From Gammaproteobacteria bacterium (lineage in GTDB: Bacteria > Pseudomonadota > Gammaproteobacteria > Arenicellales > CAJQKF01): a stretch of DNA of 64,000 nt. The notes beneath the pieces are model-generated. The model was not told where the DNA came from. It did no database searches and saw nothing but the letters and a program-made list of their open reading frames with translations. Made by a program: the position numbers and the translations under genes. Positions 1 through 64,000 of the stretch are shown piece after piece; position 1 is the stretch's first letter, and the number at the start of each line of letters is the position of its first letter. Where the stretch lies: the NCBI GenBank assembly GCA_030429665.1, contig JAUIEZ010000001.1, positions 1 through 64,000 on the forward strand, read 5' to 3'.

Positions 1-34
1 TCCTGAATCCCGACGGATCCGTCGGGATTCAGGA
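1..34. repeat. Perfect 34-bp palindrome at the window terminus
   Basis: TCCTGAATCCCGACGGATCCGTCGGGATTCAGGA equals its own reverse complement. Confidence 0.95.
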
Positions 35-483
35 CCGCACCGTGTATGTCGATGTTTCGATCTGTCGCCGGAGAATGCTGAAGGTGCGCCGGTCGCGGGA
101 AATGCTCGGAGTAACTGACGGGCCACCGGGCCAGAATCGTTCCGTCACGGCGAATCACTCGCAGCTCGTTACCGCCGTCGAAGAACCCCGACATGAAAAC
201 GACGTCGCGGCCGGCGGGCTTGTTGTTGATCGTTACACCGCTACCCTCTTTCCGCGAAGGTTGCAGGAAATGTACCGGCGCCCCACCCGGAATGATGTTC
301 TCACGTTCGCGAAACACGAGCACGAAAGTGTCGATCAAGTCGTCAACTACCTCGTACGCGGAGTTCCTGGTCACGCCCGAATACATCCCCGCGCCGAAGG
401 CGACGCACAAAACGATGACCGCGCCCGACAGGGCCGACAGAAATTTACCTGGATTGATGCGCAACAGCCCTGCCTCGCTTGTG
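1..483 (-). CDS. Arylsulfotransferase (ASST)-like protein, partial (C-terminal part outside window); start uncertain
   Basis: Minus-strand reading: ...VIVLCVAFGAGMYSGVTRNSAYEVVDDLIDTFVLVFRERENIIPGGAPVHFLQPSRKEGSGVTINNKPAGRDVVFMSGFFDGGNELRVIRRDGTILARWPVSYSEHF...NIDIHGAVLNPDGS; open frame back to an in-frame stop at 484-486. Confidence 0.5.
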
Positions 484-848
484 TTATTCCGTTCCTGGGC
501 TACGAGAATCGTTTCGATGGACAACGAACCGGGGCAAAAATATCACACGTGATGGGCGCGAAACAGCACCGGCTACGCACGCGCAGCGATCGCTTCCGTC
601 GGCCGTCGCGAGCCGGGTTTCGACCGGCCGGCGGCACTTGCACAAGCCTCGGGGCGGCGCGGTGATTCGCGGCGACCGCCCCCCTGCCGAGACTTGACAT
701 GCACGATGTCCGGCGGGATACCATGCCGGTCGATACCGACAACCGACTTGCACTCCACCGGTCCGGACGCGTCCGTCTTGCGCGACGCGGCGAGGCGTCC
801 TCGCGCGCAGGACCGCGAACGGGAAAGTCGAAACCAGGACGCGAAGCA

Positions 849-2825
849 TTGAGAAAAACCGGTTCCAAGTTTTCGGGTCATGGACTATCCGCCTGGTTGA
901 TTGACGTCCTCGTCGCGCTCGCGGTGACGGCGACGTTCACCGTGTCGACGGGGACGATTGACGGTATCCACGGATATTCCCAATCCATCGCCTACCGCCT
1001 CCAGTCCGAGGCGTTGCTCCGCGGCGACCTGGCGGTAGCCGACAACCCGGCGGAACTTCGTTGGGACTGGGTCTGGAGTGACTCCGGGGTACACCAACCG
1101 TGGGGGCTGGGCGTACCGATCCTGCGCCTGCCTTTCGAGGCCGCGGCCCGGCTTCTGGGCCGCGAGGGTTTCCCGGACCGGCTGGTTTTCATGTTCTACC
1201 TTTTTGTCGCGGTACTCCTGTTTCTCAGGGTGCTTGTCCCAACCGCGCGCGACGGCCCGCGCGGCGCGCCTGACACCGGCGGAAGAGCGTTCGCCGCCTT
1301 GCTGGGATTTCTCTCCCCGTTGCTCATCGTCCTCCTGTCCACGCGCTTCGACGTCTACGAGGAGGCGATCAGCTACCTGATTTTCGCCAGCATCGTCCTG
1401 GCGGCACTGTTGTACCGGTTGGCCCGAGACCCCTCGTTGCCGTGGTTCCTGCTTGCGTGTCTGGTCGCCGGCATGCTGGTTGCGATTCGACCGACGGGCG
1501 TGTTTTATGCGATTCCATCGGCATTCATCCTGCTCTACCTGGCATTGCGTCATCGCTTCGACACCGGCTGGATCCTGGTCGGGTTCGTGGCGTTCGCCAG
1601 TATGCCGATATTCGTGGCCGTGACGAACATGTTCCGCTTCGGTTCGCCGTTCCGTTTCGGCCCACTGGAGGCATTGACGCTCGCGCACGAATTGGCGTAC
1701 GCAATGAATTTCTCCTATCCTTACCTCGGCGAAAGTCTCGCGAGCGCGGCGCGGGAGCTTCTCGGCATGCTGTTCGAACTCGAGCACCGGCTGCCGGAAA
1801 CCCTCGAAGGTGTTGTGCCCCACATGTACCGGCCGGACTTGCATGATTGGCAGTCGGCCGTCATTCGTTATCGCGAGTACTACACGCCCACGTATCCGTT
1901 CTGGGTAGCGTTCCTGGTGGCGCCCGCCTGGTTGATTCCATTGGCTTGTATCGTTCGGCGCCGTACTGGCGTACAGGGACGAAAGCGATGGCTGGGTCCC
2001 GTGGCCGTCGTATCGCTTTGGTCGCTGTGCGCGACGTCGTTGCTTTTCGCCTTCTACTTGTGGACGCCGGTGATCAGCACGCGCTACATGCTGGATTTCC
2101 TTCCGGCCTTTTCCGCGGCAAGTTGCATCACCCTGTTGATAACCGCGAAGGTCGCGACCCGCTTCATCGGGCGCACTGGATTGCGTGCCACGATAGCGCG
2201 CCACGCCGCGATGACCGTTCTGATCGCGGGCGCGGTGTTCTGGACCTATGCCACTGCCCGCGAAGGGATCGCTTCCAGGCCTCGCGGCTACGACTACGTT
2301 CAGGCGGTCGATCTCGACAGCGTAACGGCGTCGCTTCGGCAACGATCGCCGGCGGGCCCCCTGCCGCGCGTGTACCGTTGCGGACAGGTATCCGGCAACT
2401 ATGGTATTCCCATGAATCTCGGGGGATGGAACGCAGAGCGCGGCCAGCCGGAGAACCGGGCCTGCATCGTCGGTCAGGCGACGATACTGTTCTTCGGCGT
2501 ATTCGACTGTCTGAACCTGCTGGTCGAGGACTTCCCGGTTCGTCGCGGCGCGGATGTCGAGCGCTTCTCTCCGGGCGCGACCCGGGTGACGACGGACGCG
2601 GGGCCGCTCCGGCAGGTGGCCATCGAGCGACTCGACGGAAACCGGTACCGCCTGCGTTTCTGTCGCAGCGGACCTACGCTGCGCCAGCGCCCGTGGAACG
2701 ACGTGATGATCGGCTGGGTCGAACCTGAACGACTGACGCTCGGCCGGGCGCCGGTCAGGCTGCTGGCCGCCGGCGTAGAGCGCCTGACGCCGGCCCGCTC
2801 CCCCGATACCTCGAACCGACAGTGA
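849..2825 (+). CDS. Polytopic membrane protein, glycosyltransferase (GT-C/PMT)-like
   Basis: Long ORF (track start 699, TTG at 849 more plausible) with many hydrophobic segments and a GT-C-like layout. Confidence 0.55.
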   Translation: MRKTGSKFSGHGLSAWLIDVLVALAVTATFTVSTGTIDGIHGYSQSIAYRLQSEALLRGDLAVADNPAELRWDWVWSDSGVHQPWGLGVPILRLPFEAAARLLGREGFPDRLVFMFYLFVAVLLFLRVLVPTARDGPRGAPDTGGRAFAALLGFLSPLLIVLLSTRFDVYEEAISYLIFASIVLAALLYRLARDPSLPWFLLACLVAGMLVAIRPTGVFYAIPSAFILLYLALRHRFDTGWILVGFVAFASMPIFVAVTNMFRFGSPFRFGPLEALTLAHELAYAMNFSYPYLGESLASAARELLGMLFELEHRLPETLEGVVPHMYRPDLHDWQSAVIRYREYYTPTYPFWVAFLVAPAWLIPLACIVRRRTGVQGRKRWLGPVAVVSLWSLCATSLLFAFYLWTPVISTRYMLDFLPAFSAASCITLLITAKVATRFIGRTGLRATIARHAAMTVLIAGAVFWTYATAREGIASRPRGYDYVQAVDLDSVTASLRQRSPAGPLPRVYRCGQVSGNYGIPMNLGGWNAERGQPENRACIVGQATILFFGVFDCLNLLVEDFPVRRGADVERFSPGATRVTTDAGPLRQVAIERLDGNRYRLRFCRSGPTLRQRPWNDVMIGWVEPERLTLGRAPVRLLAAGVERLTPARSPDTSNRQ

Positions 2826-3079
2826 GCCGCCCGCAACGATTCGAACCAGGAGCCGTGGCGACGGCAGTATCGACCGCGCACCGGCACGGCGTACGCGAAT
2901 TCTCGTCGCCGACCGGCATACACGTGGTAACCGCGACCACGAATCTGGAACCATTCTCGAGACCGGCGCGGATTTCGGTCGCATCGATTGCTCCCTGACG
3001 ACGTTTACAATGTCGGGACGACATGCGCGGCAAAACGCGGTGTAATGAACGCATCCGAATCGAACCGGAGGATCTACCG

Positions 3080-4186
3080 ATGACCAGCCACCCGCCCTAT
3101 CGCGCAGACGAAGTCGGCAGTCTGTTGAGGCCAGCCGCGATCAAGAAAGCCCGCGTCGCTCATACCGAAGGAAGGCTCGACAATGCCGGGCTCAGACAGG
3201 TCGAGGACGATTGCATTCGCGAGGTCGTTGCGAAGCAGGAGGCCGTCGGCCTGAAGGCGGTGACCGATGGCGAATATCGTCGCGCCTGGTGGCATTTCGA
3301 CTTTCTCAGCGGTCTTGAAGGTGTGCGCCTCGTCACCGGCAAGAAGAGCATCCAGTTCAAGGGCGTCACGACCAAAGCGGAAAGTATCGAGGTCAACGGC
3401 AAGGTCGACTTCGGTGAACATCCGATGGTCGACCATTTTCGGTTCCTGGCGAGCGCTACCTCGGTAACGCCGAAGTTCACCATTCCGTCGCCGACCGTGC
3501 TGCATTTTCGCGGCGGGCGCGACTCCATCAGCACGGACGTCTATCCCGGGATGGATGAATTTTTCGCCGACACGGCGGAAGCCTACCGCAAGGCGGTGCA
3601 CGCCTTCTACGACGCCGGCTGCCGCTACCTGCAATTCGACGACACGGTGTGGGCTTACCTGTGCTCGGAATCCGAATGCCAGGCGGTACGGGATCGGGGC
3701 GAGGACCCGGAATCCCTCAAGCGCGACTACGCGGAGATGATAAAACACGCGCTGTCCAGCAAGCCCGACGACATGACCGTCACCACGCACCTTTGCCGGG
3801 GTAATTTCCGCTCCAGCTGGATCTCCGAGGGCGGATACGAACCCGTCGCCGAGATCCTGCTCGGCGGGTTACCTTACGATGGATATTTCCTGGAGTACGA
3901 CAGCGACCGCGCCGGCGGTTTCGAGCCGCTGCGATTCCTGCCGAAAGGAGACAAACGGGTCGTGCTGGGGTTGGTGACCTCGAAGTTCGGCGAACTGGAA
4001 AACCGCGCCGACGTCCTGGCCCGAATCGAGGAGGCCGGCAAGTTCGCGCCCCTGGAGCAGTTCTGCGTCAGCCCCCAATGCGGTTTCGCGTCAACCGAGG
4101 AAGGCAACCTGCTTTCCGAAGACGAACAATGGCGCAAGCTTGGCTTCGTCGTCGAGTTGGCAAAGGAGGTTTGGGGCGAGTTGTAA
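3080..4186 (+). CDS. Cobalamin-independent methionine synthase C-terminal-domain-like protein (MetE_C / YxjG type)
   Basis: RADEVGSLLRP...VTDGEYRRAWWHFDFL...QFDDTVWAYL...HLCRGNFRSSW...QFCVSPQCGFAS motifs. Confidence 0.85.
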   Translation: MTSHPPYRADEVGSLLRPAAIKKARVAHTEGRLDNAGLRQVEDDCIREVVAKQEAVGLKAVTDGEYRRAWWHFDFLSGLEGVRLVTGKKSIQFKGVTTKAESIEVNGKVDFGEHPMVDHFRFLASATSVTPKFTIPSPTVLHFRGGRDSISTDVYPGMDEFFADTAEAYRKAVHAFYDAGCRYLQFDDTVWAYLCSESECQAVRDRGEDPESLKRDYAEMIKHALSSKPDDMTVTTHLCRGNFRSSWISEGGYEPVAEILLGGLPYDGYFLEYDSDRAGGFEPLRFLPKGDKRVVLGLVTSKFGELENRADVLARIEEAGKFAPLEQFCVSPQCGFASTEEGNLLSEDEQWRKLGFVVELAKEVWGEL

Positions 4187-4400
4187 GAAGAACGCCAGTT
4201 CGGTGGATCCCTTGATGAGATAATCCTGCGCGCCCAGCAATACCGCGTTTCGTCCGATTGCCTTGTCCGTCAGCCGGGCAAGCGCGACGACGGACGTGTC
4301 GGTATCGAAATTGCGAAACTTCTCCAGCGTCGCGAGCCCCTTGCGTTCGGGCAGTCCCAGTTCCAGAACGACGGCATCGAACCCCGGCGCGTCCGCATCC
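4187..4400 (-). pseudogene. Fragment of a response-regulator receiver domain
   Basis: Minus reading DADAPGFDAVVLELGLPERKGLATLEKFRNFDTDTSVVALARLTDKAIGRNAVLLGAQDYLIKGSTELAFFLQ resembles receiver alpha3-alpha5 (LGLP, ALT-like, GAQDYLIKG), with no start or full domain. Confidence 0.6.
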
Positions 4401-4433
4401 ATTGACCGACAACCGATCCCGTATCCGGTAACC

Positions 4434-5291
4434 GTGAACACGAACCTCAAGGCGGCCGCCATCATGTTCGGCGCCATGATCATGCTGACTCTCAATGACG
4501 CCATCGTTAAACACATCGGACAGTCCCTAGCGGTGGGACAGGTCCTGTTGCTGCGCGGCCTGATGGTCATGGTGGTGTTCGCCGTCGCCATCAAGGTTGC
4601 CGGCCTTCCGCTAGTGTCGCGCCAACTGGCGGAACGCTGGACGTTGTTGCGCGGCGCGTTCGAGGTATCGGCGACGGCCTGTTATCTCTCCGCCCTGGTA
4701 CTGCTGCCGCTGGCGGTGGCATCGGCGCTGATATTCGTGTCGCCGATTTTCATCACCCTCGCGGCTGCCTGTCTTCCCGGCGAAAAGGTCGGTTGGAGTC
4801 GCTGGCTGGCGGTCTTCGTCGGTTTTTTCGGCTCACTACTGATCACGCGGCCGTGGGGGGTCGATTTCGACGCCTTCATGCTGCTGCCGATCGCCGCGGC
4901 CGCGCTGATCGCTGGCCGGGATATCGTCACTCGCCGTATCAGCCAGCATCAGTCTTCGCTATACGTGGCCTTCATTACCGCTGCGATGGTCACCGCCGGC
5001 GGCGCCGTCATGTGCCTTTTCACGTGGCGCACGGTGACGCCCGAGAGCCTGTGCTGGATCGCGCTGTGCGCGGTCCTGCTCAGCGGCGCCTACTTTTCAC
5101 TGATTACCGCGTTTCGCACCGGGGAACTTTCGTTCATCGCGCCACTGAAGTACGTGAGCATCGTCATCGCCATCGCGCTTGGCGCGTGGATCTGGAACGA
5201 GCGCCTGGCGGCGCTGCAACTGGCCGGTGTCGTGCTCGTCATCGTTGCCGGAATCACGATCCTGTACCGTGAACGCAGCCGGGCCCGCTAA
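4434..5291 (+). CDS. DMT-superfamily (EamA) transporter
   Basis: Ten hydrophobic segments, duplicated EamA organisation, WNERL and VIVAGITILY endings; GTG start at 4434. Confidence 0.8.
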   Translation: MNTNLKAAAIMFGAMIMLTLNDAIVKHIGQSLAVGQVLLLRGLMVMVVFAVAIKVAGLPLVSRQLAERWTLLRGAFEVSATACYLSALVLLPLAVASALIFVSPIFITLAAACLPGEKVGWSRWLAVFVGFFGSLLITRPWGVDFDAFMLLPIAAAALIAGRDIVTRRISQHQSSLYVAFITAAMVTAGGAVMCLFTWRTVTPESLCWIALCAVLLSGAYFSLITAFRTGELSFIAPLKYVSIVIAIALGAWIWNERLAALQLAGVVLVIVAGITILYRERSRAR

Positions 5292-5368
5292 CGTCGCTCC
5301 ATTGCCGACCGGACCTCGCCGGACACGAGCTTGCCCTGCCGCGTCGACGCGACGTCGTTGCCCGGGTC

Positions 5369-6109
5369 CTAACCCCGGCTGACCAGTACCGGTCCGGTCA
5401 ATTCGCGGAGGGACAGTCGCTGCCGGCCCTGCTCGTCGAAGTTCGATGGCGCCAACCACTGCTCGAAAGCGGCTTTCAACGCCGGCCACTCACTATCGAT
5501 GCACGCATACCAGGCCGTGTCGCGGTTTCGTCCCTTCACCACCGCGGCCTGCCGGAATACGCCTTCGTAGGAGAATCCGAGGCGCATCGCCGCCTCGCGC
5601 GATGCGCGGTTCAAGGCATTGCATTTCCACTCGTAGCGCCGGTAACCGAGCTCGAACACGCGGCGCATCATCAGGTACATGGCCTCCGTCGCCGCAGGGG
5701 TACGCTTCAGCGAGGGTGCGAAGTGGATATGTCCGACCTCGATACTGCCGGCCGCGGGCGCAATGCGCAGGAAGCTGGCCATGCCCACGGCGCGGCCGCC
5801 GGCCTTGTCGATCACGGCATGGAACAGTGGATCGTCGCCGGTGCAGGCACTGTGCATCCACGCGACGAAGGCGGCGGGTTCGTCGAACGGACCGTAGGGC
5901 AGGTACGACCAGTCGGTATCGCCGCCCTCCCGGGTAAAGGCATCGAACAGCTCGCCGGCGTGACGGTCGACATCCAGCGCCACCACGTCGCAGAAACGCC
6001 CGCTCATGGGCTGCCGCGCCGGCTTCCCGGGAACCTTCCAGCCTTGCACCTCGATGCCGACAACGCGCCCGTACGCGTCAATGTCGGTGGTCGTCGTCGA
6101 TTCGTTCAT
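5369..6109 (-). CDS. GNAT-family N-acetyltransferase (RimJ/RimL-like)
   Basis: FEWKCNALNRASREAAMRLGFSYEGVFRQAAVVKGRNRDTAWYA-type signature. Confidence 0.85.
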   Translation of the reverse strand: MNESTTTTDIDAYGRVVGIEVQGWKVPGKPARQPMSGRFCDVVALDVDRHAGELFDAFTREGGDTDWSYLPYGPFDEPAAFVAWMHSACTGDDPLFHAVIDKAGGRAVGMASFLRIAPAAGSIEVGHIHFAPSLKRTPAATEAMYLMMRRVFELGYRRYEWKCNALNRASREAAMRLGFSYEGVFRQAAVVKGRNRDTAWYACIDSEWPALKAAFEQWLAPSNFDEQGRQRLSLRELTGPVLVSRG

Positions 6110-6208
6110 GTATCGGGTCCGGTGGATTGCGATCGCCGCGAATCTATCCCGCCGAGCGAGGGCCGGCAAGTCCAGACGGCAGTTGGCGATGCAGCCGGCG
6201 CCGGGGGC

Positions 6209-7261
6209 TCAGTGCCGGACCCGGTCTCCGCTGTCCGGATCGAACAGGTAACAACGCTCGGGGTGCACGCCAACCTCGATACGCGTCGCCTCCAGCTGGT
6301 AATGACCATCGAGCCGCACCACCGCGTCCTCGTCGTGGCCGTCGAGATGACCGTGTGCGAGCGTGTCGGCTCCCAGCGGCTCGGTCAACTGGACCTCGAA
6401 GAGACCGTGGACTTCCTGGTCGAGGTAAAAATGCTCGGGGCGAACACCCACGTCGACCGACGCCCCCCGGTAGCTTCCGGGCACCTCGATGAGCGTGTCG
6501 CCCAACCGCGCGGCGCCGTTCTCGACCGGGCAGCGAAAGAAATTCATCGACGGCGAACCGATGAAACCGGCCACGAAACGGGTCGCGGGATCTCGGTATA
6601 TATCCATCGGCGTGCCGATCTGCTCGGCCACGCCTGCATTCATCACCACCAGGCGGTCCGCCATGGTCATCGCCTCCACCTGGTCGTGGGTGACGTACAG
6701 GCTGGTCGTGGCCAGGCGCCGCTGAAGATTCTTGATCTCCAGGCGCATCTGCACGCGCAGCTTTGCGTCCAGGTTGGACAACGGCTCGTCGAACAGGAAC
6801 ACGGCGGGCTCGCGCACGATCGCCCTGCCCATGGCAACGCGCTGGCGCTGCCCGCCGGATAGTTGTCGCGGCTTGCGATCCAGCATTTCCTCCAGGTGCA
6901 GCATTGCCGCCACGCGGTCGACGCGCTCGCGAATCTCGGCCTTCGACTGGTTGCGGAGCTTGAGTCCGTAGGCCATGTTGTCGAACACGTTCATGTGCGG
7001 ATACAGCGCGTAGTTCTGGAACACCATCGCGATGTCCCGGTCCTTCGGCTCGAGGTCGTTTACGCGCCGATCCCCAATGTGCACGTCGCCCGAGGATATT
7101 GCCTCGAGTCCGGCAACCATGCGCAACAGCGTCGACTTGCCGCAACCGGAGGGACCGACGATGACGATGAACTCGCCATCCGCGATGTCCACGTCGATGC
7201 CGAACAGCACCTGGGTATCGCCGTAGCGCTTGTCCACGTTTCGTATGGTCACGCTGGCCAT
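6209..7261 (-). CDS. ugpC: ABC transporter ATP-binding protein, sn-glycerol-3-phosphate type
   Basis: Walker [24 protein letters not shown], Walker [17 protein letters not shown]; next to ugpE/A/B-like genes. Confidence 0.9.
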
Positions 7262-7263
7262 GA

Positions 7264-8112
7264 CTATTTCTCCGTTTCGGTCAATCCGCGCACGAACAAC
7301 TTCTGCATGGTAACCACCACGATCACGGGCGGCAGCATCGCCAGCAGCGTGGTCATCATGATCAGATGCCACTCGGGCGATTCCTCGGCCGCCTCCAGCA
7401 TCTGCTTGATGCCCATGACGATGGTGTACATGTCCTTGTCGGTGGTCACCAGCAGCGGCCACAGGTACTGGTTCCACCCGTAGATGAACAGGATCACGAA
7501 CAATGCCGCGATATTGGTGCGGGACAACGGCACGAGGATGTCCTTAAAAAATCGCATCGGGCCGGCGCCGTCAATACGCGCGGCCTCGAGCATCTCGTCG
7601 GGCACGGTCAGGAACACCTGGCGAAACATGAAGGTGGCGGTGGCCGATGCGATCAGCGGAATCGAAAGCCCGAAGTAGTTGTTGAGCATGCCGAAGTCGG
7701 CGACCACCTCGAAAGTGGGCAATATACGCACTTCGACCGGTAGCATGAGGGTGATGAAGATCATCCAGAAAAACCCCATGCGGAACGGAAACCGGAAGTA
7801 CACGATGGCGAATGCCGACAACAGCGAGATGGCGATCTTGCCGACGGCGATCATCAGCGCCATCACCATGGAGTTGAACAGCATGATGCCGATGGACTGT
7901 TCCTTGGCATTGCCGACGCCCTCGGTGAACGCCGCCTTGAGATTGACCCAGAACTGGTCGCCGGGAACCAGCGGCATCGGCACCTGGTTCACGCGCAACT
8001 CGGTGTGGCTGGCGGCAACGAAGGTAACCCATATCGGAAACGCCACAAGGGCGATGCCGAGTAAGATGACAAGATGCGAGACGAACGTCGCGATCGGGCG
8101 GTTTTCGACCAT
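7264..8112 (-). CDS. ugpE: ABC transporter permease, UgpE-like
   Basis: MalG/UgpE-type permease; [31 protein letters not shown] loop. Confidence 0.88.
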
Positions 8113-8993
8113 CAGTACTCTACCCGGCGCTCGATGTAGCGAAACTGGATCACCGTCAGCGCGATAACGATGAACATGAGGATCACGGACTGGGCCGCCG
8201 AACCGCCGAGGTCGAGCCCGATGAAGCCGTCATTGTAGACCTTGAACACCAGGATCTCGGTGGCATTGCCCGGACCGCCCTTGGTGATCGCGTGGATGAT
8301 GCCGAAAGTTTCGAAAAACGCGTAGACCACGTTGATCACCAGCAGGAAAAACGTTGTCGGCGAGATGAGCGGAAAGGTGATGGTCCAGAACCGGCGCGCG
8401 GGGCCGGCGCCGTCTATGGCGGCGGCCTCGTACATCGACTTGGGGATCGCCTGCATGCCGGCGAGAAAGAACAAGAAGTTGTAGCTGACCTGTTTCCAGG
8501 CCGCGGCGATGATCACCAGCAACATGGCCTGCCCGCCGTTCAGACGGTGGTTCCACTCGTAGCCGAAGCCGTCCAGCATGTAGGCGATGATGCCGAGCGT
8601 GGGATCGAACATGAACATCCACAACGCGCCAGCGACGATCGGGGCGACGGCGTACGGCCAGATCAGCAGCGTCCTGTACGTCGTCGCGAAACGCACGACG
8701 CGGTCGGCCATGGCGGCGAGCGCCAGCGCCGACACCATGGACAGCGCGGCGACGCTGAAGGAGAAGAAGATGGTGCGGCCGAAGGTGTCGAGATATCGCG
8801 AATCCTTGAACAGGGCGACGAAGTTGTCCAGCCAGACGAACTTCGTCGACAACCCGAACGGGTCCTGCACCAGCACCGACTGGAACAACGCCTGGCCGGC
8901 CGGCCAGATGAAGAACACGATGGTGACAAATATCTGCGGCGCCACCAGAAGGTATGGCAGCACCGAGGGCTTGAAGTGGACGCGCTTGAGCAC
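8112..8993 (-). CDS. ugpA: ABC transporter permease, UgpA-like
   Basis: MalF/UgpA-type permease; [25 protein letters not shown] loop. Confidence 0.88.
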
Positions 8994-9034
8994 GGCCTTC
9001 TGTTCGGCTGGATTCCGGCAGTCAGGACCCGCGA

Positions 9035-9070
9035 TTCACCGGCGCGCGCGACGATGCCCGCGCCGGTGAA
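9035..9070. promoter_or_regulatory. 12-bp-stem hairpin between ugpB and ugpA
   Basis: TTCACCGGCGCG-(12 nt)-CGCGCCGGTGAA, perfect inverted repeat in the ugpB-ugpA intergenic gap. Confidence 0.75.
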
Positions 9071-9085
9071 ATCGTCGTGCCCGTG

Positions 9086-10384
9086 CTAGTTGGCGGACTC
9101 GAACTTGCGCAGCAAGTCGTTGCCGCGCGCGACCGCCTCGTCCATGCCCTCTTGCGCGGACTTGGTGCCGTTCCAGATCGCTTCCATTTCCTCGTTGATC
9201 ACGTCGCGCACCTGTACGAAGTTGCCGAACCGAACGCCGCGGGAATTGGGCGTGGGCGCATTGAGACTGAGCTGCTTGATGGCGGTGTCGGTACCGGGAT
9301 TGGCCTCGTAGAAGCCCTGTTCCCTGGACAGCTCGTAGGCCGCGTTGGTGATGGGCACGTAACCGGTCTCCTGGTGCCACCAGGCCTGGACCTCGGGCGA
9401 CGACAGGTAGGTCATGAACCGGGCCACGCCCTTGTACGCATCGTCGTCGTGGCCCCGCAACACCCACAGCGTGGCGCCGCCGATAATCGAGTTCTGCGGT
9501 GAATCGATCACGTCGGGATAGTAAGGCAGCATGGTCTGGCCGAACTTGAACTGCGCCTGGTCCTTGATTCCCCCGTAGTAGGCGGAAGAATTCAGCCACA
9601 TGGCGCACTCGGCGTTGGTGAACATGGGCAGGCTATCGCCACGGCGCCCGCCATACTGGAACAGGCCCTGCTTGCCCCACTCGGCGATGTTGTCGAGGTG
9701 TCTTACGACGTGCTCGTTGTTGAAGGTGAACTCGGTATCGAATCCGGCAAAGCCGTTCTCCTTCGTGCCCATGGGGATATCGTGCCAGGCGCTGAAGTTC
9801 TCGACCTGGACCCAGGACTGCCACCCGAAGGAAAAGCCGCACTTGTAACCGGCGTCGACGATCTTCCGGGACGCCTCGGCCACTTCGGGCCAGGTCGTCG
9901 GCACGCCGACACCGGCCTTGTCGAGGGCGTCCTGGTTGTACCACATTACCGGGGTGGAGCTGTTGAACGGCATGGACAGCAGCTTGCCCTCGGGCGTCTG
10001 GTAGTAGCTGATCACCGCGGGCAGGTAGTCGGACTTGTCGAACGGCTCTTGCGCGTCGTTCATCAGGTCCTCGATGGGATACACGGCGCCCTCCGCCGCC
10101 ATCATGGTCGCCGTGCCGACCTCGAACACCTGGACGATATGCGGCTGCTGTCGGGCGCGAAACGCGGCAATGGCCGCGGTCATGGTCTCGGTGTAGTTGC
10201 CCTTGTACACGGGCACCACGGTGTAGTCCGACTGCGATGCGTTGAAGTCGTCGGCGATCTTGTTGACACGCTCGCCGTTGACGCCGCCCATGGCGTGCCA
10301 CCATTGCACTTCGGTTGCCGCGTGGGCCGATCCGGCGCCTAGCAGCAGGGCCGCGGCGAGCAGGGTTCGATTGCTCTTGATCAT
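9086..10384 (-). CDS. ugpB: sn-glycerol-3-phosphate ABC transporter substrate-binding protein
   Basis: Signal peptide then ATEVQWWHAMGGVNGERVNKIADDFNASQSDYTVVPVYKGNYTETM, typical UgpB. Confidence 0.9.
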   Translation of the reverse strand: MIKSNRTLLAAALLLGAGSAHAATEVQWWHAMGGVNGERVNKIADDFNASQSDYTVVPVYKGNYTETMTAAIAAFRARQQPHIVQVFEVGTATMMAAEGAVYPIEDLMNDAQEPFDKSDYLPAVISYYQTPEGKLLSMPFNSSTPVMWYNQDALDKAGVGVPTTWPEVAEASRKIVDAGYKCGFSFGWQSWVQVENFSAWHDIPMGTKENGFAGFDTEFTFNNEHVVRHLDNIAEWGKQGLFQYGGRRGDSLPMFTNAECAMWLNSSAYYGGIKDQAQFKFGQTMLPYYPDVIDSPQNSIIGGATLWVLRGHDDDAYKGVARFMTYLSSPEVQAWWHQETGYVPITNAAYELSREQGFYEANPGTDTAIKQLSLNAPTPNSRGVRFGNFVQVRDVINEEMEAIWNGTKSAQEGMDEAVARGNDLLRKFESAN

Positions 10385-10559
10385 GAATTGTCCTCCTGTC
10401 CCGTTCTGCACGGGTTCGGGGTTGTGGTGTGGCGACAGGCCCGGGAACGAGGAAGAAAATTGTCCCGCGGGCAGACACTGGATCCAAACCCGTTAGTATG
10501 AATGGTCGATTTTACATATTTATGAGGATCGGCGGGCATCCTCACCGATCCCTTCGCCG

Positions 10560-10892
10560 CTATGCGGAGCCGAGCACCACGCCCACGTACACCAGGCCGT
10601 TGTCGATCTTGACCGGGTAGCGGCGTACCGGCGTGTCCGACGGATCGTGACGCGGCAACCCGGTGCGAATTTCGTAGCAGTAGGTCTCGCCGTCCAGGTA
10701 GACCAAACCGTCCTCGATGTAGCCGCTGGAAAGACTCGTGCTCGCGACCGGCGACTGGTCGGCGGTCGCGTAGAACTTGCCCCCGAGATTGAACAGGGCG
10801 ATCAGCTCGCCGTTGACTTCGACTTGCACGGCTTCTTCGTCGTCTATGTCCCGAGTGGAAGCCACCTCAAACCATCGCTTAAGCAATGTCAC
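10560..10892 (-). CDS. Rieske-fold (NirD-like) small protein lacking the Cys/His cluster motifs
   Basis: LIALFNLGGKFYATADQSPVASTSLSSGYIEDGLVYLDGETYCYEIRTGLP follows the Rieske pattern, but CPHxG and CPWHG positions read SPVAS and LDGET; GTG start at 10892. Confidence 0.65.
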   Translation of the reverse strand: MTLLKRWFEVASTRDIDDEEAVQVEVNGELIALFNLGGKFYATADQSPVASTSLSSGYIEDGLVYLDGETYCYEIRTGLPRHDPSDTPVRRYPVKIDNGLVYVGVVLGSA

Positions 10893-11142
10893 CTTCCGTA
10901 TCCGACGGGTAGCGGTTGACGTTCGGCGGGCACCCAACCATATCGCGATCGCCGCGAATATCGATACGGACCCGCGATCATTCCCCCGGTTCGCGCGCGG
11001 CGAGAGATGCCGATTCACGAGCGAGCGCCTACGCGGCGCATCGTCGGCGGGGGATGCCCGGCGCTTTCGCACCGACGCGGAGTTTATGTCATACCTTTGC
11101 GCATTTTGAATAGCCCCTGCCGGAAAAAAACACGACGATTCG

Positions 11143-12009
11143 TCACGAACCATGCATCATGTCCAACGCAAGGCGCGACAGGGGGCTGTCGGGCGCGTCG
11201 AGCTCCCGCATGATGGAGAAATGGTCGTGACCGGGCATGGCGCGCGCGCGCGTCGCCGGCCAGGCGTCGGCCAGCGCGAGGCTCTGGCGAGCGTACTCTT
11301 CGCCCTCGTTGCCGCCATACAGGAGTTCCAGGGGACCGGGATCTCGCTTGTTCAACAATATCGGGCTGTTTTCGGCCGCGGACGCCGCGTCCAGTTGAAG
11401 GTCGTCATTGAGAAAACACAACCGGATGGGTTCGAGGTCGAACAGACCGCTGACGGACAACCCGCCGCGCACCACCGACGCCGGACAAGCCGGGTCCACC
11501 GCCGGCCAGTCGGTGGCCATCATCATCGCCACCAGGTGACCGCCCGCCGAATGGCCCGAAACGTAGATTCGATCGGGATCGCCGCCGAACTCGCCCACGT
11601 GCTGGTGTAGCCATGCGACGGCCCGGCGGCACTGGAACACCAGCGTCGCCATGTCGACCGCCGGAACCAGCGAGTAGTTGACGACCACCGACATGGCGCC
11701 CGCCGGCACGAAGGCACCGGCGACGAAGCTGAAATCGTCCTTGTGCAGGGCGCGCCAGTACCCGCCGTGAAAGAAGACGTTGACCGGCTTCGGTTCTCCT
11801 CCGGAGCCGGCGCCGAAAATATCGAGCACCTCGTCGCCGCCCGTACCGTAGGGCACGTCCAGGACACCGCCGAATCGGCGTCGGGCGCCGGCGCTGCGTT
11901 GCTTGTACCAGGCGATATGATCGGCCGAATCGCTCACCTTGCGGCGGTTATCGTACTCCCGGTCGAGCGCGGCCCGGGTGAAGTGGCGGAAAACCAGCGG
12001 ATCATTCAT
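11143..12009 (-). CDS. Alpha/beta-hydrolase, arylformamidase (kynurenine formamidase)-like
   Basis: VNVFFHGGYWRALHKDDF and RIYVSGHSAGGHLVAMM motifs (HGGYW, GHSAG). Confidence 0.8.
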   Translation of the reverse strand: MNDPLVFRHFTRAALDREYDNRRKVSDSADHIAWYKQRSAGARRRFGGVLDVPYGTGGDEVLDIFGAGSGGEPKPVNVFFHGGYWRALHKDDFSFVAGAFVPAGAMSVVVNYSLVPAVDMATLVFQCRRAVAWLHQHVGEFGGDPDRIYVSGHSAGGHLVAMMMATDWPAVDPACPASVVRGGLSVSGLFDLEPIRLCFLNDDLQLDAASAAENSPILLNKRDPGPLELLYGGNEGEEYARQSLALADAWPATRARAMPGHDHFSIMRELDAPDSPLSRLALDMMHGS

Positions 12010-12793
12010 TCCGTTCTCTCCGGGTCGGTGACTTGTAGGGCTCGAACCATTGAAGGCCGGCATCGGTGCCACGGCGGGGTAAATACTCGGCGCCGACGAA
12101 CCCCCGGTAGCCCGCGTCGTCCATGGCCTCGAACAACCACGGGTAGTCCACCTCGCCGGCATCGGGTTCGCCGCGATCGTGAACGGCCGCGACCTGCACG
12201 TGGCCGATCACCGCCAGGTGCCGCGCCATTCGTCGCAGCAGGCTGCCCTCGGTCAGCTGGACGTGGTAGCAGTCGAACAGCATCCGCAGGTTCCGAGCAC
12301 CCAGTTCCTCGATGATCTCCCGGGCCGCGGCCACCCGGTGCAGGAAGTAGCCCGGCCGGTCAACGCGGTTGATCGGTTCGATGAGAATTCCGACGCCCAG
12401 CGGCGCGGCCAGCGTCACCGCGTGGGCGAGATTGTTGCAAAAGACCGTCCGCGCCGCGCGCCCTTCGGCGAAGCCCGCCATGACGTGGACGTGGCGCGCA
12501 CCCACGATGCGGGCAAATTCCAGGGCTTGCTCGATGCCGGCACGTGCCTCCGCCTCGCGGCCCGGAACGGCGGCAAGCCCGAATTCGCCGCGAGCGACAT
12601 CGCCCGGCGGCGTGTTGAGCGAGATCATCGTCGTACCGGTTTGGTCGAGCACCGCGCGCAGAGCGGCTGCGTCCTCGCCGTAGGGCCAATGGCACTCCAC
12701 CGCCGGGAACCCCGCCGCCGCGGCGGCCCGCACGCGGTCGACGAGCGGGCATTCCGCCCACAGGAAACCGAGATTGGCCGAGAATCGGGGCAC
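12002..12793 (-). CDS. hyi: Hydroxypyruvate isomerase-like TIM-barrel protein
   Basis: SANLGFLWAECPLVDRVRAAAAAGFPAVECHWPY...IEPINRVDRPGYFLHR...LFDCYHVQ, Hyi signature. Confidence 0.85.
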   Translation of the reverse strand: MPRFSANLGFLWAECPLVDRVRAAAAAGFPAVECHWPYGEDAAALRAVLDQTGTTMISLNTPPGDVARGEFGLAAVPGREAEARAGIEQALEFARIVGARHVHVMAGFAEGRAARTVFCNNLAHAVTLAAPLGVGILIEPINRVDRPGYFLHRVAAAREIIEELGARNLRMLFDCYHVQLTEGSLLRRMARHLAVIGHVQVAAVHDRGEPDAGEVDYPWLFEAMDDAGYRGFVGAEYLPRRGTDAGLQWFEPYKSPTRRERNE

Positions 12794-12817
12794 GCCGGGA
12801 GACCCGGGGCCGTCGGC

Positions 12818-13795
12818 TCAGGGCACCAGGATCGTGGAACCGGTGGTCTTGCGCGCCTCGAGATCACGCTGGGCCTGGGCCGCCTCCGCCAGCGGATATT
12901 CCTGGTTGATCTCGATCTTCACCTTGCCCGACGTCACCATGTCGAACAACTCGTTCGCCATCGCCACCATGTCCTCGCGCGCGGCCGTGTAGGTCATCAA
13001 CGTGGGCCGCGTCAGGAACAGCGAGCCCTTCTGCGCCAGCGTGCCGGGATTGAAATTCTCGATCGGGCCGGTGGCGTTGCCGAACGTCACCATCATGCCG
13101 AGCGGCCGCAGGCAGTCCAGCGACCCCATGAACGTGTCGCGGCCGATGGAGTCGTAAACCACGTGCACGCCCTTGCCGCCGGTTATCTCCTTGACGCGCT
13201 CGACGAAGTCCTCCTCGCGGTAGTTGATCACGTGATGGCAGCCGTGCGCCTTGGCCAGCTCGCCCTTGGCGTCCGAGCCGACGGTCCCGATGGTGGTGGC
13301 GCCGAGCGCGTCCAGCCATTGACAGGCAATCAGCCCCACGCCGCCGGCCGCGGCGTGCAACAGCACCATGTCGCCCTTTTGCACCTCGTAGGTGCGTCGC
13401 ACCAGGTACTGGACGGTCATGCCCTGCAGCATCATGGCAGCGGCGTGACGGTCGTCGATGGCGTCGGGCAGCTTGATCAGGCGGTGTGCCGGCATCAATC
13501 GCTCGGTGGCGTAGGCACCGAGCGGCGGGTTGGCGTAGGCGACGCGATCGCCGGGAGAAAACTCGCTGACGCCGTCACCCACCGCGTCCACCACGCCTGC
13601 TGCCTCCATGCCGATGACCGCGGGCAGGTCGTTGATCGGGTACAGTCCGCTGCGGTGGTAAACGTCTATGAAGTTCAGGCCGACGGCGGTCTGCTTCAAC
13701 CGCACCTCGCCTGCGCCCGGATCGCCCACATCGACGTCTTCGTAGCGGAGTTGCTCGGGTCCGCCCTGTTCGTGGATGCGTACGGCTTTGGCCAT
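12818..13795 (-). CDS. qorA: NADPH:quinone oxidoreductase (zeta-crystallin type)
   Basis: MAKAVRIHEQGGPEQLRYEDVDVGDPGAGEVRLKQTAVGLNFIDVYHRSGLY and LLHAAAGGVGLIACQWLDALGATTIGTV. Confidence 0.9.
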   Translation of the reverse strand: MAKAVRIHEQGGPEQLRYEDVDVGDPGAGEVRLKQTAVGLNFIDVYHRSGLYPINDLPAVIGMEAAGVVDAVGDGVSEFSPGDRVAYANPPLGAYATERLMPAHRLIKLPDAIDDRHAAAMMLQGMTVQYLVRRTYEVQKGDMVLLHAAAGGVGLIACQWLDALGATTIGTVGSDAKGELAKAHGCHHVINYREEDFVERVKEITGGKGVHVVYDSIGRDTFMGSLDCLRPLGMMVTFGNATGPIENFNPGTLAQKGSLFLTRPTLMTYTAAREDMVAMANELFDMVTSGKVKIEINQEYPLAEAAQAQRDLEARKTTGSTILVP

Positions 13796-13921
13796 TTCGA
13801 TATCACTCCCGTTTCGATGGTCGGCCGCCGATTATGACCCATCGGGCGGATTTCTCAATCCGCCCCGCGCCCGCGCCGGACATGCACGGGATGACGTCGT
13901 CGTTCGATGGGTTCGCCCCCC

Positions 13922-15382
13922 CTACAACTTGATGCAAACGTTCTTCAGCTCGGTGTAGAACTCGAACGAATGCACCCCGCCTTCACGGCCGATGCCGGAG
14001 TGTTTCATGCCGCCGAAGGGCGTTCGCAGATCGCGCAGGAACCAGGAATTGACCCAGACGATACCGGCCTCGAGCCGGGCCGCCACGCGGTGGGCGCGGG
14101 CGAGGTTCTCCGTCCACACCGCCCCGGCAAGGCCGTAGCGCGTGTCGTTGGCCAGCGCCACCACCTCGTCCTCGTCGTCGAAGGGTCGAACATGGCAGCA
14201 GGGGCCGAATATCTCCTCGCGCACCGGCGCGGCGTCGTCGGCCAGGCCCGTCCAGATGGTCGGCTGCACCCAGTGACCGCCGGCAAGGTCGTCCGGAAGG
14301 TCCGGCACGCCTCCGCCGGTGACCACCGTGGCGCCGGCCTCGAGCGCCTGCTTGTAGTAGCCGAGCACCTTGGCGCGATGCGTCGCGCTGATCAGCGGAC
14401 CGATGGTGGTGGTCTCGTCGTTCCATGCACCGGGCCTGAGTTCTTCGGCCGTTTTCGCGAGACGTTCCACGAAGTCGTCGAACAGGGGCCGCTGCACGTA
14501 GACGCGCTCCGTGCCGAGGCAGACCTGGCCGCAATTGGCGAAGACCGAGCGCATGGTGCCCTCCAGCGCCTTGTCGAGGTCACAGTCGGCGAACACGATG
14601 CCCGGGTTCTTGCCGCCCAGTTCGAAAGACACCTGGGTGACGTGCGGCGCGCAGCCCGCCATGATGGCGGAACCGGTAATGCTCTCGCCGGTAAAGGTCA
14701 CGCCGTCGACCCCCGGATGGCCGGCGAGATACTCCCCGGCCGAGTCGGGCCCGAAACCGTGCACGACGTTGAACACGCCGCGCGGCACCCCGACCTCATT
14801 CATCACGCCGGCCAACAGTGCCGTGGTATGCGGCGTCTCCTCGGACGGCTTTACCACCACCGTGTTGCCGCAGGCCAGCGCCGGTCCGACTTTCCATGTC
14901 ATGAGCAGTAGCGGCAGGTTCCACGGGCACACCACTGCGATCACGCCCTTGGGGCGGCGCAGGGCATAGTTGAGAGCGCCCTCGCCGTCCGGCGTGTCGA
15001 GCATGAAACTTTCCGTGGGAACGTTCTTGACCAGGTCGGCGAATATCCTGAAATTCGCCGCGCCGCGCGGTATGTCGATTCGGGAAGCCAGCGAGGCGGG
15101 TTTGCCGGTATCGAGGCACTCGGCCGCCAGAAACTCGTCGAACCGTTGCTCGATGCGCGCGGCCACCTGGTGCAGCAACGCCATGCGTCGCTCGGTGGGC
15201 AAGCGGCCCCACGGGCCCGTCAGCGCCTCGCGCGCGGCGGCCACCGCCGCGTCGACCTCGGCGCGGCCCGCCTCGTGCACGATACCGATGACCTTCCCGG
15301 TCGCGGGATCGACATCCTCGAACGTCACCCCGGAGGCGGACGGCACGTCCTCGCCGTCGATGAACTGTCGGATCTCGAACAT
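13922..15382 (-). CDS. Aldehyde dehydrogenase, 2-hydroxymuconate/2-aminomuconate semialdehyde dehydrogenase type
   Basis: VTFTGESITGSAIM, FELGGKNPGIVFADCDLDKA and NCGQVCLGTERVYVQ; next to HAO, ACMSD and deaminase genes. Confidence 0.85.
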   Translation of the reverse strand: MFEIRQFIDGEDVPSASGVTFEDVDPATGKVIGIVHEAGRAEVDAAVAAAREALTGPWGRLPTERRMALLHQVAARIEQRFDEFLAAECLDTGKPASLASRIDIPRGAANFRIFADLVKNVPTESFMLDTPDGEGALNYALRRPKGVIAVVCPWNLPLLLMTWKVGPALACGNTVVVKPSEETPHTTALLAGVMNEVGVPRGVFNVVHGFGPDSAGEYLAGHPGVDGVTFTGESITGSAIMAGCAPHVTQVSFELGGKNPGIVFADCDLDKALEGTMRSVFANCGQVCLGTERVYVQRPLFDDFVERLAKTAEELRPGAWNDETTTIGPLISATHRAKVLGYYKQALEAGATVVTGGGVPDLPDDLAGGHWVQPTIWTGLADDAAPVREEIFGPCCHVRPFDDEDEVVALANDTRYGLAGAVWTENLARAHRVAARLEAGIVWVNSWFLRDLRTPFGGMKHSGIGREGGVHSFEFYTELKNVCIKL

Positions 15383-15442
15383 GTCTGCACCTGCTGGTTG
15401 AACCGGGCCGCCGCCCGGGATATCGACCCTAGTCCCGTCATA

Positions 15443-15468
15443 GGCAAAAATAAAATTATATTTACGCC
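15443..15468. promoter_or_regulatory. AT-rich imperfect palindrome between divergent ALDH and LysR genes
   Basis: GGCAAAAATAAAATTATATTTACGCC, 20/26 positions self-complementary; minus-strand core AAATATAATTTTATTTTT recurs at 16519-16536. Confidence 0.55.
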
Positions 15469-15504
15469 CCGAACGCCTCCAAAAAGTTATATCCGAACGA
15501 TCTC

Positions 15505-16443
15505 ATGCATCGCATCGACGTCAATCTCCTCAATACACGCCTGAAACTGCGCCAGCTGGTCGCGTTTCACACGGTCCACGAACTCGGCTCACTGGTAAAG
15601 GCGGCGAGGAGGCTCAATGTTACCCAACCCGCCCTGACTCGCACCATTCGAGAACTCGAAGCCCTGTTCGGCAATCCCTTGTTCGTTCGCGGCAATCGCG
15701 GCCTCGCGCCGACCCTGTTCGGCGAGGCGCTGGCGAAGCGCGTCGCGTCCATTCTCGCCGAGATACGATACACGGCCGACGAGTTGAACGCCTTGAGCCA
15801 TGCCGACGCGGGCCACGTGGTGGTAGGCACGGTCGTATCCGCGTCCGCGTACCTCCTGCCGGCGGCTATCGCAGCCATCAAGCAGCAATCTCCCGCCAAC
15901 GTGGTGAGCGTGCGGGAAGCAACCAACGACGTCCTCGTTCCGGCGCTCGCCGGCGGGGAAATCGACATGATCGTCTGGCGCATCCCGGAGGAACCGCAGG
16001 AAGGCGTTCACCACCGGATCCTGTACACGGACGACCTCGCGGTGGTCGTACGTCCCGACCACCCCCTGGCACGGCGCCGCACGCTGCGGCTCGCCCAGAC
16101 GGTCGATTTTCCCTGGATCGTGCCGGTCGCCGAGTCGCCGGTCAGGCGCATCGTCGACGAATCCTTTTACGCCGCGAAGCTCGAACCGCCGTCGAACATC
16201 GTCGAGTCGCTGTCCATACTGACCAATATCGGCCTCATGGCCCGCACCGACTCGGTCGCCATGCTGCCCCGAACCGCCGCCGAGCGATTCGTGCGCGAGG
16301 GCGTGGCGGTCGAGCTGCCGGTCAATGGGCTGGCACCTTTCGGCGACGTCGGTATATCCACCTGGAAGGACCGGGAGTTGCCGCCGGCCGCGCGGCGCTT
16401 GCTTCAGTGCCTGGTGGACGTGACACCGGATCGGCCGGCGTAA
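15505..16443 (+). CDS. LysR-family transcriptional regulator
   Basis: N-terminal LysR HTH LRQLVAFHTVHELGSLVKAARRLNVTQPALTRTIRELEALFGNPLFVR. Confidence 0.92.
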   Translation: MHRIDVNLLNTRLKLRQLVAFHTVHELGSLVKAARRLNVTQPALTRTIRELEALFGNPLFVRGNRGLAPTLFGEALAKRVASILAEIRYTADELNALSHADAGHVVVGTVVSASAYLLPAAIAAIKQQSPANVVSVREATNDVLVPALAGGEIDMIVWRIPEEPQEGVHHRILYTDDLAVVVRPDHPLARRRTLRLAQTVDFPWIVPVAESPVRRIVDESFYAAKLEPPSNIVESLSILTNIGLMARTDSVAMLPRTAAERFVREGVAVELPVNGLAPFGDVGISTWKDRELPPAARRLLQCLVDVTPDRPA

Positions 16444-16516
16444 AGGCGCGGCCCGCGGCGCCCTGTCGATCGGCAAGGCAACGGATCTGATATAACCGTT
16501 TTGATCGAAAATTCAC

Positions 16517-16539
16517 GCAAATATGATTTTATCTTTCCG
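16517..16539 (+). promoter_or_regulatory. Second copy of the AT-rich motif, upstream of the ridA-like/HAO/ACMSD genes
   Basis: GCAAATATGATTTTATCTTTCCG; core matches 16/18 with the motif at 15446-15463 (minus strand). Confidence 0.55.
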
Positions 16540-16559
16540 ATCGCGGACGCTATCGTAGC

Positions 16560-17018
16560 GTGGTAAACGACGACCACTCGGTAACGGTGAACAAAGACAG
16601 CGCAGTCATTCCAGGCAAGGCGGTCCCCCGGGGCAGCTTCCCGCACTATCGGCGCGCGGGCGATTTCATCTACGTGTCCGGCACCAGCGCGCGGCGCGCC
16701 GACAACAGCATCGCCGGGGCGTCGGCGGACGAGCTCGGCACCACGGTACTCGACATTCGCGAGCAAACCCGGGCCGTGATCGAGAACGTGCGCGATATTC
16801 TCGCCGAGGCCGGGGCGCGGCTCGCCGACGTGGTGGAAATCTCCACTTTCCTGGTCAACATGAACGACTTTGCCGGATACAACGAGGTGTATGCGGAATT
16901 TTTCGACGCCGGCGGGCCGGCGCGCACCACCGTGGCCGTGCACCAGCTTCCCCACCCGCACCTGCTGATCGAGATCAAGGCGGTGGCGTACGCGCCGCGC
17001 CAGGAGGACATACCGTGA
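16560..17018 (+). CDS. RidA/YjgF-family protein, probable 2-aminomuconate deaminase
   Basis: [11 protein letters not shown]...[29 protein letters not shown]...[24 protein letters not shown]; context with HAO and ACMSD. Confidence 0.8.
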
Positions 17019-17569
17019 AGATTCACGAGCGATTCAGGGCGTTCAATTTCCAGTGTTGGATCGACGAGCACCTGGAAGAACTCAAGCCGCCGGTCGCCAA
17101 CCGGCACCTGTTCGACGAGAAGACGAACATGGTGGTCATGGTGATCGGCGGACCCAACCAGCGCGTCGACTTTCACGACGATCCGTCCGAGGAGTTCTTC
17201 TACCAGTTGCGCGGCGACATGGTGCTGAAGATCTGCGAGGACGGGAAAATCTCCGACGTACCCATCCGCGAGGGCGAGGTGTTCTTCCTGCCGCCGCACG
17301 TGCGCCATTCGCCCCAACGGCCCGTGCCCGGCTCGGTGGGACTGGTCGTCGAGGGACAGCGCGCCCCCGGCGCGAAGGACGGCTTCGAGTGGTACTGCTT
17401 CGAGTGCGGCGCGCGGGTTCACCGCGTCGAGATCACCCTCGCGGATATCGTGAAGGATCTGCCGCCGCTGTTCGACACCTTCTACGAAAGCCTCGAACAT
17501 CGCACCTGCGGCGAATGCGGCACCGTGCATCCCGGCAAGGAGCCGCCGGCAAACTGGGTGACGCTTTGA
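17015..17569 (+). CDS. nbaC: 3-hydroxyanthranilate 3,4-dioxygenase
   Basis: [34 protein letters not shown], and C-terminal CFECG/CGECG rubredoxin-like Cys pairs. Confidence 0.93.
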
Positions 17570-17594
17570 CGACCACCGGCGCGGCGCGACTCCC

Positions 17595-18590
17595 ATGAGC
17601 CCGGTCATCGACATGCACACCCACTTCTACCCCGTCGTCGGTCGCGACGAGGCGTGTCGATACGACCCGCACCACGGACCGTGGCTGAGAATCGACGGCG
17701 GCGACCGCGGCATGCTGATGCGCGGCGAGGAGGCCTTCCGACCCGTGTACAGCGCCTGCTGGGACGGCGGGCGGCGCATCGAGGAGATGGACCGGGACGG
17801 CGTCGACGTGCAGGTCCTGAGCGCGACGCCGCTCCTGTTCGGCTACCTTCACGACGCCCGCAAGACGCACGATTGGGCGAAAAGGATCAACGACATGGCG
17901 CTCGAAATCTGCGCCTGCAAGCCGGATCGGCTGAAGGCGCTGGCGCAGGTGCCGTTGCAGGACGTCGAGCTCGCCTGCGGCGAGGCCAGCCGGGCGCGCG
18001 AGGCGGGTCACATCGGCGTGCAGATCGGCAATCACGTCGGCGAGCGCAACCTGGATGACGCGACCATCGTCGAGTTTCTCACCCACTGCGCGAACGAGGA
18101 CATTCCGGTCCTGGTACATCCGTGGGACATGATGGCCCGCGAGCGCATGCCGAAATACATGCTGCAATGGCTGGTGGGCATGCCCGCCGAAACCCAGCTC
18201 GGCATCCTGTCACTGATTCTCTCCGGCGCTTTCGAGCGCATCCCCGACAGCCTGCGCATCTGCTTCGCCCACGGGGGCGGCAACTTCGCCTTCCAGCTGG
18301 GACGCGTGGACAATGCCTGGCACTGCCGCGACATCGTCCGCGAGCACTGCCCGAAGGCGCCGTCCAGCTATGTCGACCGCTTTCACGTCGACTCGGCGGT
18401 CTTCAGCGACGCATCACTGTCACTCCTGGCCGAGATCATGGGCACCGACAGGATCATGCTCGGTTCGGACTACCCTTTCCCGCTGGGCGAACAACGGGTC
18501 GGCGGGCTGGTACGTACCAGCGAGAGGCTGGACGACGAAGCCAAGTGGCGGATTCTCGGCGGCAACGCAAACGCATTCTTCGGACTTTGA
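17595..18590 (+). CDS. nbaD: 2-amino-3-carboxymuconate-6-semialdehyde decarboxylase (ACMSD)
   Basis: Amidohydrolase-2 fold: [75 protein letters not shown]. Confidence 0.92.
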
Positions 18591-18733
18591 GCCGCGGCCG
18601 CTGACGGCCCTGGACGCCCGCACCGCTGCAAGCACTTTCAGGACAGGTTCGGTATGATCCGGCTCCTGCACGTTTCCCCAAATTCAATCGACAACGCCCG
18701 GATCGATAATACGCCGGTGCGTGAGGAGGCTAT

Positions 18734-19522
18734 ATGGACCTGGACCTGAAAGGTCGGCGTGCGCTGGTATGCGGCAGCAGCCAGGGCATCGGCCGCGCAT
18801 GCGCCCTGGAACTGTCGGCGCTCGGTTGCGGCGTGACGTTGCTGGCGCGCAATCGCGAACGTCTCGAGAGCGTGCTGAAGCAGCTCGACACCGCTCGCGG
18901 CCAGCTTCATCACGTACTGGTCGCCGACTTCGGCGACCCTGCCGCGGTGCGCGACGTGGTCAAAGGGCATGTTACCGACACCGGCCCCATCGAGATCCTC
19001 GTCAACAACAGCGGCGGTCCGCCGCCGGGGCCGGCCCTCGAAGCCGAACCGTCCGAGTACCTGGACGCGCTGAATCGCCACCTCCTGACGTTTCACAACC
19101 TGGCACAGGTTCTCGCGCCCGGCATGAAGGCGCAGGGTTACGGCCGCATACTCAACGTCATTTCCACTTCGGTGAAGCAACCGATACCCAACCTGGGCGT
19201 ATCGAACACCGTGCGTGGCGCGGTGGCGAACTGGGCCAAGACCCTGGCAGGCGAGCTCGGCCCGTTCGGCATCACGGTCAATAACGTGTTGCCGGGCGCC
19301 ACCGAGACGGATCGTCTGAAGACGGTCATGACGGCACGGGCCCGGAAGCAGGGCCTGACATTGGAGCAGGTGTCGGAGAACGACAAGCAAGGCATTGCCC
19401 TGCGGCGCTTCGCCGAGCCGTCCGAATTCGCCGCGGTACTCGCCTTCCTCGCCTCGCCGGCAGCCGGCTACGTGACCGGCATCAACCTGCCGGTGGACGG
19501 CGGACGCACGTTGTCGTTGTAG
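18734..19522 (+). CDS. SDR-family oxidoreductase
   Basis: RRALVCGSSQGIGRA and LVNNSGG motifs, C-terminal GINLPVDGGRTLSL; the usual YxxxK region is atypical (LGVSNTVRGA). Confidence 0.85.
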   Translation: MDLDLKGRRALVCGSSQGIGRACALELSALGCGVTLLARNRERLESVLKQLDTARGQLHHVLVADFGDPAAVRDVVKGHVTDTGPIEILVNNSGGPPPGPALEAEPSEYLDALNRHLLTFHNLAQVLAPGMKAQGYGRILNVISTSVKQPIPNLGVSNTVRGAVANWAKTLAGELGPFGITVNNVLPGATETDRLKTVMTARARKQGLTLEQVSENDKQGIALRRFAEPSEFAAVLAFLASPAAGYVTGINLPVDGGRTLSL

Positions 19523-19571
19523 CGCGCACGATCATTAATTACGGCCATGCAATCGAGGCACGGCCGACACG

Positions 19572-20267
19572 ATGGAGAGTCATTCCTTGCAAGTTTCCGG
19601 CAGACTCGCGGATCGGCGTGCGGTGGTCACGTCGTCCACGAAATTCATGGGGCCGGCGATTTCCGCCTTGTTCACCGAGGCGGGCGCCGACGTATTGGCC
19701 GACGACCGTGACCTCGCGGCGCCGGGCGCCGTCGACGAACTGGCCGCCGAGGCAGGTGCCGTCGACATCCTGGTGGCCAACCTGGCGGGCAAGAACCCGA
19801 AATCTTCCGTTGCCGACACCACGGACAGCGCGTTCAAGGAAATGTTCGATGTCATGGTGTACCCGCTGCATCGATTGGTGCGCGTCTTCTCGAGCGCGAT
19901 GATCGCGCGCGGCGGCGGCAAGATCGTGGTCATCGGCAGCGCCTCGGCGCTTCGCGGCATGCCGAACTGGTGCGCCTACAGCGCCGCGCGCGGCGCGCAA
20001 GTCGCCTACGTGCGGGCGGTCGGCACGGAACTGGCCCCGCGAAACGTGCAGGTCAACGCCATCGCCCAGTCATTCGTCGAGAACCCGGACTACTTCCCGC
20101 CGGCATACCAGGCCACCGAGGAATTCCGCGCCCGTATCGCTTCGGTACCCGCGGGCCGCCTGGCGAGTGGCCGGGAGGCCGCGGCGGCCGCGCTGTACCT
20201 GGCATCGGACGAGAGCGACTTCCTGGTCGGCCAGGTGCTGCCCTTTGCCGGAGGATGGATTACATGA
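19572..20267 (+). CDS. SDR-fold protein, candidate halohydrin dehalogenase
   Basis: TSSTKFMG fits T-X4-(F/Y)-X-G in place of the cofactor Gly motif; S-X12-Y-X3-R in GSASALRGMPNWCAYSAAR; NPDYFPPAY loop. Confidence 0.7.
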   Translation: MESHSLQVSGRLADRRAVVTSSTKFMGPAISALFTEAGADVLADDRDLAAPGAVDELAAEAGAVDILVANLAGKNPKSSVADTTDSAFKEMFDVMVYPLHRLVRVFSSAMIARGGGKIVVIGSASALRGMPNWCAYSAARGAQVAYVRAVGTELAPRNVQVNAIAQSFVENPDYFPPAYQATEEFRARIASVPAGRLASGREAAAAALYLASDESDFLVGQVLPFAGGWIT

Positions 20268-21160
20268 GCGACCGACAGCGCCTCGATGCGCCGCTGACGC
20301 GGGTGAACGCCGGCGGCGTCGATCTCGCCTGCCTCGACGCCGGAGAAGGCCTGCCGGTAGTCTGCATTCACGGCTGGCCGGAACACAGCTGGTGCTGGCG
20401 CCGGCTCGCCGCACGGCTGGTGGACGATTACCGTGTCGTTGCCCCGGACCTGCGCGGATTCGGCGATTCGCCGGTGACCGCCTCGGGTTTCGACAAGAAG
20501 ACCTTGGCCGCCGACGTCGCGTCGCTGATCGAAACGCTCGACGCCTCGCCCTGCGTACTCGTCGGTCACGACTGGGGGGCGCCGGTCGCTTACCGGCTGG
20601 CGCTGGACTATCCGCAGCACGTCCGGGCGCTGGTGATCATGAACGGGCGCATGCCGCTGATCGCCAGCCATACGTCGCTGATCTACGAGCCGCGACTGTC
20701 CGCCGAACGTTGGTACTTTCACTTCAACCGGTTGCCCGACCTTCCCGAACTCATGATCAGTGGGGCCATGCGATCATTCTTTGACTACATGCTATTGCAT
20801 TGGTCGGCGGGCGAGCGGGTCTTCGATGACGAGGATCTCGACGAGATCGTGCGTGTCAACGCGCGGCCCGACGGCTTGAAGGCGGGACTCGGGCTGTATC
20901 GTACCGCCACGGAGCCGGACGCCGAGGATTGGCGCGAACACGAAGGCGCGCGTATCGAGGTACCCAACCTTGTGCTCTGGGGAACGCGCGACCCGGTGCT
21001 CACCGTCGATTACCTGGACGGTCTCGACACCGTCACCCCGGACCTCGAGGTCCACCGAAACGACCGCGCCGGGCATTTCATCCAGGAGCAGGCGCCGGCC
21101 TGGTGCGCCGAGCGCATGATCGACTTCATCGGGCGTCGGGTGTCGTCACGGCCGACGTGA
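20264..21160 (+). CDS. Alpha/beta-hydrolase, epoxide hydrolase/haloalkane dehalogenase-like
   Basis: IHGWPEHSWCWRRL oxyanion motif, VGHDWGAPVAYRLAL Asp nucleophile, GHFIQEQAP catalytic His; ATGA overlap with the upstream gene. Confidence 0.85.
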   Translation: MSDRQRLDAPLTRVNAGGVDLACLDAGEGLPVVCIHGWPEHSWCWRRLAARLVDDYRVVAPDLRGFGDSPVTASGFDKKTLAADVASLIETLDASPCVLVGHDWGAPVAYRLALDYPQHVRALVIMNGRMPLIASHTSLIYEPRLSAERWYFHFNRLPDLPELMISGAMRSFFDYMLLHWSAGERVFDDEDLDEIVRVNARPDGLKAGLGLYRTATEPDAEDWREHEGARIEVPNLVLWGTRDPVLTVDYLDGLDTVTPDLEVHRNDRAGHFIQEQAPAWCAERMIDFIGRRVSSRPT

Positions 21161-21172
21161 CGACACCGCGGT

Positions 21173-21565
21173 CTATGAGGCGTCGGTGTCGTTGTCGAGC
21201 AGGCGCCACCGATGTCCGCAACGGCACGTGACGGCGAGTCCCGGTGCCGCGGAATCCACCTCGAACAGGCCGTTGCCGCCGCAACTCGTGCAGACGGCGC
21301 GACTGGCACAGGCCTGGGCGCGCAGCCACCCGTGGCGAAACCGCCGCCAGGAAACGAATGCCAGCAATCCGAGCAGGTAGAGGACCAGCAAGGTAACGAG
21401 CGGCGTCAGTCCCGGCGTGCGCAACCCGACCGCCTCGAGCACGCCCGCGAACACGGCACCGCAGGCGAAGCAAACCGCCAACCACGCGAAGCTCGCGTAA
21501 AGCTGTCGCTCGTACCAGCGGCGAAACACCACGGGGCCGCCTCCCGGGCGGGACGACGTAGTCAT
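21173..21565 (-). CDS. Small two-TM protein with C-terminal Cys-rich zinc-ribbon-like region
   Basis: Two hydrophobic segments, then CTSCGGNGLFEVDSAAPGLAVTCRCGHRWRL. Confidence 0.55.
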   Translation of the reverse strand: MTTSSRPGGGPVVFRRWYERQLYASFAWLAVCFACGAVFAGVLEAVGLRTPGLTPLVTLLVLYLLGLLAFVSWRRFRHGWLRAQACASRAVCTSCGGNGLFEVDSAAPGLAVTCRCGHRWRLLDNDTDAS

Positions 21566-21757
21566 GACAGGACGCAGTATACGCGTCGTCCTGGCGCCGT
21601 TGCAGGTTCGCCCCGACGCGACATTGCGCCACCCGGGGGTCGATGCGCGCGCTGAAAGGCAATTGCCACGAAGTTGCCGACACTTCGACGATGCCCCGAC
21701 CGATGCGCCCGGCGTCGGCCCCGGGCGCATCGACATTAACGCGCGGCGAAGACCGGC

Positions 21758-22195
21758 CTAGACCACCAGGGTCGGGCAGTGGGACAGGCTGGTAACCTTG
21801 TGCGAGACGCTGCCGAGCAGGTATCCCTCGACATCGCCAAGCCCCCGACTGCCGAGAACGATCAGGCCGATGTGCTTGTCCTCGGCAAAACTGACGATCG
21901 TGCGAGCCGGCGGCCCGCTCTTCACGAAGCCTCGCACGCTTGGCGAACCGCACTTCTTGGCCAGGCGCTTGGCCCGGTCCACCACGCCCGTGGCGTATTC
22001 CCGCATGGAGTCGTCAAGGTTTTCCGGCTTCTCGGGCCGCACCATGGACATCGACGCCTCCAGCAGGCTGTAGTGACGATAGACGCAGAGCAGGAAAAGC
22101 TCCGCGTCGCACTTTTTCTGCAACTCCACGGCCATTTCGACCGCGGCCATCGCCCGGTCCGAGCCGTCGACGGGGACCAGTATTCGTTCAAACAT
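21758..22195 (-). CDS. teaD: Universal stress protein (UspA), TeaD-like
   Basis: MFERILVPVDGSDRAMAAV, GLIVLGSRGLGDVEGYLLGSVSHKV (G-X2-G-X9-G-S ATP motif); directly downstream of TRAP genes. Confidence 0.75.
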   Translation of the reverse strand: MFERILVPVDGSDRAMAAVEMAVELQKKCDAELFLLCVYRHYSLLEASMSMVRPEKPENLDDSMREYATGVVDRAKRLAKKCGSPSVRGFVKSGPPARTIVSFAEDKHIGLIVLGSRGLGDVEGYLLGSVSHKVTSLSHCPTLVV

Positions 22196-22228
22196 GGGTG
22201 ATCTCCTCGTTGTCTGCGGATGCCGTCT

Positions 22229-23512
22229 CTACCTGAACGCCAGGTCGCGGAGGAACAACGCGATCTGCGGGAAGACGATCAGCAGCGCCGCCGCCAGGAG
22301 CAGCATGAATACAAACGGCGGCGTACCCTTGATCACGTCGATATACGGTCGCTTGAACACCGCGATGGCCGTGAAGATATCGCAGCCGAACGGCGGCGTC
22401 GCCGAACCGATTGCCACCTGCAGCGTGATAATGGTGCCGACGAGGACCTTGTCCAACCCCACGGAATCAACCACGGGCGCGAAAATTGGCACCAGCACGA
22501 GGATGACCACGATGGGGTCGACGAACATGCAGCCGATAAAGAACGCGATGGAGATAACCACCAGCACGCCGGTCGGCCCCATGTCGGAGATGCCGACCGC
22601 GCCGAGCATCGCCTGAGGGATCTGCGCAAACGAGATCACCCAGGAAAACGCGGCGCCGGCGCCTACCAGGATGAACACGACCGCGGTAATCAGGCCGGTC
22701 GACTTGGCAATGCTGTAGATATCGGCCAGGCCGAGCTCGCGAAATACGATGAACTCCAGGATCACGGCGTACAACACGCAGGCGGCGGCCGCCTCGGTGG
22801 GACTGAACACGCCGCCATAAATTCCGCCGACGATGATGACGGGGAAGCCGAGCGGCCAGACGGCATCGCGAACCGCGACCAGTCGCTCACCCCAGGTGGC
22901 CTTGGGCTCGATGGGAACGTCCTTGATCTTCGCGTAGATGACGCTGTAGGTCGCGAAAAACACGAGGATCATCAGGCCCGGCCCCACGCCGGCAATGAAC
23001 AACTCGGCGATCGAAGTCTGTGACACCACGCCGTAGATAATCATGCCGATGCTTGGCGGAATCAGGAACGCGATATCGCTGGAGTTGATGATCAGGGCGA
23101 GAACGAATGAATCGTTGTAGCCCGCCTTGAGCATGCGGGGCCGAAGCGGCGAACCGACCGCCACCACCGTAGCCTGGGTGGAGCCGGACACCGCGCCGAA
23201 CAACGTGCAGGCGGTCGCGGTGCTCACGGCGAGACCGCCCCTGACGTGGCCGATGAACTTCATTACCATGTCGATCAACCGACCAGCCGACTGACCGCGG
23301 GTCATGATGTCGGCGGCAAGTATGAACATGGGCACGGCGATCAGCGACGCAGGGCGAATACCCGCCATGAATTGCTGGATCATGAATTGCATTTTGCCGA
23401 AGCCGCCAAAGCTCTCGTAGAAACCGATGAATGCCGCCACGATCAGCGGAATCATCATCGGAAACCCCAGAAGCAGCAAGGCGATCATCGTCACCATCAT
23501 TACGGTTGCCAT
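22229..23512 (-). CDS. teaC: TRAP transporter large permease, TeaC-like
   Basis: DctM signature: 12-TM, STATACTLFGAVSGSTQATVVAVG, PPSIGMIIYG, GGIYGGVFSPTEAAA. Confidence 0.85.
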   Translation of the reverse strand: MATVMMVTMIALLLLGFPMMIPLIVAAFIGFYESFGGFGKMQFMIQQFMAGIRPASLIAVPMFILAADIMTRGQSAGRLIDMVMKFIGHVRGGLAVSTATACTLFGAVSGSTQATVVAVGSPLRPRMLKAGYNDSFVLALIINSSDIAFLIPPSIGMIIYGVVSQTSIAELFIAGVGPGLMILVFFATYSVIYAKIKDVPIEPKATWGERLVAVRDAVWPLGFPVIIVGGIYGGVFSPTEAAAACVLYAVILEFIVFRELGLADIYSIAKSTGLITAVVFILVGAGAAFSWVISFAQIPQAMLGAVGISDMGPTGVLVVISIAFFIGCMFVDPIVVILVLVPIFAPVVDSVGLDKVLVGTIITLQVAIGSATPPFGCDIFTAIAVFKRPYIDVIKGTPPFVFMLLLAAALLIVFPQIALFLRDLAFR

Positions 23513-23530
23513 TGTCTTGTCCTCCGGGGT

Positions 23531-24103
23531 CTAGACTTCGACTTCTGTTTCTTCGTAGCCTTCCAGAACGTTCGTCGAAAGATAGATATCCTTCTCGATC
23601 AGGTTCTTTACCGCTGTCAGGGCGTACTGGATGCCGGTCACCAGGAAGCCTATGGGAGCCCACAGGTAGATCGTCCACACCGGAATCTGGAGGGACGGCA
23701 GCACGCGACCCTTTGACTGCAGGTCCATGATGTAGACGACGGCGTAGTAGCTGAGCGCAAACATCGCGATGGCGGTCACCACGGCGATGAAGATCATCAA
23801 TGCCTTGCGCAGGTTGAATGGAAGTGCATCGAAGATCGCGGACATTCGAATATGACGTCCGTGGCGCGCCGCATAACCGACGCCGGCAAACGTAATCAGG
23901 ATGATGATGATCCGGTTGACTTCCTCGGTGAAGAAGAAACTGTACTGGAACACGAACCGGCCGATCACGTTGGCGACGGTATTGATCGCCATCAGCAGTA
24001 CGCCTGCGGCCAGCAGGAAGGCTTCGATGTAGCTGATCGCGGTGTCGATGGAACCGAGAAACCCCGGCAGCGTGGATTGGTATCTTTCTTTGTTGTCGTT
24101 CAT
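23531..24103 (-). CDS. teaB: TRAP transporter small permease, TeaB-like
   Basis: DctQ pattern, four TM segments; between DctP and DctM genes. Confidence 0.8.
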
Positions 24104-24151
24104 CGTCGGGACCCTCCGGTCACTTGGCGGTTTTCACGACCCCGAATACGA

Positions 24152-24183
24152 CATGGGAGGCGGGTCTGGACCCGCCTCCCATG
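24152..24183. promoter_or_regulatory. 15-bp perfect-stem hairpin between teaA-like and teaB-like genes
   Basis: CATGGGAGGCGGGTC-TG-GACCCGCCTCCCATG. Confidence 0.85.
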
Positions 24184-24239
24184 CGACGACATCGATGGAA
24201 CGATGAAGTGTTGTCGAGTCGATCGAAGTCAGACCCGGG

Positions 24240-25256
24240 TCAGGACTTCGCGGCCTCGAGATCCTTCTTCATCTGCTCCAGTATAGCCTTGCCGCCTTCA
24301 CCGGTCATTTCGATGAACTTGTCCTCCACCTGCTTGGCGGCCTCCATGAAACACGACTGTTCCTCTTCGCTCAACCGGGTGATGGTGACGTCGGGTGCAT
24401 CGTTCCGGATCTTGTCCAACTCGCGCTCGTTGGCCATTTTCTGGAACTCGACCGTGTGCTCGAAGGCCACGTCGGCCGCATCCTCGATGAGCTGACGGGT
24501 CTCGTCGTCGAGGCCATCGTAGAAGTCCTTGTTGGCCATCACCGCGGTGGTGAACTGGTTGTGTCCGGTGTAGGTAATGTGGTTGATCACCTCGTACAGG
24601 CCGGTCGAGTACAACCAGAACGCCGGGTTTTCCTGTCCCTGGATGATGTTGGTCTGCAGTGCGCCGTACACCTCGCCCCACGGCAGCGGGGTCGGCGTGG
24701 CGCCGAAGGCCTTGTAGGACTCCACCAGCAGCGGATTGGTCATGACGCGAAACTTGACCTCGTCGAGATCGTCACAACCGGCGAGCGGTTCCTTGGTGGT
24801 CATCGCCATCTCGCCTTCGGGGAACATCTCCAGCAACTCCAGCCCTTGATCGGCGTAAAGCGCCTCGAAGTCCTCGTGGATGGCCTTGCTTTCCTTGAAG
24901 AACCTGGAGAGTTGGTCCTGGTCCTGGGGCAGCAGGTACGGCACGAAAAACACCTGTGCCTCGGGAATCAGCGACCCGGTGAAACCGGGCGACTGGTCGA
25001 CGAATTGAAGAATGCCGGCCTGGGTCTGCTCCATGATATCGGCGGATTCACCCAGCGTGCCGTAGGGAAACAACTGGATGGTGTGATCGGAATTGGCCTC
25101 GATGTGTTCCTTGAATTTCTGCGCGAACACACCCTGCACGTCTTCGAGCGCCTCTTCCATGGCATATTTCCAGGTGGCGGCCTGCGCCGCGCTTCCCACC
25201 AGCAAGGCGGAACCGAACAACGTGGTCAACGCGACTGAAACGAGCGATTTTCTCAT
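24240..25256 (-). CDS. teaA: TRAP substrate-binding protein, ectoine-binding TeaA-like
   Basis: NSDHTIQLFPYGTLGESADIMEQTQAGILQFVDQSPGFTGSLIPEAQVFFVPYL and YKAFGATPTPLPWGEVYGALQTNIIQGQENPAFW closely resemble recalled Halomonas TeaA. Confidence 0.75.
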   Translation of the reverse strand: MRKSLVSVALTTLFGSALLVGSAAQAATWKYAMEEALEDVQGVFAQKFKEHIEANSDHTIQLFPYGTLGESADIMEQTQAGILQFVDQSPGFTGSLIPEAQVFFVPYLLPQDQDQLSRFFKESKAIHEDFEALYADQGLELLEMFPEGEMAMTTKEPLAGCDDLDEVKFRVMTNPLLVESYKAFGATPTPLPWGEVYGALQTNIIQGQENPAFWLYSTGLYEVINHITYTGHNQFTTAVMANKDFYDGLDDETRQLIEDAADVAFEHTVEFQKMANERELDKIRNDAPDVTITRLSEEEQSCFMEAAKQVEDKFIEMTGEGGKAILEQMKKDLEAAKS

Positions 25257-25692
25257 CTCCAAACTCCTCGTGTTTGTTTTTACCGGCACGGGGAAGCAGG
25301 CGAACGTGAATCGGCCGCCTGTGATACCCGCTTGACAGTTAAAGTCAAGGTACTCCATGGCACCTGTTTTTAGGCTATCGTGATTGATACACCCGAATCC
25401 ACATCTACGTCCAAAAAGAAAAAAAACGTCTTTTTTCCCAATTTTTTAGAAACTTTTTTTCTTCCGGATTGGGGCCATTCAGTCGATTCTTGTGTCCCTT
25501 TATACTTGCCCGAATCACCGATGTCGTTGGCCGCCATGCGGCGGGCCATGACACCGAGGTCGGCACGAATCGCCGTCGGTGCGACAATTGGTCGCCAACG
25601 CTCCACGAAATGAATCATTCCGCCGTCGAACGGTCTGACGTCAGTTCAAGCCAAACGCGGCGCGGACCTTCCGCCTCCCGCGTCACCGGGCG

Positions 25693-26322
25693 ATGATCGC
25701 GCCGATACCGGTTCGTTGCGCCTGCGGCAAGCTGAGTGGCACGCTCGGCCATCTGCCGGATCGTCGGATCAACCGCGTAGTGTGTTATTGCGACGACTGC
25801 CAGGCGTTCGCGCGGTGGCTCGGCGACGACGCCGGTATGCTCGACGAGCACGGCGGCAGCGAGATACTGCAGACATCGAGCGCGAACCTGGCGATCGAGT
25901 CGGGCGTCGACCGGCTCGCCTGCGTTCGGCTGACCCCTCGCGGGTTGATGCGATGGTATACATGTTGCTGCCGTACCGCCGTCGGCAACACGCTGGCCAT
26001 GAGCGGCGTTCCCTTCGTCGGCGTATTGCATACCTGCCTGGCGCTGCCGGGCCGGGAACCGGACAGAACCCGGGTCGCGGGGCCGCTGTCGGATAGACTT
26101 CACGGACGCTACGCGCTCGGTGACTGCGACGGGCTGGACGTTCATCCGCACATGCCGATCGGCTACGCGGCCCGCCTCGCCCGCCTGATCGCCGTCGCGC
26201 GCTTGCGCGGCGATCATCGAAGATCGCCGTTTTTCGACGCCGTGACCGGTGCGCCCCGCGTCGGCGCGCATGTCCTGGCCCCGGCACGGCTAAAAGCGTT
26301 GAAGCGCGTCGCCGACCGATGA
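25693..26322 (+). CDS. Cys-rich GFA-like / DUF6151-type protein
   Basis: CACGKLSG...CYCDDCQAFARWL...CCCRTAVGNTL putative zinc site. Confidence 0.6.
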   Translation: MIAPIPVRCACGKLSGTLGHLPDRRINRVVCYCDDCQAFARWLGDDAGMLDEHGGSEILQTSSANLAIESGVDRLACVRLTPRGLMRWYTCCCRTAVGNTLAMSGVPFVGVLHTCLALPGREPDRTRVAGPLSDRLHGRYALGDCDGLDVHPHMPIGYAARLARLIAVARLRGDHRRSPFFDAVTGAPRVGAHVLAPARLKALKRVADR

Positions 26323-26440
26323 TCGCGAGTCCCGGAATTCCGCGACGATCGCGTCGCCCGGCATCGCTCCCCCCGGAGACGGTTCAGCCTGGCCGGGGCG
26401 TGATGGCCACGCGCGGTGCAGACGATACCGAACGAGGTAA

Positions 26441-27073
26441 TTGCCGATGCTGCCCTGCAAGGAAGTCGTGAGATTGCTCGAGCCGGCGTATCGTTGCGCC
26501 GGTTTCGACGACGCGTGCGTTGCCCTCACCTGGGCGCCCGAGCGCGGCTTCGTGCCGCGGGGCTACTGCGGCACCACCGGGATGCCCGGTGACGTACGCC
26601 TCGTCCTGGTCCTCGACCAACCCGGTGAGCCGCGATCCGACGCGGCGATCGACGCCAACGCGGCGCCGCAGGAAATCATCGGCGGCGTGTGCCGCGACCT
26701 GTACATTGGTCTCACGCAGCGCCGCGACCAGTTCTGCAGCAATCTCAGGTTCTTGCTCTCCCGCTGTTTTCCGGGAGTCAGCCTGGAGGAACAACTTCGC
26801 TTCACCTGGATCACCTGCTCGGTACTGTGCTCGGCCCCGGCGGGCGATCACGTGCCGCCCGGCGCGTCGCTCGAATGTCGCGGACGATTTCTCGAGCGGC
26901 AACTGGCCCTGTTTTCCGGCGCCAGCGTGGTCGCGCTCGGCGCACTCGCCGCCAAGCGGCTCAAGGGATATCCCGGTCTGCTCGAGGCCGCCGATCCCGC
27001 GCCGCCGGCTTGCAACCAGCCCGAGGCCCGCGCCAGCTGGGTGCGGCTCGGCGTGCGCTTCGCCGGCCACTGA
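26441..27073 (+). CDS. Uracil-DNA glycosylase-superfamily-like protein (tentative)
   Basis: RLVLVLDQPGEP...FCSNLRFLLSRCFPG...FTWITCSVLCSAP...FLERQLALFSGASVVALGALAAKRL, UDG-like order of segments. Confidence 0.4.
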   Translation: MPMLPCKEVVRLLEPAYRCAGFDDACVALTWAPERGFVPRGYCGTTGMPGDVRLVLVLDQPGEPRSDAAIDANAAPQEIIGGVCRDLYIGLTQRRDQFCSNLRFLLSRCFPGVSLEEQLRFTWITCSVLCSAPAGDHVPPGASLECRGRFLERQLALFSGASVVALGALAAKRLKGYPGLLEAADPAPPACNQPEARASWVRLGVRFAGH

Positions 27074-27121
27074 ACGGCGATGCCACGAAACGCCTTGCCG
27101 CGATGCGGATTCGCGCCCGTA

Positions 27122-27175
27122 TTGACACGGCGCAAGGGGGCAGGTAAAACACGCCGGCCATCTAATTAGATATCT
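27122..27175 (+). promoter_or_regulatory. Candidate sigma70-type promoter with overlapping palindromic operator
   Basis: TTGACA (27122-27127), 17 nt, TAAAAC (27145-27150); then ATCTAATTAGAT (27160-27171) and AGATATCT (27168-27175) palindromes; GGAGG before GTG at 27196. Confidence 0.5.
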
Positions 27176-27195
27176 AAGTTTTACTGGAGGAGCCC

Positions 27196-28365
27196 GTGTA
27201 CGGTATCGATGGCGAATTCCTGGGCCGAGGCCTGGCAACGCGAGAACCGCTTGAAACGACACGCGTCGAGAATCGCTTCGCGGCCTACGACGTGTTTTGC
27301 CGGGTCTTTGCCATTCGGCCCGACGACAAGATCTTGATTCTCGCCGACAAGAAGCTCGATCCGCGCGTCATCTCCGCGATCCTCGGCATCGCCAAGTCCC
27401 GCGGCGCCGCCGAGCCGCTGGTGCTCATGGCCCATACCACGCAGATTGCCGAGATGCCCGAGTGGGCCAAGCCCCACCTGGAGGCGGCGACCTTCGTCGT
27501 CTCCACCTGGTTCTGCTCGGTGATCGATCCCTTCGCGATCCGCATGCGTCGCGAACGCGGCCAGCGTTGGATCAAGATCACCTATTTCCGGAACCTGGAC
27601 CTGCTCGACACCGAGCAGGCGCGCTTCGCACCGGAACTGCTCGGCGAAATCATTCGCGGCACGGCGCGGCAGTACCCGCGGGGCGTCGACTTCGACATGC
27701 AATTCAGCGACCCGAGGGGCACCGAGCTGACCATCAACGTCAACGCCGAAATGGTGGACAACCTGCTCGAGACCACCCGCTGGAAGGGCGAGATGATCGC
27801 CGAGAATCCGGGCTGCTACGTGCACTACCTGCCGTGTCACGGCCCCAACGTCTACGACCGCACCATGGTCCGCAACGACGATTCGGTGATCGTGCCCATC
27901 AACGGCAAGCTGTACCCGCAGTGGGCGGTGGGCTTCGAGCGACCTTTCTCCGAAAGCATCGAAGTAGTTTTCGCCGACGACCGCATCGTCGAGGTAAATG
28001 GCGTTGGTCCGGACGCGGAGATTCTGCGCGACATGCTCGTCGGCGGCGTACTGATCGAACTCGGCTGCGGATTCAACCCCAAGGCGCCGCGTTACGAAGT
28101 GTATCCGGCCGGCTCCAATTCGCCGGGCGTGCTGCACTTCGGCATCGACCTGGCGAAGCCCAGCGACTACATCCGGCGCAAGATGCCCGAATGGGAAGAG
28201 CCGCCGATCCACATGGATCTCATCGTCTTCGACATGACGTTGACGGCCGGCGACAACAAGCTCATCGACGGCGGCTACCTGACGTCTCTCGACGACCCGC
28301 AAGTTCGCGAGTTCGCGCGACGCTATGGCGACGACGTGGACCTGCTGGAAAACTGGCCCGACTGA
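27196..28365 (+). CDS. M29 aminopeptidase / 2,5-dihydroxypyridine 5,6-dioxygenase (NicX)-like protein
   Basis: GVLIELGCGFNPKAPR...GVLHFGID...PPIHMDLIVFDMTLTAGDNKLIDGG matches the M29/NicX C-terminal metal region. Confidence 0.65.
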   Translation: MYGIDGEFLGRGLATREPLETTRVENRFAAYDVFCRVFAIRPDDKILILADKKLDPRVISAILGIAKSRGAAEPLVLMAHTTQIAEMPEWAKPHLEAATFVVSTWFCSVIDPFAIRMRRERGQRWIKITYFRNLDLLDTEQARFAPELLGEIIRGTARQYPRGVDFDMQFSDPRGTELTINVNAEMVDNLLETTRWKGEMIAENPGCYVHYLPCHGPNVYDRTMVRNDDSVIVPINGKLYPQWAVGFERPFSESIEVVFADDRIVEVNGVGPDAEILRDMLVGGVLIELGCGFNPKAPRYEVYPAGSNSPGVLHFGIDLAKPSDYIRRKMPEWEEPPIHMDLIVFDMTLTAGDNKLIDGGYLTSLDDPQVREFARRYGDDVDLLENWPD

Positions 28366-28442
28366 CGGCCTACCTCAACACGACGAGGCGCGTTTCGCGC
28401 AGCGACGATTTCCCGCGCCACTGTACCCTTAGGAGACAATCA

Positions 28443-29498
28443 ATGAATCGACTGACCACCACCGTGATCGCCGGCGCGCTGCTGGCCTTCGGCACCGACG
28501 CCATGTCGCAGACCGTTATTCGCTTCGCCGAGTTCGGTCCCAACCGCGGCGCCCGCGCCGAGGCCCTGCAATGGTGGGCGGACCAGATCGCCAGCCGCTC
28601 GGGCGGCTCGCTCGAGGTCGAGTTCCACTGGGGCAAGGCGCTGCTGGGCACCAAGGCGGTGCTGGGCGGCGTGGCCGACGGCGTCGCCGACGCCGGATCG
28701 ATCATCGGCTTCTTCACGCCGAAGGAGCTTCGCGGCTACAACATCGGCGACCTGCCCGTGGAGAACTCGGACGAATGGGTGGGCATGCGCGCGCTGTACG
28801 ATTTCGCCAACGAGAATGCCGCCATGCGCGCCGAGTTCGACGCCGCGGGCGTCACCTACATGACCAACTACACCACCGGGCCGATCCAGCTCATCTGCAA
28901 GTCGCCGAAGGAAGGCGTCGACGACCTGCAGGGCGTTAAGGTGCGCGCTTCCGGACCCTACGGCAAGGCCCTTGCCGCCCTCGGCGCGGACGTGCAGCGC
29001 ATGGGCCAGGGCGAGGTTTACCAGGCGCTCGACAGCGGGCTGATCGAGTGCAACCAGAACTACTACTACTCGATGAAGGCCTACAAGCAGTACGAGGTGG
29101 CGAGCCACGTCGTCGAACTGGACTGGGGCCAGAACATGTCCTTCGGCATCGTCATGAACAAGTTTGTCTGGGATGGCCTCTCCGACGCCGACAAGGCGGT
29201 GCTCACCGAGGTCAACTCCGATTTCATCGATCACATGGCGCGGATCATGATCGAGGACATGGCCAAGGACAAGGCGGAGATGATCGAGGGCATCGACGGC
29301 CATTCCATCACCGTGAGCATGTTCTCCGAGGCGGACCGCGCGAAGCTGCTGGCTGCCGGCAAGGAACAGGTCGATGCGTGGGTGGCGGACGCCGACGCCG
29401 AAGGTCATGACGGAGCGGCCATGCTCGCGGACTACCAGTCCCGCATCGACAAGCATGCCGCGGAACTCGACGCCAAGGGCTATCCTTGGAACCGTTAG
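28443..29498 (+). CDS. TRAP transporter substrate-binding protein (DctP family)
   Basis: Signal peptide, FHWGKALLGTKAVLGGVADGVAD, GVKVRASGPYGKALAALGADVQRMGQGEVYQALDSGLIECNQ. Confidence 0.88.
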   Translation: MNRLTTTVIAGALLAFGTDAMSQTVIRFAEFGPNRGARAEALQWWADQIASRSGGSLEVEFHWGKALLGTKAVLGGVADGVADAGSIIGFFTPKELRGYNIGDLPVENSDEWVGMRALYDFANENAAMRAEFDAAGVTYMTNYTTGPIQLICKSPKEGVDDLQGVKVRASGPYGKALAALGADVQRMGQGEVYQALDSGLIECNQNYYYSMKAYKQYEVASHVVELDWGQNMSFGIVMNKFVWDGLSDADKAVLTEVNSDFIDHMARIMIEDMAKDKAEMIEGIDGHSITVSMFSEADRAKLLAAGKEQVDAWVADADAEGHDGAAMLADYQSRIDKHAAELDAKGYPWNR

Positions 29499-29992
29499 GC
29501 GAAAGCGAGGCTGCGCCCACCGGCCGCTGGCCGGTGGAGCGCGCCCTCGGCGTGATCGCGCGACTGGCGCTTGTCGCGCTGGGCGCCGTGGTCACGCTGA
29601 GCGTCGCGTCCCGCGCCCTCGGCAATAACGTGATTCCCGATGACGTGCTGGTGGTCTCCGAGCTCATGCTGGTGGTCATCCTCGCGCCGCTGCCCCTGGT
29701 CACCGCCATGCGCGAGCACATCGCGGTGACGGTTTTCACCGAGCGCCTGCGCGGCGCCCCGCTGCGCGCCCTGGGCATTCTCGGTCACCTGGCGGGGCTG
29801 GCCTTCTTCGGCTCCCTCGCCTGGGCATTTTTCGTCATGCTGGCCGGATCCTGGGAAACCGGCGAGTACTACGAAGGGTTCCTGCGCATCCCCCACTGGA
29901 TCGGCCACGCCTTTGCGGCCGCCGCCCTGGCGCTGGTGGCGATCCGCCTGCTCGCGCTGCTGATCGGCGACCTCGCGCGACGGGACGACTGA
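29486..29992 (+). CDS. TRAP transporter small permease (DctQ)
   Basis: Four TM segments; overlaps dctP-like and precedes dctM-like gene. Confidence 0.8.
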   Translation: MEPLGESEAAPTGRWPVERALGVIARLALVALGAVVTLSVASRALGNNVIPDDVLVVSELMLVVILAPLPLVTAMREHIAVTVFTERLRGAPLRALGILGHLAGLAFFGSLAWAFFVMLAGSWETGEYYEGFLRIPHWIGHAFAAAALALVAIRLLALLIGDLARRDD

Positions 29993-29993
29993 C

Positions 29994-31340
29994 GTGGAGC
30001 CGCTGTCTCTGGCGGTGCTGATATTCGGCGCCGCGCTGACGCTGCTGGTGCTGCGCGTGCCGATCGCGTACTGCCTGGGCCTGGCGGCCTGCGCCGGCCT
30101 GTTCCTGTACTTCTCCTGGCGCCCGGGCATGGAATTCATGCCCGCGCGCGGCATCCGGCCGACCCTCTCGCTGATCGGCTCGACCACCTACGGCTTCGTG
30201 CACAGTTTCCCGTTGAGCATGATCCCGCTGTTCATCGGCCTGGGCCACGTCAGCTACAAGGCGCGCATCACCACCGACCTGTTCGACGCCCTGCGGGTAT
30301 GGCTAACCCGGTTGCCGGGCGGTCTGGCCATCGCTTCGGTAGCGGGCTGCGGCGGCTTTTCCGCCATCACCGGTTCGTCGGTGGCGTGCGCCTCCGCCAT
30401 GGGCCGCATCGCGGTACCGGAGATGCTGCGCCAGGGTTATTCGCCGCGCCTGGCCAGCGGTTCCGTGGCTGCCGGCGGCACCCTCGGCTCGCTGATCCCG
30501 CCGAGCCTGTTGTTCGTTATCTACGCGATCTTTACCGAGCAGTCGGTGAAGAACCTGTTCCTCGCCGGCATCGTACCCGGCATCCTGTCCCTGATCGGCT
30601 TCGTCGTCACCGTCGTGGTCTGGGTGAAGCTGCGACCCGCCGACGCGCCGCCGACGAACGAGTCGTACACCCGCGCCGAGCGGGTCGACGCCGTCGGCAA
30701 GCTGTGGCCGGTGGTCCTGCTGCTGGTGGTGATCGTGGGCGGTATCTATCTCGGCATCTTCACGCCCACCGAGGCCGCCGCGGTGAGCCTGTCGTTCGCG
30801 GTGCTGATCGGCGCGTTGCGCGGGACGCTGACGCTGAAAAACTTCTGGGAGGCGGTGGACATCACCGTGCGGCAGACGGCGATGATCTTCGTCATCGCGA
30901 TCGGCGCCAAGCTGTTCGTGTCCTTCGTCTCGCTGACGCGCGTGACACCCACGATCCTCGACTGGATCCAGTCCACCGGCGCCGACCCGTTCTCCGTCGT
31001 CATCGGCCTGGTCGTGTTCTACCTCGTCATCGGCATGTTCCTCGACTCCATCGGCATCCTGGTCCTCACCCTGCCCTTCACCGTGCCGCTGATGGAGGGT
31101 TACGGCCTGGATCTCGTGTGGTTCGGCGTGGTGGTGATCAAGCTGCTGGAAATCGGACTCATCACGCCGCCGATCGGCCTGAACGTGTTCGTCATCAAGG
31201 CGTGCTCACCACCTTCGGTGCGGCTCGAGCACGTGTTTCGCGGCGTGGCCTGGTTCCTGCTGCTGGACGCGGTGGTGCTCGCCGCCATACTCGCGTTCCC
31301 GCGGCTGTCGTTGTTCATACCGGACGCGGCGGGGGTTTGA
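29994..31340 (+). CDS. TRAP transporter large permease (DctM)
   Basis: SVAGCGGFSAITGSSVACASAMGRIAVPEMLRQGYSPRLASGSVAAGGTLGSLIPPS; GGIYLGIFTPTEAAAV. Confidence 0.9.
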   Translation: MEPLSLAVLIFGAALTLLVLRVPIAYCLGLAACAGLFLYFSWRPGMEFMPARGIRPTLSLIGSTTYGFVHSFPLSMIPLFIGLGHVSYKARITTDLFDALRVWLTRLPGGLAIASVAGCGGFSAITGSSVACASAMGRIAVPEMLRQGYSPRLASGSVAAGGTLGSLIPPSLLFVIYAIFTEQSVKNLFLAGIVPGILSLIGFVVTVVVWVKLRPADAPPTNESYTRAERVDAVGKLWPVVLLLVVIVGGIYLGIFTPTEAAAVSLSFAVLIGALRGTLTLKNFWEAVDITVRQTAMIFVIAIGAKLFVSFVSLTRVTPTILDWIQSTGADPFSVVIGLVVFYLVIGMFLDSIGILVLTLPFTVPLMEGYGLDLVWFGVVVIKLLEIGLITPPIGLNVFVIKACSPPSVRLEHVFRGVAWFLLLDAVVLAAILAFPRLSLFIPDAAGV

Positions 31341-31597
31341 CGGCTCCTCGGACCCCGCTTCGCCAAGCCGGTCCGCGACGCACGCGGATCCCGAGCGGCG
31401 TAGAATCCCACGACAACATGTCCATGACGCCGCCGACACGCCCGCGACGGGCACGGCGGCGCGCAGGACGAAACGGCGCGGCGGCAAGTCCTTGACTCGG
31501 TGTGGCGTCCGGCGCGATTCGACACGTACAGCGCACGTCGATTGGTTAGAATGACGTGTTCCGCCACGGCGGGAGAAACCTCAGGAGGTGAATCAAG

Positions 31598-33718
31598 TTG
31601 GAACGATCTTTCGCCAAAGAAGTACAAAGCTTGAAGCTTGGCGACGGTGAGATTTTTCATGGCGAAGGCATCCTTGCCATCACCAAGGCCCTGCTGCAAT
31701 CCGGCGTATCGTACGTGGGCGGCTACCAGGGGGCGCCCGTGTCCCATCTGATCGACGTGATGGCGGACGCCAGGGACATTCTCGACGAACTCGGCGTGCA
31801 CTTCGAAGCCTGCGCCAACGAGGCATCTGCCGCGGCGCTGTGCGGCGCATCGATCAACTATCCCATGCGCGGCGCCGCGGTGTGGAAATCCACGGTCGGC
31901 ACCAACGTTGCCTCCGACGCGCTGTCCAACCTGGCCTCCGCCGGCGTGAAAGGCGGCGTACTCATCGTGCTCGGCGAGGACTACGGCGAGGGCGCCAGCA
32001 TCATCCAGGAGCGCAGTCACGCCTTCGCCATGAAGTCGCAGATGTGGCTGCTCGATCCTCGCCCGCACCTGCCCACCGTGGTCGACCTGGTCGAACATGC
32101 CTACGAGCTTTCCGAGCGGAGCAACACGCCGGTGATGATGGAGTTCCGCATTCGCGCCTGCCACATGCACGGGCGCTTCACCGCGCGCGACAACAAGGCG
32201 CCGGCCGTCTCGCGCAACAAGCTCATCGAGGACCCGGACTTCGACTACGGCCGCATCTGCCTGCCGCCGTCCACCTACGTGCAGGAACAGCACAAGATTT
32301 CCCACCGTTTCCCGGCCGCGCTCGAGTACATTCGCGAACATCGGCTGAACGAGTATTTCGACGGCCCGCTGGACGACGTCGGCATCGTCATGCAGGGCGG
32401 GTTGTACAACTCGGTCCTGCGCGCGTTGCAACAGCTCGGCCTCGCGGACACCGGGGGCAAGGCGAAGCTGCCCCTGGCGGTACTCAACGTCACCTACCCG
32501 CTGGTGCCGGAAGAAATCAGCGGGTTTTGCGCCGGCAAGCGCGCGGTGCTGGTGGTCGAGGAGGGCCAGCCGGCCTACATCGAGCAAAACATCGAAAGCA
32601 TCCTGCGTCGCACCGATGTGCAGACGCGGGTGCACGGCAAGGACGTGCTGCCCATGGCCGGCGAATACGTGGGCGAAGTACTGCTGAACGGCCTGTCGAA
32701 ATTCCTCGAGCGCGTTTCCCCGGGCGGCGTCGACATCGCCGCCGTCACCCGCGTACCGCGCGACATCGCCGCGATCAAGAAGGAGGCGGCCGACGCGCTC
32801 GGCGCGCCGGTGCCGACGCGCCCGCCGACCTTCTGCACCGGCTGCCCAGAGCGCCCGGTATTCTCCGCCATCAAGCTGGCGCAGAAGGATACCGGCAAGC
32901 TGCACGTGGCGGCGGACATCGGGTGCCACACTTTCTCCACCCTGGCGCCGTTCAACATCGGCAACTCGGTGCTCGGCTATGGCCTCGGCCTGTCCAGCGC
33001 CGCCGCGGTGGGGCCGGCCATGGACCGTCGTGTCGTGTCCATCATGGGCGACGGCGGCTTCTGGCACAACGGCCTGACATCCGGCGTAAGCGGCGCGATG
33101 TTCAACGAGACCGACGGCGTGCTGGTGATCATGAACAATGGATACACGTCCGCCACGGGCCAGCAGTTCATTCCCTCCACCGGCAAGAACTTCAAACAGC
33201 ACGAAACCGGCATGACCATCAAGCGGGCGCTCGAAGGCATGGGCGTGAAGTGGATCCGCACGGTGACCACCTACCGCGTATCGAAGATGGTCAGGACCCT
33301 GCGCGAGGCGCTTTCCACCCGGCAGGGCGGCCTGAAAGTCATCATCGCCGAAAGCGAATGCCAGCTTGCCCGACAGCGGCGATTGAAACCGCAGGTGCGG
33401 GACAAACTGAAACGTGGCGAGCGCGTGGTGCGCACGAAGTTCGGCGTCGACGAGGACCTGTGCACCGGCGACCACTCCTGTATTCGCCTGTCGGGTTGTC
33501 CTTCACTCACCGTCAAACCCAGTCCCGACCCGCTGCGCGCGGACCCCATCGCCCACGTCAACGAAGGCTGCGTGGGCTGTGGACTGTGCGGCGAGGTAGC
33601 GGACGCGGCGGTGCTGTGCCCCTCGTTCTACCGGGCCGAAGTGGTGCAAAACCCGGGTTGGCTCGACCGTTTGCTGCACCGGCTGCGACAGCGCGTCATC
33701 GGCGCGCCGGCGGCATGA
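31598..33718 (+). CDS. iorA: Indolepyruvate ferredoxin oxidoreductase alpha subunit-like (TPP plus 2x4Fe-4S)
   Basis: GYQGAPVSHLIDVM, CTGCPERPVFSAIK, GDGGFWHNGL...MNNGYTSATGQQ TPP motif, C-terminal CTGDHSC/CVGCGLC clusters; TTG start. Confidence 0.85.
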   Translation: MERSFAKEVQSLKLGDGEIFHGEGILAITKALLQSGVSYVGGYQGAPVSHLIDVMADARDILDELGVHFEACANEASAAALCGASINYPMRGAAVWKSTVGTNVASDALSNLASAGVKGGVLIVLGEDYGEGASIIQERSHAFAMKSQMWLLDPRPHLPTVVDLVEHAYELSERSNTPVMMEFRIRACHMHGRFTARDNKAPAVSRNKLIEDPDFDYGRICLPPSTYVQEQHKISHRFPAALEYIREHRLNEYFDGPLDDVGIVMQGGLYNSVLRALQQLGLADTGGKAKLPLAVLNVTYPLVPEEISGFCAGKRAVLVVEEGQPAYIEQNIESILRRTDVQTRVHGKDVLPMAGEYVGEVLLNGLSKFLERVSPGGVDIAAVTRVPRDIAAIKKEAADALGAPVPTRPPTFCTGCPERPVFSAIKLAQKDTGKLHVAADIGCHTFSTLAPFNIGNSVLGYGLGLSSAAAVGPAMDRRVVSIMGDGGFWHNGLTSGVSGAMFNETDGVLVIMNNGYTSATGQQFIPSTGKNFKQHETGMTIKRALEGMGVKWIRTVTTYRVSKMVRTLREALSTRQGGLKVIIAESECQLARQRRLKPQVRDKLKRGERVVRTKFGVDEDLCTGDHSCIRLSGCPSLTVKPSPDPLRADPIAHVNEGCVGCGLCGEVADAAVLCPSFYRAEVVQNPGWLDRLLHRLRQRVIGAPAA

Positions 33719-35283
33719 GCGCGCGGCGTCCCGGCGTCGACCGCTCGTTGACCCTGGTGTTCGCCGCCCTCGGCGGCGAAGGCGGCGGATTGCTCAGCGA
33801 CTGGATCATCGACGCATGCACCGCCTCGGGGCTGCTGGTGCAAGCCACGTCGATACCCGGCGTCGCCCAGCGCACCGGCTCGACGACCTACTACATGGAA
33901 TTCATGCGCGCACCCGAATCAGGCGACGAGCCGCTGTTCGGCCTCTACCCCGCCCCGGGTTACGTGGACATGGCGGTGGCCACCGACCTGGTCGAAGCCG
34001 CGCGGCTGATCGAGAAGGGCTACGTGACACCCGATCGCACCACGCTGATCGCGTCGACCCACCGGGTGTACGCCATGTCGGAGAAGACCGCCATGGGCGA
34101 CGGCGCCTTCCACGCGCCGCGCATCCACGACGCCGCGCGACGCTTCGCCCGTCATCTCGTGCTGCGCGATTTCTCCATCGCGGCGCGCGAGCACGGCACC
34201 ATGGCGAACGCCCTGCTGCTCGGCGCCATGGTCGCGGACGAGCGTTTCCCGGTAGGCGAGGAAGCGCTCGAAGCGGCCATTCGCGGCCGCGGTGTCGCGG
34301 TGGAAGCCAACCTGCGCGGCCTGGCGGCCGGGCGGCGCCTGGCGGAAGAACCGGAAAGCGCGCCGTCGGCGCCCGAGGCGGCCGTTGCGCGCGCCTCGTC
34401 CGACGACCTGTCTTCATTCCCCGAGGGCGCGCGTGACGTACTCGACGCCGCCATCGCTCGACTTGCAGACTACCAGGACGACGACTACGCCCGGCTCTAC
34501 CTGGAGCGCGTCGCCGCCGTCGACCGGGCCGCCGGACGGACCCCGGACGGCGTGACGGTGACCCGCGAGGCGGCACGCTACCTGGCGCTGTGGATGACCT
34601 ACGAGGACGTGATGCGGGTGGCCGACCTGAAGTCCCGCGCCACCCGTCGCGGCCGCATCCGGCGCGAGGCTGCCGCGAAGGACGGCGAACCGGTACGCGT
34701 GACCGAGTTTTTCAAGCCCGGGATCGACGAGTTCTCCACCATTGCGCCGCGCTTCTTGACGCGGTGGCTCACGGCCCTCGCCGAGCGTCGCGGCGGCGTG
34801 GAACGATTTCACGTGCCCCTGCACATCCGCTCCGACACGATCCTCGGCCACGCGGCGCTGCGTTTCGTGGCCTCCCTTGGCCGCCGCCGGCGCCGTACCT
34901 CGCGTTTTTCCCAGGAACAGCGCGCCATCGAACGCTGGCTGGCGGCGATCGACCGCGCCGCTCCGGTCTCCTCCGCGCTGGGACTGGCCATCGCCCGCTG
35001 CGGCCAGATCGTCAAGGGCTACGGAGACACGCGAATCCGTGCCATGCGCAACCTCGAGGCCATATACTCTGCGTTGATCGATCCCGCCGTCGAGCGACGC
35101 GACGCGCGCTTCGCCGAGCCCATCGATGGCGCCCGGCTCGCGGCGCTGGCGGACGACGAGGGCAAGGCGCTTCGCGCGTACCTTGCCGCCGCCGGCGGCA
35201 TGCCGAGCGAATCCGATGCCGCGGCGCGAAACGCCGATACAGACCAGCAAGACAAAACCACGAGGCTAGGAGGAAACGCATGA
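33715..35283 (+). CDS. iorB: Indolepyruvate oxidoreductase beta-subunit family protein
   Basis: LTLVFAALGGEGGGLLSDWIIDACTASGLLVQATSIPGVAQRTGSTTYYMEF; ATGA overlap with iorA-like. Confidence 0.82.
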   Translation: MSARRPGVDRSLTLVFAALGGEGGGLLSDWIIDACTASGLLVQATSIPGVAQRTGSTTYYMEFMRAPESGDEPLFGLYPAPGYVDMAVATDLVEAARLIEKGYVTPDRTTLIASTHRVYAMSEKTAMGDGAFHAPRIHDAARRFARHLVLRDFSIAAREHGTMANALLLGAMVADERFPVGEEALEAAIRGRGVAVEANLRGLAAGRRLAEEPESAPSAPEAAVARASSDDLSSFPEGARDVLDAAIARLADYQDDDYARLYLERVAAVDRAAGRTPDGVTVTREAARYLALWMTYEDVMRVADLKSRATRRGRIRREAAAKDGEPVRVTEFFKPGIDEFSTIAPRFLTRWLTALAERRGGVERFHVPLHIRSDTILGHAALRFVASLGRRRRRTSRFSQEQRAIERWLAAIDRAAPVSSALGLAIARCGQIVKGYGDTRIRAMRNLEAIYSALIDPAVERRDARFAEPIDGARLAALADDEGKALRAYLAAAGGMPSESDAAARNADTDQQDKTTRLGGNA

Positions 35284-36257
35284 AAACCACTCGATCACCT
35301 TTCGTCGTCACGGCCGTGGCCGTGGCCCTGTCCGCCGGCGCCAGCGTCGCTTCGGCGCAGGAAACCACCCTCTCGGCGGTCAGCGCCTTCGCCGAGGGCA
35401 CGACCTTCTCGGCTAACTTCGAACGCTTCATCGAGCGCTTGAACGAGATCGGCAAGGGTGTGGTGCAGATCGACTACAAGGGCGGCGGCGGCAAGGTCAT
35501 GGATCCCTTCCAGCTCGGCGACGCGGTGCGCACCGGGGTGGTCGACATCGCCAACCTGCCCGGCGCCTTCTACACCAAGCTGATGCCCGAGGCCGACGCC
35601 ATCAAGCTGAGCGGCTACAACATCCGCGAGGAACGCGAGAACGGCGCCTGGGCCTACATGAACGAGCTGCACAACAAGCGCGTTAACGCCTGGCACCTGT
35701 CGCGCCACAAGGACTGCGTGCCGTTTCACCTGTACCTGAACAAGCGTATCGAGTCCCGTGACCTGACCGGGCTGAACATTCGCGTCACGCCGATCTATCG
35801 GGCCTTTTTCGCTTCCATGGGCGCGGCCATGATCCGCACCAGCCCGGGCGACGTCTACACCGCGCTGGAGCGCGGCACGGTGGACGGCTACGGCTGGCCC
35901 ACCCAGGGCGTGCTCGACCTGGGTTGGCACGAGGTGACCAAGTATCGCGTGGAACCGCCCTTCTACCGCGCCTCCGTCGAGGTGCTGGTGAACCTGGACA
36001 CCTGGAACAAGCTGACCGACGAGCAGCGCGCCACCCTGCGCGAGGCGGCGGACTTCATGGAAGGCCTGTGCGAAGAGGACCGCAAGATCAACGAGACCGA
36101 GAAGCAGCGCCAGGCCGACGCCGGCATCGAGTCTATCGACTTCGAGGGCGCCGAGGCCGATGCCTGGCTGACGCAGGCCTACGAGACGGGCTGGGCCGAC
36201 TTCATCGAGACCAATCCCGACGAGGGACCCAAGCTCAAGGAGCTGCTCAGCAAGTAA
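35280..36257 (+). CDS. TRAP transporter substrate-binding protein (DctP family)
   Basis: Signal peptide ...GASVASAQETTLSAVSAF; RDLTGLNIRVTPIYRAFFASMGAAMIRTSPGDVYTALERGTVDGYGWP. Confidence 0.88.
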   Translation: MKTTRSPFVVTAVAVALSAGASVASAQETTLSAVSAFAEGTTFSANFERFIERLNEIGKGVVQIDYKGGGGKVMDPFQLGDAVRTGVVDIANLPGAFYTKLMPEADAIKLSGYNIREERENGAWAYMNELHNKRVNAWHLSRHKDCVPFHLYLNKRIESRDLTGLNIRVTPIYRAFFASMGAAMIRTSPGDVYTALERGTVDGYGWPTQGVLDLGWHEVTKYRVEPPFYRASVEVLVNLDTWNKLTDEQRATLREAADFMEGLCEEDRKINETEKQRQADAGIESIDFEGAEADAWLTQAYETGWADFIETNPDEGPKLKELLSK

Positions 36258-36270
36258 CGCGTCCGGGCAC

Positions 36271-36825
36271 TTGACGCCGACCGTCGACCGGGCGCAACGG
36301 GCGCCCGGACCGGTTTCCCGGGCCTACGCGGCCCTGCTGTCGGCCTTCGGGCTGCTGGCCGGCGTGGCGTTCGCCGCGATCGCGGTGCTGGTCACGCTGA
36401 ACGTGATCCTGCGCAACCTCGGCGTCATGAACTTTCCCTGGCTGCTGGAGGTATCCGAGTACGTCCTGTACGTAGGCACCTTCCTGGCCGCGCCGTGGGT
36501 GCTGCGCCTGGGCGCTCACGTGCGCGTCGACCTGCTTCCCGGTCTCCTGCCGAGGCCCGCGGCGCGCGCGGTCACGGTGGCGGCGGAAGCCTGCGGGCTG
36601 GTCTTCAGTCTGGTGCTCGCCCGGCACGGCCTCAACGTCACCATGGATGCCTTCGCGCGCGGCGACCTGATGTTCAAGGAACTGGTGATCCCCGAGTGGC
36701 CCCTGCTCGCGGTGATTCCCGTCTCGGCCGCGCTTCTCGCGGTGGAGTTCACACGCCGCATGCTCTCGGGCGACGCCTCGATCGACCGGCGCGCCGACAC
36801 CGACGCGCCCTCGGACGGGTTGTAG
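36271..36825 (+). CDS. TRAP transporter small permease (DctQ)
   Basis: Four TM; VILRNLGVMNFPWLLEVSEYVLYVGTFLAAPWVLRLGAHVRVDLLP. Confidence 0.85.
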   Translation: MTPTVDRAQRAPGPVSRAYAALLSAFGLLAGVAFAAIAVLVTLNVILRNLGVMNFPWLLEVSEYVLYVGTFLAAPWVLRLGAHVRVDLLPGLLPRPAARAVTVAAEACGLVFSLVLARHGLNVTMDAFARGDLMFKELVIPEWPLLAVIPVSAALLAVEFTRRMLSGDASIDRRADTDAPSDGL

Positions 36826-36835
36826 GGGAACCGGC

Positions 36836-38152
36836 ATGGACTGGGGAACGTCGCTGTTCATGATGCTGGGCATCCTGGTGGCGCTGATGGCGCTCGGACT
36901 GCCCGTCGCATTCGCCTTTCTCGGCGTGAACATCGTCGGCGCCTTCATTTTCCTCGGCGGCGAGATCGGTCTCGACCAGGTGGCGCGCAACACCATGGCG
37001 GCCATCACCAATTTCTCGCTGGCTCCCATTCCGCTGTTCCTGCTCATGGGAGAGATCCTGTTTCATTCCGGCGTGGCCTTCATGGCCATCGACGCGGTGG
37101 ATCGCTTGATCGCCCGCGTGCCCGGAAGGTTGTCCATCGTCTCCGTGGCCGGCGGCACGGTGTTCTCATCGCTGTCGGGTTCGACCATCGCCAATACCGC
37201 GGTGCTCGGCAGCGCGCTGCTGCCCGAGATGCTCAAGCGCGGCTATCACCCGACCATCGCCATGGGTCCGATCATGGCCACGGGCAGCATCGCCATGCTG
37301 ATCCCGCCCTCGGCACTGGCGGTGCTGCTCGGCAGTCTCGCCGGCATTTCCATTTCCCGCCTCCTGATCGCCGGCATCGTGCCGGGATTCATGATGGCGG
37401 CGGCGTTTTTCGCCTACATCATCATTCGCTGCCGGCTCAATCCTTCGCTGGCGCCGGCCTACGAGCAGGCGGACATGTCGCTGTCGGAGCGCCTTTGGCC
37501 GTTCGTGGTTCGCGTGGTGCCATTGCTCGGAATATTCCTGGTGGTGGTCGGCAGCATCCTGGCGGGCTGGGCCACGCCCACCGAGTCGGCGGCGCTGGGC
37601 TGCGTGGCGTCGGCGATCGCCGCGGCGGCCTACCGGAAATTCTCGCTGCCTAAGATGGTGACGGCGCTGACCGAGACCGCCAAGATCTCGGTGATGATCC
37701 TTTTCATCATCGCGGCGTCGGTAACCTTCTCCCAGATCCTCGCCTTCTCTGGCGCGACCAACGGCTTGCTGAAAATGATCCAGTCGGTCGGGGTGGACCC
37801 GCTGCTTCTGCTCGTCGCCATGTTGGCGGTGCTGCTGTTCCTCGGCGCGTTCATGGACCAGGTGAGCATGATCATGATCACCCTGCCGTTCTTCATACCG
37901 CTGGCGCAGTCGCTCGGCATCGACCTGCTATGGTTCGGCGTGCTGATGCTGGTGGTCATGGAGATCAGCTTCACCACGCCGCCGTTCGGCCTGTTGATCT
38001 ACGTGATGAAGGGCGTGGCGCCGCCGACCATCACCCTTCGCCAGGTCTACGCCGCGGCCATGCCGTTCATCCTGCTCGAACTGGCCGTGCTGGCCATCCT
38101 CGTCGCCGTTCCCGAGGCGGCGACCTGGTTGCCGTCGCTCAAGCAGCGCTGA
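36836..38152 (+). CDS. TRAP transporter large permease (DctM)
   Basis: VAGGTVFSSLSGSTIANTAVLGSALLPEMLKRGYHPTIAMGPIMATGSIAMLIPPS. Confidence 0.9.
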   Translation: MDWGTSLFMMLGILVALMALGLPVAFAFLGVNIVGAFIFLGGEIGLDQVARNTMAAITNFSLAPIPLFLLMGEILFHSGVAFMAIDAVDRLIARVPGRLSIVSVAGGTVFSSLSGSTIANTAVLGSALLPEMLKRGYHPTIAMGPIMATGSIAMLIPPSALAVLLGSLAGISISRLLIAGIVPGFMMAAAFFAYIIIRCRLNPSLAPAYEQADMSLSERLWPFVVRVVPLLGIFLVVVGSILAGWATPTESAALGCVASAIAAAAYRKFSLPKMVTALTETAKISVMILFIIAASVTFSQILAFSGATNGLLKMIQSVGVDPLLLLVAMLAVLLFLGAFMDQVSMIMITLPFFIPLAQSLGIDLLWFGVLMLVVMEISFTTPPFGLLIYVMKGVAPPTITLRQVYAAAMPFILLELAVLAILVAVPEAATWLPSLKQR

Positions 38153-38417
38153 TCCGGCCGATCAGATCGATCGGTACAAGCGTCGTCGCCGCGCCAGGAG
38201 CGGCTCGTTAGGAACAGCGCAAGGAAATACAGGTTCCGTACTGCGCGTAGACGGGGTTGCGGAGTTCGTCATCGCGGCAGACGGCGGTCGCCGTTGCGCG
38301 TCGCCCGACGGCGGCATTCGCCGCCTCGCGGGCAACCATACTTGTCCAGAGGTTCCTTGATCCGGCCGCCGGACTTACTGCGTCGGAGGAAGCAGTTCGC
38401 GCGGGTCTGTCGTCGAG

Positions 38418-39446
38418 CTACGGTACCTTGCCGTATTTCTCCCGGGCCAAGGCGGCACCATGCCCCAGGGCCGTCAGCTTGGCTGCGGCGAGAGACCTCG
38501 GCAGCGGCGCCATGCCACAGTTCGTGCACGGCATGACACGCTCGACATCGGCGTGCTCGCAGGCCTCGTCGATTACCGCAAGCACCTGCTCCGGCGATTC
38601 GGATTCGCGCGAGGCCACGTCGATGACGCCGACCATGAGTTCCTTGTCCGGCAACAGGCGAAGCAGCGACATGGGCACGTGGGAGTTCGCGCATTCCAGC
38701 GACACCTGGTCGATGCGGCTGCCGTTGATCACCGGGAAGCTCTGCTCGTACTGGCGCCACTCCTCTCCCAGCGTCTTCTTCCACTGGATGTTCTCGTCGA
38801 TACCGTAGCCGTAGCAGATATGCACGGCGGTCTTGCATTTCAGCCCTTCGGCCGCACGCTCGAGCGTCGCCATGCCCCACTCGGCAACGTCCTCCATGAA
38901 CACGTTGAAGGCCGGCTCGTCAAACTGGATGACGTCCACGCCCAGCGCTTCGAGCTCGCGCGCCTCCTCGTTCAAAATCTCGGCAAACGCCATGGCCATG
39001 TCGGCGCGGCGACCGTAGTGCGCGTCGGCGATGGTGTCGCAGATGGTCATCGGCCCGGGCAGGGTGAACTTCAGCTTGCCACGTGTATGGACACGCGTGT
39101 ATCGCACCTCTTCACCGTGCACGGAAGCGGGGCGCCGTACCGCGGCGGTGACCGTCGGCACGTCCACCGTGTATCGGTCGGCGCGGATGCCCATGGGCGT
39201 CATGAGATTCCAATCGATACCTTCGATAGGCTCGAGAAAGCCGTGCACGAAATGCACGCGAAACTGCTCGCCGTTGGTGGCGATGTCGATGCCGGCGTCC
39301 TCCTGTTCCTTCAGCCATACCAGCACGGCGTCGCGCTGGGCGTCGAGCAGGGCGTCACCTTTCAGGCGCCACTTGGCCCAGAGCTTCTCGGGATCGGCAA
39401 GCCAGGCGGGTTTCGGCAGGCTGCCCGCGATGGTGGTCTCGAACAT
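38418..39446 (-). CDS. Cobalamin-independent methionine synthase C-terminal-domain-like protein (second paralogue type)
   Basis: TTIAGSLPKPAWL, LDVIQFDEPAFNVFM, HICYGYG, ALGVD and PCTNCGMAPL zinc-site-like C-terminus. Confidence 0.88.
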   Translation of the reverse strand: MFETTIAGSLPKPAWLADPEKLWAKWRLKGDALLDAQRDAVLVWLKEQEDAGIDIATNGEQFRVHFVHGFLEPIEGIDWNLMTPMGIRADRYTVDVPTVTAAVRRPASVHGEEVRYTRVHTRGKLKFTLPGPMTICDTIADAHYGRRADMAMAFAEILNEEARELEALGVDVIQFDEPAFNVFMEDVAEWGMATLERAAEGLKCKTAVHICYGYGIDENIQWKKTLGEEWRQYEQSFPVINGSRIDQVSLECANSHVPMSLLRLLPDKELMVGVIDVASRESESPEQVLAVIDEACEHADVERVMPCTNCGMAPLPRSLAAAKLTALGHGAALAREKYGKVP

Positions 39447-39592
39447 GGAATCCTCCGCCGGCACAGTTGGTGGTTTTAACGCTGGAAGTATTGCACAACG
39501 CCGGAGGCGCCGCGACGAGCGGCACGTGTTGCAAGTTTCAACGATGCCGCCTATTGTGTCGAAACGCTTTTACCACGACCGGCCCCGAGGAC

Positions 39593-40408
39593 ATGAACGA
39601 TCGATCCCTGACCCGCAACATGGCGCTGTTCTGCGATTTCGAGAACATGGCGTTGGGCGTGCGCGACGCCAAGTACTCGGCATTCGAAATCCAGAAGGTA
39701 CTCGAGCGGCTGCTCTTGAAAGGCAGCATCGTGGTCAAGAAGGCCTACTGCGACTGGGACCGATACAAGGAGTTCAAGTCCGCCATGCACGAGGCCGCCT
39801 TCGAGATGATAGAGATTCCTCACGTTCGCATGTCGGGAAAGAACTCCGCCGATATTCGCATGGTGGTCGACGCGCTGGACCTTTGCTACACCAAGGCGCA
39901 CGTGGACACCTTCGTGATTCTCTCGGGCGACTCCGATTTCTCGCCGCTGGTCAGCAAGTTGCGCGAGAACGACAAGATCGTCATCGGCGTCGGCGTAAAG
40001 AACGCCACCTCGGACCTGCTAATCGCCAACTGCGACGAGTTCATCTTCTACGACGACCTGGTGCGTGAATCCGAGAAGAAGAACAAACCCGCCAGGCGCA
40101 AGTCGTCGGCGAAGAAGGCCGGCAAGAAAACGCGCGCCAACCCCGAGGACGACAAGAAGCAGGAAGGGCTCGACCTCGTCATCGAGACCGCCGAGGCGTT
40201 GCTCAAGGAGCGCGGCGAGGAAGAGAAGGTCTGGGGCTCCATGGTCAAGCAGGCACTCAAGCGGCGCAAGCCCGGATTCGACGAGACCTATCATGGTTTT
40301 CGAACGTTCGGCCAACTCCTCGAAGAGGCCGAGGCGAGAAACCTGCTCACGCTGCAGCACGACGAGAAGTCGGGCGGCTATATCATCAAGGGCCTCGCGA
40401 CGGATTGA
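39593..40408 (+). CDS. NYN-domain (LabA/PIN-like) protein with C-terminal OST-HTH/LOTUS-like domain
   Basis: MALFCDFENMALG, ADIRMVVDALDLCYTKAHVDTFVILSGDSDFSPLVSKLRE, Lys-rich linker, then winged-helix-like KVWGSMVKQALKRRKPGFDETYHGFRTFGQLLEEAEARNLL. Confidence 0.85.
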   Translation: MNDRSLTRNMALFCDFENMALGVRDAKYSAFEIQKVLERLLLKGSIVVKKAYCDWDRYKEFKSAMHEAAFEMIEIPHVRMSGKNSADIRMVVDALDLCYTKAHVDTFVILSGDSDFSPLVSKLRENDKIVIGVGVKNATSDLLIANCDEFIFYDDLVRESEKKNKPARRKSSAKKAGKKTRANPEDDKKQEGLDLVIETAEALLKERGEEEKVWGSMVKQALKRRKPGFDETYHGFRTFGQLLEEAEARNLLTLQHDEKSGGYIIKGLATD

Positions 40409-40449
40409 CCCGCGCGGCGGCGGCGCGCTCGCGAAGCGACGGCGGGCCG

Positions 40450-42693
40450 TCAGCGGAAGACGTACACCGGGCTCGACCAGGCGAGGTGACCGTCTTCCTG
40501 GGTGACGCAGATATATAGCGCGTTGTCGCGATCGTCGCGCAACGCGATGCGCCGCTCTACGGTCATGGTTCGGTGGGGGTTATCGTCCGGCAGACGAAAT
40601 ACCCGTATTCGGCGCGAGATACCGCCGGCATCGAAGACGATGTCCTCGCGTCCTATTTCGGCGATGTCGAGACGCGCCTTGACCAGTGCCGTTTCGATCT
40701 CGAGCGTGCCGCTGCCAGAGTCTTCCAACCAGGCATCGAAGCCGCCGAAACCGCCCGTCGTCAGCGCCTGCCACTCGACGGCACCAGGGGCGGTCTGCTC
40801 GAAACGCTTGTCGAGGTTGTAGCGGTTGATCGGTGCAAGGCGCTCGAATCCGTTACCTTGCAGTACGGCGCGGCCGTCCCACACGGTTTCCCGGCCTCGA
40901 CCACGGTATTCCGAGCCCTCCCAGACGACGCGAATGCGCCGGCCGAGGTCCTGCTCCGCGAACGGCCGCACGGTTTCGAGAACGTCGAGCCCGTTGCGAA
41001 TCTCGACACGCTCAACCGGCGACGAGGCATGCAGGTCGATGCTGAAAGTCACCTCGGCGTCGGCGCTACGGCAAATATCGCCCATCATCGCCGACGACAC
41101 TTCACGGCTGTCGGTGTCGCCAAGCAGCGGATCGTCGTCGAACAACGTCGCCGGGTTGTCGAAGGCCACGCGCGTGTCGAGCACCATGCGACAGCCCGTG
41201 GTGCCGTAATGGTGGCGCCGTCGCAGCGACTCGAGCAGCCCCTCGCGGTCGAACGACGGCGCCAGCATGCAGGTCAGACCGCCGTAGGCGCCGAACTTGG
41301 TGGCGCCTGGATGGCTGGCGCCGGGTCGGCCCTTGTGGCCGTCGGAATTGGAAACGATACCCACGCGATAGCCCTGCTCGAAGGCGTCGTGGATCAGCCA
41401 CTCGAAGGTGCCCCATGCCGAATGCACCTCCACCGAACGCTCGAGTCGAATATCGTGAGCAACCCTGATGTCCGCGTAGCGGCCGCCGATGTGGGCGAAC
41501 ACCACGCAGTCCTCGCCCTCGAGCGCGTGGAACAGGCCCTCCGCCGAATTGGCGTCGGTGTCGATGTCGGAAAGGTCGTCCACCAGCGCGTGGGAGGAAC
41601 GGTGGATCGGGCGATCCTCGTGTCGGTAAAGCACGTTGCGATCGCCGCCCAGGCCCGTATTGCCCGACCACTCGTAGCCGGGGAACACGACAAACCGGCC
41701 ATCCTCGTTGAACTCCCGCGACAAGTCGTTCAGGTGACGCCAGAACGGCGTGGTAATCTGGAAATCGTTGCCCTGGTGCGCGACGGCGTCGAGAAACGCG
41801 CGATCGCGCGCGAAGACGTGGAAGTCGCGGGCGGAATTCGTGCCGATGGTTTCCTCGGACTGCCCGTGCAGGTCGCCCCAGTAGGGCTTGAGCGACATCG
41901 ATTCGCTGATGCGCAGGGGATTGGACCGCGCGCGAACCTCGCCGTGCCCGTCGACGAGTTCGACGTGCAGGTCCCCGGGCGCTTCGACGGACAGGTTCTC
42001 CACGATCACCGAAAACTCGCCGGGGGTGAACGTCACTTGCGCGGGCAGCCCCTCGACCGGCCGGCTGGCGCGCAGCGTGAACGTCTCGTCGCACCGGTCC
42101 GACGGGTTGCCCCAACGGTCCTCGCCCTTGAGGCACAACCTGAACGTCTCGCCGGTTTCGCGCTCGGTCGGCAGAATCGCCCGGTAGTGCGCCGGGGGGC
42201 CCGGCACGATGGCGATCTCGGGCTGCACCGGCAGTTCCACATAGTTGTAGGTCGCGATGGCGTCGACCAGCACACGAAACTCGAAGGTGTGCTCGCAGAA
42301 AGTCTGCAGCCGCATGCCGGGGCAGCCGCCGCGCGGATCGCCGAAGCGCACGGTGATGGTGTCACCCTCGCGCAGGAAGCCGCGTACCACCTTGATATAC
42401 AGCGTCTTGTCCCAGGGGCGTATGTTGCGCTTCATGTCGTATTCGAGATGAAGCACGGCGCCGTTGCTGGCCTCGGCAGTGACGTAGTTGGGCGCCGCCG
42501 GATCGTCGAACTGGGGACGGCCCATGTCGCTGGCGAACCGGTGCACGATCTTTATCGAGCCGGTGTCGTCGATGCCGAAGTAGCCCGCGGTGTAGATCAG
42601 CTCGAAGGACTGGTACGAGCCTGCCTCGAAGCGGCCTCGGGGAGAAATGTCGGCACTGCCCATCCGTTCGGGCAGGTAGCTTGAATGTGGCAT
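40450..42693 (-). CDS. DUF3604-type / PHP-like metal-dependent hydrolase
   Basis: PYWGDLHGQSEETIGTNSARDFHVFARDRAFLDAVAHQGND, FVVFPGYEWSGNTGLGGDRNVLY, VGIVSNSDGHKGRPG. Confidence 0.8.
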   Translation of the reverse strand: MPHSSYLPERMGSADISPRGRFEAGSYQSFELIYTAGYFGIDDTGSIKIVHRFASDMGRPQFDDPAAPNYVTAEASNGAVLHLEYDMKRNIRPWDKTLYIKVVRGFLREGDTITVRFGDPRGGCPGMRLQTFCEHTFEFRVLVDAIATYNYVELPVQPEIAIVPGPPAHYRAILPTERETGETFRLCLKGEDRWGNPSDRCDETFTLRASRPVEGLPAQVTFTPGEFSVIVENLSVEAPGDLHVELVDGHGEVRARSNPLRISESMSLKPYWGDLHGQSEETIGTNSARDFHVFARDRAFLDAVAHQGNDFQITTPFWRHLNDLSREFNEDGRFVVFPGYEWSGNTGLGGDRNVLYRHEDRPIHRSSHALVDDLSDIDTDANSAEGLFHALEGEDCVVFAHIGGRYADIRVAHDIRLERSVEVHSAWGTFEWLIHDAFEQGYRVGIVSNSDGHKGRPGASHPGATKFGAYGGLTCMLAPSFDREGLLESLRRRHHYGTTGCRMVLDTRVAFDNPATLFDDDPLLGDTDSREVSSAMMGDICRSADAEVTFSIDLHASSPVERVEIRNGLDVLETVRPFAEQDLGRRIRVVWEGSEYRGRGRETVWDGRAVLQGNGFERLAPINRYNLDKRFEQTAPGAVEWQALTTGGFGGFDAWLEDSGSGTLEIETALVKARLDIAEIGREDIVFDAGGISRRIRVFRLPDDNPHRTMTVERRIALRDDRDNALYICVTQEDGHLAWSSPVYVFR

Positions 42694-42790
42694 GGTTTCG
42701 TTTCTTTTGGGAAATTGGGTTGTCGCCGGGGGGCGTTACTTTAACCCGGAATCCCGGCCTCGCCCCATACCCGTGTGATAATCCCGGTCC

Positions 42791-43798
42791 ATGAGATCAA
42801 CTTCGCCGGACGACGAGTCGTCGCGATACCGCGACCTGGGACCCGAGGAAATCCTGGACGCCGTGGAAAGCGCCGGGCACCACTGTGATGGTCGCCTGCT
42901 GGCGCTGAACAGTTATGAAAACCGCGTCTACCAGGTGGGCGTAGAGGGCGGTTCGCCGATCGTCGTCAAGTTCTACCGGCCGGGACGCTGGAGTGACGCG
43001 GCGATCGAGGAGGAACACCGATTCGCACGCGAACTCGCCGAGGCCGAGATCCCGGTGGTCGCGCCGGTCGCGGACATCGACGGCAATACGCTGCGCCGTC
43101 GCGACGCCTTCCGCTTCGCGTTGTTCCCTCGCGCCGGCGGCCGCGCGCCCGAACCCGACAACCTCGACCAGTTGGAAATCATCGGGCGTTTCGTCGGCCG
43201 CATCCACGCCGTGGGCGCGACGCGGCCTTTCGCCCACCGTCCCACGCTGGATGTCACGACCTTCGGCGAAGACGCGGTTCGCTACGTGCTCGAGTGCGGC
43301 CTGCTGCCCGACGAGCTTCGCTCGCCCTACCGCTCCCTTGCCGAGGACTTGTTGCAGCGGGTACGCTGGTGCTTCGAGCGGGCGGGGGACGTCCGCTTGC
43401 TGCGCGTCCACGGCGACGTCCACATCGGCAACATCCTGTGGACGGACGACGGTCCGCACATCGTCGACCTCGACGACGCGCGCATGGCGCCGGCGACCCA
43501 GGACCTGTGGATGCTGCTTTCCGGCGAACGCGCCGAGCGCACCGCCGCGCTCGATGCGCTGCTCACCGGATACACGGATTTCCACGAGTACCCGTTACGC
43601 GAACTGCACCTCGTCGAGGCGCTGCGCACGCTGCGCCTGCTCCACTACTACGCGTGGCTGGCGCGGCGCTGGGACGACCCGGCATTTCCCCGCGCCTTCC
43701 CGTGGTTCAATACCCAGCGCGCGTGGCAGCAGCATATTCTCGACCTGCGCGAGCAGGCCGCCGCGATGGAGGAACCGCCATTGTCGTTCGGCCCGTGA
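42791..43798 (+). CDS. srkA: Serine/threonine protein kinase, stress response kinase A (YihE/RdoA-like)
   Basis: ALNSYENRVYQVGVEGGSPIVVKFYRPGRWSDAAIEEEHRFARELAEAEIPVVAP and LLRVHGDVHIGNILWTDDGPHIVDLDDARMAPATQDLWMLLSG. Confidence 0.92.
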   Translation: MRSTSPDDESSRYRDLGPEEILDAVESAGHHCDGRLLALNSYENRVYQVGVEGGSPIVVKFYRPGRWSDAAIEEEHRFARELAEAEIPVVAPVADIDGNTLRRRDAFRFALFPRAGGRAPEPDNLDQLEIIGRFVGRIHAVGATRPFAHRPTLDVTTFGEDAVRYVLECGLLPDELRSPYRSLAEDLLQRVRWCFERAGDVRLLRVHGDVHIGNILWTDDGPHIVDLDDARMAPATQDLWMLLSGERAERTAALDALLTGYTDFHEYPLRELHLVEALRTLRLLHYYAWLARRWDDPAFPRAFPWFNTQRAWQQHILDLREQAAAMEEPPLSFGP

Positions 43799-43927
43799 CG
43801 GCCGGCGCCATGAAACGATGTGACCTCCCGATACGAACTGCCGGCAGGGTTCATCGTGAACGGCTACGCGCACCTTTTGTCGCGCCTTGCACCGGTTGCG
43901 GGCGCGACGCCGATGACTGCCTTCGTG

Positions 43928-44580
43928 ACTAACGAATCCCCCGGCAAAGCCGGGGGGGTTCAAATGTGAGCCGCTCAAAGCGGACTGACGGGGTCGCTTC
44001 GCGGCCCCTTCGAATGTGACCGCCTGAAGGCGGACGACTACCGTAGCAGTTCCATCTGTTCGAGTCGGCGGTCTTCCTTCTCCTGGTCCCGAATATATTG
44101 GCGTATGACTGCTTCATCTCTTCCTACCGTCGAGACAAAATACCCCCTCGCCCAGAAATGCTGGCCTACGAAGTTCCGACGCCTCTCGCCGAATTCCCTC
44201 GCAATATGGATCGCACTCTTCCCTTTCAGGAATCCGATCACCTGAGAGACAGCATACTTCGGCGGGATCGAAAGCATCATGTGCACGTGATCCGGCATCA
44301 GATGACCTTCTTCGATTCGGCTCTCCTTCTGCACGCTGAGGCGATGAAATACCTCCCCAAGTTCCTTGCGGATCCGTCCGTACAGCAACTTGCGCCGGTA
44401 CTTCGGAATGAAAACGACGTGATATTTGCACTCCCATTTCGAGTGACTTAGGCTTCGATACTGGTCCATCGAGATTCTCCTCGTTGTGTGCTTGGCGGCT
44501 CACAACCCGGAGTTTCTTCGATGGACTGCTGTATATGTCAAACATTGTCTGCCTCCCCGGCAGAGCCGGGGGGTCTCCCG
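43928..44580 (-). mobile_element. IS200-type insertion sequence with hairpin ends (boundaries approximate)
   Basis: Y1 transposase ORF flanked by CCCCCGGC-AAA-GCCGGGGG (43938-43956) and CCCCGGC-AGA-GCCGGGG (44555-44571). Confidence 0.75.
44038..44469 (-). CDS. tnpA: IS200/IS605-family Y1 transposase (TnpA)
   Basis: CKYHVVFIPKYRRKLLYG, HLMPDHVHMMLSIPPKYAVSQVIGFLKGKSA (HUH), VIRQYIRDQE (Tyr). Confidence 0.93.
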   Translation of the reverse strand: MDQYRSLSHSKWECKYHVVFIPKYRRKLLYGRIRKELGEVFHRLSVQKESRIEEGHLMPDHVHMMLSIPPKYAVSQVIGFLKGKSAIHIAREFGERRRNFVGQHFWARGYFVSTVGRDEAVIRQYIRDQEKEDRRLEQMELLR

Positions 44581-44587
44581 CTAGACG

Positions 44588-45379
44588 CTAGCCCAGCGCC
44601 TTGATGAAGTGAGAGAACAACGCGCCCTGGGAATTGATGCCGAGCTTGGCGTAGATGTTCTTGCGGTGGATTCTCACCGTGCCGGGCGAGATCGAAAGGA
44701 TCTTGCCGATGGCCTCGGAGGAATAACCCTTGAGCACGTACTCGACCACGTCGCGCTCGCGCGGCGTAAGCACGTTGCGGCCGAAGTTTCGAAAGGCATG
44801 ATCGATATGGCGCCGGATACTCGGCGTTTCGTCCGCGCCGGCGCCGCCTTCGAATCGACTGTTCAATCCCGACCACTGCTGCCGTGCCGCCGCGCGAACC
44901 ACAGGCTCGACGCTGCTGAGCTCACGAAATTCCCGGGCGCTGAACGCGGTCGACTGGTCGGCGCGCATTAACGAGACCACGGCGGTGACGCCCTCGGGCA
45001 GGTCCACGAAGTAGCCGATCTCCTCTGCCAACCCCGTACGCACGTAATAGGAGCGAAAGTATTCGCTCTGGTAGAAGCGATCCGGCGCGAAGTCGCGCAG
45101 GCGGTAGAGCCCCGGCTCGATGCCGGAGTTGGCGGCGAGAAAGAAGGGATCAAGGAGATACGGCCCCTCCTGGTACATGGTGACAAACACGCGCCGCTTG
45201 TTGGCGGGAAAATCGTCGTACAGGTCCAGGGGCGGCGACTCGCCCTTGTAGGCGAACATGACCGAATAGTCGAACGGCGTGAGCTCGCGCAAGGCGCCGA
45301 CGAGTTCCTCGGGAAACTGGGGAGAACCGATCGAGGCGATGACCGCCGCCAACCGCCCGTACCAGGCCGAACCGTTCAA
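44588..45379 (-). CDS. LuxR-family transcriptional regulator
   Basis: C-terminal GerE HTH LTPRERDVVEYVLKGYSSEAIGKILSISPGTVRIHRKNIYAKLGINSQGALFSHFI. Confidence 0.9.
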   Translation of the reverse strand: MNGSAWYGRLAAVIASIGSPQFPEELVGALRELTPFDYSVMFAYKGESPPLDLYDDFPANKRRVFVTMYQEGPYLLDPFFLAANSGIEPGLYRLRDFAPDRFYQSEYFRSYYVRTGLAEEIGYFVDLPEGVTAVVSLMRADQSTAFSAREFRELSSVEPVVRAAARQQWSGLNSRFEGGAGADETPSIRRHIDHAFRNFGRNVLTPRERDVVEYVLKGYSSEAIGKILSISPGTVRIHRKNIYAKLGINSQGALFSHFIKALG

Positions 45380-45417
45380 GGGCAGCTCCCGGCGCGGCGA
45401 ATACGCCTATGCGGATT

Positions 45418-45490
45418 AGGATATACCGTGCTGCATATATACATGAAATTGCAGACCTGACTAACATTTGCCCTGTGTAAAGGATATACC
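45418..45490. repeat. Two AGGATATACC direct repeats 63 bp apart
   Basis: 45418-45427 and 45481-45490, in the LuxR/pot divergent intergenic region. Confidence 0.7.
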
Positions 45491-45533
45491 AGCATCGCCG
45501 GAATATTCCCATAAATCGCTGATTGGAGGATAC

Positions 45534-46667
45534 ATGCAGTCGAACGGCGCCAGTGCGGTCCCGGTGCTGACATTCCGCGGCGTATCGAAACGCTTCGGTG
45601 ACGTGGTGGCGGCCAGGAACCTGGACCTGGACGTCGACGAGGGCGAATTTCTCTCCTTCCTCGGCCCCTCCGGCTGCGGCAAGACCACTTCCCTGCGCAT
45701 GATCGCCGGCTTCGAACAACCGAGCGAAGGCGACGTCTACCTGATGGGTGAGCGGGTCAACGGCGTGCCGGCGTATCGACGTCCCGTCAACATGGTGTTC
45801 CAACACTATGCGCTGTTCCCTCACCTGGACGTCGCCGACAACGTCTCCTACGGGCTGCGCCAGAGGCGGCCGCGGCCGGACGCGGACGCAATCGCCCGGC
45901 GAGTGGAAGCGATGCTCGAGAAAGTCCGCCTCGCCGGCTACGCGCGGCGCAAGATCTGGGAACTCTCCGGCGGACAACAACAACGCGTCGCGTTGGCCCG
46001 GGCGCTGATCAACGAACCCGCGCTGCTGCTTCTCGACGAACCACTGGCGGCGCTGGATCGAAAGCTCAGGCGCGAGATGCAGATCGAGTTGCAAAACCTG
46101 CAGCGGGACCTGGGCATAACTTTCGTCCTGGTCACCCATGACCAGGAGGAAGCGCTGTCGATGAGCGATCGGGTGTGCATCATGCGCGACGGCGCCATCG
46201 TACAGATCGGCAGCCCGCGGGAACTCTACGACAGGCCGCTGAACCGTTACGTCGCCGACTTCGTCGGCAAGTCCAACTTCTTCGCGGGAACACTGGTCGA
46301 AACGGGCCGCGAGCGCGTCATCGTCTCCCTGGCGGGCACACTGCGGGTGCCGGCCGTCGGCGGCCCTTCCGTTGCCGGCATGGCGCGGGGTCAAGGCATC
46401 AGTCTGAGTGTGCGCCCGGAACAGATGGTGCTCTCTCGCGACCCGCGCAGTCTGCCCGCCGACAGCGCGGTGAAGCTTGAGGCGACGGTGCGAAACCGGA
46501 TCTTTCTCGGCGAGCACACCGAGTACCTGCTGCACGAGACGCGCCTCGGAGAGTTCCTGGCCCTGGCGCCGCGCCAGACCGAGATCAGCGAGCCGGCGTT
46601 CGACACGGGCGAGTCGATTCACGTCTCGTGGAGCGCGAACGCGGCCCTGGTACTTAGCAACGAATAG
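45534..46667 (+). CDS. potA: Spermidine/putrescine-type ABC transporter ATP-binding protein
   Basis: FLGPSGCGKTTSLRMIAGFEQPSEGDVYLMGERVNGVPAYRRPVNMVFQHYALFPHLDV; LSGGQQQRVALARAL. Confidence 0.9.
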   Translation: MQSNGASAVPVLTFRGVSKRFGDVVAARNLDLDVDEGEFLSFLGPSGCGKTTSLRMIAGFEQPSEGDVYLMGERVNGVPAYRRPVNMVFQHYALFPHLDVADNVSYGLRQRRPRPDADAIARRVEAMLEKVRLAGYARRKIWELSGGQQQRVALARALINEPALLLLDEPLAALDRKLRREMQIELQNLQRDLGITFVLVTHDQEEALSMSDRVCIMRDGAIVQIGSPRELYDRPLNRYVADFVGKSNFFAGTLVETGRERVIVSLAGTLRVPAVGGPSVAGMARGQGISLSVRPEQMVLSRDPRSLPADSAVKLEATVRNRIFLGEHTEYLLHETRLGEFLALAPRQTEISEPAFDTGESIHVSWSANAALVLSNE

Positions 46668-46708
46668 AGCGGACACGCTCCCAACCCAAACCTCTAGCGG
46701 AGGGAAAC

Positions 46709-47872
46709 ATGTCAAGCAAGCATCAAAAACCCATGACCCGCAAGCAGTTCATGCGCGAGTTGCGCCGGTACCAGAAAGGCTCGGTGACGAGGCGTCATTT
46801 CCTCGGCGTCACCGGCCTGGGCATGGCCACCGCCGTGCTCGGCGCGGCCATGCCGGGTCTCGCGCCTCGCAAGAGTTGGGCCGCCGGCGATATCGGCGAC
46901 CGGGTCGTGCTGGCCACGTGGCCGAACTACCACGACGCGGCGAATTTCGAGCAGTTCACCGAGACGACCGGCGCCCACGTGCAGGTGAACGTATTCGGCT
47001 CCAACGAAGAAATGCTGGCCAAGCTGCAGGCCGGCGGCAGCGGCTGGGACGTGTTCGTGCCCACCAACTACACCATCACCACCTACGTCGGCGAGGGGCT
47101 GATCGAACCGCTCGAGCTGGCGAAGATTCCCAACTACGACGCCGGCAGCTTCGAGCCGCGATTCTCCGACGCGGGCACCGTCGACGGCACCGTCTACGCG
47201 GTGCCGAAGAACTGGGGTACCACCGGCTACGCAGTGAACACCGAGCACACCGGCGGCAAGGCGCTGACCACCTGGAAGGAATTCTGGGACATCACCAGGG
47301 AAGAGTTCTCCGGCCGCACGATGGTGCACGACTACCAGCTCACCACCATCGGCAACGCCCTGAAATACTTCGGCTACTCGTTCAACTCGGTCGACCCGCA
47401 GGAACTGGCCGACGCGGAGAAGCTGCTGCTCGAGGTCAAGCCCCACCTGTATGCCATCAGCAGCGACTACCAGCCCTCGATGCGCAACGGAGACGCCTGG
47501 ATGACCATGTGCTGGACAGGCGACGGCAAGCAGCTCAACGCCGACATTCCGTCGATCATCTACGTGCTCGGCACCGAGGGCGGCGAAATCTGGAGCGACT
47601 ACTACGCGGTGCCCAAGGACGCGCCGCACCGCGATGCCGGCTACGCGCTGATCAATTTCCTCCTCGAACCCGAGGTCAATGCGCGCGAGGTGCTGGCGCA
47701 CGGCTACCCCGTGGCCGACAGCCGTACCAACGCGCTGTTGCCCAAGGAGCTTCTCGAGGATCCGATCCTCTACCCGGCCCAGGAGTTGTTGAGCGCGCTG
47801 GAGTTCGGCGCGGCGGCGACCCTGACCGATCCGAACCGCGCGGAACTACTCGCCCGATTCAAGTCGGCCTGA
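46709..47872 (+). CDS. potD: Polyamine-type ABC transporter substrate-binding protein
   Basis: Tat-like RRHFLGVTGLGMATAVLG; VVLATWPNYHDAANFEQFTETTGAHVQVNVFGSNEEMLAKLQAGGSGWDVFVPTNYTI. Confidence 0.88.
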   Translation: MSSKHQKPMTRKQFMRELRRYQKGSVTRRHFLGVTGLGMATAVLGAAMPGLAPRKSWAAGDIGDRVVLATWPNYHDAANFEQFTETTGAHVQVNVFGSNEEMLAKLQAGGSGWDVFVPTNYTITTYVGEGLIEPLELAKIPNYDAGSFEPRFSDAGTVDGTVYAVPKNWGTTGYAVNTEHTGGKALTTWKEFWDITREEFSGRTMVHDYQLTTIGNALKYFGYSFNSVDPQELADAEKLLLEVKPHLYAISSDYQPSMRNGDAWMTMCWTGDGKQLNADIPSIIYVLGTEGGEIWSDYYAVPKDAPHRDAGYALINFLLEPEVNAREVLAHGYPVADSRTNALLPKELLEDPILYPAQELLSALEFGAAATLTDPNRAELLARFKSA

Positions 47873-47896
47873 GCGATCGGCGCGGGAGCGAAGCGC

Positions 47897-48748
47897 GTGA
47901 CGTCGCCATGGGTCAAGCGGCTGCTGTTGTTTCCGGCCACGGCCTGGATGATCGTGATGCTGGCCCTGCCGCTTCTCGTCGTCGTGGTGTTCAGCTTCGG
48001 TGAACGCGGGCCCGCGGGCGGCTACGTGCCCGCGTTCACCTTCGACCAGTACCTGAACCTGCCGGCGCGGCTGGCAGCGTTCAGGAACACGTTGGTTCTG
48101 GCGCCGGTAGGAACGCTCCTGTGCCTGCTCGCCGCCTATCCCCTCGCCTACTTTCTCGCCGTCAAGGTCGATCCGCGCTGGCGTACGCTGCTGCTGGTGC
48201 TGATCATCGTGCCGTTCTGGACCAGCATCCTGATCCGCACCTATGCCTGGATATTCATTCTCGGCGGCCAGGGCATACCGCGGTTGCTGGAGTTTGTCGG
48301 CATCGAGGGCGTGCGCCTGATCAACACGCGCTTCGCCGTGCTCACGGGCATCGTCTACGGCTACCTGCCGCTGATGATATTTCCGATCTACGTAAGCCTC
48401 GAGAAACTCGACAAGCGGCTGCTGGAAGCGGCCGCCGACCTGGGGTCCTCCCCGGCCTGGGCGTTTCGCAACATCACCCTGCCGCTGTCGATTCCGGGCA
48501 TCGCCACCGGCTGCATGCTCGTGTTCATCCTCCTGATGGGGGAATTTCTCATCCCCGCGCTGCTCGGCGGCGGCAAGGTGTTCTTCGTCGGCAACGCGCT
48601 GGTCGACCTGTTCCTGCAATCGCGCAACTGGGCCTATGGATCGGCGGTGGCGGCGACCCTGGTCATCGTCATGCTGGTCACCGTCGGGCTGTACATGAAG
48701 CTCATGCGACGCGCCGGCGCGCAGCGCGACGACGTGTCGCTGTTCTAG
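47897..48748 (+). CDS. potB: Polyamine-type ABC transporter permease (PotB-like)
   Basis: PFWTSILIRTYAWIFILGGQG; LLEAAADLGSSPAWAFRNITLPLSIPGI. Confidence 0.9.
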   Translation: MTSPWVKRLLLFPATAWMIVMLALPLLVVVVFSFGERGPAGGYVPAFTFDQYLNLPARLAAFRNTLVLAPVGTLLCLLAAYPLAYFLAVKVDPRWRTLLLVLIIVPFWTSILIRTYAWIFILGGQGIPRLLEFVGIEGVRLINTRFAVLTGIVYGYLPLMIFPIYVSLEKLDKRLLEAAADLGSSPAWAFRNITLPLSIPGIATGCMLVFILLMGEFLIPALLGGGKVFFVGNALVDLFLQSRNWAYGSAVAATLVIVMLVTVGLYMKLMRRAGAQRDDVSLF

Positions 48749-48759
48749 GCGAGCCGGCA

Positions 48760-49593
48760 ATGAGAATCTACGCCGTCGCCGTCTACCTGTTCCTTTACAT
48801 TCCCATCGGCATCATCGTCCTGTTCAGCTTCAACGCCGGACGCCATGCCAGCGATTTCAGGGGATTTTCCGTGCAGTGGTACGGCAAGGTTCTGTCGAAT
48901 CCCTTCGCCATGGAGGCGTTGACCACCAGTCTCCTGGTCGCCGCGTTCACCGCGGTTTTTGCCAGCGTGTTCGGCACCATGGCGGCACTTGCGCTTCAGA
49001 GTGTTCGCGGGCGGGCCAGGGCGATCTACGACGCGGCGATCTACGTCGCCATCATGGTGCCCGGCATCGTGATCGGCATCGCCACGCTGATTGCGCTCGT
49101 CACCTTGTTCGGGCACCTCAACGATGCGCTCGCGCTGTTGTGGCCGGGCCCGCCGGATACCGCCCCAAGACTCAACCTGGGTTACGGCTCGCTGATCGCG
49201 GCACACACGTTGTTCACCATGGCGCTGGTCATTGTCATCGTTCGCGCCCGCATCGCCGGCATGGACCGCTCGTTGATCGAGGCATCGGCGGATCTTTACG
49301 CGACGCCGTTCGGCACGTTTCGCCAGGTGACCCTGCCGCAGATTTTCCCCGCCGTACTGGCCGGCTTCCTGCTGAGCTTCACCTTCAGCTTCGACGACTT
49401 CATCATCGCCTTCTTCGTCGCCGGATCGGAAACCACGCTGCCGGTGTACGTGTTCTCGTCCATCCGCCGCGGCGTGACGCCGGAGATCAACGCCATCGGC
49501 ACCATGGTGCTTGGCGTGTCCCTTACGCTTCTCGTCATTGCCCAATACCTGTTGCGCCAACGGCGCGACACCGACACCGGAGCGCCATCGTGA
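48760..49593 (+). CDS. potC: Polyamine-type ABC transporter permease (PotC-like)
   Basis: YLFLYIPIGIIVLFSFN; LIEASADLYATPFGTFRQVTLPQIFPAVLAGFLLSFTFSFDDFIIAFF. Confidence 0.9.
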   Translation: MRIYAVAVYLFLYIPIGIIVLFSFNAGRHASDFRGFSVQWYGKVLSNPFAMEALTTSLLVAAFTAVFASVFGTMAALALQSVRGRARAIYDAAIYVAIMVPGIVIGIATLIALVTLFGHLNDALALLWPGPPDTAPRLNLGYGSLIAAHTLFTMALVIVIVRARIAGMDRSLIEASADLYATPFGTFRQVTLPQIFPAVLAGFLLSFTFSFDDFIIAFFVAGSETTLPVYVFSSIRRGVTPEINAIGTMVLGVSLTLLVIAQYLLRQRRDTDTGAPS

Positions 49594-50354
49594 TACTGGA
49601 AGACCGCGTTGCCATCGTAACCGCCGCCGGCTCGGGGATCGGACGCGCCGGCGCCGAGATCCTTGCCGAGCACGGCGCCGCGGTCGTGGTGACGGACCGT
49701 CGCGGGGCACAGGCCGCGCAAACGGCCGCGACGATCCGGGCATGCGGCGGCAAGGCGGAATCGATGGTGCTGGACGTCACGGACGACGATGCCGTCGACC
49801 GCCTGGTCGATGACGTCATCGCACGCCACGGCCGCATCGACATCGTGCACTCCCATGCCGGCATACAGGTCGCGGGCACACTGGAGCAGGCCGATCCGGC
49901 CGGCATGGACGATTCGTGGCGGCTGAACGTACGCGCCCACTTCGTCGTCGCGCGGTGCGTGGTGCCGCACATGAAGGCACGCGGCGGCGGCTCGATCGTC
50001 ATCACCTCCTCCAACTCGGGCGTCTTCTACGATCCGGAGATGATTGCCTATGCCACCACCAAGCACGCGGTGGTGGCGATGACGCGCCAGATGGCGCTCG
50101 ACTACGGGCGTTTCAATATCCGGATCAACAGCCTGTGCCCCGGCTGGGTCGACACGCCGTTCAACGAACCCTTCATGGAACAGATGGGCGGCCGTGAGGC
50201 GCTGGAGCGCTACGTGCGGGAGAAGATCCCCATGGGACGCTGGGCGAGCGCGCGGGAAATCGCCGAGTCCATCCTGTTTCTCGCCTCTGACCGCTCCTCG
50301 TTCATGACCGGTCACGCACTGGTCGTCGACGGCGGGGAGAGCATCGGGGGTTGA
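49590..50354 (+). CDS. SDR-family oxidoreductase
   Basis: VAIVTAAGSGIGRAGAEILAEHGA, YATTKHAV, LVVDGGESIGG; GTGA overlap with potC-like. Confidence 0.88.
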   Translation: MILEDRVAIVTAAGSGIGRAGAEILAEHGAAVVVTDRRGAQAAQTAATIRACGGKAESMVLDVTDDDAVDRLVDDVIARHGRIDIVHSHAGIQVAGTLEQADPAGMDDSWRLNVRAHFVVARCVVPHMKARGGGSIVITSSNSGVFYDPEMIAYATTKHAVVAMTRQMALDYGRFNIRINSLCPGWVDTPFNEPFMEQMGGREALERYVREKIPMGRWASAREIAESILFLASDRSSFMTGHALVVDGGESIGG

Positions 50355-50391
50355 AGCACGGCTGGCCGACCGCGACCGCGCCGAACACCGT

Positions 50392-51666
50392 CTACGGCAT
50401 CGCCGCGAACGCCGTGTCGGCGTCGACGATTCCCCAGCCGAACTGGGCGGACCAACCCGCACCGTGGACAGAACGCGCGTGGTCGATGACGAAGGATTTC
50501 ATGTCGTCCGGCGACAGATTGCGTCCCTTGGCGCTGGAGCGCAGGGCCGCCACGACGCCCCCCACCACCGGGCAGGCGGCGGACGTGCCGCTGTCCACGG
50601 GAAACACGCCGGAACCGTCGAAGTGGCTGAAACCGGCGATGTCCGGGGTCTGGGCGCTCACGCCCCCGGGCCCTTCCGATGAATAACCGAGCAAGTCGTC
50701 GTTAACCGTCACCGCCGCGACGGACAATACCTCGGGATGAGAGTTTGCGCCGTGGATGCTGCTGCCCGGCCCGGTATTGCCGTTGCCGCAGCGACTGCTC
50801 GGACAGGTGCCGCCGCAGTTGCCGGCGGCGAATACCACGTCCATGCCCGATCCGACGGCCGCGCCGACGATCTGGTTGAACGGATGGCGCGGATTGCGGG
50901 CATAGTTCTGCGCGTTGCCCGCCGGCGCGTCGCCGGCGGTCGAGTACATGCCCCAACTGTTGACGACCACGCGCGGCCCGGGGTTCTGAAGGTGGTCCAC
51001 CATGATCTCGGAGAACGCCCGGATGCCGTCGGAGAGGAACGCCACCCAGGTATTGCCGCTGGACTGTAGCAGCGCGTAGTCGAATATCATCGCGTCCGGC
51101 GCCGCGATCAGCGCGTCGAAGGCGACCATGGTGCCGTGGTCCGGCGGCGACGTTCCCGGCGCGGCGCCGGGTCGCGGCGAGTAGCCGCCCACGACGTTGA
51201 TCTGCGTACCGTCGATGCCGGTGTCCACGACCACCACTTTCGCGCCGCGACCGGTCGCACCCGATCCGTGCAGGCCGGCGATATTCACCTTGTTCAGGAC
51301 GTCACCGCTCGTTCCGACCGGCGAACCCGGACAGGTTACCGGAAACGTGCTGATTTGAGGGTCGGCGAACACCCCTTCAACGGTATCCGCGTTGCGCTCG
51401 AGGAACTCGTTTTCGGCGTCGTCGTTGTCGAATTCCAGCGCCACCGAGAAGTTGTGCCCGAGCGGCGACACGTACTCGTCGTCTTCGAGCGACACGCCGA
51501 CCCGTCTCGTAACCACGGGCACGCGAACCGGATACCCTTGGGCCGGCACCCGCGCGCCGGTCAGACTGGCTTCGCTTTCAAGGGCCGACTGGGTGATATC
51601 CATCGACCGCATGGTGGAGGCCTCGGTCAGCCATTCCCTGGGCCTCATCAGGACGATTTTTCTCAT
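50392..51666 (-). CDS. S8-family subtilisin-like serine peptidase, no obvious signal peptide
   Basis: VVVDTGIDGT (Asp), PDHGTMVA (His), DSGTSAACPVVGGVVAAL (Ser). Confidence 0.92.
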   Translation of the reverse strand: MRKIVLMRPREWLTEASTMRSMDITQSALESEASLTGARVPAQGYPVRVPVVTRRVGVSLEDDEYVSPLGHNFSVALEFDNDDAENEFLERNADTVEGVFADPQISTFPVTCPGSPVGTSGDVLNKVNIAGLHGSGATGRGAKVVVVDTGIDGTQINVVGGYSPRPGAAPGTSPPDHGTMVAFDALIAAPDAMIFDYALLQSSGNTWVAFLSDGIRAFSEIMVDHLQNPGPRVVVNSWGMYSTAGDAPAGNAQNYARNPRHPFNQIVGAAVGSGMDVVFAAGNCGGTCPSSRCGNGNTGPGSSIHGANSHPEVLSVAAVTVNDDLLGYSSEGPGGVSAQTPDIAGFSHFDGSGVFPVDSGTSAACPVVGGVVAALRSSAKGRNLSPDDMKSFVIDHARSVHGAGWSAQFGWGIVDADTAFAAMP

Positions 51667-51920
51667 GGCTCACTTCTCCGGTTTGTATTCGGCCCGATCT
51701 CGATGTCCGGAAAGACGTCGAACTGCGGGCTCCGGTTGATCGCCTCGGCATCCGTTTCCGCCGCCGTGCCGCGAATCAGTACCGCCGTGGCGGAGGGAGT
51801 CAACGGCACGAACGAATACGTCCGATCGATGCGCATGCCCGCCGCCTCGAGACTGACCAGGGCATCCTCCATGGTCGCGAACTCGGACACATGGTTGATT
51901 CGGACCATGTACGCGGGCAT
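51663..51920 (-). CDS. Small I9-inhibitor/propeptide-like protein (tentative)
   Basis: MPAYMVRINHVSEFATMEDALVSLEAAGMRIDRTYSFVPLTPSATAVLIRGTAAETDAEAINRSPQFDVFPDIEIGP; ATGA overlap with the subtilase gene. Confidence 0.5.
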   Translation of the reverse strand: MPAYMVRINHVSEFATMEDALVSLEAAGMRIDRTYSFVPLTPSATAVLIRGTAAETDAEAINRSPQFDVFPDIEIGPNTNRRSEP

Positions 51921-51924
51921 GCAA

Positions 51925-53592
51925 CTACTCCGATTTCGGTAATGCAATGCCGAATTTCTGCGCGGTGGCCGCCGGCGTGAGTTGCTGCAAGGTCTGACCG
52001 CCGACCCCGAAACCCAGCCCCCAGAAGAAGCACTTGAAGTAGTCCAGCGTGATGCCGAATCCCGGATTGGAGTAGATGACCACGTAGGCCCCGGCAACGA
52101 GCGAAAACGCCAGCCACAAACCCCATACGGTCCCGCTGACCAGCCCGATATTGAACTCGAGCCGTTCCACGGTGACCGCCGGCGCGCTCGGTGCGGTCAT
52201 CGACATTCCGCCGGGACCGGAGGGCAATCCCTGGAATATCGTCGCGAGGCCCGCGCGCGCCGCGTCGAGGTCCGCCGAGCCGGCCAGGCCGTCCACGTCC
52301 TTGAGCGCTTGCGTGTAGCGGGCGGCGTGGGCGTCTTGCCACTCGATGTCGAGCCTGACCAATCCTTCGCGCACCAGGGCATCCTGGATGAGCAGCACGG
52401 CGACCACTTCCTCGATGCGCGACTTGAGCTTCTGCGCCCACCCGTTATTGACGGCAAAGGGTTCCGAGTACCAGGCGGGCAGCAGACCATCGGCGCGCAG
52501 CCGGCCCGGGTCCAGCGATTCGGCCATGTCGGCGAGGCGGTCGGAAATATCGTGAAGACTGGTGGAGCGCTTTCGCTCGATCGCGGCGACACGCTCCCGC
52601 AGCTCGCCGATTCGCTCGGCGACGCGCGCGGCCGGGAGCAAGGCGCGCGCCCGCGCCAGGTAGTTCCGCGCGAACACGTTGACGAAGAACGCCAGCAACA
52701 GGCCCGCCGCGATGGCCGCCCAACCGAGATACGCCGCTCCGTCGGGGCTCGAGAACACGGTCAACTCGAAGGACTGCCCAGCGGCACCGTTCGTGGCCCC
52801 GATGGTGACGTTGCCCTTGTACTTTCCGGCGCGTTCGAAGCCGTCGATCCTCAACAACAGTCCGGTGGCGCTCTTGCGCGGAACGTTGACGGGTCCGCCA
52901 CATTGGTCGGGTCCGTGGCAAAGTTCGAGGTGTTCGACGCCGATCCTCGCGCGAGTCGTCTCCTCCTGCAGTGTCGACTGCATGATGGTGACGTCCGTCG
53001 CCGGCTTGTCGCCCGTGGTTACGGTAAAATCCACGAAGTTGCCGCTCGACAACAGGACCTCGCCAGCCGGTGGGGTCAGCGACCAGTCCAGCGCCCCGTC
53101 GCGCGCGATCGGCCGGATCGTGAAGGGCACGTTCGCCGCGGCGAGATCCCCCAGCGAAATCCATAACGGAACCGTCAGCCCCTCGCCGGGTTCCATGCCG
53201 GTCACGGTCATGTCCAGGGTCCAGTAGTGCTTGTCGGCGACCCGGCCGAGAATTTCCACGTCCGAGAAGTCCACCTTCACGCCCGAGCGGTCCAATGAAC
53301 CGAGCACCTCGACCGACGGCTTGACGGCGTCCGTGTCCACGGTCTCCCGCGGTTCGGCCGCTTCCGCGGTCGTCGCCCCCTCGGCCGTCGGTTCGTCGTC
53401 CACCGGCGGCGCCTCGTAGGCGACCACCAGGCGATGGCGGTGACGGTCGACTTCAGGGGATATGGCGACCTCGGCGTTTTCCACCGTGATCGTGCCGCCG
53501 GTCGCAAGGCTGGACGCCCCATGTACCGGCAAGACGAATGCCAACGCGGTCGCGAAGGCGAGAAGTGTTCGAGTCAAGACTTTGTCCACCAT
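51925..53592 (-). CDS. Secreted/membrane protein with large extracytoplasmic region, TM, coiled-coil-like segment and C-terminal TM pair
   Basis: Signal peptide LLAFATALAFVLPVHGASS; TM AAYLGWAAIAAGLLLAFFVNVFA; RIGELRERVAAIERKRS; C-terminal hydrophobic segments. Confidence 0.7.
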   Translation of the reverse strand: MVDKVLTRTLLAFATALAFVLPVHGASSLATGGTITVENAEVAISPEVDRHRHRLVVAYEAPPVDDEPTAEGATTAEAAEPRETVDTDAVKPSVEVLGSLDRSGVKVDFSDVEILGRVADKHYWTLDMTVTGMEPGEGLTVPLWISLGDLAAANVPFTIRPIARDGALDWSLTPPAGEVLLSSGNFVDFTVTTGDKPATDVTIMQSTLQEETTRARIGVEHLELCHGPDQCGGPVNVPRKSATGLLLRIDGFERAGKYKGNVTIGATNGAAGQSFELTVFSSPDGAAYLGWAAIAAGLLLAFFVNVFARNYLARARALLPAARVAERIGELRERVAAIERKRSTSLHDISDRLADMAESLDPGRLRADGLLPAWYSEPFAVNNGWAQKLKSRIEEVVAVLLIQDALVREGLVRLDIEWQDAHAARYTQALKDVDGLAGSADLDAARAGLATIFQGLPSGPGGMSMTAPSAPAVTVERLEFNIGLVSGTVWGLWLAFSLVAGAYVVIYSNPGFGITLDYFKCFFWGLGFGVGGQTLQQLTPAATAQKFGIALPKSE

Positions 53593-53627
53593 GGCGATAC
53601 GCTCGTTACGGCTGTCGTTTGCAGGAA

Positions 53628-54680
53628 TCAAGGAGCATTCGATGCATTGGCCAGCGCCGCGCGGGCCGACGCCACGCTATCGGCAAACACCGACAGCCAT
53701 GCCCACGCCTCTTCCGGCGACAGATCGCCGCGGGCGAGTCGGAACAGCTCCGATTGCGCCTCGCGCATGCGACGCACCAGCACGCGCGGTTCGCCGGCGA
53801 CCAGGAGTCGATCGTATGGCTCGAGGCCCGCATCGACGACCTCGGCCGCGGCCAGGATATCGACCACGTCCCGTTCGCGATCCAGCTGTGTCAATGCGTG
53901 GCGAAAGCGCAGGAACGGCACGACCAGGGCCGCCTTGCGGCGGCGTTCCCAGGCGGCGGCGACGCTGCCGCTGCGCTCGAGCGTGTCGAGCAGGTCGATT
54001 ACCGTGTCGTTGTTATCCAGGATGTAGCGTTTCAGCGCCTCGGCACGTGCGGCATCGTCGGCAATCTTCAGTATGGATACCAGCGCCTCGCGAAGTTGCT
54101 CGGCGATCGCTTCGATGCCCTCGAGTTGTTTCGATAACGACATGGCGGCGGCGGCGCCGATCGTCGGCGCCGCCATGGCCTCGAGCGGTTGGTACGCCAG
54201 GTCCGCCGCTACCCGGTCGGTGCACGACTTGCGTGCCGCATCGGGATCGGTCTCGGCCGGCAGCTCGATACCGGCAATGGGTGCGTTCAACGCACGAAGC
54301 GATTGCAGCAACTCACCAAGATCGTCCGACGGCGGTTCGCTGATTCTCGCGATCGTCCGGTTGTAGTCCCTGAGCGCCTTCACCGTCGCCTGCTCCTTGT
54401 GAAGCTCACCGAATCCCGCGCAGACATAGCGAACGAACGACTCGTTCACGCGTTGACTGTGCAGGTTTCGTGCGTCGTTTCCCTCGATGACGTAGTAGGC
54501 GAACGCCTCGGCACGACGATCCGGCGCGTTCGATGCAAGCACCTCGTTCATCGCGCCGCTGGCGGCCTCGTAGCCTTCGGCGAAGGATTCGCTCGCATTC
54601 AGGAACATGCTGCGCGTGGCGCAGGCGGTCAGCGATGCGACGACCGGGACCAGGATCATCGTTCGAAGCAGTCGATTCAT
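53628..54680 (-). CDS. Predicted lipoprotein of unknown function, helix-rich
   Basis: MNRLLRTMILVPVVASLTACATRSM lipobox (LTAC), then mostly helical sequence. Confidence 0.75.
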   Translation of the reverse strand: MNRLLRTMILVPVVASLTACATRSMFLNASESFAEGYEAASGAMNEVLASNAPDRRAEAFAYYVIEGNDARNLHSQRVNESFVRYVCAGFGELHKEQATVKALRDYNRTIARISEPPSDDLGELLQSLRALNAPIAGIELPAETDPDAARKSCTDRVAADLAYQPLEAMAAPTIGAAAAMSLSKQLEGIEAIAEQLREALVSILKIADDAARAEALKRYILDNNDTVIDLLDTLERSGSVAAAWERRRKAALVVPFLRFRHALTQLDRERDVVDILAAAEVVDAGLEPYDRLLVAGEPRVLVRRMREAQSELFRLARGDLSPEEAWAWLSVFADSVASARAALANASNAP

Positions 54681-54796
54681 GTCCACGCTCCCCCGTGAGC
54701 AACCTCCATCGGGAATTCTCGACGATCGCCGGATCGCGGTCTGTGACTATCCCCACAACCCCGTACCGGCCGTCACGTCCGGACACCCGAATGCGG

Positions 54797-55372
54797 CTAT
54801 CCCAACGGGACCCTTCCCAGCCATCCCCGCGCGAAGCGCTCCTGCGCCGGATTGGCGCGCATGATCTCCACGTAGCGGTGACCTTGCAGGATATTCATAA
54901 GACGCAGAACGAATGCATTGGTGCCGTCGCGGGCGAGACGCTCCTCGAGCGCGGAGAGTGTCTTCTCTCCCAGCCAACCATCGACGACGACGCCATCACT
55001 CGGCGCGCCGCGGTCCAGCAGATTGATCGACTCCTGCAGGAAGCGGACCACCGTGCGAAGGCCCATGTTGATGCCGGTATCGAACACCTCCACGGCGATG
55101 TCCTGGTCGGAAATGCGATCGCCGAGGATGCGATCCCAGTAGTGGTCCTTGTAGAACTTTCGCACCTGCCGTTGCAGTACGCCGTCATTCTCGAGCGAAT
55201 CCGGGAACCCGCGCTCGTCGCGTGCCGCGTCGATGCGCTTCCAGCCGCCCCACCCGCCGTGATGCACCCGGGCAATGCCCTTGTAGGTCTCGCCGCCAGG
55301 ATCGACGGGATCGTTCGCGTAGCCGCCCTCGTGTCCGAGTACGACGCTGAAAGCCTGTTCGAAGTCGGCCAT
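54797..55372 (-). CDS. GH108-type N-acetylmuramidase with C-terminal peptidoglycan-binding-like domain
   Basis: FSVVLGHEGGYANDPVDPGGETYKGI (catalytic Glu) and DTGINMGLRTVVRFLQESINLL. Confidence 0.85.
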   Translation of the reverse strand: MADFEQAFSVVLGHEGGYANDPVDPGGETYKGIARVHHGGWGGWKRIDAARDERGFPDSLENDGVLQRQVRKFYKDHYWDRILGDRISDQDIAVEVFDTGINMGLRTVVRFLQESINLLDRGAPSDGVVVDGWLGEKTLSALEERLARDGTNAFVLRLMNILQGHRYVEIMRANPAQERFARGWLGRVPLG

Positions 55373-55377
55373 GATCG

Positions 55378-57375
55378 CTATTTCTGCACGTCGGCGGTGA
55401 ACGGGGAAAAGACCAGCTCTGTATCGCGAAACGGCACCGCTGGCGCATTGCCGCCGAGGACGTTGCGGAGAATGTCGTTGAGCGTTAGCGGATCGTTGTC
55501 GAAGCCGCCGTGGCTGGTGGAAGCGGTGCGGGCGCCGCCCGCCGTGGAACCGTTGCTGTAGAAAAAATCCACCGCCCTACCGACCCGCCGATCCAGCGGT
55601 ACGCTGTAAATCTGCATGCCGAGCAGCGGCTCGGGTATGTCCTCCTCGAAGGCGCGCGAGACGAGGTACAGCAGAGACTTGCGATAGAGCTTCGCCACGG
55701 TGTCGTCGCGCTCGTGCTCGTCGTCGAGGGAGTAGATGCTCATCCGGTCGATGCCGAAGAAGCGTGGCGGCGACGTGACCAGTGCGTGATAGTGGCTCTT
55801 GTACAGATCTATCGTGGCGGCCGGCGCCATGAGCGACACGGTCTTCACCCGCAGCCCCGGCGCCATGACCTCGAGCGCCTCGAGCAGGTAAGCCAACAGC
55901 ACGGCGCCGGTGCTGTGACCGACGAGATGCAGTTGCTTGGGATGTGACGCGGTCAGCAGCCGGCCGACCAGCAATTCCAGGGTCTGCCATCCCGCGCGTC
56001 CGGGCTCGAACGGGCTTTGCGCGCCGCGCTTCATCTCGCGCCACACGGCCCGGCCCGGCACGCGCAGGTTGCGCTCGATGAAGGGGTCCGTAAATGCCGA
56101 GATATCGCCCACCCGCTCGCTCACGATACCCGCCTTGCGCAGAACGACGTCCTTGATCTCTTCGGCGAGGCCGGTGTCGTACATGAAGTGGTAGGGGTAG
56201 ACGCGGTTGGCCTTGAACACCGGCGCCATCGCCTTGATGCGTCGCGCCGAGTCCACCGGCGAATTGAGGCCGCCGTGGGCGTACAGCAACAGGTGATCAT
56301 AGTCCGGGCTCGCGGCCAGCAGCGCACTGGTCTCGTCGACGTCGTTCAAGTCGCTGAAATAGCGTCCGTGACGATGAAAATCACCGTCGTCGATGTGTAC
56401 GAAATGCCCGGCGATTTCGCCGCGCACCGGTGCGGGAGCGCCGCCCGACTGAGCCGCTTCGCGTCGCGGCTTCTCGCGCGTGGAAACCTGCCACACGCCC
56501 TTGGCCGAGAGGCTCAGGCGAAACACCCAGGCGTCGCGGATGTTGTCGAACCAGTCTTCGTAGGTCCAGATAGCGGTGCCGCGATCGCCCCAGTCTTCTC
56601 CCCAGGAATTCTGCACCATGAACCCGCGGTCGTCGTAGCCCACCAGCGCGAACGCGTGGCCGGGCGGCTGGGGCGCCTCGTGATGACGCGGTATGACACC
56701 GCCGTTGGCTTTCACGGCCTTGCCGCGCCAACCGTCGTGGACATTGGCGGAAACGAAGATCACGCCGGCTTCGCATAGGGCCGCGTGAAAGTCGGCGAGG
56801 CGGTGATTGAGCCGGTAATAGGCGCCGATCCGGGTCTCCCGCGCCGCCTTGGCGCGCGTCACCGTCAGTGCGCCCGGCTCGCCTTCGACATAGGGCCAGT
56901 GTGTCTCGCGGCACACGCCCATGGCATACCAGCCCTTGATGGCGCCGCGACACGAGGAGCCGCTGTAGTTGTTTCCGGGCCACTCGTCGAAGCGCCGCGA
57001 CATCTCGTAAAGCATGCGAGGGCTGACCCGATAGCGTTTACCGCGGCTGCTGTTCAGGTAGTTCACGACGGCGGCAAGCGCGAAACCGGTACAGGCGCCT
57101 TCACGTCCCTGGTCGAGAATCTTCAGCTTGTAACGCGGGACGATGCGATCGGGAATTCGCACCAGCGGCGGTTCGTAGGCATAGTCGCGGAAGTCGGCGA
57201 CATCCGGGAAAACGTTGAGTTCGTGTCCGTCGAGTTGCCGCTTGTCGGGATTCTTGCGAACCGGTCCTTCCGCCGGTGATTGATCGCCGGGCACCATCAG
57301 GCGTGATCTCGCGCGCGCCGCGCCGGCCCGCGCATCGTCCCCCGACATGACACCTCCCGCAATAGCGTCCTTCAT
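55378..57375 (-). CDS. Fusion protein: papain-like (C1) cysteine peptidase plus alpha/beta-hydrolase
   Basis: KILDQGREGACTGFALAAVVNYL (Gln/Cys), PPGHAFALVGYDDRGFMVQNSWGEDWGDRG (His/Asn); then LLLYAHGGLNSPVDSARRI and LHLVGHSTGAVLLAYLLEAL. Confidence 0.88.
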   Translation of the reverse strand: MKDAIAGGVMSGDDARAGAARARSRLMVPGDQSPAEGPVRKNPDKRQLDGHELNVFPDVADFRDYAYEPPLVRIPDRIVPRYKLKILDQGREGACTGFALAAVVNYLNSSRGKRYRVSPRMLYEMSRRFDEWPGNNYSGSSCRGAIKGWYAMGVCRETHWPYVEGEPGALTVTRAKAARETRIGAYYRLNHRLADFHAALCEAGVIFVSANVHDGWRGKAVKANGGVIPRHHEAPQPPGHAFALVGYDDRGFMVQNSWGEDWGDRGTAIWTYEDWFDNIRDAWVFRLSLSAKGVWQVSTREKPRREAAQSGGAPAPVRGEIAGHFVHIDDGDFHRHGRYFSDLNDVDETSALLAASPDYDHLLLYAHGGLNSPVDSARRIKAMAPVFKANRVYPYHFMYDTGLAEEIKDVVLRKAGIVSERVGDISAFTDPFIERNLRVPGRAVWREMKRGAQSPFEPGRAGWQTLELLVGRLLTASHPKQLHLVGHSTGAVLLAYLLEALEVMAPGLRVKTVSLMAPAATIDLYKSHYHALVTSPPRFFGIDRMSIYSLDDEHERDDTVAKLYRKSLLYLVSRAFEEDIPEPLLGMQIYSVPLDRRVGRAVDFFYSNGSTAGGARTASTSHGGFDNDPLTLNDILRNVLGGNAPAVPFRDTELVFSPFTADVQK

Positions 57376-57723
57376 CGATATTTCCGTCCCTGGTTACCGA
57401 TCATCGAAGATTGTCCGGTGTAAAAACCCTACGCCGCGGCCAGGGTGTCGTCAAGCGAATCGGACGATCGGCAGCCGATTGCCGGCAAATGCGACGGGGC
57501 CGGAATTCGACCGTTATCGCGCGCATTCTCCGCGCAATCCTGTCGAGGGTCCCCGTCATCAACAGGCGGTCAAACGCCGTCGACGAAGTCGCCGGGCGGG
57601 CCGCCGGTCGAGATGGCCGTGACTTCGATCAAACGTTCTGGTGAAATTTTCCCGCGGTTCGGCTGTCCAAGCATGGGAATGACCGTGCCGCGACCACCCA
57701 CCGCGGATCCGCAGGAGCCCGGT

Positions 57724-58257
57724 ATGATGATCCGATCGATACTCTCGTTATTACTCGTGACGGCGTCCGTTCCGGCGTGGGCCGACCCCGTTCGCCACGC
57801 GATGAATACGCCCGCCAGCCTTCTCGACGTTTTCCTGTTCCGCCTGAACGAAGAGGCCAAGTGCAACAGCTGGATGCCGAACGAGCGGATGGAGGAACCC
57901 GCACTGTGCCTGACCGGGCTTCGATTCAGCGCCGCGAGCGGCGTGTTGAAGCTCTATTTCCGGGAGTATCCCCACAGCGAGAACCTGGGCGATTTCGTCA
58001 CCATGAATGACCTCGAGCGCGAGGAATTCCTGCTGCGCTACATTGACCGCGTCGCGCAGCGCGCCGGGGTCGTGAACGATTGGGGCATGATACACAGCGT
58101 CCCGGTGACAACGGGCGCGAATGCGGAACTCGACATCACGGCGTTCAGGGAGGCCCTGGCAAAACAAACCGAGGTCCATCTCAACGTCGAATTTTCTGGC
58201 GCAATCTACGCCGTGTCGCGGCTCGCCGACGGCGCCGTAGAATTCGAGATGCGTTGA
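57724..58257 (+). CDS. Hypothetical exported protein
   Basis: Signal peptide MMIRSILSLLLVTASVPAWADP and a coherent downstream reading frame. Confidence 0.5.
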   Translation: MMIRSILSLLLVTASVPAWADPVRHAMNTPASLLDVFLFRLNEEAKCNSWMPNERMEEPALCLTGLRFSAASGVLKLYFREYPHSENLGDFVTMNDLEREEFLLRYIDRVAQRAGVVNDWGMIHSVPVTTGANAELDITAFREALAKQTEVHLNVEFSGAIYAVSRLADGAVEFEMR

Positions 58258-58374
58258 TCGCTTGGCGACCGGCAACGGATCAACGCGAACGGGCACGCAG
58301 TGGACTTCCGTGAGGACGGACCGGCGACACGCAAACGCCGCCAAAACCTCGCGCGGTGTCGAGACAAGCCCGCT

Positions 58375-60069
58375 TCAATGTATTGCGTTCAATGCCCTGA
58401 GCACCGCCTCGTCGCGACCATAGATGTCCGGATAGAAACGCACGTTGCCGTTCAGGTCCGGGTCGACGGTCCAGTAGAGCACCAGTACCGGTAGTGTTGG
58501 CATCAGGTCGACTCGCGTCGTTTCGCCTTCGGCGATGACACTTTCGATTGCCTCGACGTTCCAGCGCGGATCGTTCCCGAGCAGCAGCGACGCCAATTCG
58601 AGCGGCCTTTCGACCCGAATACACCCGTGACTGAACGCGCGCTCGGTGCGATCGAACAGATCGTGCGACGGCGTATCGTGCAGGTAGACGGCATGCCGGT
58701 TCGGAAACATGAACTTGACGCGGCCCAGAGCGTTGTCTTCGCCGGGACGCTGAATCACGGTGAAGTCGGGTCCTGACCTGGCAACCCGCGCCCAATCGAC
58801 GGACCGCGGATCGAGGACATTGCCGCGCCCGTCGCGCAGGTAGAAGTTCCCGCGTTGAAGATAGGTCGGGTCGCGCATCATTTCCGGCGCAAACTCGTTG
58901 ACGACGATGCTTGTCGGCACGGTCCAGTCGGGATTGAACACGACGTGATTCATTTCCCCGCGAAACACCGGCGTGCGGTGATAGCTCTTGCCGACGATCA
59001 CGCGCTGCTCCCAGGCCACCGCCCCCTCGCGCACGACCTCCACGTAGTACCCGGCGATGTTCACGACGATGAAGTCCCGGTCGGGATCGCGCAGCACCCA
59101 GCGGGCCCGTTCGAGGTTGACCCGAAGCTGATCGATGCGCTCCTCGACAGGAACGTTGAGGGCTGCCAGCGTGTTTCTGCCGACCACGCCGTCGGGCTCG
59201 ATTCCGTGGCGGTGCTGGAACGACTTTACCGCCTCCGCCAAACCCGGGTCGAAAAAGCGGACGTCGCCGGATTCGATGCCGGTGTAGTCACCGCTCATTC
59301 TCAACCGCGTACGCAGCAACTGGACCCGGGGATCGGTCATGCCGGGCCTGAGCGTCGCGCCGTCCGGCATCATCGGCCAACCGCCGGTCGAGGCGAGTTC
59401 GCGGTGGCTCCTCAATGCCGTTTTCAGGGTCAGGTAGTACGGGTTGTGGTTCTGTACGCGCTCGAACAGCGCTTCAAGTCGCCCGGCATCCATCGCGGCG
59501 GCCAACTCCGTCGCCAGGTCGATCCCCTCCGAGGGCGCGGTAAAATTCCAGTCCGGATCGAGCGAAGAGGGATTGACCTTGCCGAAGCGAACGTGACGCA
59601 GCAACCGGCCCGCGGCCGCGGAAAGGGCAAGGTCGCGCTCGGCCTCCTGTATGGCGTCGCGAGGCGCTTCGGACAACAGTCGCTCGAGCAACTGGAGGTG
59701 ATAATCGGCCGGCTTCAGGCCATGCGCTGCCACGGATCGTATGGCTCGCAGCAACGTGTCGATATCGCCAGTCCGGGTCCACGCCGGCCGGTGCTGCCTC
59801 GCGCCATAGAACCGCGACACGAACGACTCGGGGCGACGGTCTATAACTGCCAGTGCGGACTGAACGTTGCCGTTAAGCAACGACTCGATTGCGGCGGCGG
59901 TAATGCGCGCGTCGGCGCTTGCCGCCGTGCTGGCGGTCATGGTCGTCGCGATCAATAGTGCGGCCGCCACGAACCATTGCCCTCGGCCAATGCGGCGAGC
60001 CGGGTCGTTGCGGTCGTTCACCACCATGTCGACATCATCATGTCCGCGTCGTTCCAATCGTCTTGACAT
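58375..60069 (-). CDS. ldtD: L,D-transpeptidase (YcbB/LdtD-like)
   Basis: N-terminal PG-binding-like repeats; YkuD motif HDTPSHDLFDRTERAFSHGCIRVERP. Confidence 0.88.
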   Translation of the reverse strand: MSRRLERRGHDDVDMVVNDRNDPARRIGRGQWFVAAALLIATTMTASTAASADARITAAAIESLLNGNVQSALAVIDRRPESFVSRFYGARQHRPAWTRTGDIDTLLRAIRSVAAHGLKPADYHLQLLERLLSEAPRDAIQEAERDLALSAAAGRLLRHVRFGKVNPSSLDPDWNFTAPSEGIDLATELAAAMDAGRLEALFERVQNHNPYYLTLKTALRSHRELASTGGWPMMPDGATLRPGMTDPRVQLLRTRLRMSGDYTGIESGDVRFFDPGLAEAVKSFQHRHGIEPDGVVGRNTLAALNVPVEERIDQLRVNLERARWVLRDPDRDFIVVNIAGYYVEVVREGAVAWEQRVIVGKSYHRTPVFRGEMNHVVFNPDWTVPTSIVVNEFAPEMMRDPTYLQRGNFYLRDGRGNVLDPRSVDWARVARSGPDFTVIQRPGEDNALGRVKFMFPNRHAVYLHDTPSHDLFDRTERAFSHGCIRVERPLELASLLLGNDPRWNVEAIESVIAEGETTRVDLMPTLPVLVLYWTVDPDLNGNVRFYPDIYGRDEAVLRALNAIH

Positions 60070-60204
60070 GCATCAACCTCGACATCCCGCCCGGGGCGCG
60101 ACTGCGATCGCAGTAGCAAATGCGCATTGGAAACGGCATGAAATCAACGCTACCATACGCGAGCCCATCCCGGAATTCGTCTTCCGCACCCGGTAGAAAT
60201 TGAC

Positions 60205-60780
60205 ATGTTCAGAAAAGCCGACCGAAATTCACGTTCGATCGATCGGGGTCGACGCGCGCTCGTCGGGGCGGCCGCGCTGGCGGCGCCCTTGTTGTGGCTG
60301 CCCTCCCCCGACACACGGGCGAGTTCGAAAGCCGCGCGCTCGGTACGCATGTATCATACCCATACCGGTGAGCGGATCTCGCTGACCTACCTCGAAGACG
60401 GCGAATACGTCGCCGAGGCATTGCGGGATATCAATCGCTTCCTTCGCGACTTTCGTACCGGCGAAGTTCACCCGATCAACCCGCGCCTGCTGGACAACCT
60501 GCACGCCATGCGGCGCCAGTCCGGGTCCTCGGGGACATTCGAAATCATATCCGGCTTTCGCTCGCCAGCCACCAACGAGATGCTGCGCAGCAAGTCGACC
60601 TCCAGCGGAGTGGCCAAGAAGAGTTTCCACATGACCGGCAACGCCGTGGACGTTCGGCTGACCGGCGTGGACACGAAAGTGCTTCGGGATATCGCGAAGA
60701 GCCTGCGCGCCGGCGGTGTCGGTTTCTACGCCAGGTCGGACTTCATTCACATCGACACCGGTCGCGTCCGATCCTGGTAG
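60205..60780 (+). CDS. mepK: DUF882/M15-type murein endopeptidase (MepK-like), Tat-like signal
   Basis: RGRRALVGAAALAAPLLWL; SGFRSPATNEMLRSKSTSSGVAKKSFHMTGNAVDVRLTGVD...GGVGFYARSDFIHIDTGRVRSW. Confidence 0.88.
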   Translation: MFRKADRNSRSIDRGRRALVGAAALAAPLLWLPSPDTRASSKAARSVRMYHTHTGERISLTYLEDGEYVAEALRDINRFLRDFRTGEVHPINPRLLDNLHAMRRQSGSSGTFEIISGFRSPATNEMLRSKSTSSGVAKKSFHMTGNAVDVRLTGVDTKVLRDIAKSLRAGGVGFYARSDFIHIDTGRVRSW

Positions 60781-60826
60781 ACGTCCGCGTCGCCCGGGTC
60801 CGTTAAGCACCGAGCCTCGGCGCGGG

Positions 60827-61654
60827 TCACGAGGCCAGGAGCCACATTCCGCCGACGACGAGCAAGCCGCCAAGCACCCGCCCGGCCACGGGGCCGCGCG
60901 GCAACGTTTTCTCCGCGAGCACGACCAGCGCCAGGGCGCCGATCAAGAGCAGGTTCATCACGCCGCCCGCGAACAGCAGGAGCATGAGGAACCAGCAACA
61001 ACCGAGACAATAGGCGCCGTGCGACATACCCATGCGAAGCGCGCCCGCGTTGCCGGGCCGTCGATGCATGGTGAGAAAGGCGATTGGCGACCGGCAGTGT
61101 CGCAGGCAGGTGTCCTTCAGGGGAGTGAATTGCCAGACACCCGCCGCCACCAGGATCGCGCCAGCCAGCCACCGGCTTTTCAATTGCATCAGCATCGAGA
61201 TCAGTCCCAGCTGATCCAGCACGACGTGCATGCCCGTGGCCACGAGAGAAAATGCCAACCACGCCAACAGGTAGCCCGAGGTGAACCACGTGGTTCGGCC
61301 AAACGGCGGAACGCTCGATTGCGACCGCCGGTTCAGCGCGGCCGCCAGGAGAATCGTCGGCGCGGCGGACGGCAGCATCATGGCAATCATCATGATCCAC
61401 CACATCAGCAGCATCGCGACGAGGTAGGCTGCATCGACGACCGGCGCAGGCATCGACATGTCGAGATCCATCCCGGCCGCCGCCGATCCGGACGACAGGA
61501 TGCCCGGAAACGTCATCTCGACGGCGGTCATGTCCATGCCCACGCCGGCGATGGTGTAGCTCCAAGCCAGGACGACGACGATGGCCAGCGCGGCAACGAC
61601 GACCTGTCGATCGCGCTTGAGAAACGACTCGATATGCCCCGCGCCGTCGGCCAT
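60827..61654 (-). CDS. DUF2182-type integral membrane protein, predicted metal-binding
   Basis: Multi-TM; WWIMMIAMMLPSAAPTILL and MSHGAYCLGCCWFLMLLLFAGGVMNLL. Confidence 0.82.
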   Translation of the reverse strand: MADGAGHIESFLKRDRQVVVAALAIVVVLAWSYTIAGVGMDMTAVEMTFPGILSSGSAAAGMDLDMSMPAPVVDAAYLVAMLLMWWIMMIAMMLPSAAPTILLAAALNRRSQSSVPPFGRTTWFTSGYLLAWLAFSLVATGMHVVLDQLGLISMLMQLKSRWLAGAILVAAGVWQFTPLKDTCLRHCRSPIAFLTMHRRPGNAGALRMGMSHGAYCLGCCWFLMLLLFAGGVMNLLLIGALALVVLAEKTLPRGPVAGRVLGGLLVVGGMWLLAS

Positions 61655-61665
61655 CGACAGACGAA

Positions 61666-62313
61666 TCAGGCGCCGGCGCGAATCACGCCCCTGCCGGAAT
61701 GCCTGAGCAGGTTGAACTGGCCGTAGGTCCGGTTAAGCCGCAGCTCGATGGCCGCATCGTCGCCGGTGGTCGACTCGGCGCTTCCAATTTCCGCCACCTC
61801 GAACTCGATACCGTCTGGAATGTTGATCCTGACGCGGTGCTCCGCGTCCGACGTATGATCTGGCCGAATCGGACTGCCGGTCGACTCGATGACGCCGGGA
61901 ATGCGGACCTTCGCCTTTCTGGCATCGATGTCAATCTCGAATTCGACGGGGCGGAACAGCGTCGGATGGACCGTATCCGACATGGCGCGAAAGACCCACC
62001 AATGGGTCGCCGCCTCCTCGGTCTCCCCGCCATGCAGAACGGTTTCGAGCGCCTGGCGCTGGCCGGCGTCGGCGCGCTCGTCGATGATCGCCTGCAGTTC
62101 TCCGCGACCCTCGGAAATCAGCCCGGGCCATGCATAGAGCACCGCGATGTTGAGCCCCGCCAGATCCACGTCGCCGAAGTGGCCCCTGTCGATACGAAGC
62201 GTCTCGAAACCTCGACAGTTGCCGTGTGTCGGCGCCGCCTCGAACTGGCAGGGACATCCGTACGAGCAGTTGCAGTTCCCGTAGGCTTCGCCTTCGACGT
62301 ACCAGTCGATCAT
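61666..62313 (-). CDS. DUF1326-type protein with N-terminal CxCxxxCxC motif
   Basis: WYVEGEAYGNCNCSYGCPCQFEAAPTHGNCRG. Confidence 0.82.
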   Translation of the reverse strand: MIDWYVEGEAYGNCNCSYGCPCQFEAAPTHGNCRGFETLRIDRGHFGDVDLAGLNIAVLYAWPGLISEGRGELQAIIDERADAGQRQALETVLHGGETEEAATHWWVFRAMSDTVHPTLFRPVEFEIDIDARKAKVRIPGVIESTGSPIRPDHTSDAEHRVRINIPDGIEFEVAEIGSAESTTGDDAAIELRLNRTYGQFNLLRHSGRGVIRAGA

Positions 62314-62698
62314 GCCGCCCTCCCCGTGGATCGGATACTCGGGCCGGCCAGTTTACTCCCAAATGCGCGATGGTTCGAAATCCGTCGTCATCGGGCGGAC
62401 GGTACAGTGCTCCTGGCGCGCACACAGACGATGTTCTCGCCGGCCTGTCCCGCAGCCGTGCGACCGTCCCGACCTGGATCAACCCCGCGCGCCACCCGCT
62501 ACCGCGCCCGCATCCGACGGCGCCGGGAACTCCCGAGCACCACCGGCGCGGCAAGTCCCACGAGTTGTCCGAGGTTCGTCGTCGAGTAGAATCGGGAATG
62601 ATCCGCACTTTGGAATCCCGAAAATGTCATTCGAGTGGAGGGCGGCGGGATGAGTCCACCGGGTTCGTCGTTCACCGCTCCCGGGTAATCGCCGATCC

Positions 62699-64000
62699 AT
62701 GAAACTTCCGGCGAGAGCCATTTACACCTGGGTCGACGAGATCTTCCTCGACCTCGCGCGGCAGTTCCGCTGGTCCTACCTCCCGCCCCTGATGGTCTAC
62801 CTCGCCGCCGGCGTATCCGGTCTGACCGCCATCGTCGGCACGTTTTTCGTCAAGGACTATCTCGGACTATCGGCCGCCTTCCTGGCCGGGCTCGCGTTCT
62901 GGGCGGGCATACCCTGGGCGCTGAAGATGCCGCTCGGCCACCTGGTCGACCTAATCTGGCGCTGGAAGGCGTTCCTGGTATGGGTGGGCGCCGGCCTCAT
63001 CGCCACGAGCGTGATCATCATGTACGCCCTTATCGCGCATACCGATGCGATCACCACCATTATGCCGGCCGAAGCCTGGTACGTCGTCTCCGTGCTGCTC
63101 GCCCCGACCGGCTACGTGGTCCAGGACGTGGTGGCCGACGCCATGACCATCGAGGCCGTTCCGGTCATCGACGAGAACGGCAACGCGTTCGGGGATGCCG
63201 ACATCAAGGCGATGCACACGACCATGCAGACCCTCGGCCGCTTCGCCATCATCAGCGGCACGGTGGCGGTCGCGGTCGTCAACATCGTCATGTTCGAGGG
63301 TGTCGAGAATCTCTCCGAGCAACAAAAGGCCGATATCTATGCCGACATCTACCTGCTCGCTTTGATCATCCCGGTGGTCTCGGTAGCCGGCGTAACGCTT
63401 GGATCGCTGTCGCTGCGCGCCCGCGCGCGACGGCTCCGCGCACAGGGGCTCGACGAAGCCGACATCCAGTCCGCGCTCTTCGCGCCCGCCGAGCCGACTG
63501 CGCCGAACTGGTGGATTCTTGGCGGCAGCGCCGTGTTCGTGGTCTTTACGCTGACAATGGGCCTGGGCGAGGTGCCTTTCGCCCAGGAGATCGTCTTCGC
63601 CGGCTCCATGATCATCGTGGTTTACCTGATCCACCGGCTGCTGCTGGAACTCGAGCCCGCCCTGCGCGGACCGCTGGTGGGCACCGCGATCATCATCTTC
63701 GTTTTCCGCGCCGTGCCGCTACCCGGCCCGGGCGCCACCTGGTTCGAAATCGACATGCTCGGATTCGATCAACAGTTCATATCGGTCCTCACCCTGATCA
63801 CGTCGGTCCTGACGCTGGCGGGACTGGTGGTGCTGCGGCCGTTGATGACGCGCCACTCCATCGCCTGGATCGTCGTTTTGCTGACCATCGCCGCGGGCTT
63901 ACTGTCGCTGCCGAACATCGGCCTGTACTACGGCATCCACGAATGGACCCAGCGCTGGACGGCCGGGGTCGTCGATGCCCGTTTCATCGCGATCATCGAT
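62699..64000 (+). CDS. Polytopic membrane transporter, BT1/MFS-like, partial (runs off window)
   Basis: Open frame from ATG 62699 to window end; YLAAGVSGLTAIVGTFFVKDYLGLSAAFLAGLAFWAGIPWALKMPLGHLVDLIWRWK plus many further TM segments. Confidence 0.6.
   Translation, partial: MKLPARAIYTWVDEIFLDLARQFRWSYLPPLMVYLAAGVSGLTAIVGTFFVKDYLGLSAAFLAGLAFWAGIPWALKMPLGHLVDLIWRWKAFLVWVGAGLIATSVIIMYALIAHTDAITTIMPAEAWYVVSVLLAPTGYVVQDVVADAMTIEAVPVIDENGNAFGDADIKAMHTTMQTLGRFAIISGTVAVAVVNIVMFEGVENLSEQQKADIYADIYLLALIIPVVSVAGVTLGSLSLRARARRLRAQGLDEADIQSALFAPAEPTAPNWWILGGSAVFVVFTLTMGLGEVPFAQEIVFAGSMIIVVYLIHRLLLELEPALRGPLVGTAIIIFVFRAVPLPGPGATWFEIDMLGFDQQFISVLTLITSVLTLAGLVVLRPLMTRHSIAWIVVLLTIAAGLLSLPNIGLYYGIHEWTQRWTAGVVDARFIAIID

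Follow-up and report, generated by a model that had tools for sequence, protein, structure and literature searches.

Halohydrin dehalogenases (HHDHs) and epoxide hydrolases are both already known enzyme families; operons that combine the two are rare and offer a clue to the natural role of HHDHs. In Agrobacterium AD1, HheC works with the epoxide hydrolase EchA as its partner. HheC has been discussed together with its epoxide hydrolase (PMC11976700), and by 2016 just two HHDH genes were known to share an operon with an epoxide hydrolase gene (PMC4989007). HHDHs are recognized by two fingerprints, T-X4-F/Y-X-G, referred to below as motif 1, and S-X12-Y-X3-R, motif 2 (PMC4989007, PMC11976700). 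For most HHDHs, the natural role is mysterious, and the rare paired arrangement makes HHDH physiology testable.

Here, a stretch of 64,000 nucleotides, called the window below, was analyzed, which constitutes the first part of contig JAUIEZ010000001.1 of a gammaproteobacterium of the order Arenicellales. To judge from their sequences, two of its genes very probably encode a cofactor-free HHDH and an alpha/beta epoxide hydrolase, which would be translationally coupled by an ATGA overlap and would convert a haloalcohol via an epoxide into a diol. The pair forms the end of an operon of the 3-hydroxyanthranilate/aminomuconate type (Table 1).

Table 1. Coordinates in the window of the HHDH-hydrolase pair and of the genes preceding it.
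Feature	Position	Strand	Basis or remark
2-Hydroxymuconic/2-aminomuconic semialdehyde dehydrogenase, divergent	13922..15382	-	TIGR03216 equivalog, 847.7 bits vs. cut-off 693
LysR-type regulator	15505..16443	+	PF00126, PF03466
RidA-family protein, candidate 2-aminomuconate deaminase	16560..17018	+	PF01042; role inferred from position
3-Hydroxyanthranilate 3,4-dioxygenase (3-HAO)	17015..17569	+	NCBIfam equivalogs PRK13264, TIGR03037 above cut-off
ACMSD-like amidohydrolase (Amidohydro_2)	17595..18590	+	Pfam PF04909
SDR upstream, same operon	18734..19522	+	Pfam adh_short_C2
HHDH reading frame, open from ATG 19572	19572..20267	+	231 aa
Putative ribosome-binding site GGAGAG, start TTG 19587	19574..19579	+	Sequence
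HHDH, B/D-like lineage	19587..20267	+	226 aa from likely TTG start
Alpha/beta-hydrolase, complete epoxide hydrolase active site	20264..21160	+	298 aa; alignment with EchA (1ehy), PDB matches

The predicted halohydrin dehalogenase gene

An earlier note on this DNA had taken the first gene to start at ATG 19572. Its reading frame stands, but TTG 19587 is the likelier start, since the GGAGAG sequence is located 7 nt upstream of this codon and since the codon aligns with the ATG of the homologous HHDH gene in a congener (locus L009). The sequence features by which that note had named a candidate HHDH were all recovered. Motif 1 is present as T20-SSTK-F25-M-G27, in the place of the glycine motif TGxxxGxG of short-chain dehydrogenases/reductases (SDRs), which is missing; motif 2 is formed by S123, Y136, and R140, and the NPDYFPPAY loop is present as well. 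Both motifs are found in every HHDH homologue, in one case with Ser for Thr. In contrast, Escherichia coli FabG and the ordinary SDRs used as controls carry the SDR motifs without the HHDH motif pair; neither HHDH motif was detected in FabG or in the neighboring SDRs checked from this genome and its relatives, except that one SDR matches motif 2 by chance, away from its active site.

The first gene belongs to the HHDH family. The best sequence matches of its product in the PDB are HheD2 (7b73; E = 1.8e-58), a variant of HheD8 (8xxb), and HheB (4zd6), and the first ordinary SDR follows more than 90 bits below the B- and D-type HHDHs. The alignments with HheD2 and HheB cover the full length with gaps of at most a single residue, whereas most ordinary SDRs among the matches listed align only from approximately residue 45 onward. 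When an AlphaFold2 model of the monomer (pLDDT 89.7) was used in a Foldseek search, the nine best matches were all HHDHs, i.e., HheD2, HheB, and HheD8, with TM scores of 0.89-0.91.

Phylogenetic trees were built with HheA2 and HheC (the sequences of which were verified to be identical to 1zmo and 1pwx, respectively), HheB, HheD2, HheD8, and homologues from the genomes; the E and F types and HheG were left out. The earlier note had named a placement among cofactor-binding SDRs as an outcome that would speak against an HHDH; instead, the protein groups with the HHDHs, in a clade with the HheB and HheD types and apart from the NAD(P)-dependent SDRs (support 100/99). Together with its homologue in L009, it forms a small branch of its own beside the B and D types, with 47% identity to HheD2, 46% to HheB, and 44-52% to other B/D-like homologues. 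In the tree, it is located outside the D clade, although joining it with this clade is not rejected (AU test, p = 0.095), and outside the B types, with which joining is weakly rejected (p = 0.038). Because the E and F types are absent from the tree, we do not claim a new subtype.

The predicted epoxide hydrolase gene and the operon

Alpha/beta epoxide hydrolases are defined by an Asp-His-Asp/Glu triad, a Tyr-Tyr pair, and an HGXP motif, and Cif-like enzymes are marked by a His replacing one Tyr (PMC8244358). The product of the second gene contains the GHDWGAP sequence reported earlier, with the Asp nucleophile at residue 103. Alignment with EchA, for which a sequence verified to be identical to 1ehy was used, revealed a triad of D103, H271, and D243, the cap tyrosines Y151 and Y212, and an HGXP motif, HGWP, at residues 36-39; a Tyr is found where Cif-like enzymes carry the His. 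Thus, the presence of every defining active-site feature supports the prediction that the second gene encodes an alpha/beta epoxide hydrolase. The AlphaFold model is poor (pLDDT 42.5), and the identification rests on sequence. Among the PDB sequence matches are epoxide hydrolases and Cif-like enzymes, and a plasmid search with the protein listed general hydrolases alone, with 32-35% identity.

As the earlier note had described, the stop codon of the HHDH gene (TGA, 20265-20267) overlaps the start codon of the hydrolase gene (ATG, 20264) as ATGA. The same overlap is present in L009, where the homologues are 75% (HHDH) and 80% (hydrolase) identical, and the translation of both genes may well be coupled through it. 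The dN/dS ratios between the window and L009 are 0.17 for the HHDH gene and 0.14 for the hydrolase gene, as compared with 0.19-0.20 for three neighbors in the operon. Both genes are under purifying selection.

The pair is probably co-transcribed with the upstream ring-cleavage genes; a scan for promoters and terminators yielded nothing above chance, and none on the plus strand. In these upstream genes, the name ACMSD was given to the amidohydrolase because its gene adjoins that of the 3-HAO, and is thus inferred from position; the protein is conserved in three congeners. The SDR of the operon is conserved as well, with 82% identity in L009 and 68% in G022, a second congener. It retains the cofactor motif as GSSQGIG, but reads S-X12-S-X3-R instead of S-X12-Y-X3-K (ISTSVKQPIPNLGVSNTVRGAV) and, therefore, is an enzyme without the usual catalytic Tyr and Lys. 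The same substitutions of Ser for Tyr and of Arg for Lys are found in L009 and in G022 (L062:7332-8120).

No genes dedicated to halogenated compounds were recognized around the pair. Type II haloacid dehalogenases, four copies of which are present in the genome, were considered as a sign of organohalide metabolism, but they are ordinary for the order and hence uninformative, since 85 of its 109 genomes have a member over the cut-off. A short protein resembling, by eye, an IS200/IS605-type transposase is encoded at 44038-44469 on the minus strand, ~23 kb from the pair.

Distribution of the pair and possible functions

In one congener (G023; L009 and L047), the genes for LysR, RidA, dioxygenase, amidohydrolase, SDR, HHDH, and hydrolase are arranged as in the window and are likewise followed by the convergent TRAP transporter. 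In G022, with an estimated completeness of 100%, the genes for RidA, dioxygenase, amidohydrolase, and SDR are kept, but no HHDH was detected at E <= 1e-20 and no close homologue of the hydrolase, the best match being 33% identical. Thus, in these three genomes, the end of this operon has either both genes or neither of them. The ring-cleavage cluster of G022 (L062; C43:8000-27000) includes, by eye, a look-alike of VOC-family (extradiol dioxygenase-like) proteins, and a TRAP solute-binding protein is also located between the ring-cleavage genes. In a genome from another family of the order (L063:8058-15539; G108, contig C33), a dioxygenase/ACMSD-like pair adjoins genes whose products resemble, in sequence, a UbiD/UbiX-type decarboxylase pair, a nitroreductase, and an FAH-family hydrolase; the dioxygenase gene appears to be split by a frameshift or an assembly error. 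These surroundings suggest that dioxygenase/ACMSD-like pairs serve varied aromatic pathways.

Altogether, 21 distinct HHDH loci were read; they come from Gammaproteobacteria, a second class of this phylum, and a plasmid, and three of them are on short contigs. An epoxide hydrolase gene adjoins the HHDH gene at three of them, i.e., the window, L009, and the Novosphingobium plasmid pSA2, which represent two lineages, and at none of the other 18 loci examined. This count agrees with the two operons known in 2016 (PMC4989007). The hydrolases of the window and L009 are unrelated to that of pSA2, which is of the EHN type (PF06441). On pSA2 of Novosphingobium resinovorum (L048:8796-10669), motif 1 of the HHDH has Ser for the first Thr (SMAELYMG), and the protein is annotated as an SDR family oxidoreductase, nothing more; the cluster also encodes a PQQ alcohol dehydrogenase, an aldehyde dehydrogenase, and enolase-superfamily enzymes. 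At another locus, in a genome of the other class (L106:8848-9987, minus strand), a hydrolase resembling haloalkane dehalogenases, with an HGEP sequence and a score below the curated cut-off, is encoded two genes from an HHDH gene.

The two-step route from haloalcohol via epoxide to diol is drawn from the chemistry of the two enzyme families. In the HHDH, Tyr136, with its pKa lowered by Arg140, would deprotonate a vicinal haloalcohol held by Ser123. The alkoxide would then displace the halide, presumably the natural leaving group, yielding the epoxide, and the halide would enter a pocket that takes the place of the nicotinamide site and is formed by motif 1 and the FVENPDYFPP loop. In the hydrolase, Asp103 would attack the epoxide, whose oxygen would be held by Tyr151 and Tyr212, after which water activated by His271 and Asp243 would free the diol.

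That the first gene encodes an NAD(P)-dependent SDR, whether ordinary or degenerate, is highly improbable. Generic SDR models do match residues 52-230 of its product, which also contains ANLAG as a partial NNAG-like sequence, but the nucleotide-binding motif is replaced by motif 1, an Arg takes the place of the Lys, and this reading was rejected as motifs, tree, and fold all place the protein with the HHDHs. For the second gene, it seems quite unlikely that it encodes either another hydrolase with an Asp nucleophile, such as a fluoroacetate or haloalkane dehalogenase or a Cif-like enzyme, or a meta-cleavage-product hydrolase for the upstream pathway. Meta-cleavage hydrolases use a Ser nucleophile, in contrast to Asp103 here. 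The identity of 27% to EchA as compared with 35% to a Cif-like enzyme, and the presence of fluoroacetate dehalogenases among the PDB matches, are in line with another Asp-dependent enzyme, but the HGWP motif and the Tyr-Tyr pair are canonical for epoxide hydrolases, and Cif-like enzymes have His for one of these Tyr residues (PMC8244358).

It is also unlikely that the HHDH-fold enzyme, with unchanged chemistry, has a natural partner other than a halide and forms or opens epoxides with a small anion such as cyanide, nitrite, or thiocyanate, while the hydrolase removes epoxides formed by oxygenases, so that the pair would serve detoxification instead of organohalide use. HHDHs do accept azide, nitrite, cyanide, cyanate, and thiocyanate (PMC4989007, PMC11976700), room has been left for other physiological roles (PMC4989007), and the pair is located in an aromatic-degradation operon without a recognized halogen context. 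However, the strains that yielded the first HHDHs had been enriched on haloalcohols and epihalohydrins (PMC4989007), and the pairing with an epoxide hydrolase best fits the halohydrin route.

Within the preferred reading of an HHDH with its epoxide hydrolase, the gene order in two genomes makes a functional link to the upstream ring-cleavage pathway possible. It is doubtful, though, that the pair would extend the 3-hydroxyanthranilate/aminomuconate operon in such a way that a haloalcohol, or a compound with another leaving group, derived from a side chain or the ring, is converted via an epoxide into a diol beside ring cleavage; if true, this would give the new HHDH lineage a defined native role. 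For some HHDHs, a real route from halohydrin via epoxide to diol is supported by this pair, which is kept under selection, and by the second pairing, in Novosphingobium, with an unrelated hydrolase. The conserved operon context offers concrete inducers and substrates to try, and a new HHDH lineage with its own epoxide hydrolase becomes available to biocatalysis.

Comparison with known systems

The HHDH of the window shares with HheD2 and HheD8 both motifs, the IAQ loop, the short form of ~226 residues, and the fold (TM about 0.9), and with HheD2 also the SASALRGM active-site strand. It differs from them in sequence, with identities of 47% and 46%, respectively, which is below the 57-95% reported between HheD19-HheD38 and verified HheDs (PMC4989007). 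With HheB of Corynebacterium sp. N-1074, it shares the motifs, the DESDF-VG segment at the C terminus, and the fold, but the identity is 46% and motif 1 contains Phe instead of Tyr.

As a pair, the genes resemble those for HheC and EchA of Agrobacterium radiobacter AD1 in combining an HHDH with an alpha/beta epoxide hydrolase, and all active-site residues of EchA are conserved. However, the HHDH is only 25% identical to HheC, which is of another subtype, the hydrolase is 27% identical to EchA, and, unlike in AD1, the genes overlap and are the last ones of a ring-cleavage operon. On pSA2 of N. resinovorum SA1, a B-like HHDH with 51% identity to that of the window also has an adjoining epoxide hydrolase, but there the hydrolase belongs to PF06441, the gene order is opposite, motif 1 starts with Ser, and the pair is surrounded by other genes.

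Follow-up and report, generated by a model that had tools for sequence, protein, structure and literature searches.

Background

Xylellain [PDB: 3ois] typifies a group of C1 (papain) peptidases that has already been reported in Caudoviricetes [PMC10380794]. Phage endolysins that combine a GH108 domain with PG_binding_3 are represented by PHROG 315 and by ElyA1 and ElyA2 [PMC7188820]. Several peptidases are brought together with wall-attacking domains in the conflict 'System 3' of Kaur et al. [PMC7159879]. NCBIfam defines a family of holin-associated N-acetylmuramidases, NF040573. Subtilisin has a propeptide, and stand-alone I9 inhibitors exist.

The row of six genes investigated here, g1 to g6, lies in a 64,000 bp stretch of a gammaproteobacterial contig [GenBank: JAUIEZ010000001.1], the whole of which is referred to as the window. 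It resembles 'System 3' in joining several peptidases to wall-attacking domains, but no NucA nuclease, EAD or STAND component was recognised. The sequence-only reading of the window had proposed a self-contained lytic, antibacterial, programmed-lysis or envelope-damage-response system in which envelope proteins sense a signal and release the hydrolases. Is the row one such system? Or is it assembled from parts that recur separately? In a limited search of the open-access literature no description was found of either of the two gene pairs that emerge below.

Results and Discussion

Organisation of the gene row

The six collinear genes have the coordinates, order and gaps claimed for them (Table 1). 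The gaps are 5 bp between g1 and g2, 116 bp between g2 and g3, 35 bp between g3 and g4 and 4 bp between g4 and g5, and g5 and g6 share an ATGA overlap. GC3 is 0.77–0.84 and GC2 0.41–0.52 across the genes, which is a strong coding signature for all six. There is no match to a sigma-70-type promoter in the region of the row and no compositional shift, tRNA or mobile-element marker in the window. Genes for an L,D-transpeptidase and an M15_2 peptidase, recognised with Pfam, adjoin the locus.

Other parts of the sequence-only reading also hold. The active-site residues of all four hydrolytic domains (C1, alpha/beta-hydrolase, S8 and GH108) are present, and no signal or TM segment is predicted in g1, of which the first ~41 residues are predicted to be disordered, or in g2 or g6. 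The envelope-anchored look of g3 and g4 is borne out by a lipobox (LTAC) in g3 and by the predicted layout of g4, where hydropathy gives a signal peptide, a periplasmic part, a TM segment at about residues 285–310, a helical part and a C-terminal TM hairpin.

Table 1. Genes of the row, in order of transcription
Gene	Position	Strand	Length (aa)	Predicted product and features
g1	55378..57375	-	665	Fusion of xylellain-type C1 (papain) peptidase and alpha/beta-hydrolase (esterase-like); leaderless
g2	54797..55372	-	191	GH108 muramidase with PG_binding_3; leaderless
g3	53628..54680	-	350	Predicted lipoprotein, orphan; ATG start at 54680
g4	51925..53592	-	555	Signal peptide and TM segments, orphan; ATG start at 53592
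g5	51663..51920	-	85	Possibly stand-alone propeptide (I9)-like partner of g6
g6	50392..51666	-	424	S8 subtilase; leaderless; own N-terminal pro-region

A papain-esterase fusion paired with a muramidase

The C1 half of g1 matches Peptidase_C1 in Pfam (E 1.7e-9) and is closest to xylellain 3ois, both by profile (E 1e-32) and by Foldseek (6e-18, the best PDB match). Its catalytic residues, Q89, C95, H240 and N256, are kept across 40 relatives. With the catalytic Gln/Cys/His/Asn in place and xylellain as its closest match, g1 belongs to Peptidase C1A of the xylellain type. Unlike xylellain, its C1 domain is fused to an alpha/beta-hydrolase domain. This second half stays under every Pfam cut-off (DUF900, E 0.054); it carries a GHSTG-type motif, Ser488 and His622 are invariant across 40 relatives, and the predicted model (pLDDT 86, pTM 0.83) gives it an alpha/beta fold. 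The g1 family is broad: the genome collection contains no fewer than 394 stretches related to it, from Proteobacteria, Thermodesulfobacteriota, Planctomycetota, Nitrospirota, Verrucomicrobiota, Bacteroidota and others. Most g1 relatives stand alone. Of 119 relatives of the genome 108 lack g1, and so does the same-genus genome G002, which is 100% complete; g1 is therefore an accessory gene.

The product of g2 has the HEGGY active-site motif and belongs to GH108 (Pfam 5.7e-23; 81.7 bits against a cut-off of 21.2), with PG_binding_3 at 8.8e-12. These are the domains of the phage endolysins introduced above, and g2 matches PHROG 315 at 8e-38. The holin-associated family NF040573 aligns across most of the length of g2, but it scores 44.6 bits where 240 would be required, and there is no holin here.

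Together g1 and g2 are a real conserved gene pair. It is found at 12 loci, the window and 11 others, and the GH108 gene always follows g1 directly and on the same strand, at the others mostly no more than 16 bp away. Apart from one Desulfobulbaceae genome, the loci are in Gammaproteobacteria. When mapped on a tree of 83 g1 proteins, GH108 adjacency is limited to one part and takes 4 changes, as against 11.3 when the labels are shuffled. The nearest pair (77% identity) is in the same-genus genome G001. Only g1-g2 aligns at that place, without the flanks seen in the window, and other parts of the window match other G001 contigs; the pair is not syntenic in this sister species and has thus changed place as a unit. 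In one pair member (L023) the EGGY motif of the GH108 protein has been lost.

Phage counterparts and other wall hydrolases

The statement that no phage marker is visible needs revising, as g1-g2 has phage counterparts in which a C1 gene stands beside a GH108 gene or two genes from it. The C1 gene begins 10 bp past the GH108 gene in viral locus L142, overlaps it in L145 and lies two genes after it in L158, and these three GH108 genes are the only ones detected in about 1336 viral genes. L142 and L145 have upstream genes in common and may therefore represent a single event. Phage THSA-485A has a C1 gene 15 bp after one for a GH25/peptidoglycan-binding endolysin. In viral contigs, 76 same-strand nearest neighbours include two members apiece of GH108, PG_binding_3 and PG_binding_1, and only a methyltransferase family, with four, is more frequent.

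The row shares with the phage contigs L142, L145 and L158 the placing of a C1 gene near a GH108 gene. From phage endolysins and lysis cassettes it differs in its chromosomal location, in the order C1 then GH108, in the extra esterase domain on the C1 protein, a half mostly lacking in the viral loci, and in having no holin: Pfam, PHROG and hydropathy revealed neither a holin family nor a small TM protein in g1-g6. No DNA match of the locus was found in phage genomes.

Wall hydrolases other than GH108 also occur beside g1 relatives. In R. etli a gene for an Amidase_2 and PG_binding_1 protein lies 80 bp upstream; in S. fredii the divergent neighbour encodes a PG_binding_1 protein that also matches CHAP, though below the cut-off; in S. 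meliloti a CHAP protein is encoded upstream and a caspase-GDSL protein downstream; and in a Gallionellaceae genome the g1 relative is followed by patatin and by a PG_binding_1 protein in which GH19 matches below the cut-off. By inspection these wall hydrolases are leaderless. Three 50-kb stretches, taken as controls from three of the plasmids concerned, contain no such annotated gene among 127 features. Because the cases were picked by inspection of selected neighbours and the control is small, the envelope role to which they point is suggestive only.

Some g1-like genes stand in other hydrolase-rich runs: PAP2, S8, animal haem peroxidase and g1-like in Palleronia; GDSL/trypsin, haem peroxidase and g1-like in Paracoccus; and, in R. 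leguminosarum, a g1-like gene beside trypsin, DUF5675-like (sub-cut-off), YLATT and caspase-GDSL genes. A general link between S8 and g1 was considered and dropped, as only the Palleronia locus and L029 among ~100 loci have one, with other S8 types, which is indistinguishable from chance. Genes near one g1 relative (L115) look CBASS-like by eye, and a weak TIR match lies near another (L093), so a conflict role is conceivable.

The subtilase and its small partner

The product of g6 is a member of Peptidase_S8 (Pfam 9.6e-20). Its catalytic residues D148, H177, N283 and S362 are invariant in relatives, and a conserved cysteine-containing stretch follows the oxyanion Asn. No g6 relatives were found in viral contigs. 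In Streptomyces akebiae (L056) and in genome G074 (L052) the subtilase gene is followed by a gene for a small protein. A profile built from these two small proteins and g5 found two more, in L235 and L236 (E 9e-13 and 4e-13), which are sister genomes, again directly downstream of a subtilase gene. The pairing is thus present at 5 of the 12 subtilase loci, the window included, and in distant lineages without g1-g2; its recurrence is well supported.

Whether g5 belongs to this family is less firm. Its gene lies upstream of its own subtilase gene, whereas the partners in L052, L056, L235 and L236 lie downstream. Against a held-out profile of subtilase-linked small proteins g5 ranks first of 455 window ORFs, yet at E 0.06, which is only suggestive of membership, and its single-sequence fold is of low confidence (pLDDT 54). 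The label 'I9-like' given to g5 in the sequence-only reading accordingly keeps a weak footing in the held-out profile and none in Pfam. In having a subtilase with a small partner gene the locus resembles subtilisin with its propeptide and the stand-alone I9 inhibitors; it differs from them in that g5 matches no Pfam I9 model.

Orphan envelope proteins

No Pfam family was above cut-off for g3, g4 or g5, and PADLOC, NCBIfam and PHROG likewise gave no assignment for g3 or g4. In 194 related genomes g4 had no relatives and g3 had one 51-residue match (E 3e-4), not a convincing relative; in a 399-genome phylum sample g4 had one 94-residue match (E 9e-4) with an internal stop, again not convincing. 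Neither had a match in the plasmids and viral contigs searched. The idea that g4 is a YLATT relative was dropped, there being no Pfam match.

One system or several parts?

A second instance of the six-gene set was found nowhere in the 194 related genomes, the 399-genome phylum sample, plasmids or viral contigs. Relatives of g6 occur without g1, and relatives of g1 without a g6-type subtilase. The absence of the set elsewhere counts against the whole unit and not against its parts, as the g1-g2 and subtilase/small-protein pairs do recur. Since only these two pairs recur, the row is a composite and not one widespread six-gene system. The lytic part of the original proposal gains from the wall-hydrolase neighbours of g1 relatives and from the phage loci pairing C1 with GH108. 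Its self-containment finds no support, with the whole set found only in the window and g3 and g4 lacking convincing relatives.

A dedicated system, in which g3 and g4 would sense envelope damage or infection and g6, freed from g5, would activate g1-g2 by cleavage so that the cell is killed and lysed, is unlikely. It would fit the tight collinear spacing, the coupling at g4-g5-g6 and the lack of a promoter match within the region, as well as the caspase, trypsin, membrane YLATT, CBASS-like and TIR-like genes near g1 relatives. However, the nearest g1-g2 pair is without g3-g6, and the 116-bp gap may split two transcripts. PADLOC, moreover, assigned no family and gave weak generic subtilase similarity only, so a known anti-phage defence system was rejected. 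Might g1 and g2 instead be antibacterial effectors delivered into other cells, with g3 as a lipoprotein immunity protein? Muramidase and lipase-like domains without a leader are characteristic of antibacterial effectors that are injected into other cells, and DUF2235-like, PLD, patatin and amidase genes lie near g1 relatives. However, the T6SS sheath component VipA (PF05591) is absent from the window's genome (G000, assembly 93% complete) and from nine relatives, ten genomes of which five besides the window's own carry the g1-g2 pair, and a contractile sheath was above cut-off in only two pair genomes (G027 and G046), below it in G002 and not found in G000. T6SS delivery was rejected for this genome as assembled, and delivery by a contractile sheath was rejected as well. 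As g3 is absent beside every other g1-g2 pair, it was also dropped as a conserved immunity partner of g2, and effector delivery is very improbable. It is doubtful, too, that these are ordinary housekeeping enzymes of intracellular turnover or envelope recycling, clustered by chance. The stand-alone state of most g1 relatives, the adjoining L,D-transpeptidase and M15_2 genes and the absence of a mobile-element marker or compositional shift would all suit such a role, but the genes are accessory, a leaderless muramidase has no normal route to the wall, and the g1-g2 pair moves as a unit.

We give an even chance to a composite cluster, made up of a transferable lytic g1-g2 core, a probably restrained subtilase and two orphan envelope proteins. 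The row probably degrades the bacterial envelope. As the phage loci suggest, the most likely reading of g1-g2 is two lytic hydrolases that either parallel phage lysis genes or descend from them. In this composite cluster g1, as a bifunctional protease-esterase, and the g2 muramidase would jointly attack the envelope of the producing cell, presumably ending in lysis. With no holin, the esterase half of g1 could open the membrane for g2; alternatively, g1 and g2 may act once the cell has already been breached. As a propeptide-like protein acting in trans, g5 would probably restrain g6, and g3-g4 may localise or control the activity. A holin-less self-lysis circuit gated by proteolysis, with g3-g4 as an envelope sensor, g6 freed from g5 and g1-g2 then switched on, the esterase taking the place of the holin in giving the muramidase access to the wall, seems quite unlikely.

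Conclusion

This comparison resolves two pairs within the row, papain-esterase/GH108 and subtilase/small protein. Through the first, a widespread protein whose only annotation is 'C1 family peptidase' becomes connected with murein hydrolysis, both in bacteria and in phages; the pair suggests a module for lysis or envelope attack that needs no holin. The second suggests that trans-inhibited intracellular subtilases exist in several lineages.

Neighbours of the C1 peptidase fusion and its relatives

A short distance upstream of the six-gene cluster lie genes for an L,D-transpeptidase and a DUF882/M15_2 peptidase, in an arrangement that resembles ycbB-ycbK. Where homologues of the C1 peptidase/alpha-beta-hydrolase fusion are followed on the same strand by a GH108 muramidase gene, the muramidase of the genome G004 pair (L023) may be inactive, because QAEGY replaces the HEGGY of the other paired GH108 sequences. 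In phage THSA-485A, a GH25 endolysin gene is followed after 15 bp by a C1 peptidase gene.

Relatives of the fusion in the Alphaproteobacteria are repeatedly adjoined by haem peroxidase genes (Palleronia, Paracoccus). Elsewhere, genes that look CBASS-like by eye (L115) and a weak TIR_2 match (L093) lie near relatives. At L029 (G015:C29) a diverged second homologue is adjoined by an S8-like gene and one resembling DUF2235 by eye; the T6SS sheath gene VipA was sought in G015 and not found. The caspase-GDSL lipase fusion beside relatives on rhizobial plasmids is a second type of peptidase-esterase fusion.

Coordinates of neighbouring genes
Locus	Position	Strand	Feature
Window	58375-60069	-	L,D-transpeptidase (YkuD with scaffold domain)
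Window	60205-60780	+	DUF882/M15_2 peptidase
L023, G004	8395-8943		GH108
L254, phage THSA-485A	2619-4373		GH25 endolysin, C1 peptidase
L242, Palleronia plasmid	652-8944		Five collinear genes: TPR protein, PAP2, S8 subtilase, animal haem peroxidase, C1 peptidase
L130, Paracoccus			In order: GDSL/trypsin, haem peroxidase, C1
L016, rhizobial plasmid	2252-9884		Caspase-GDSL lipase fusion adjoining relative
L021, rhizobial plasmid	4015-11915		Caspase-GDSL lipase fusion adjoining relative
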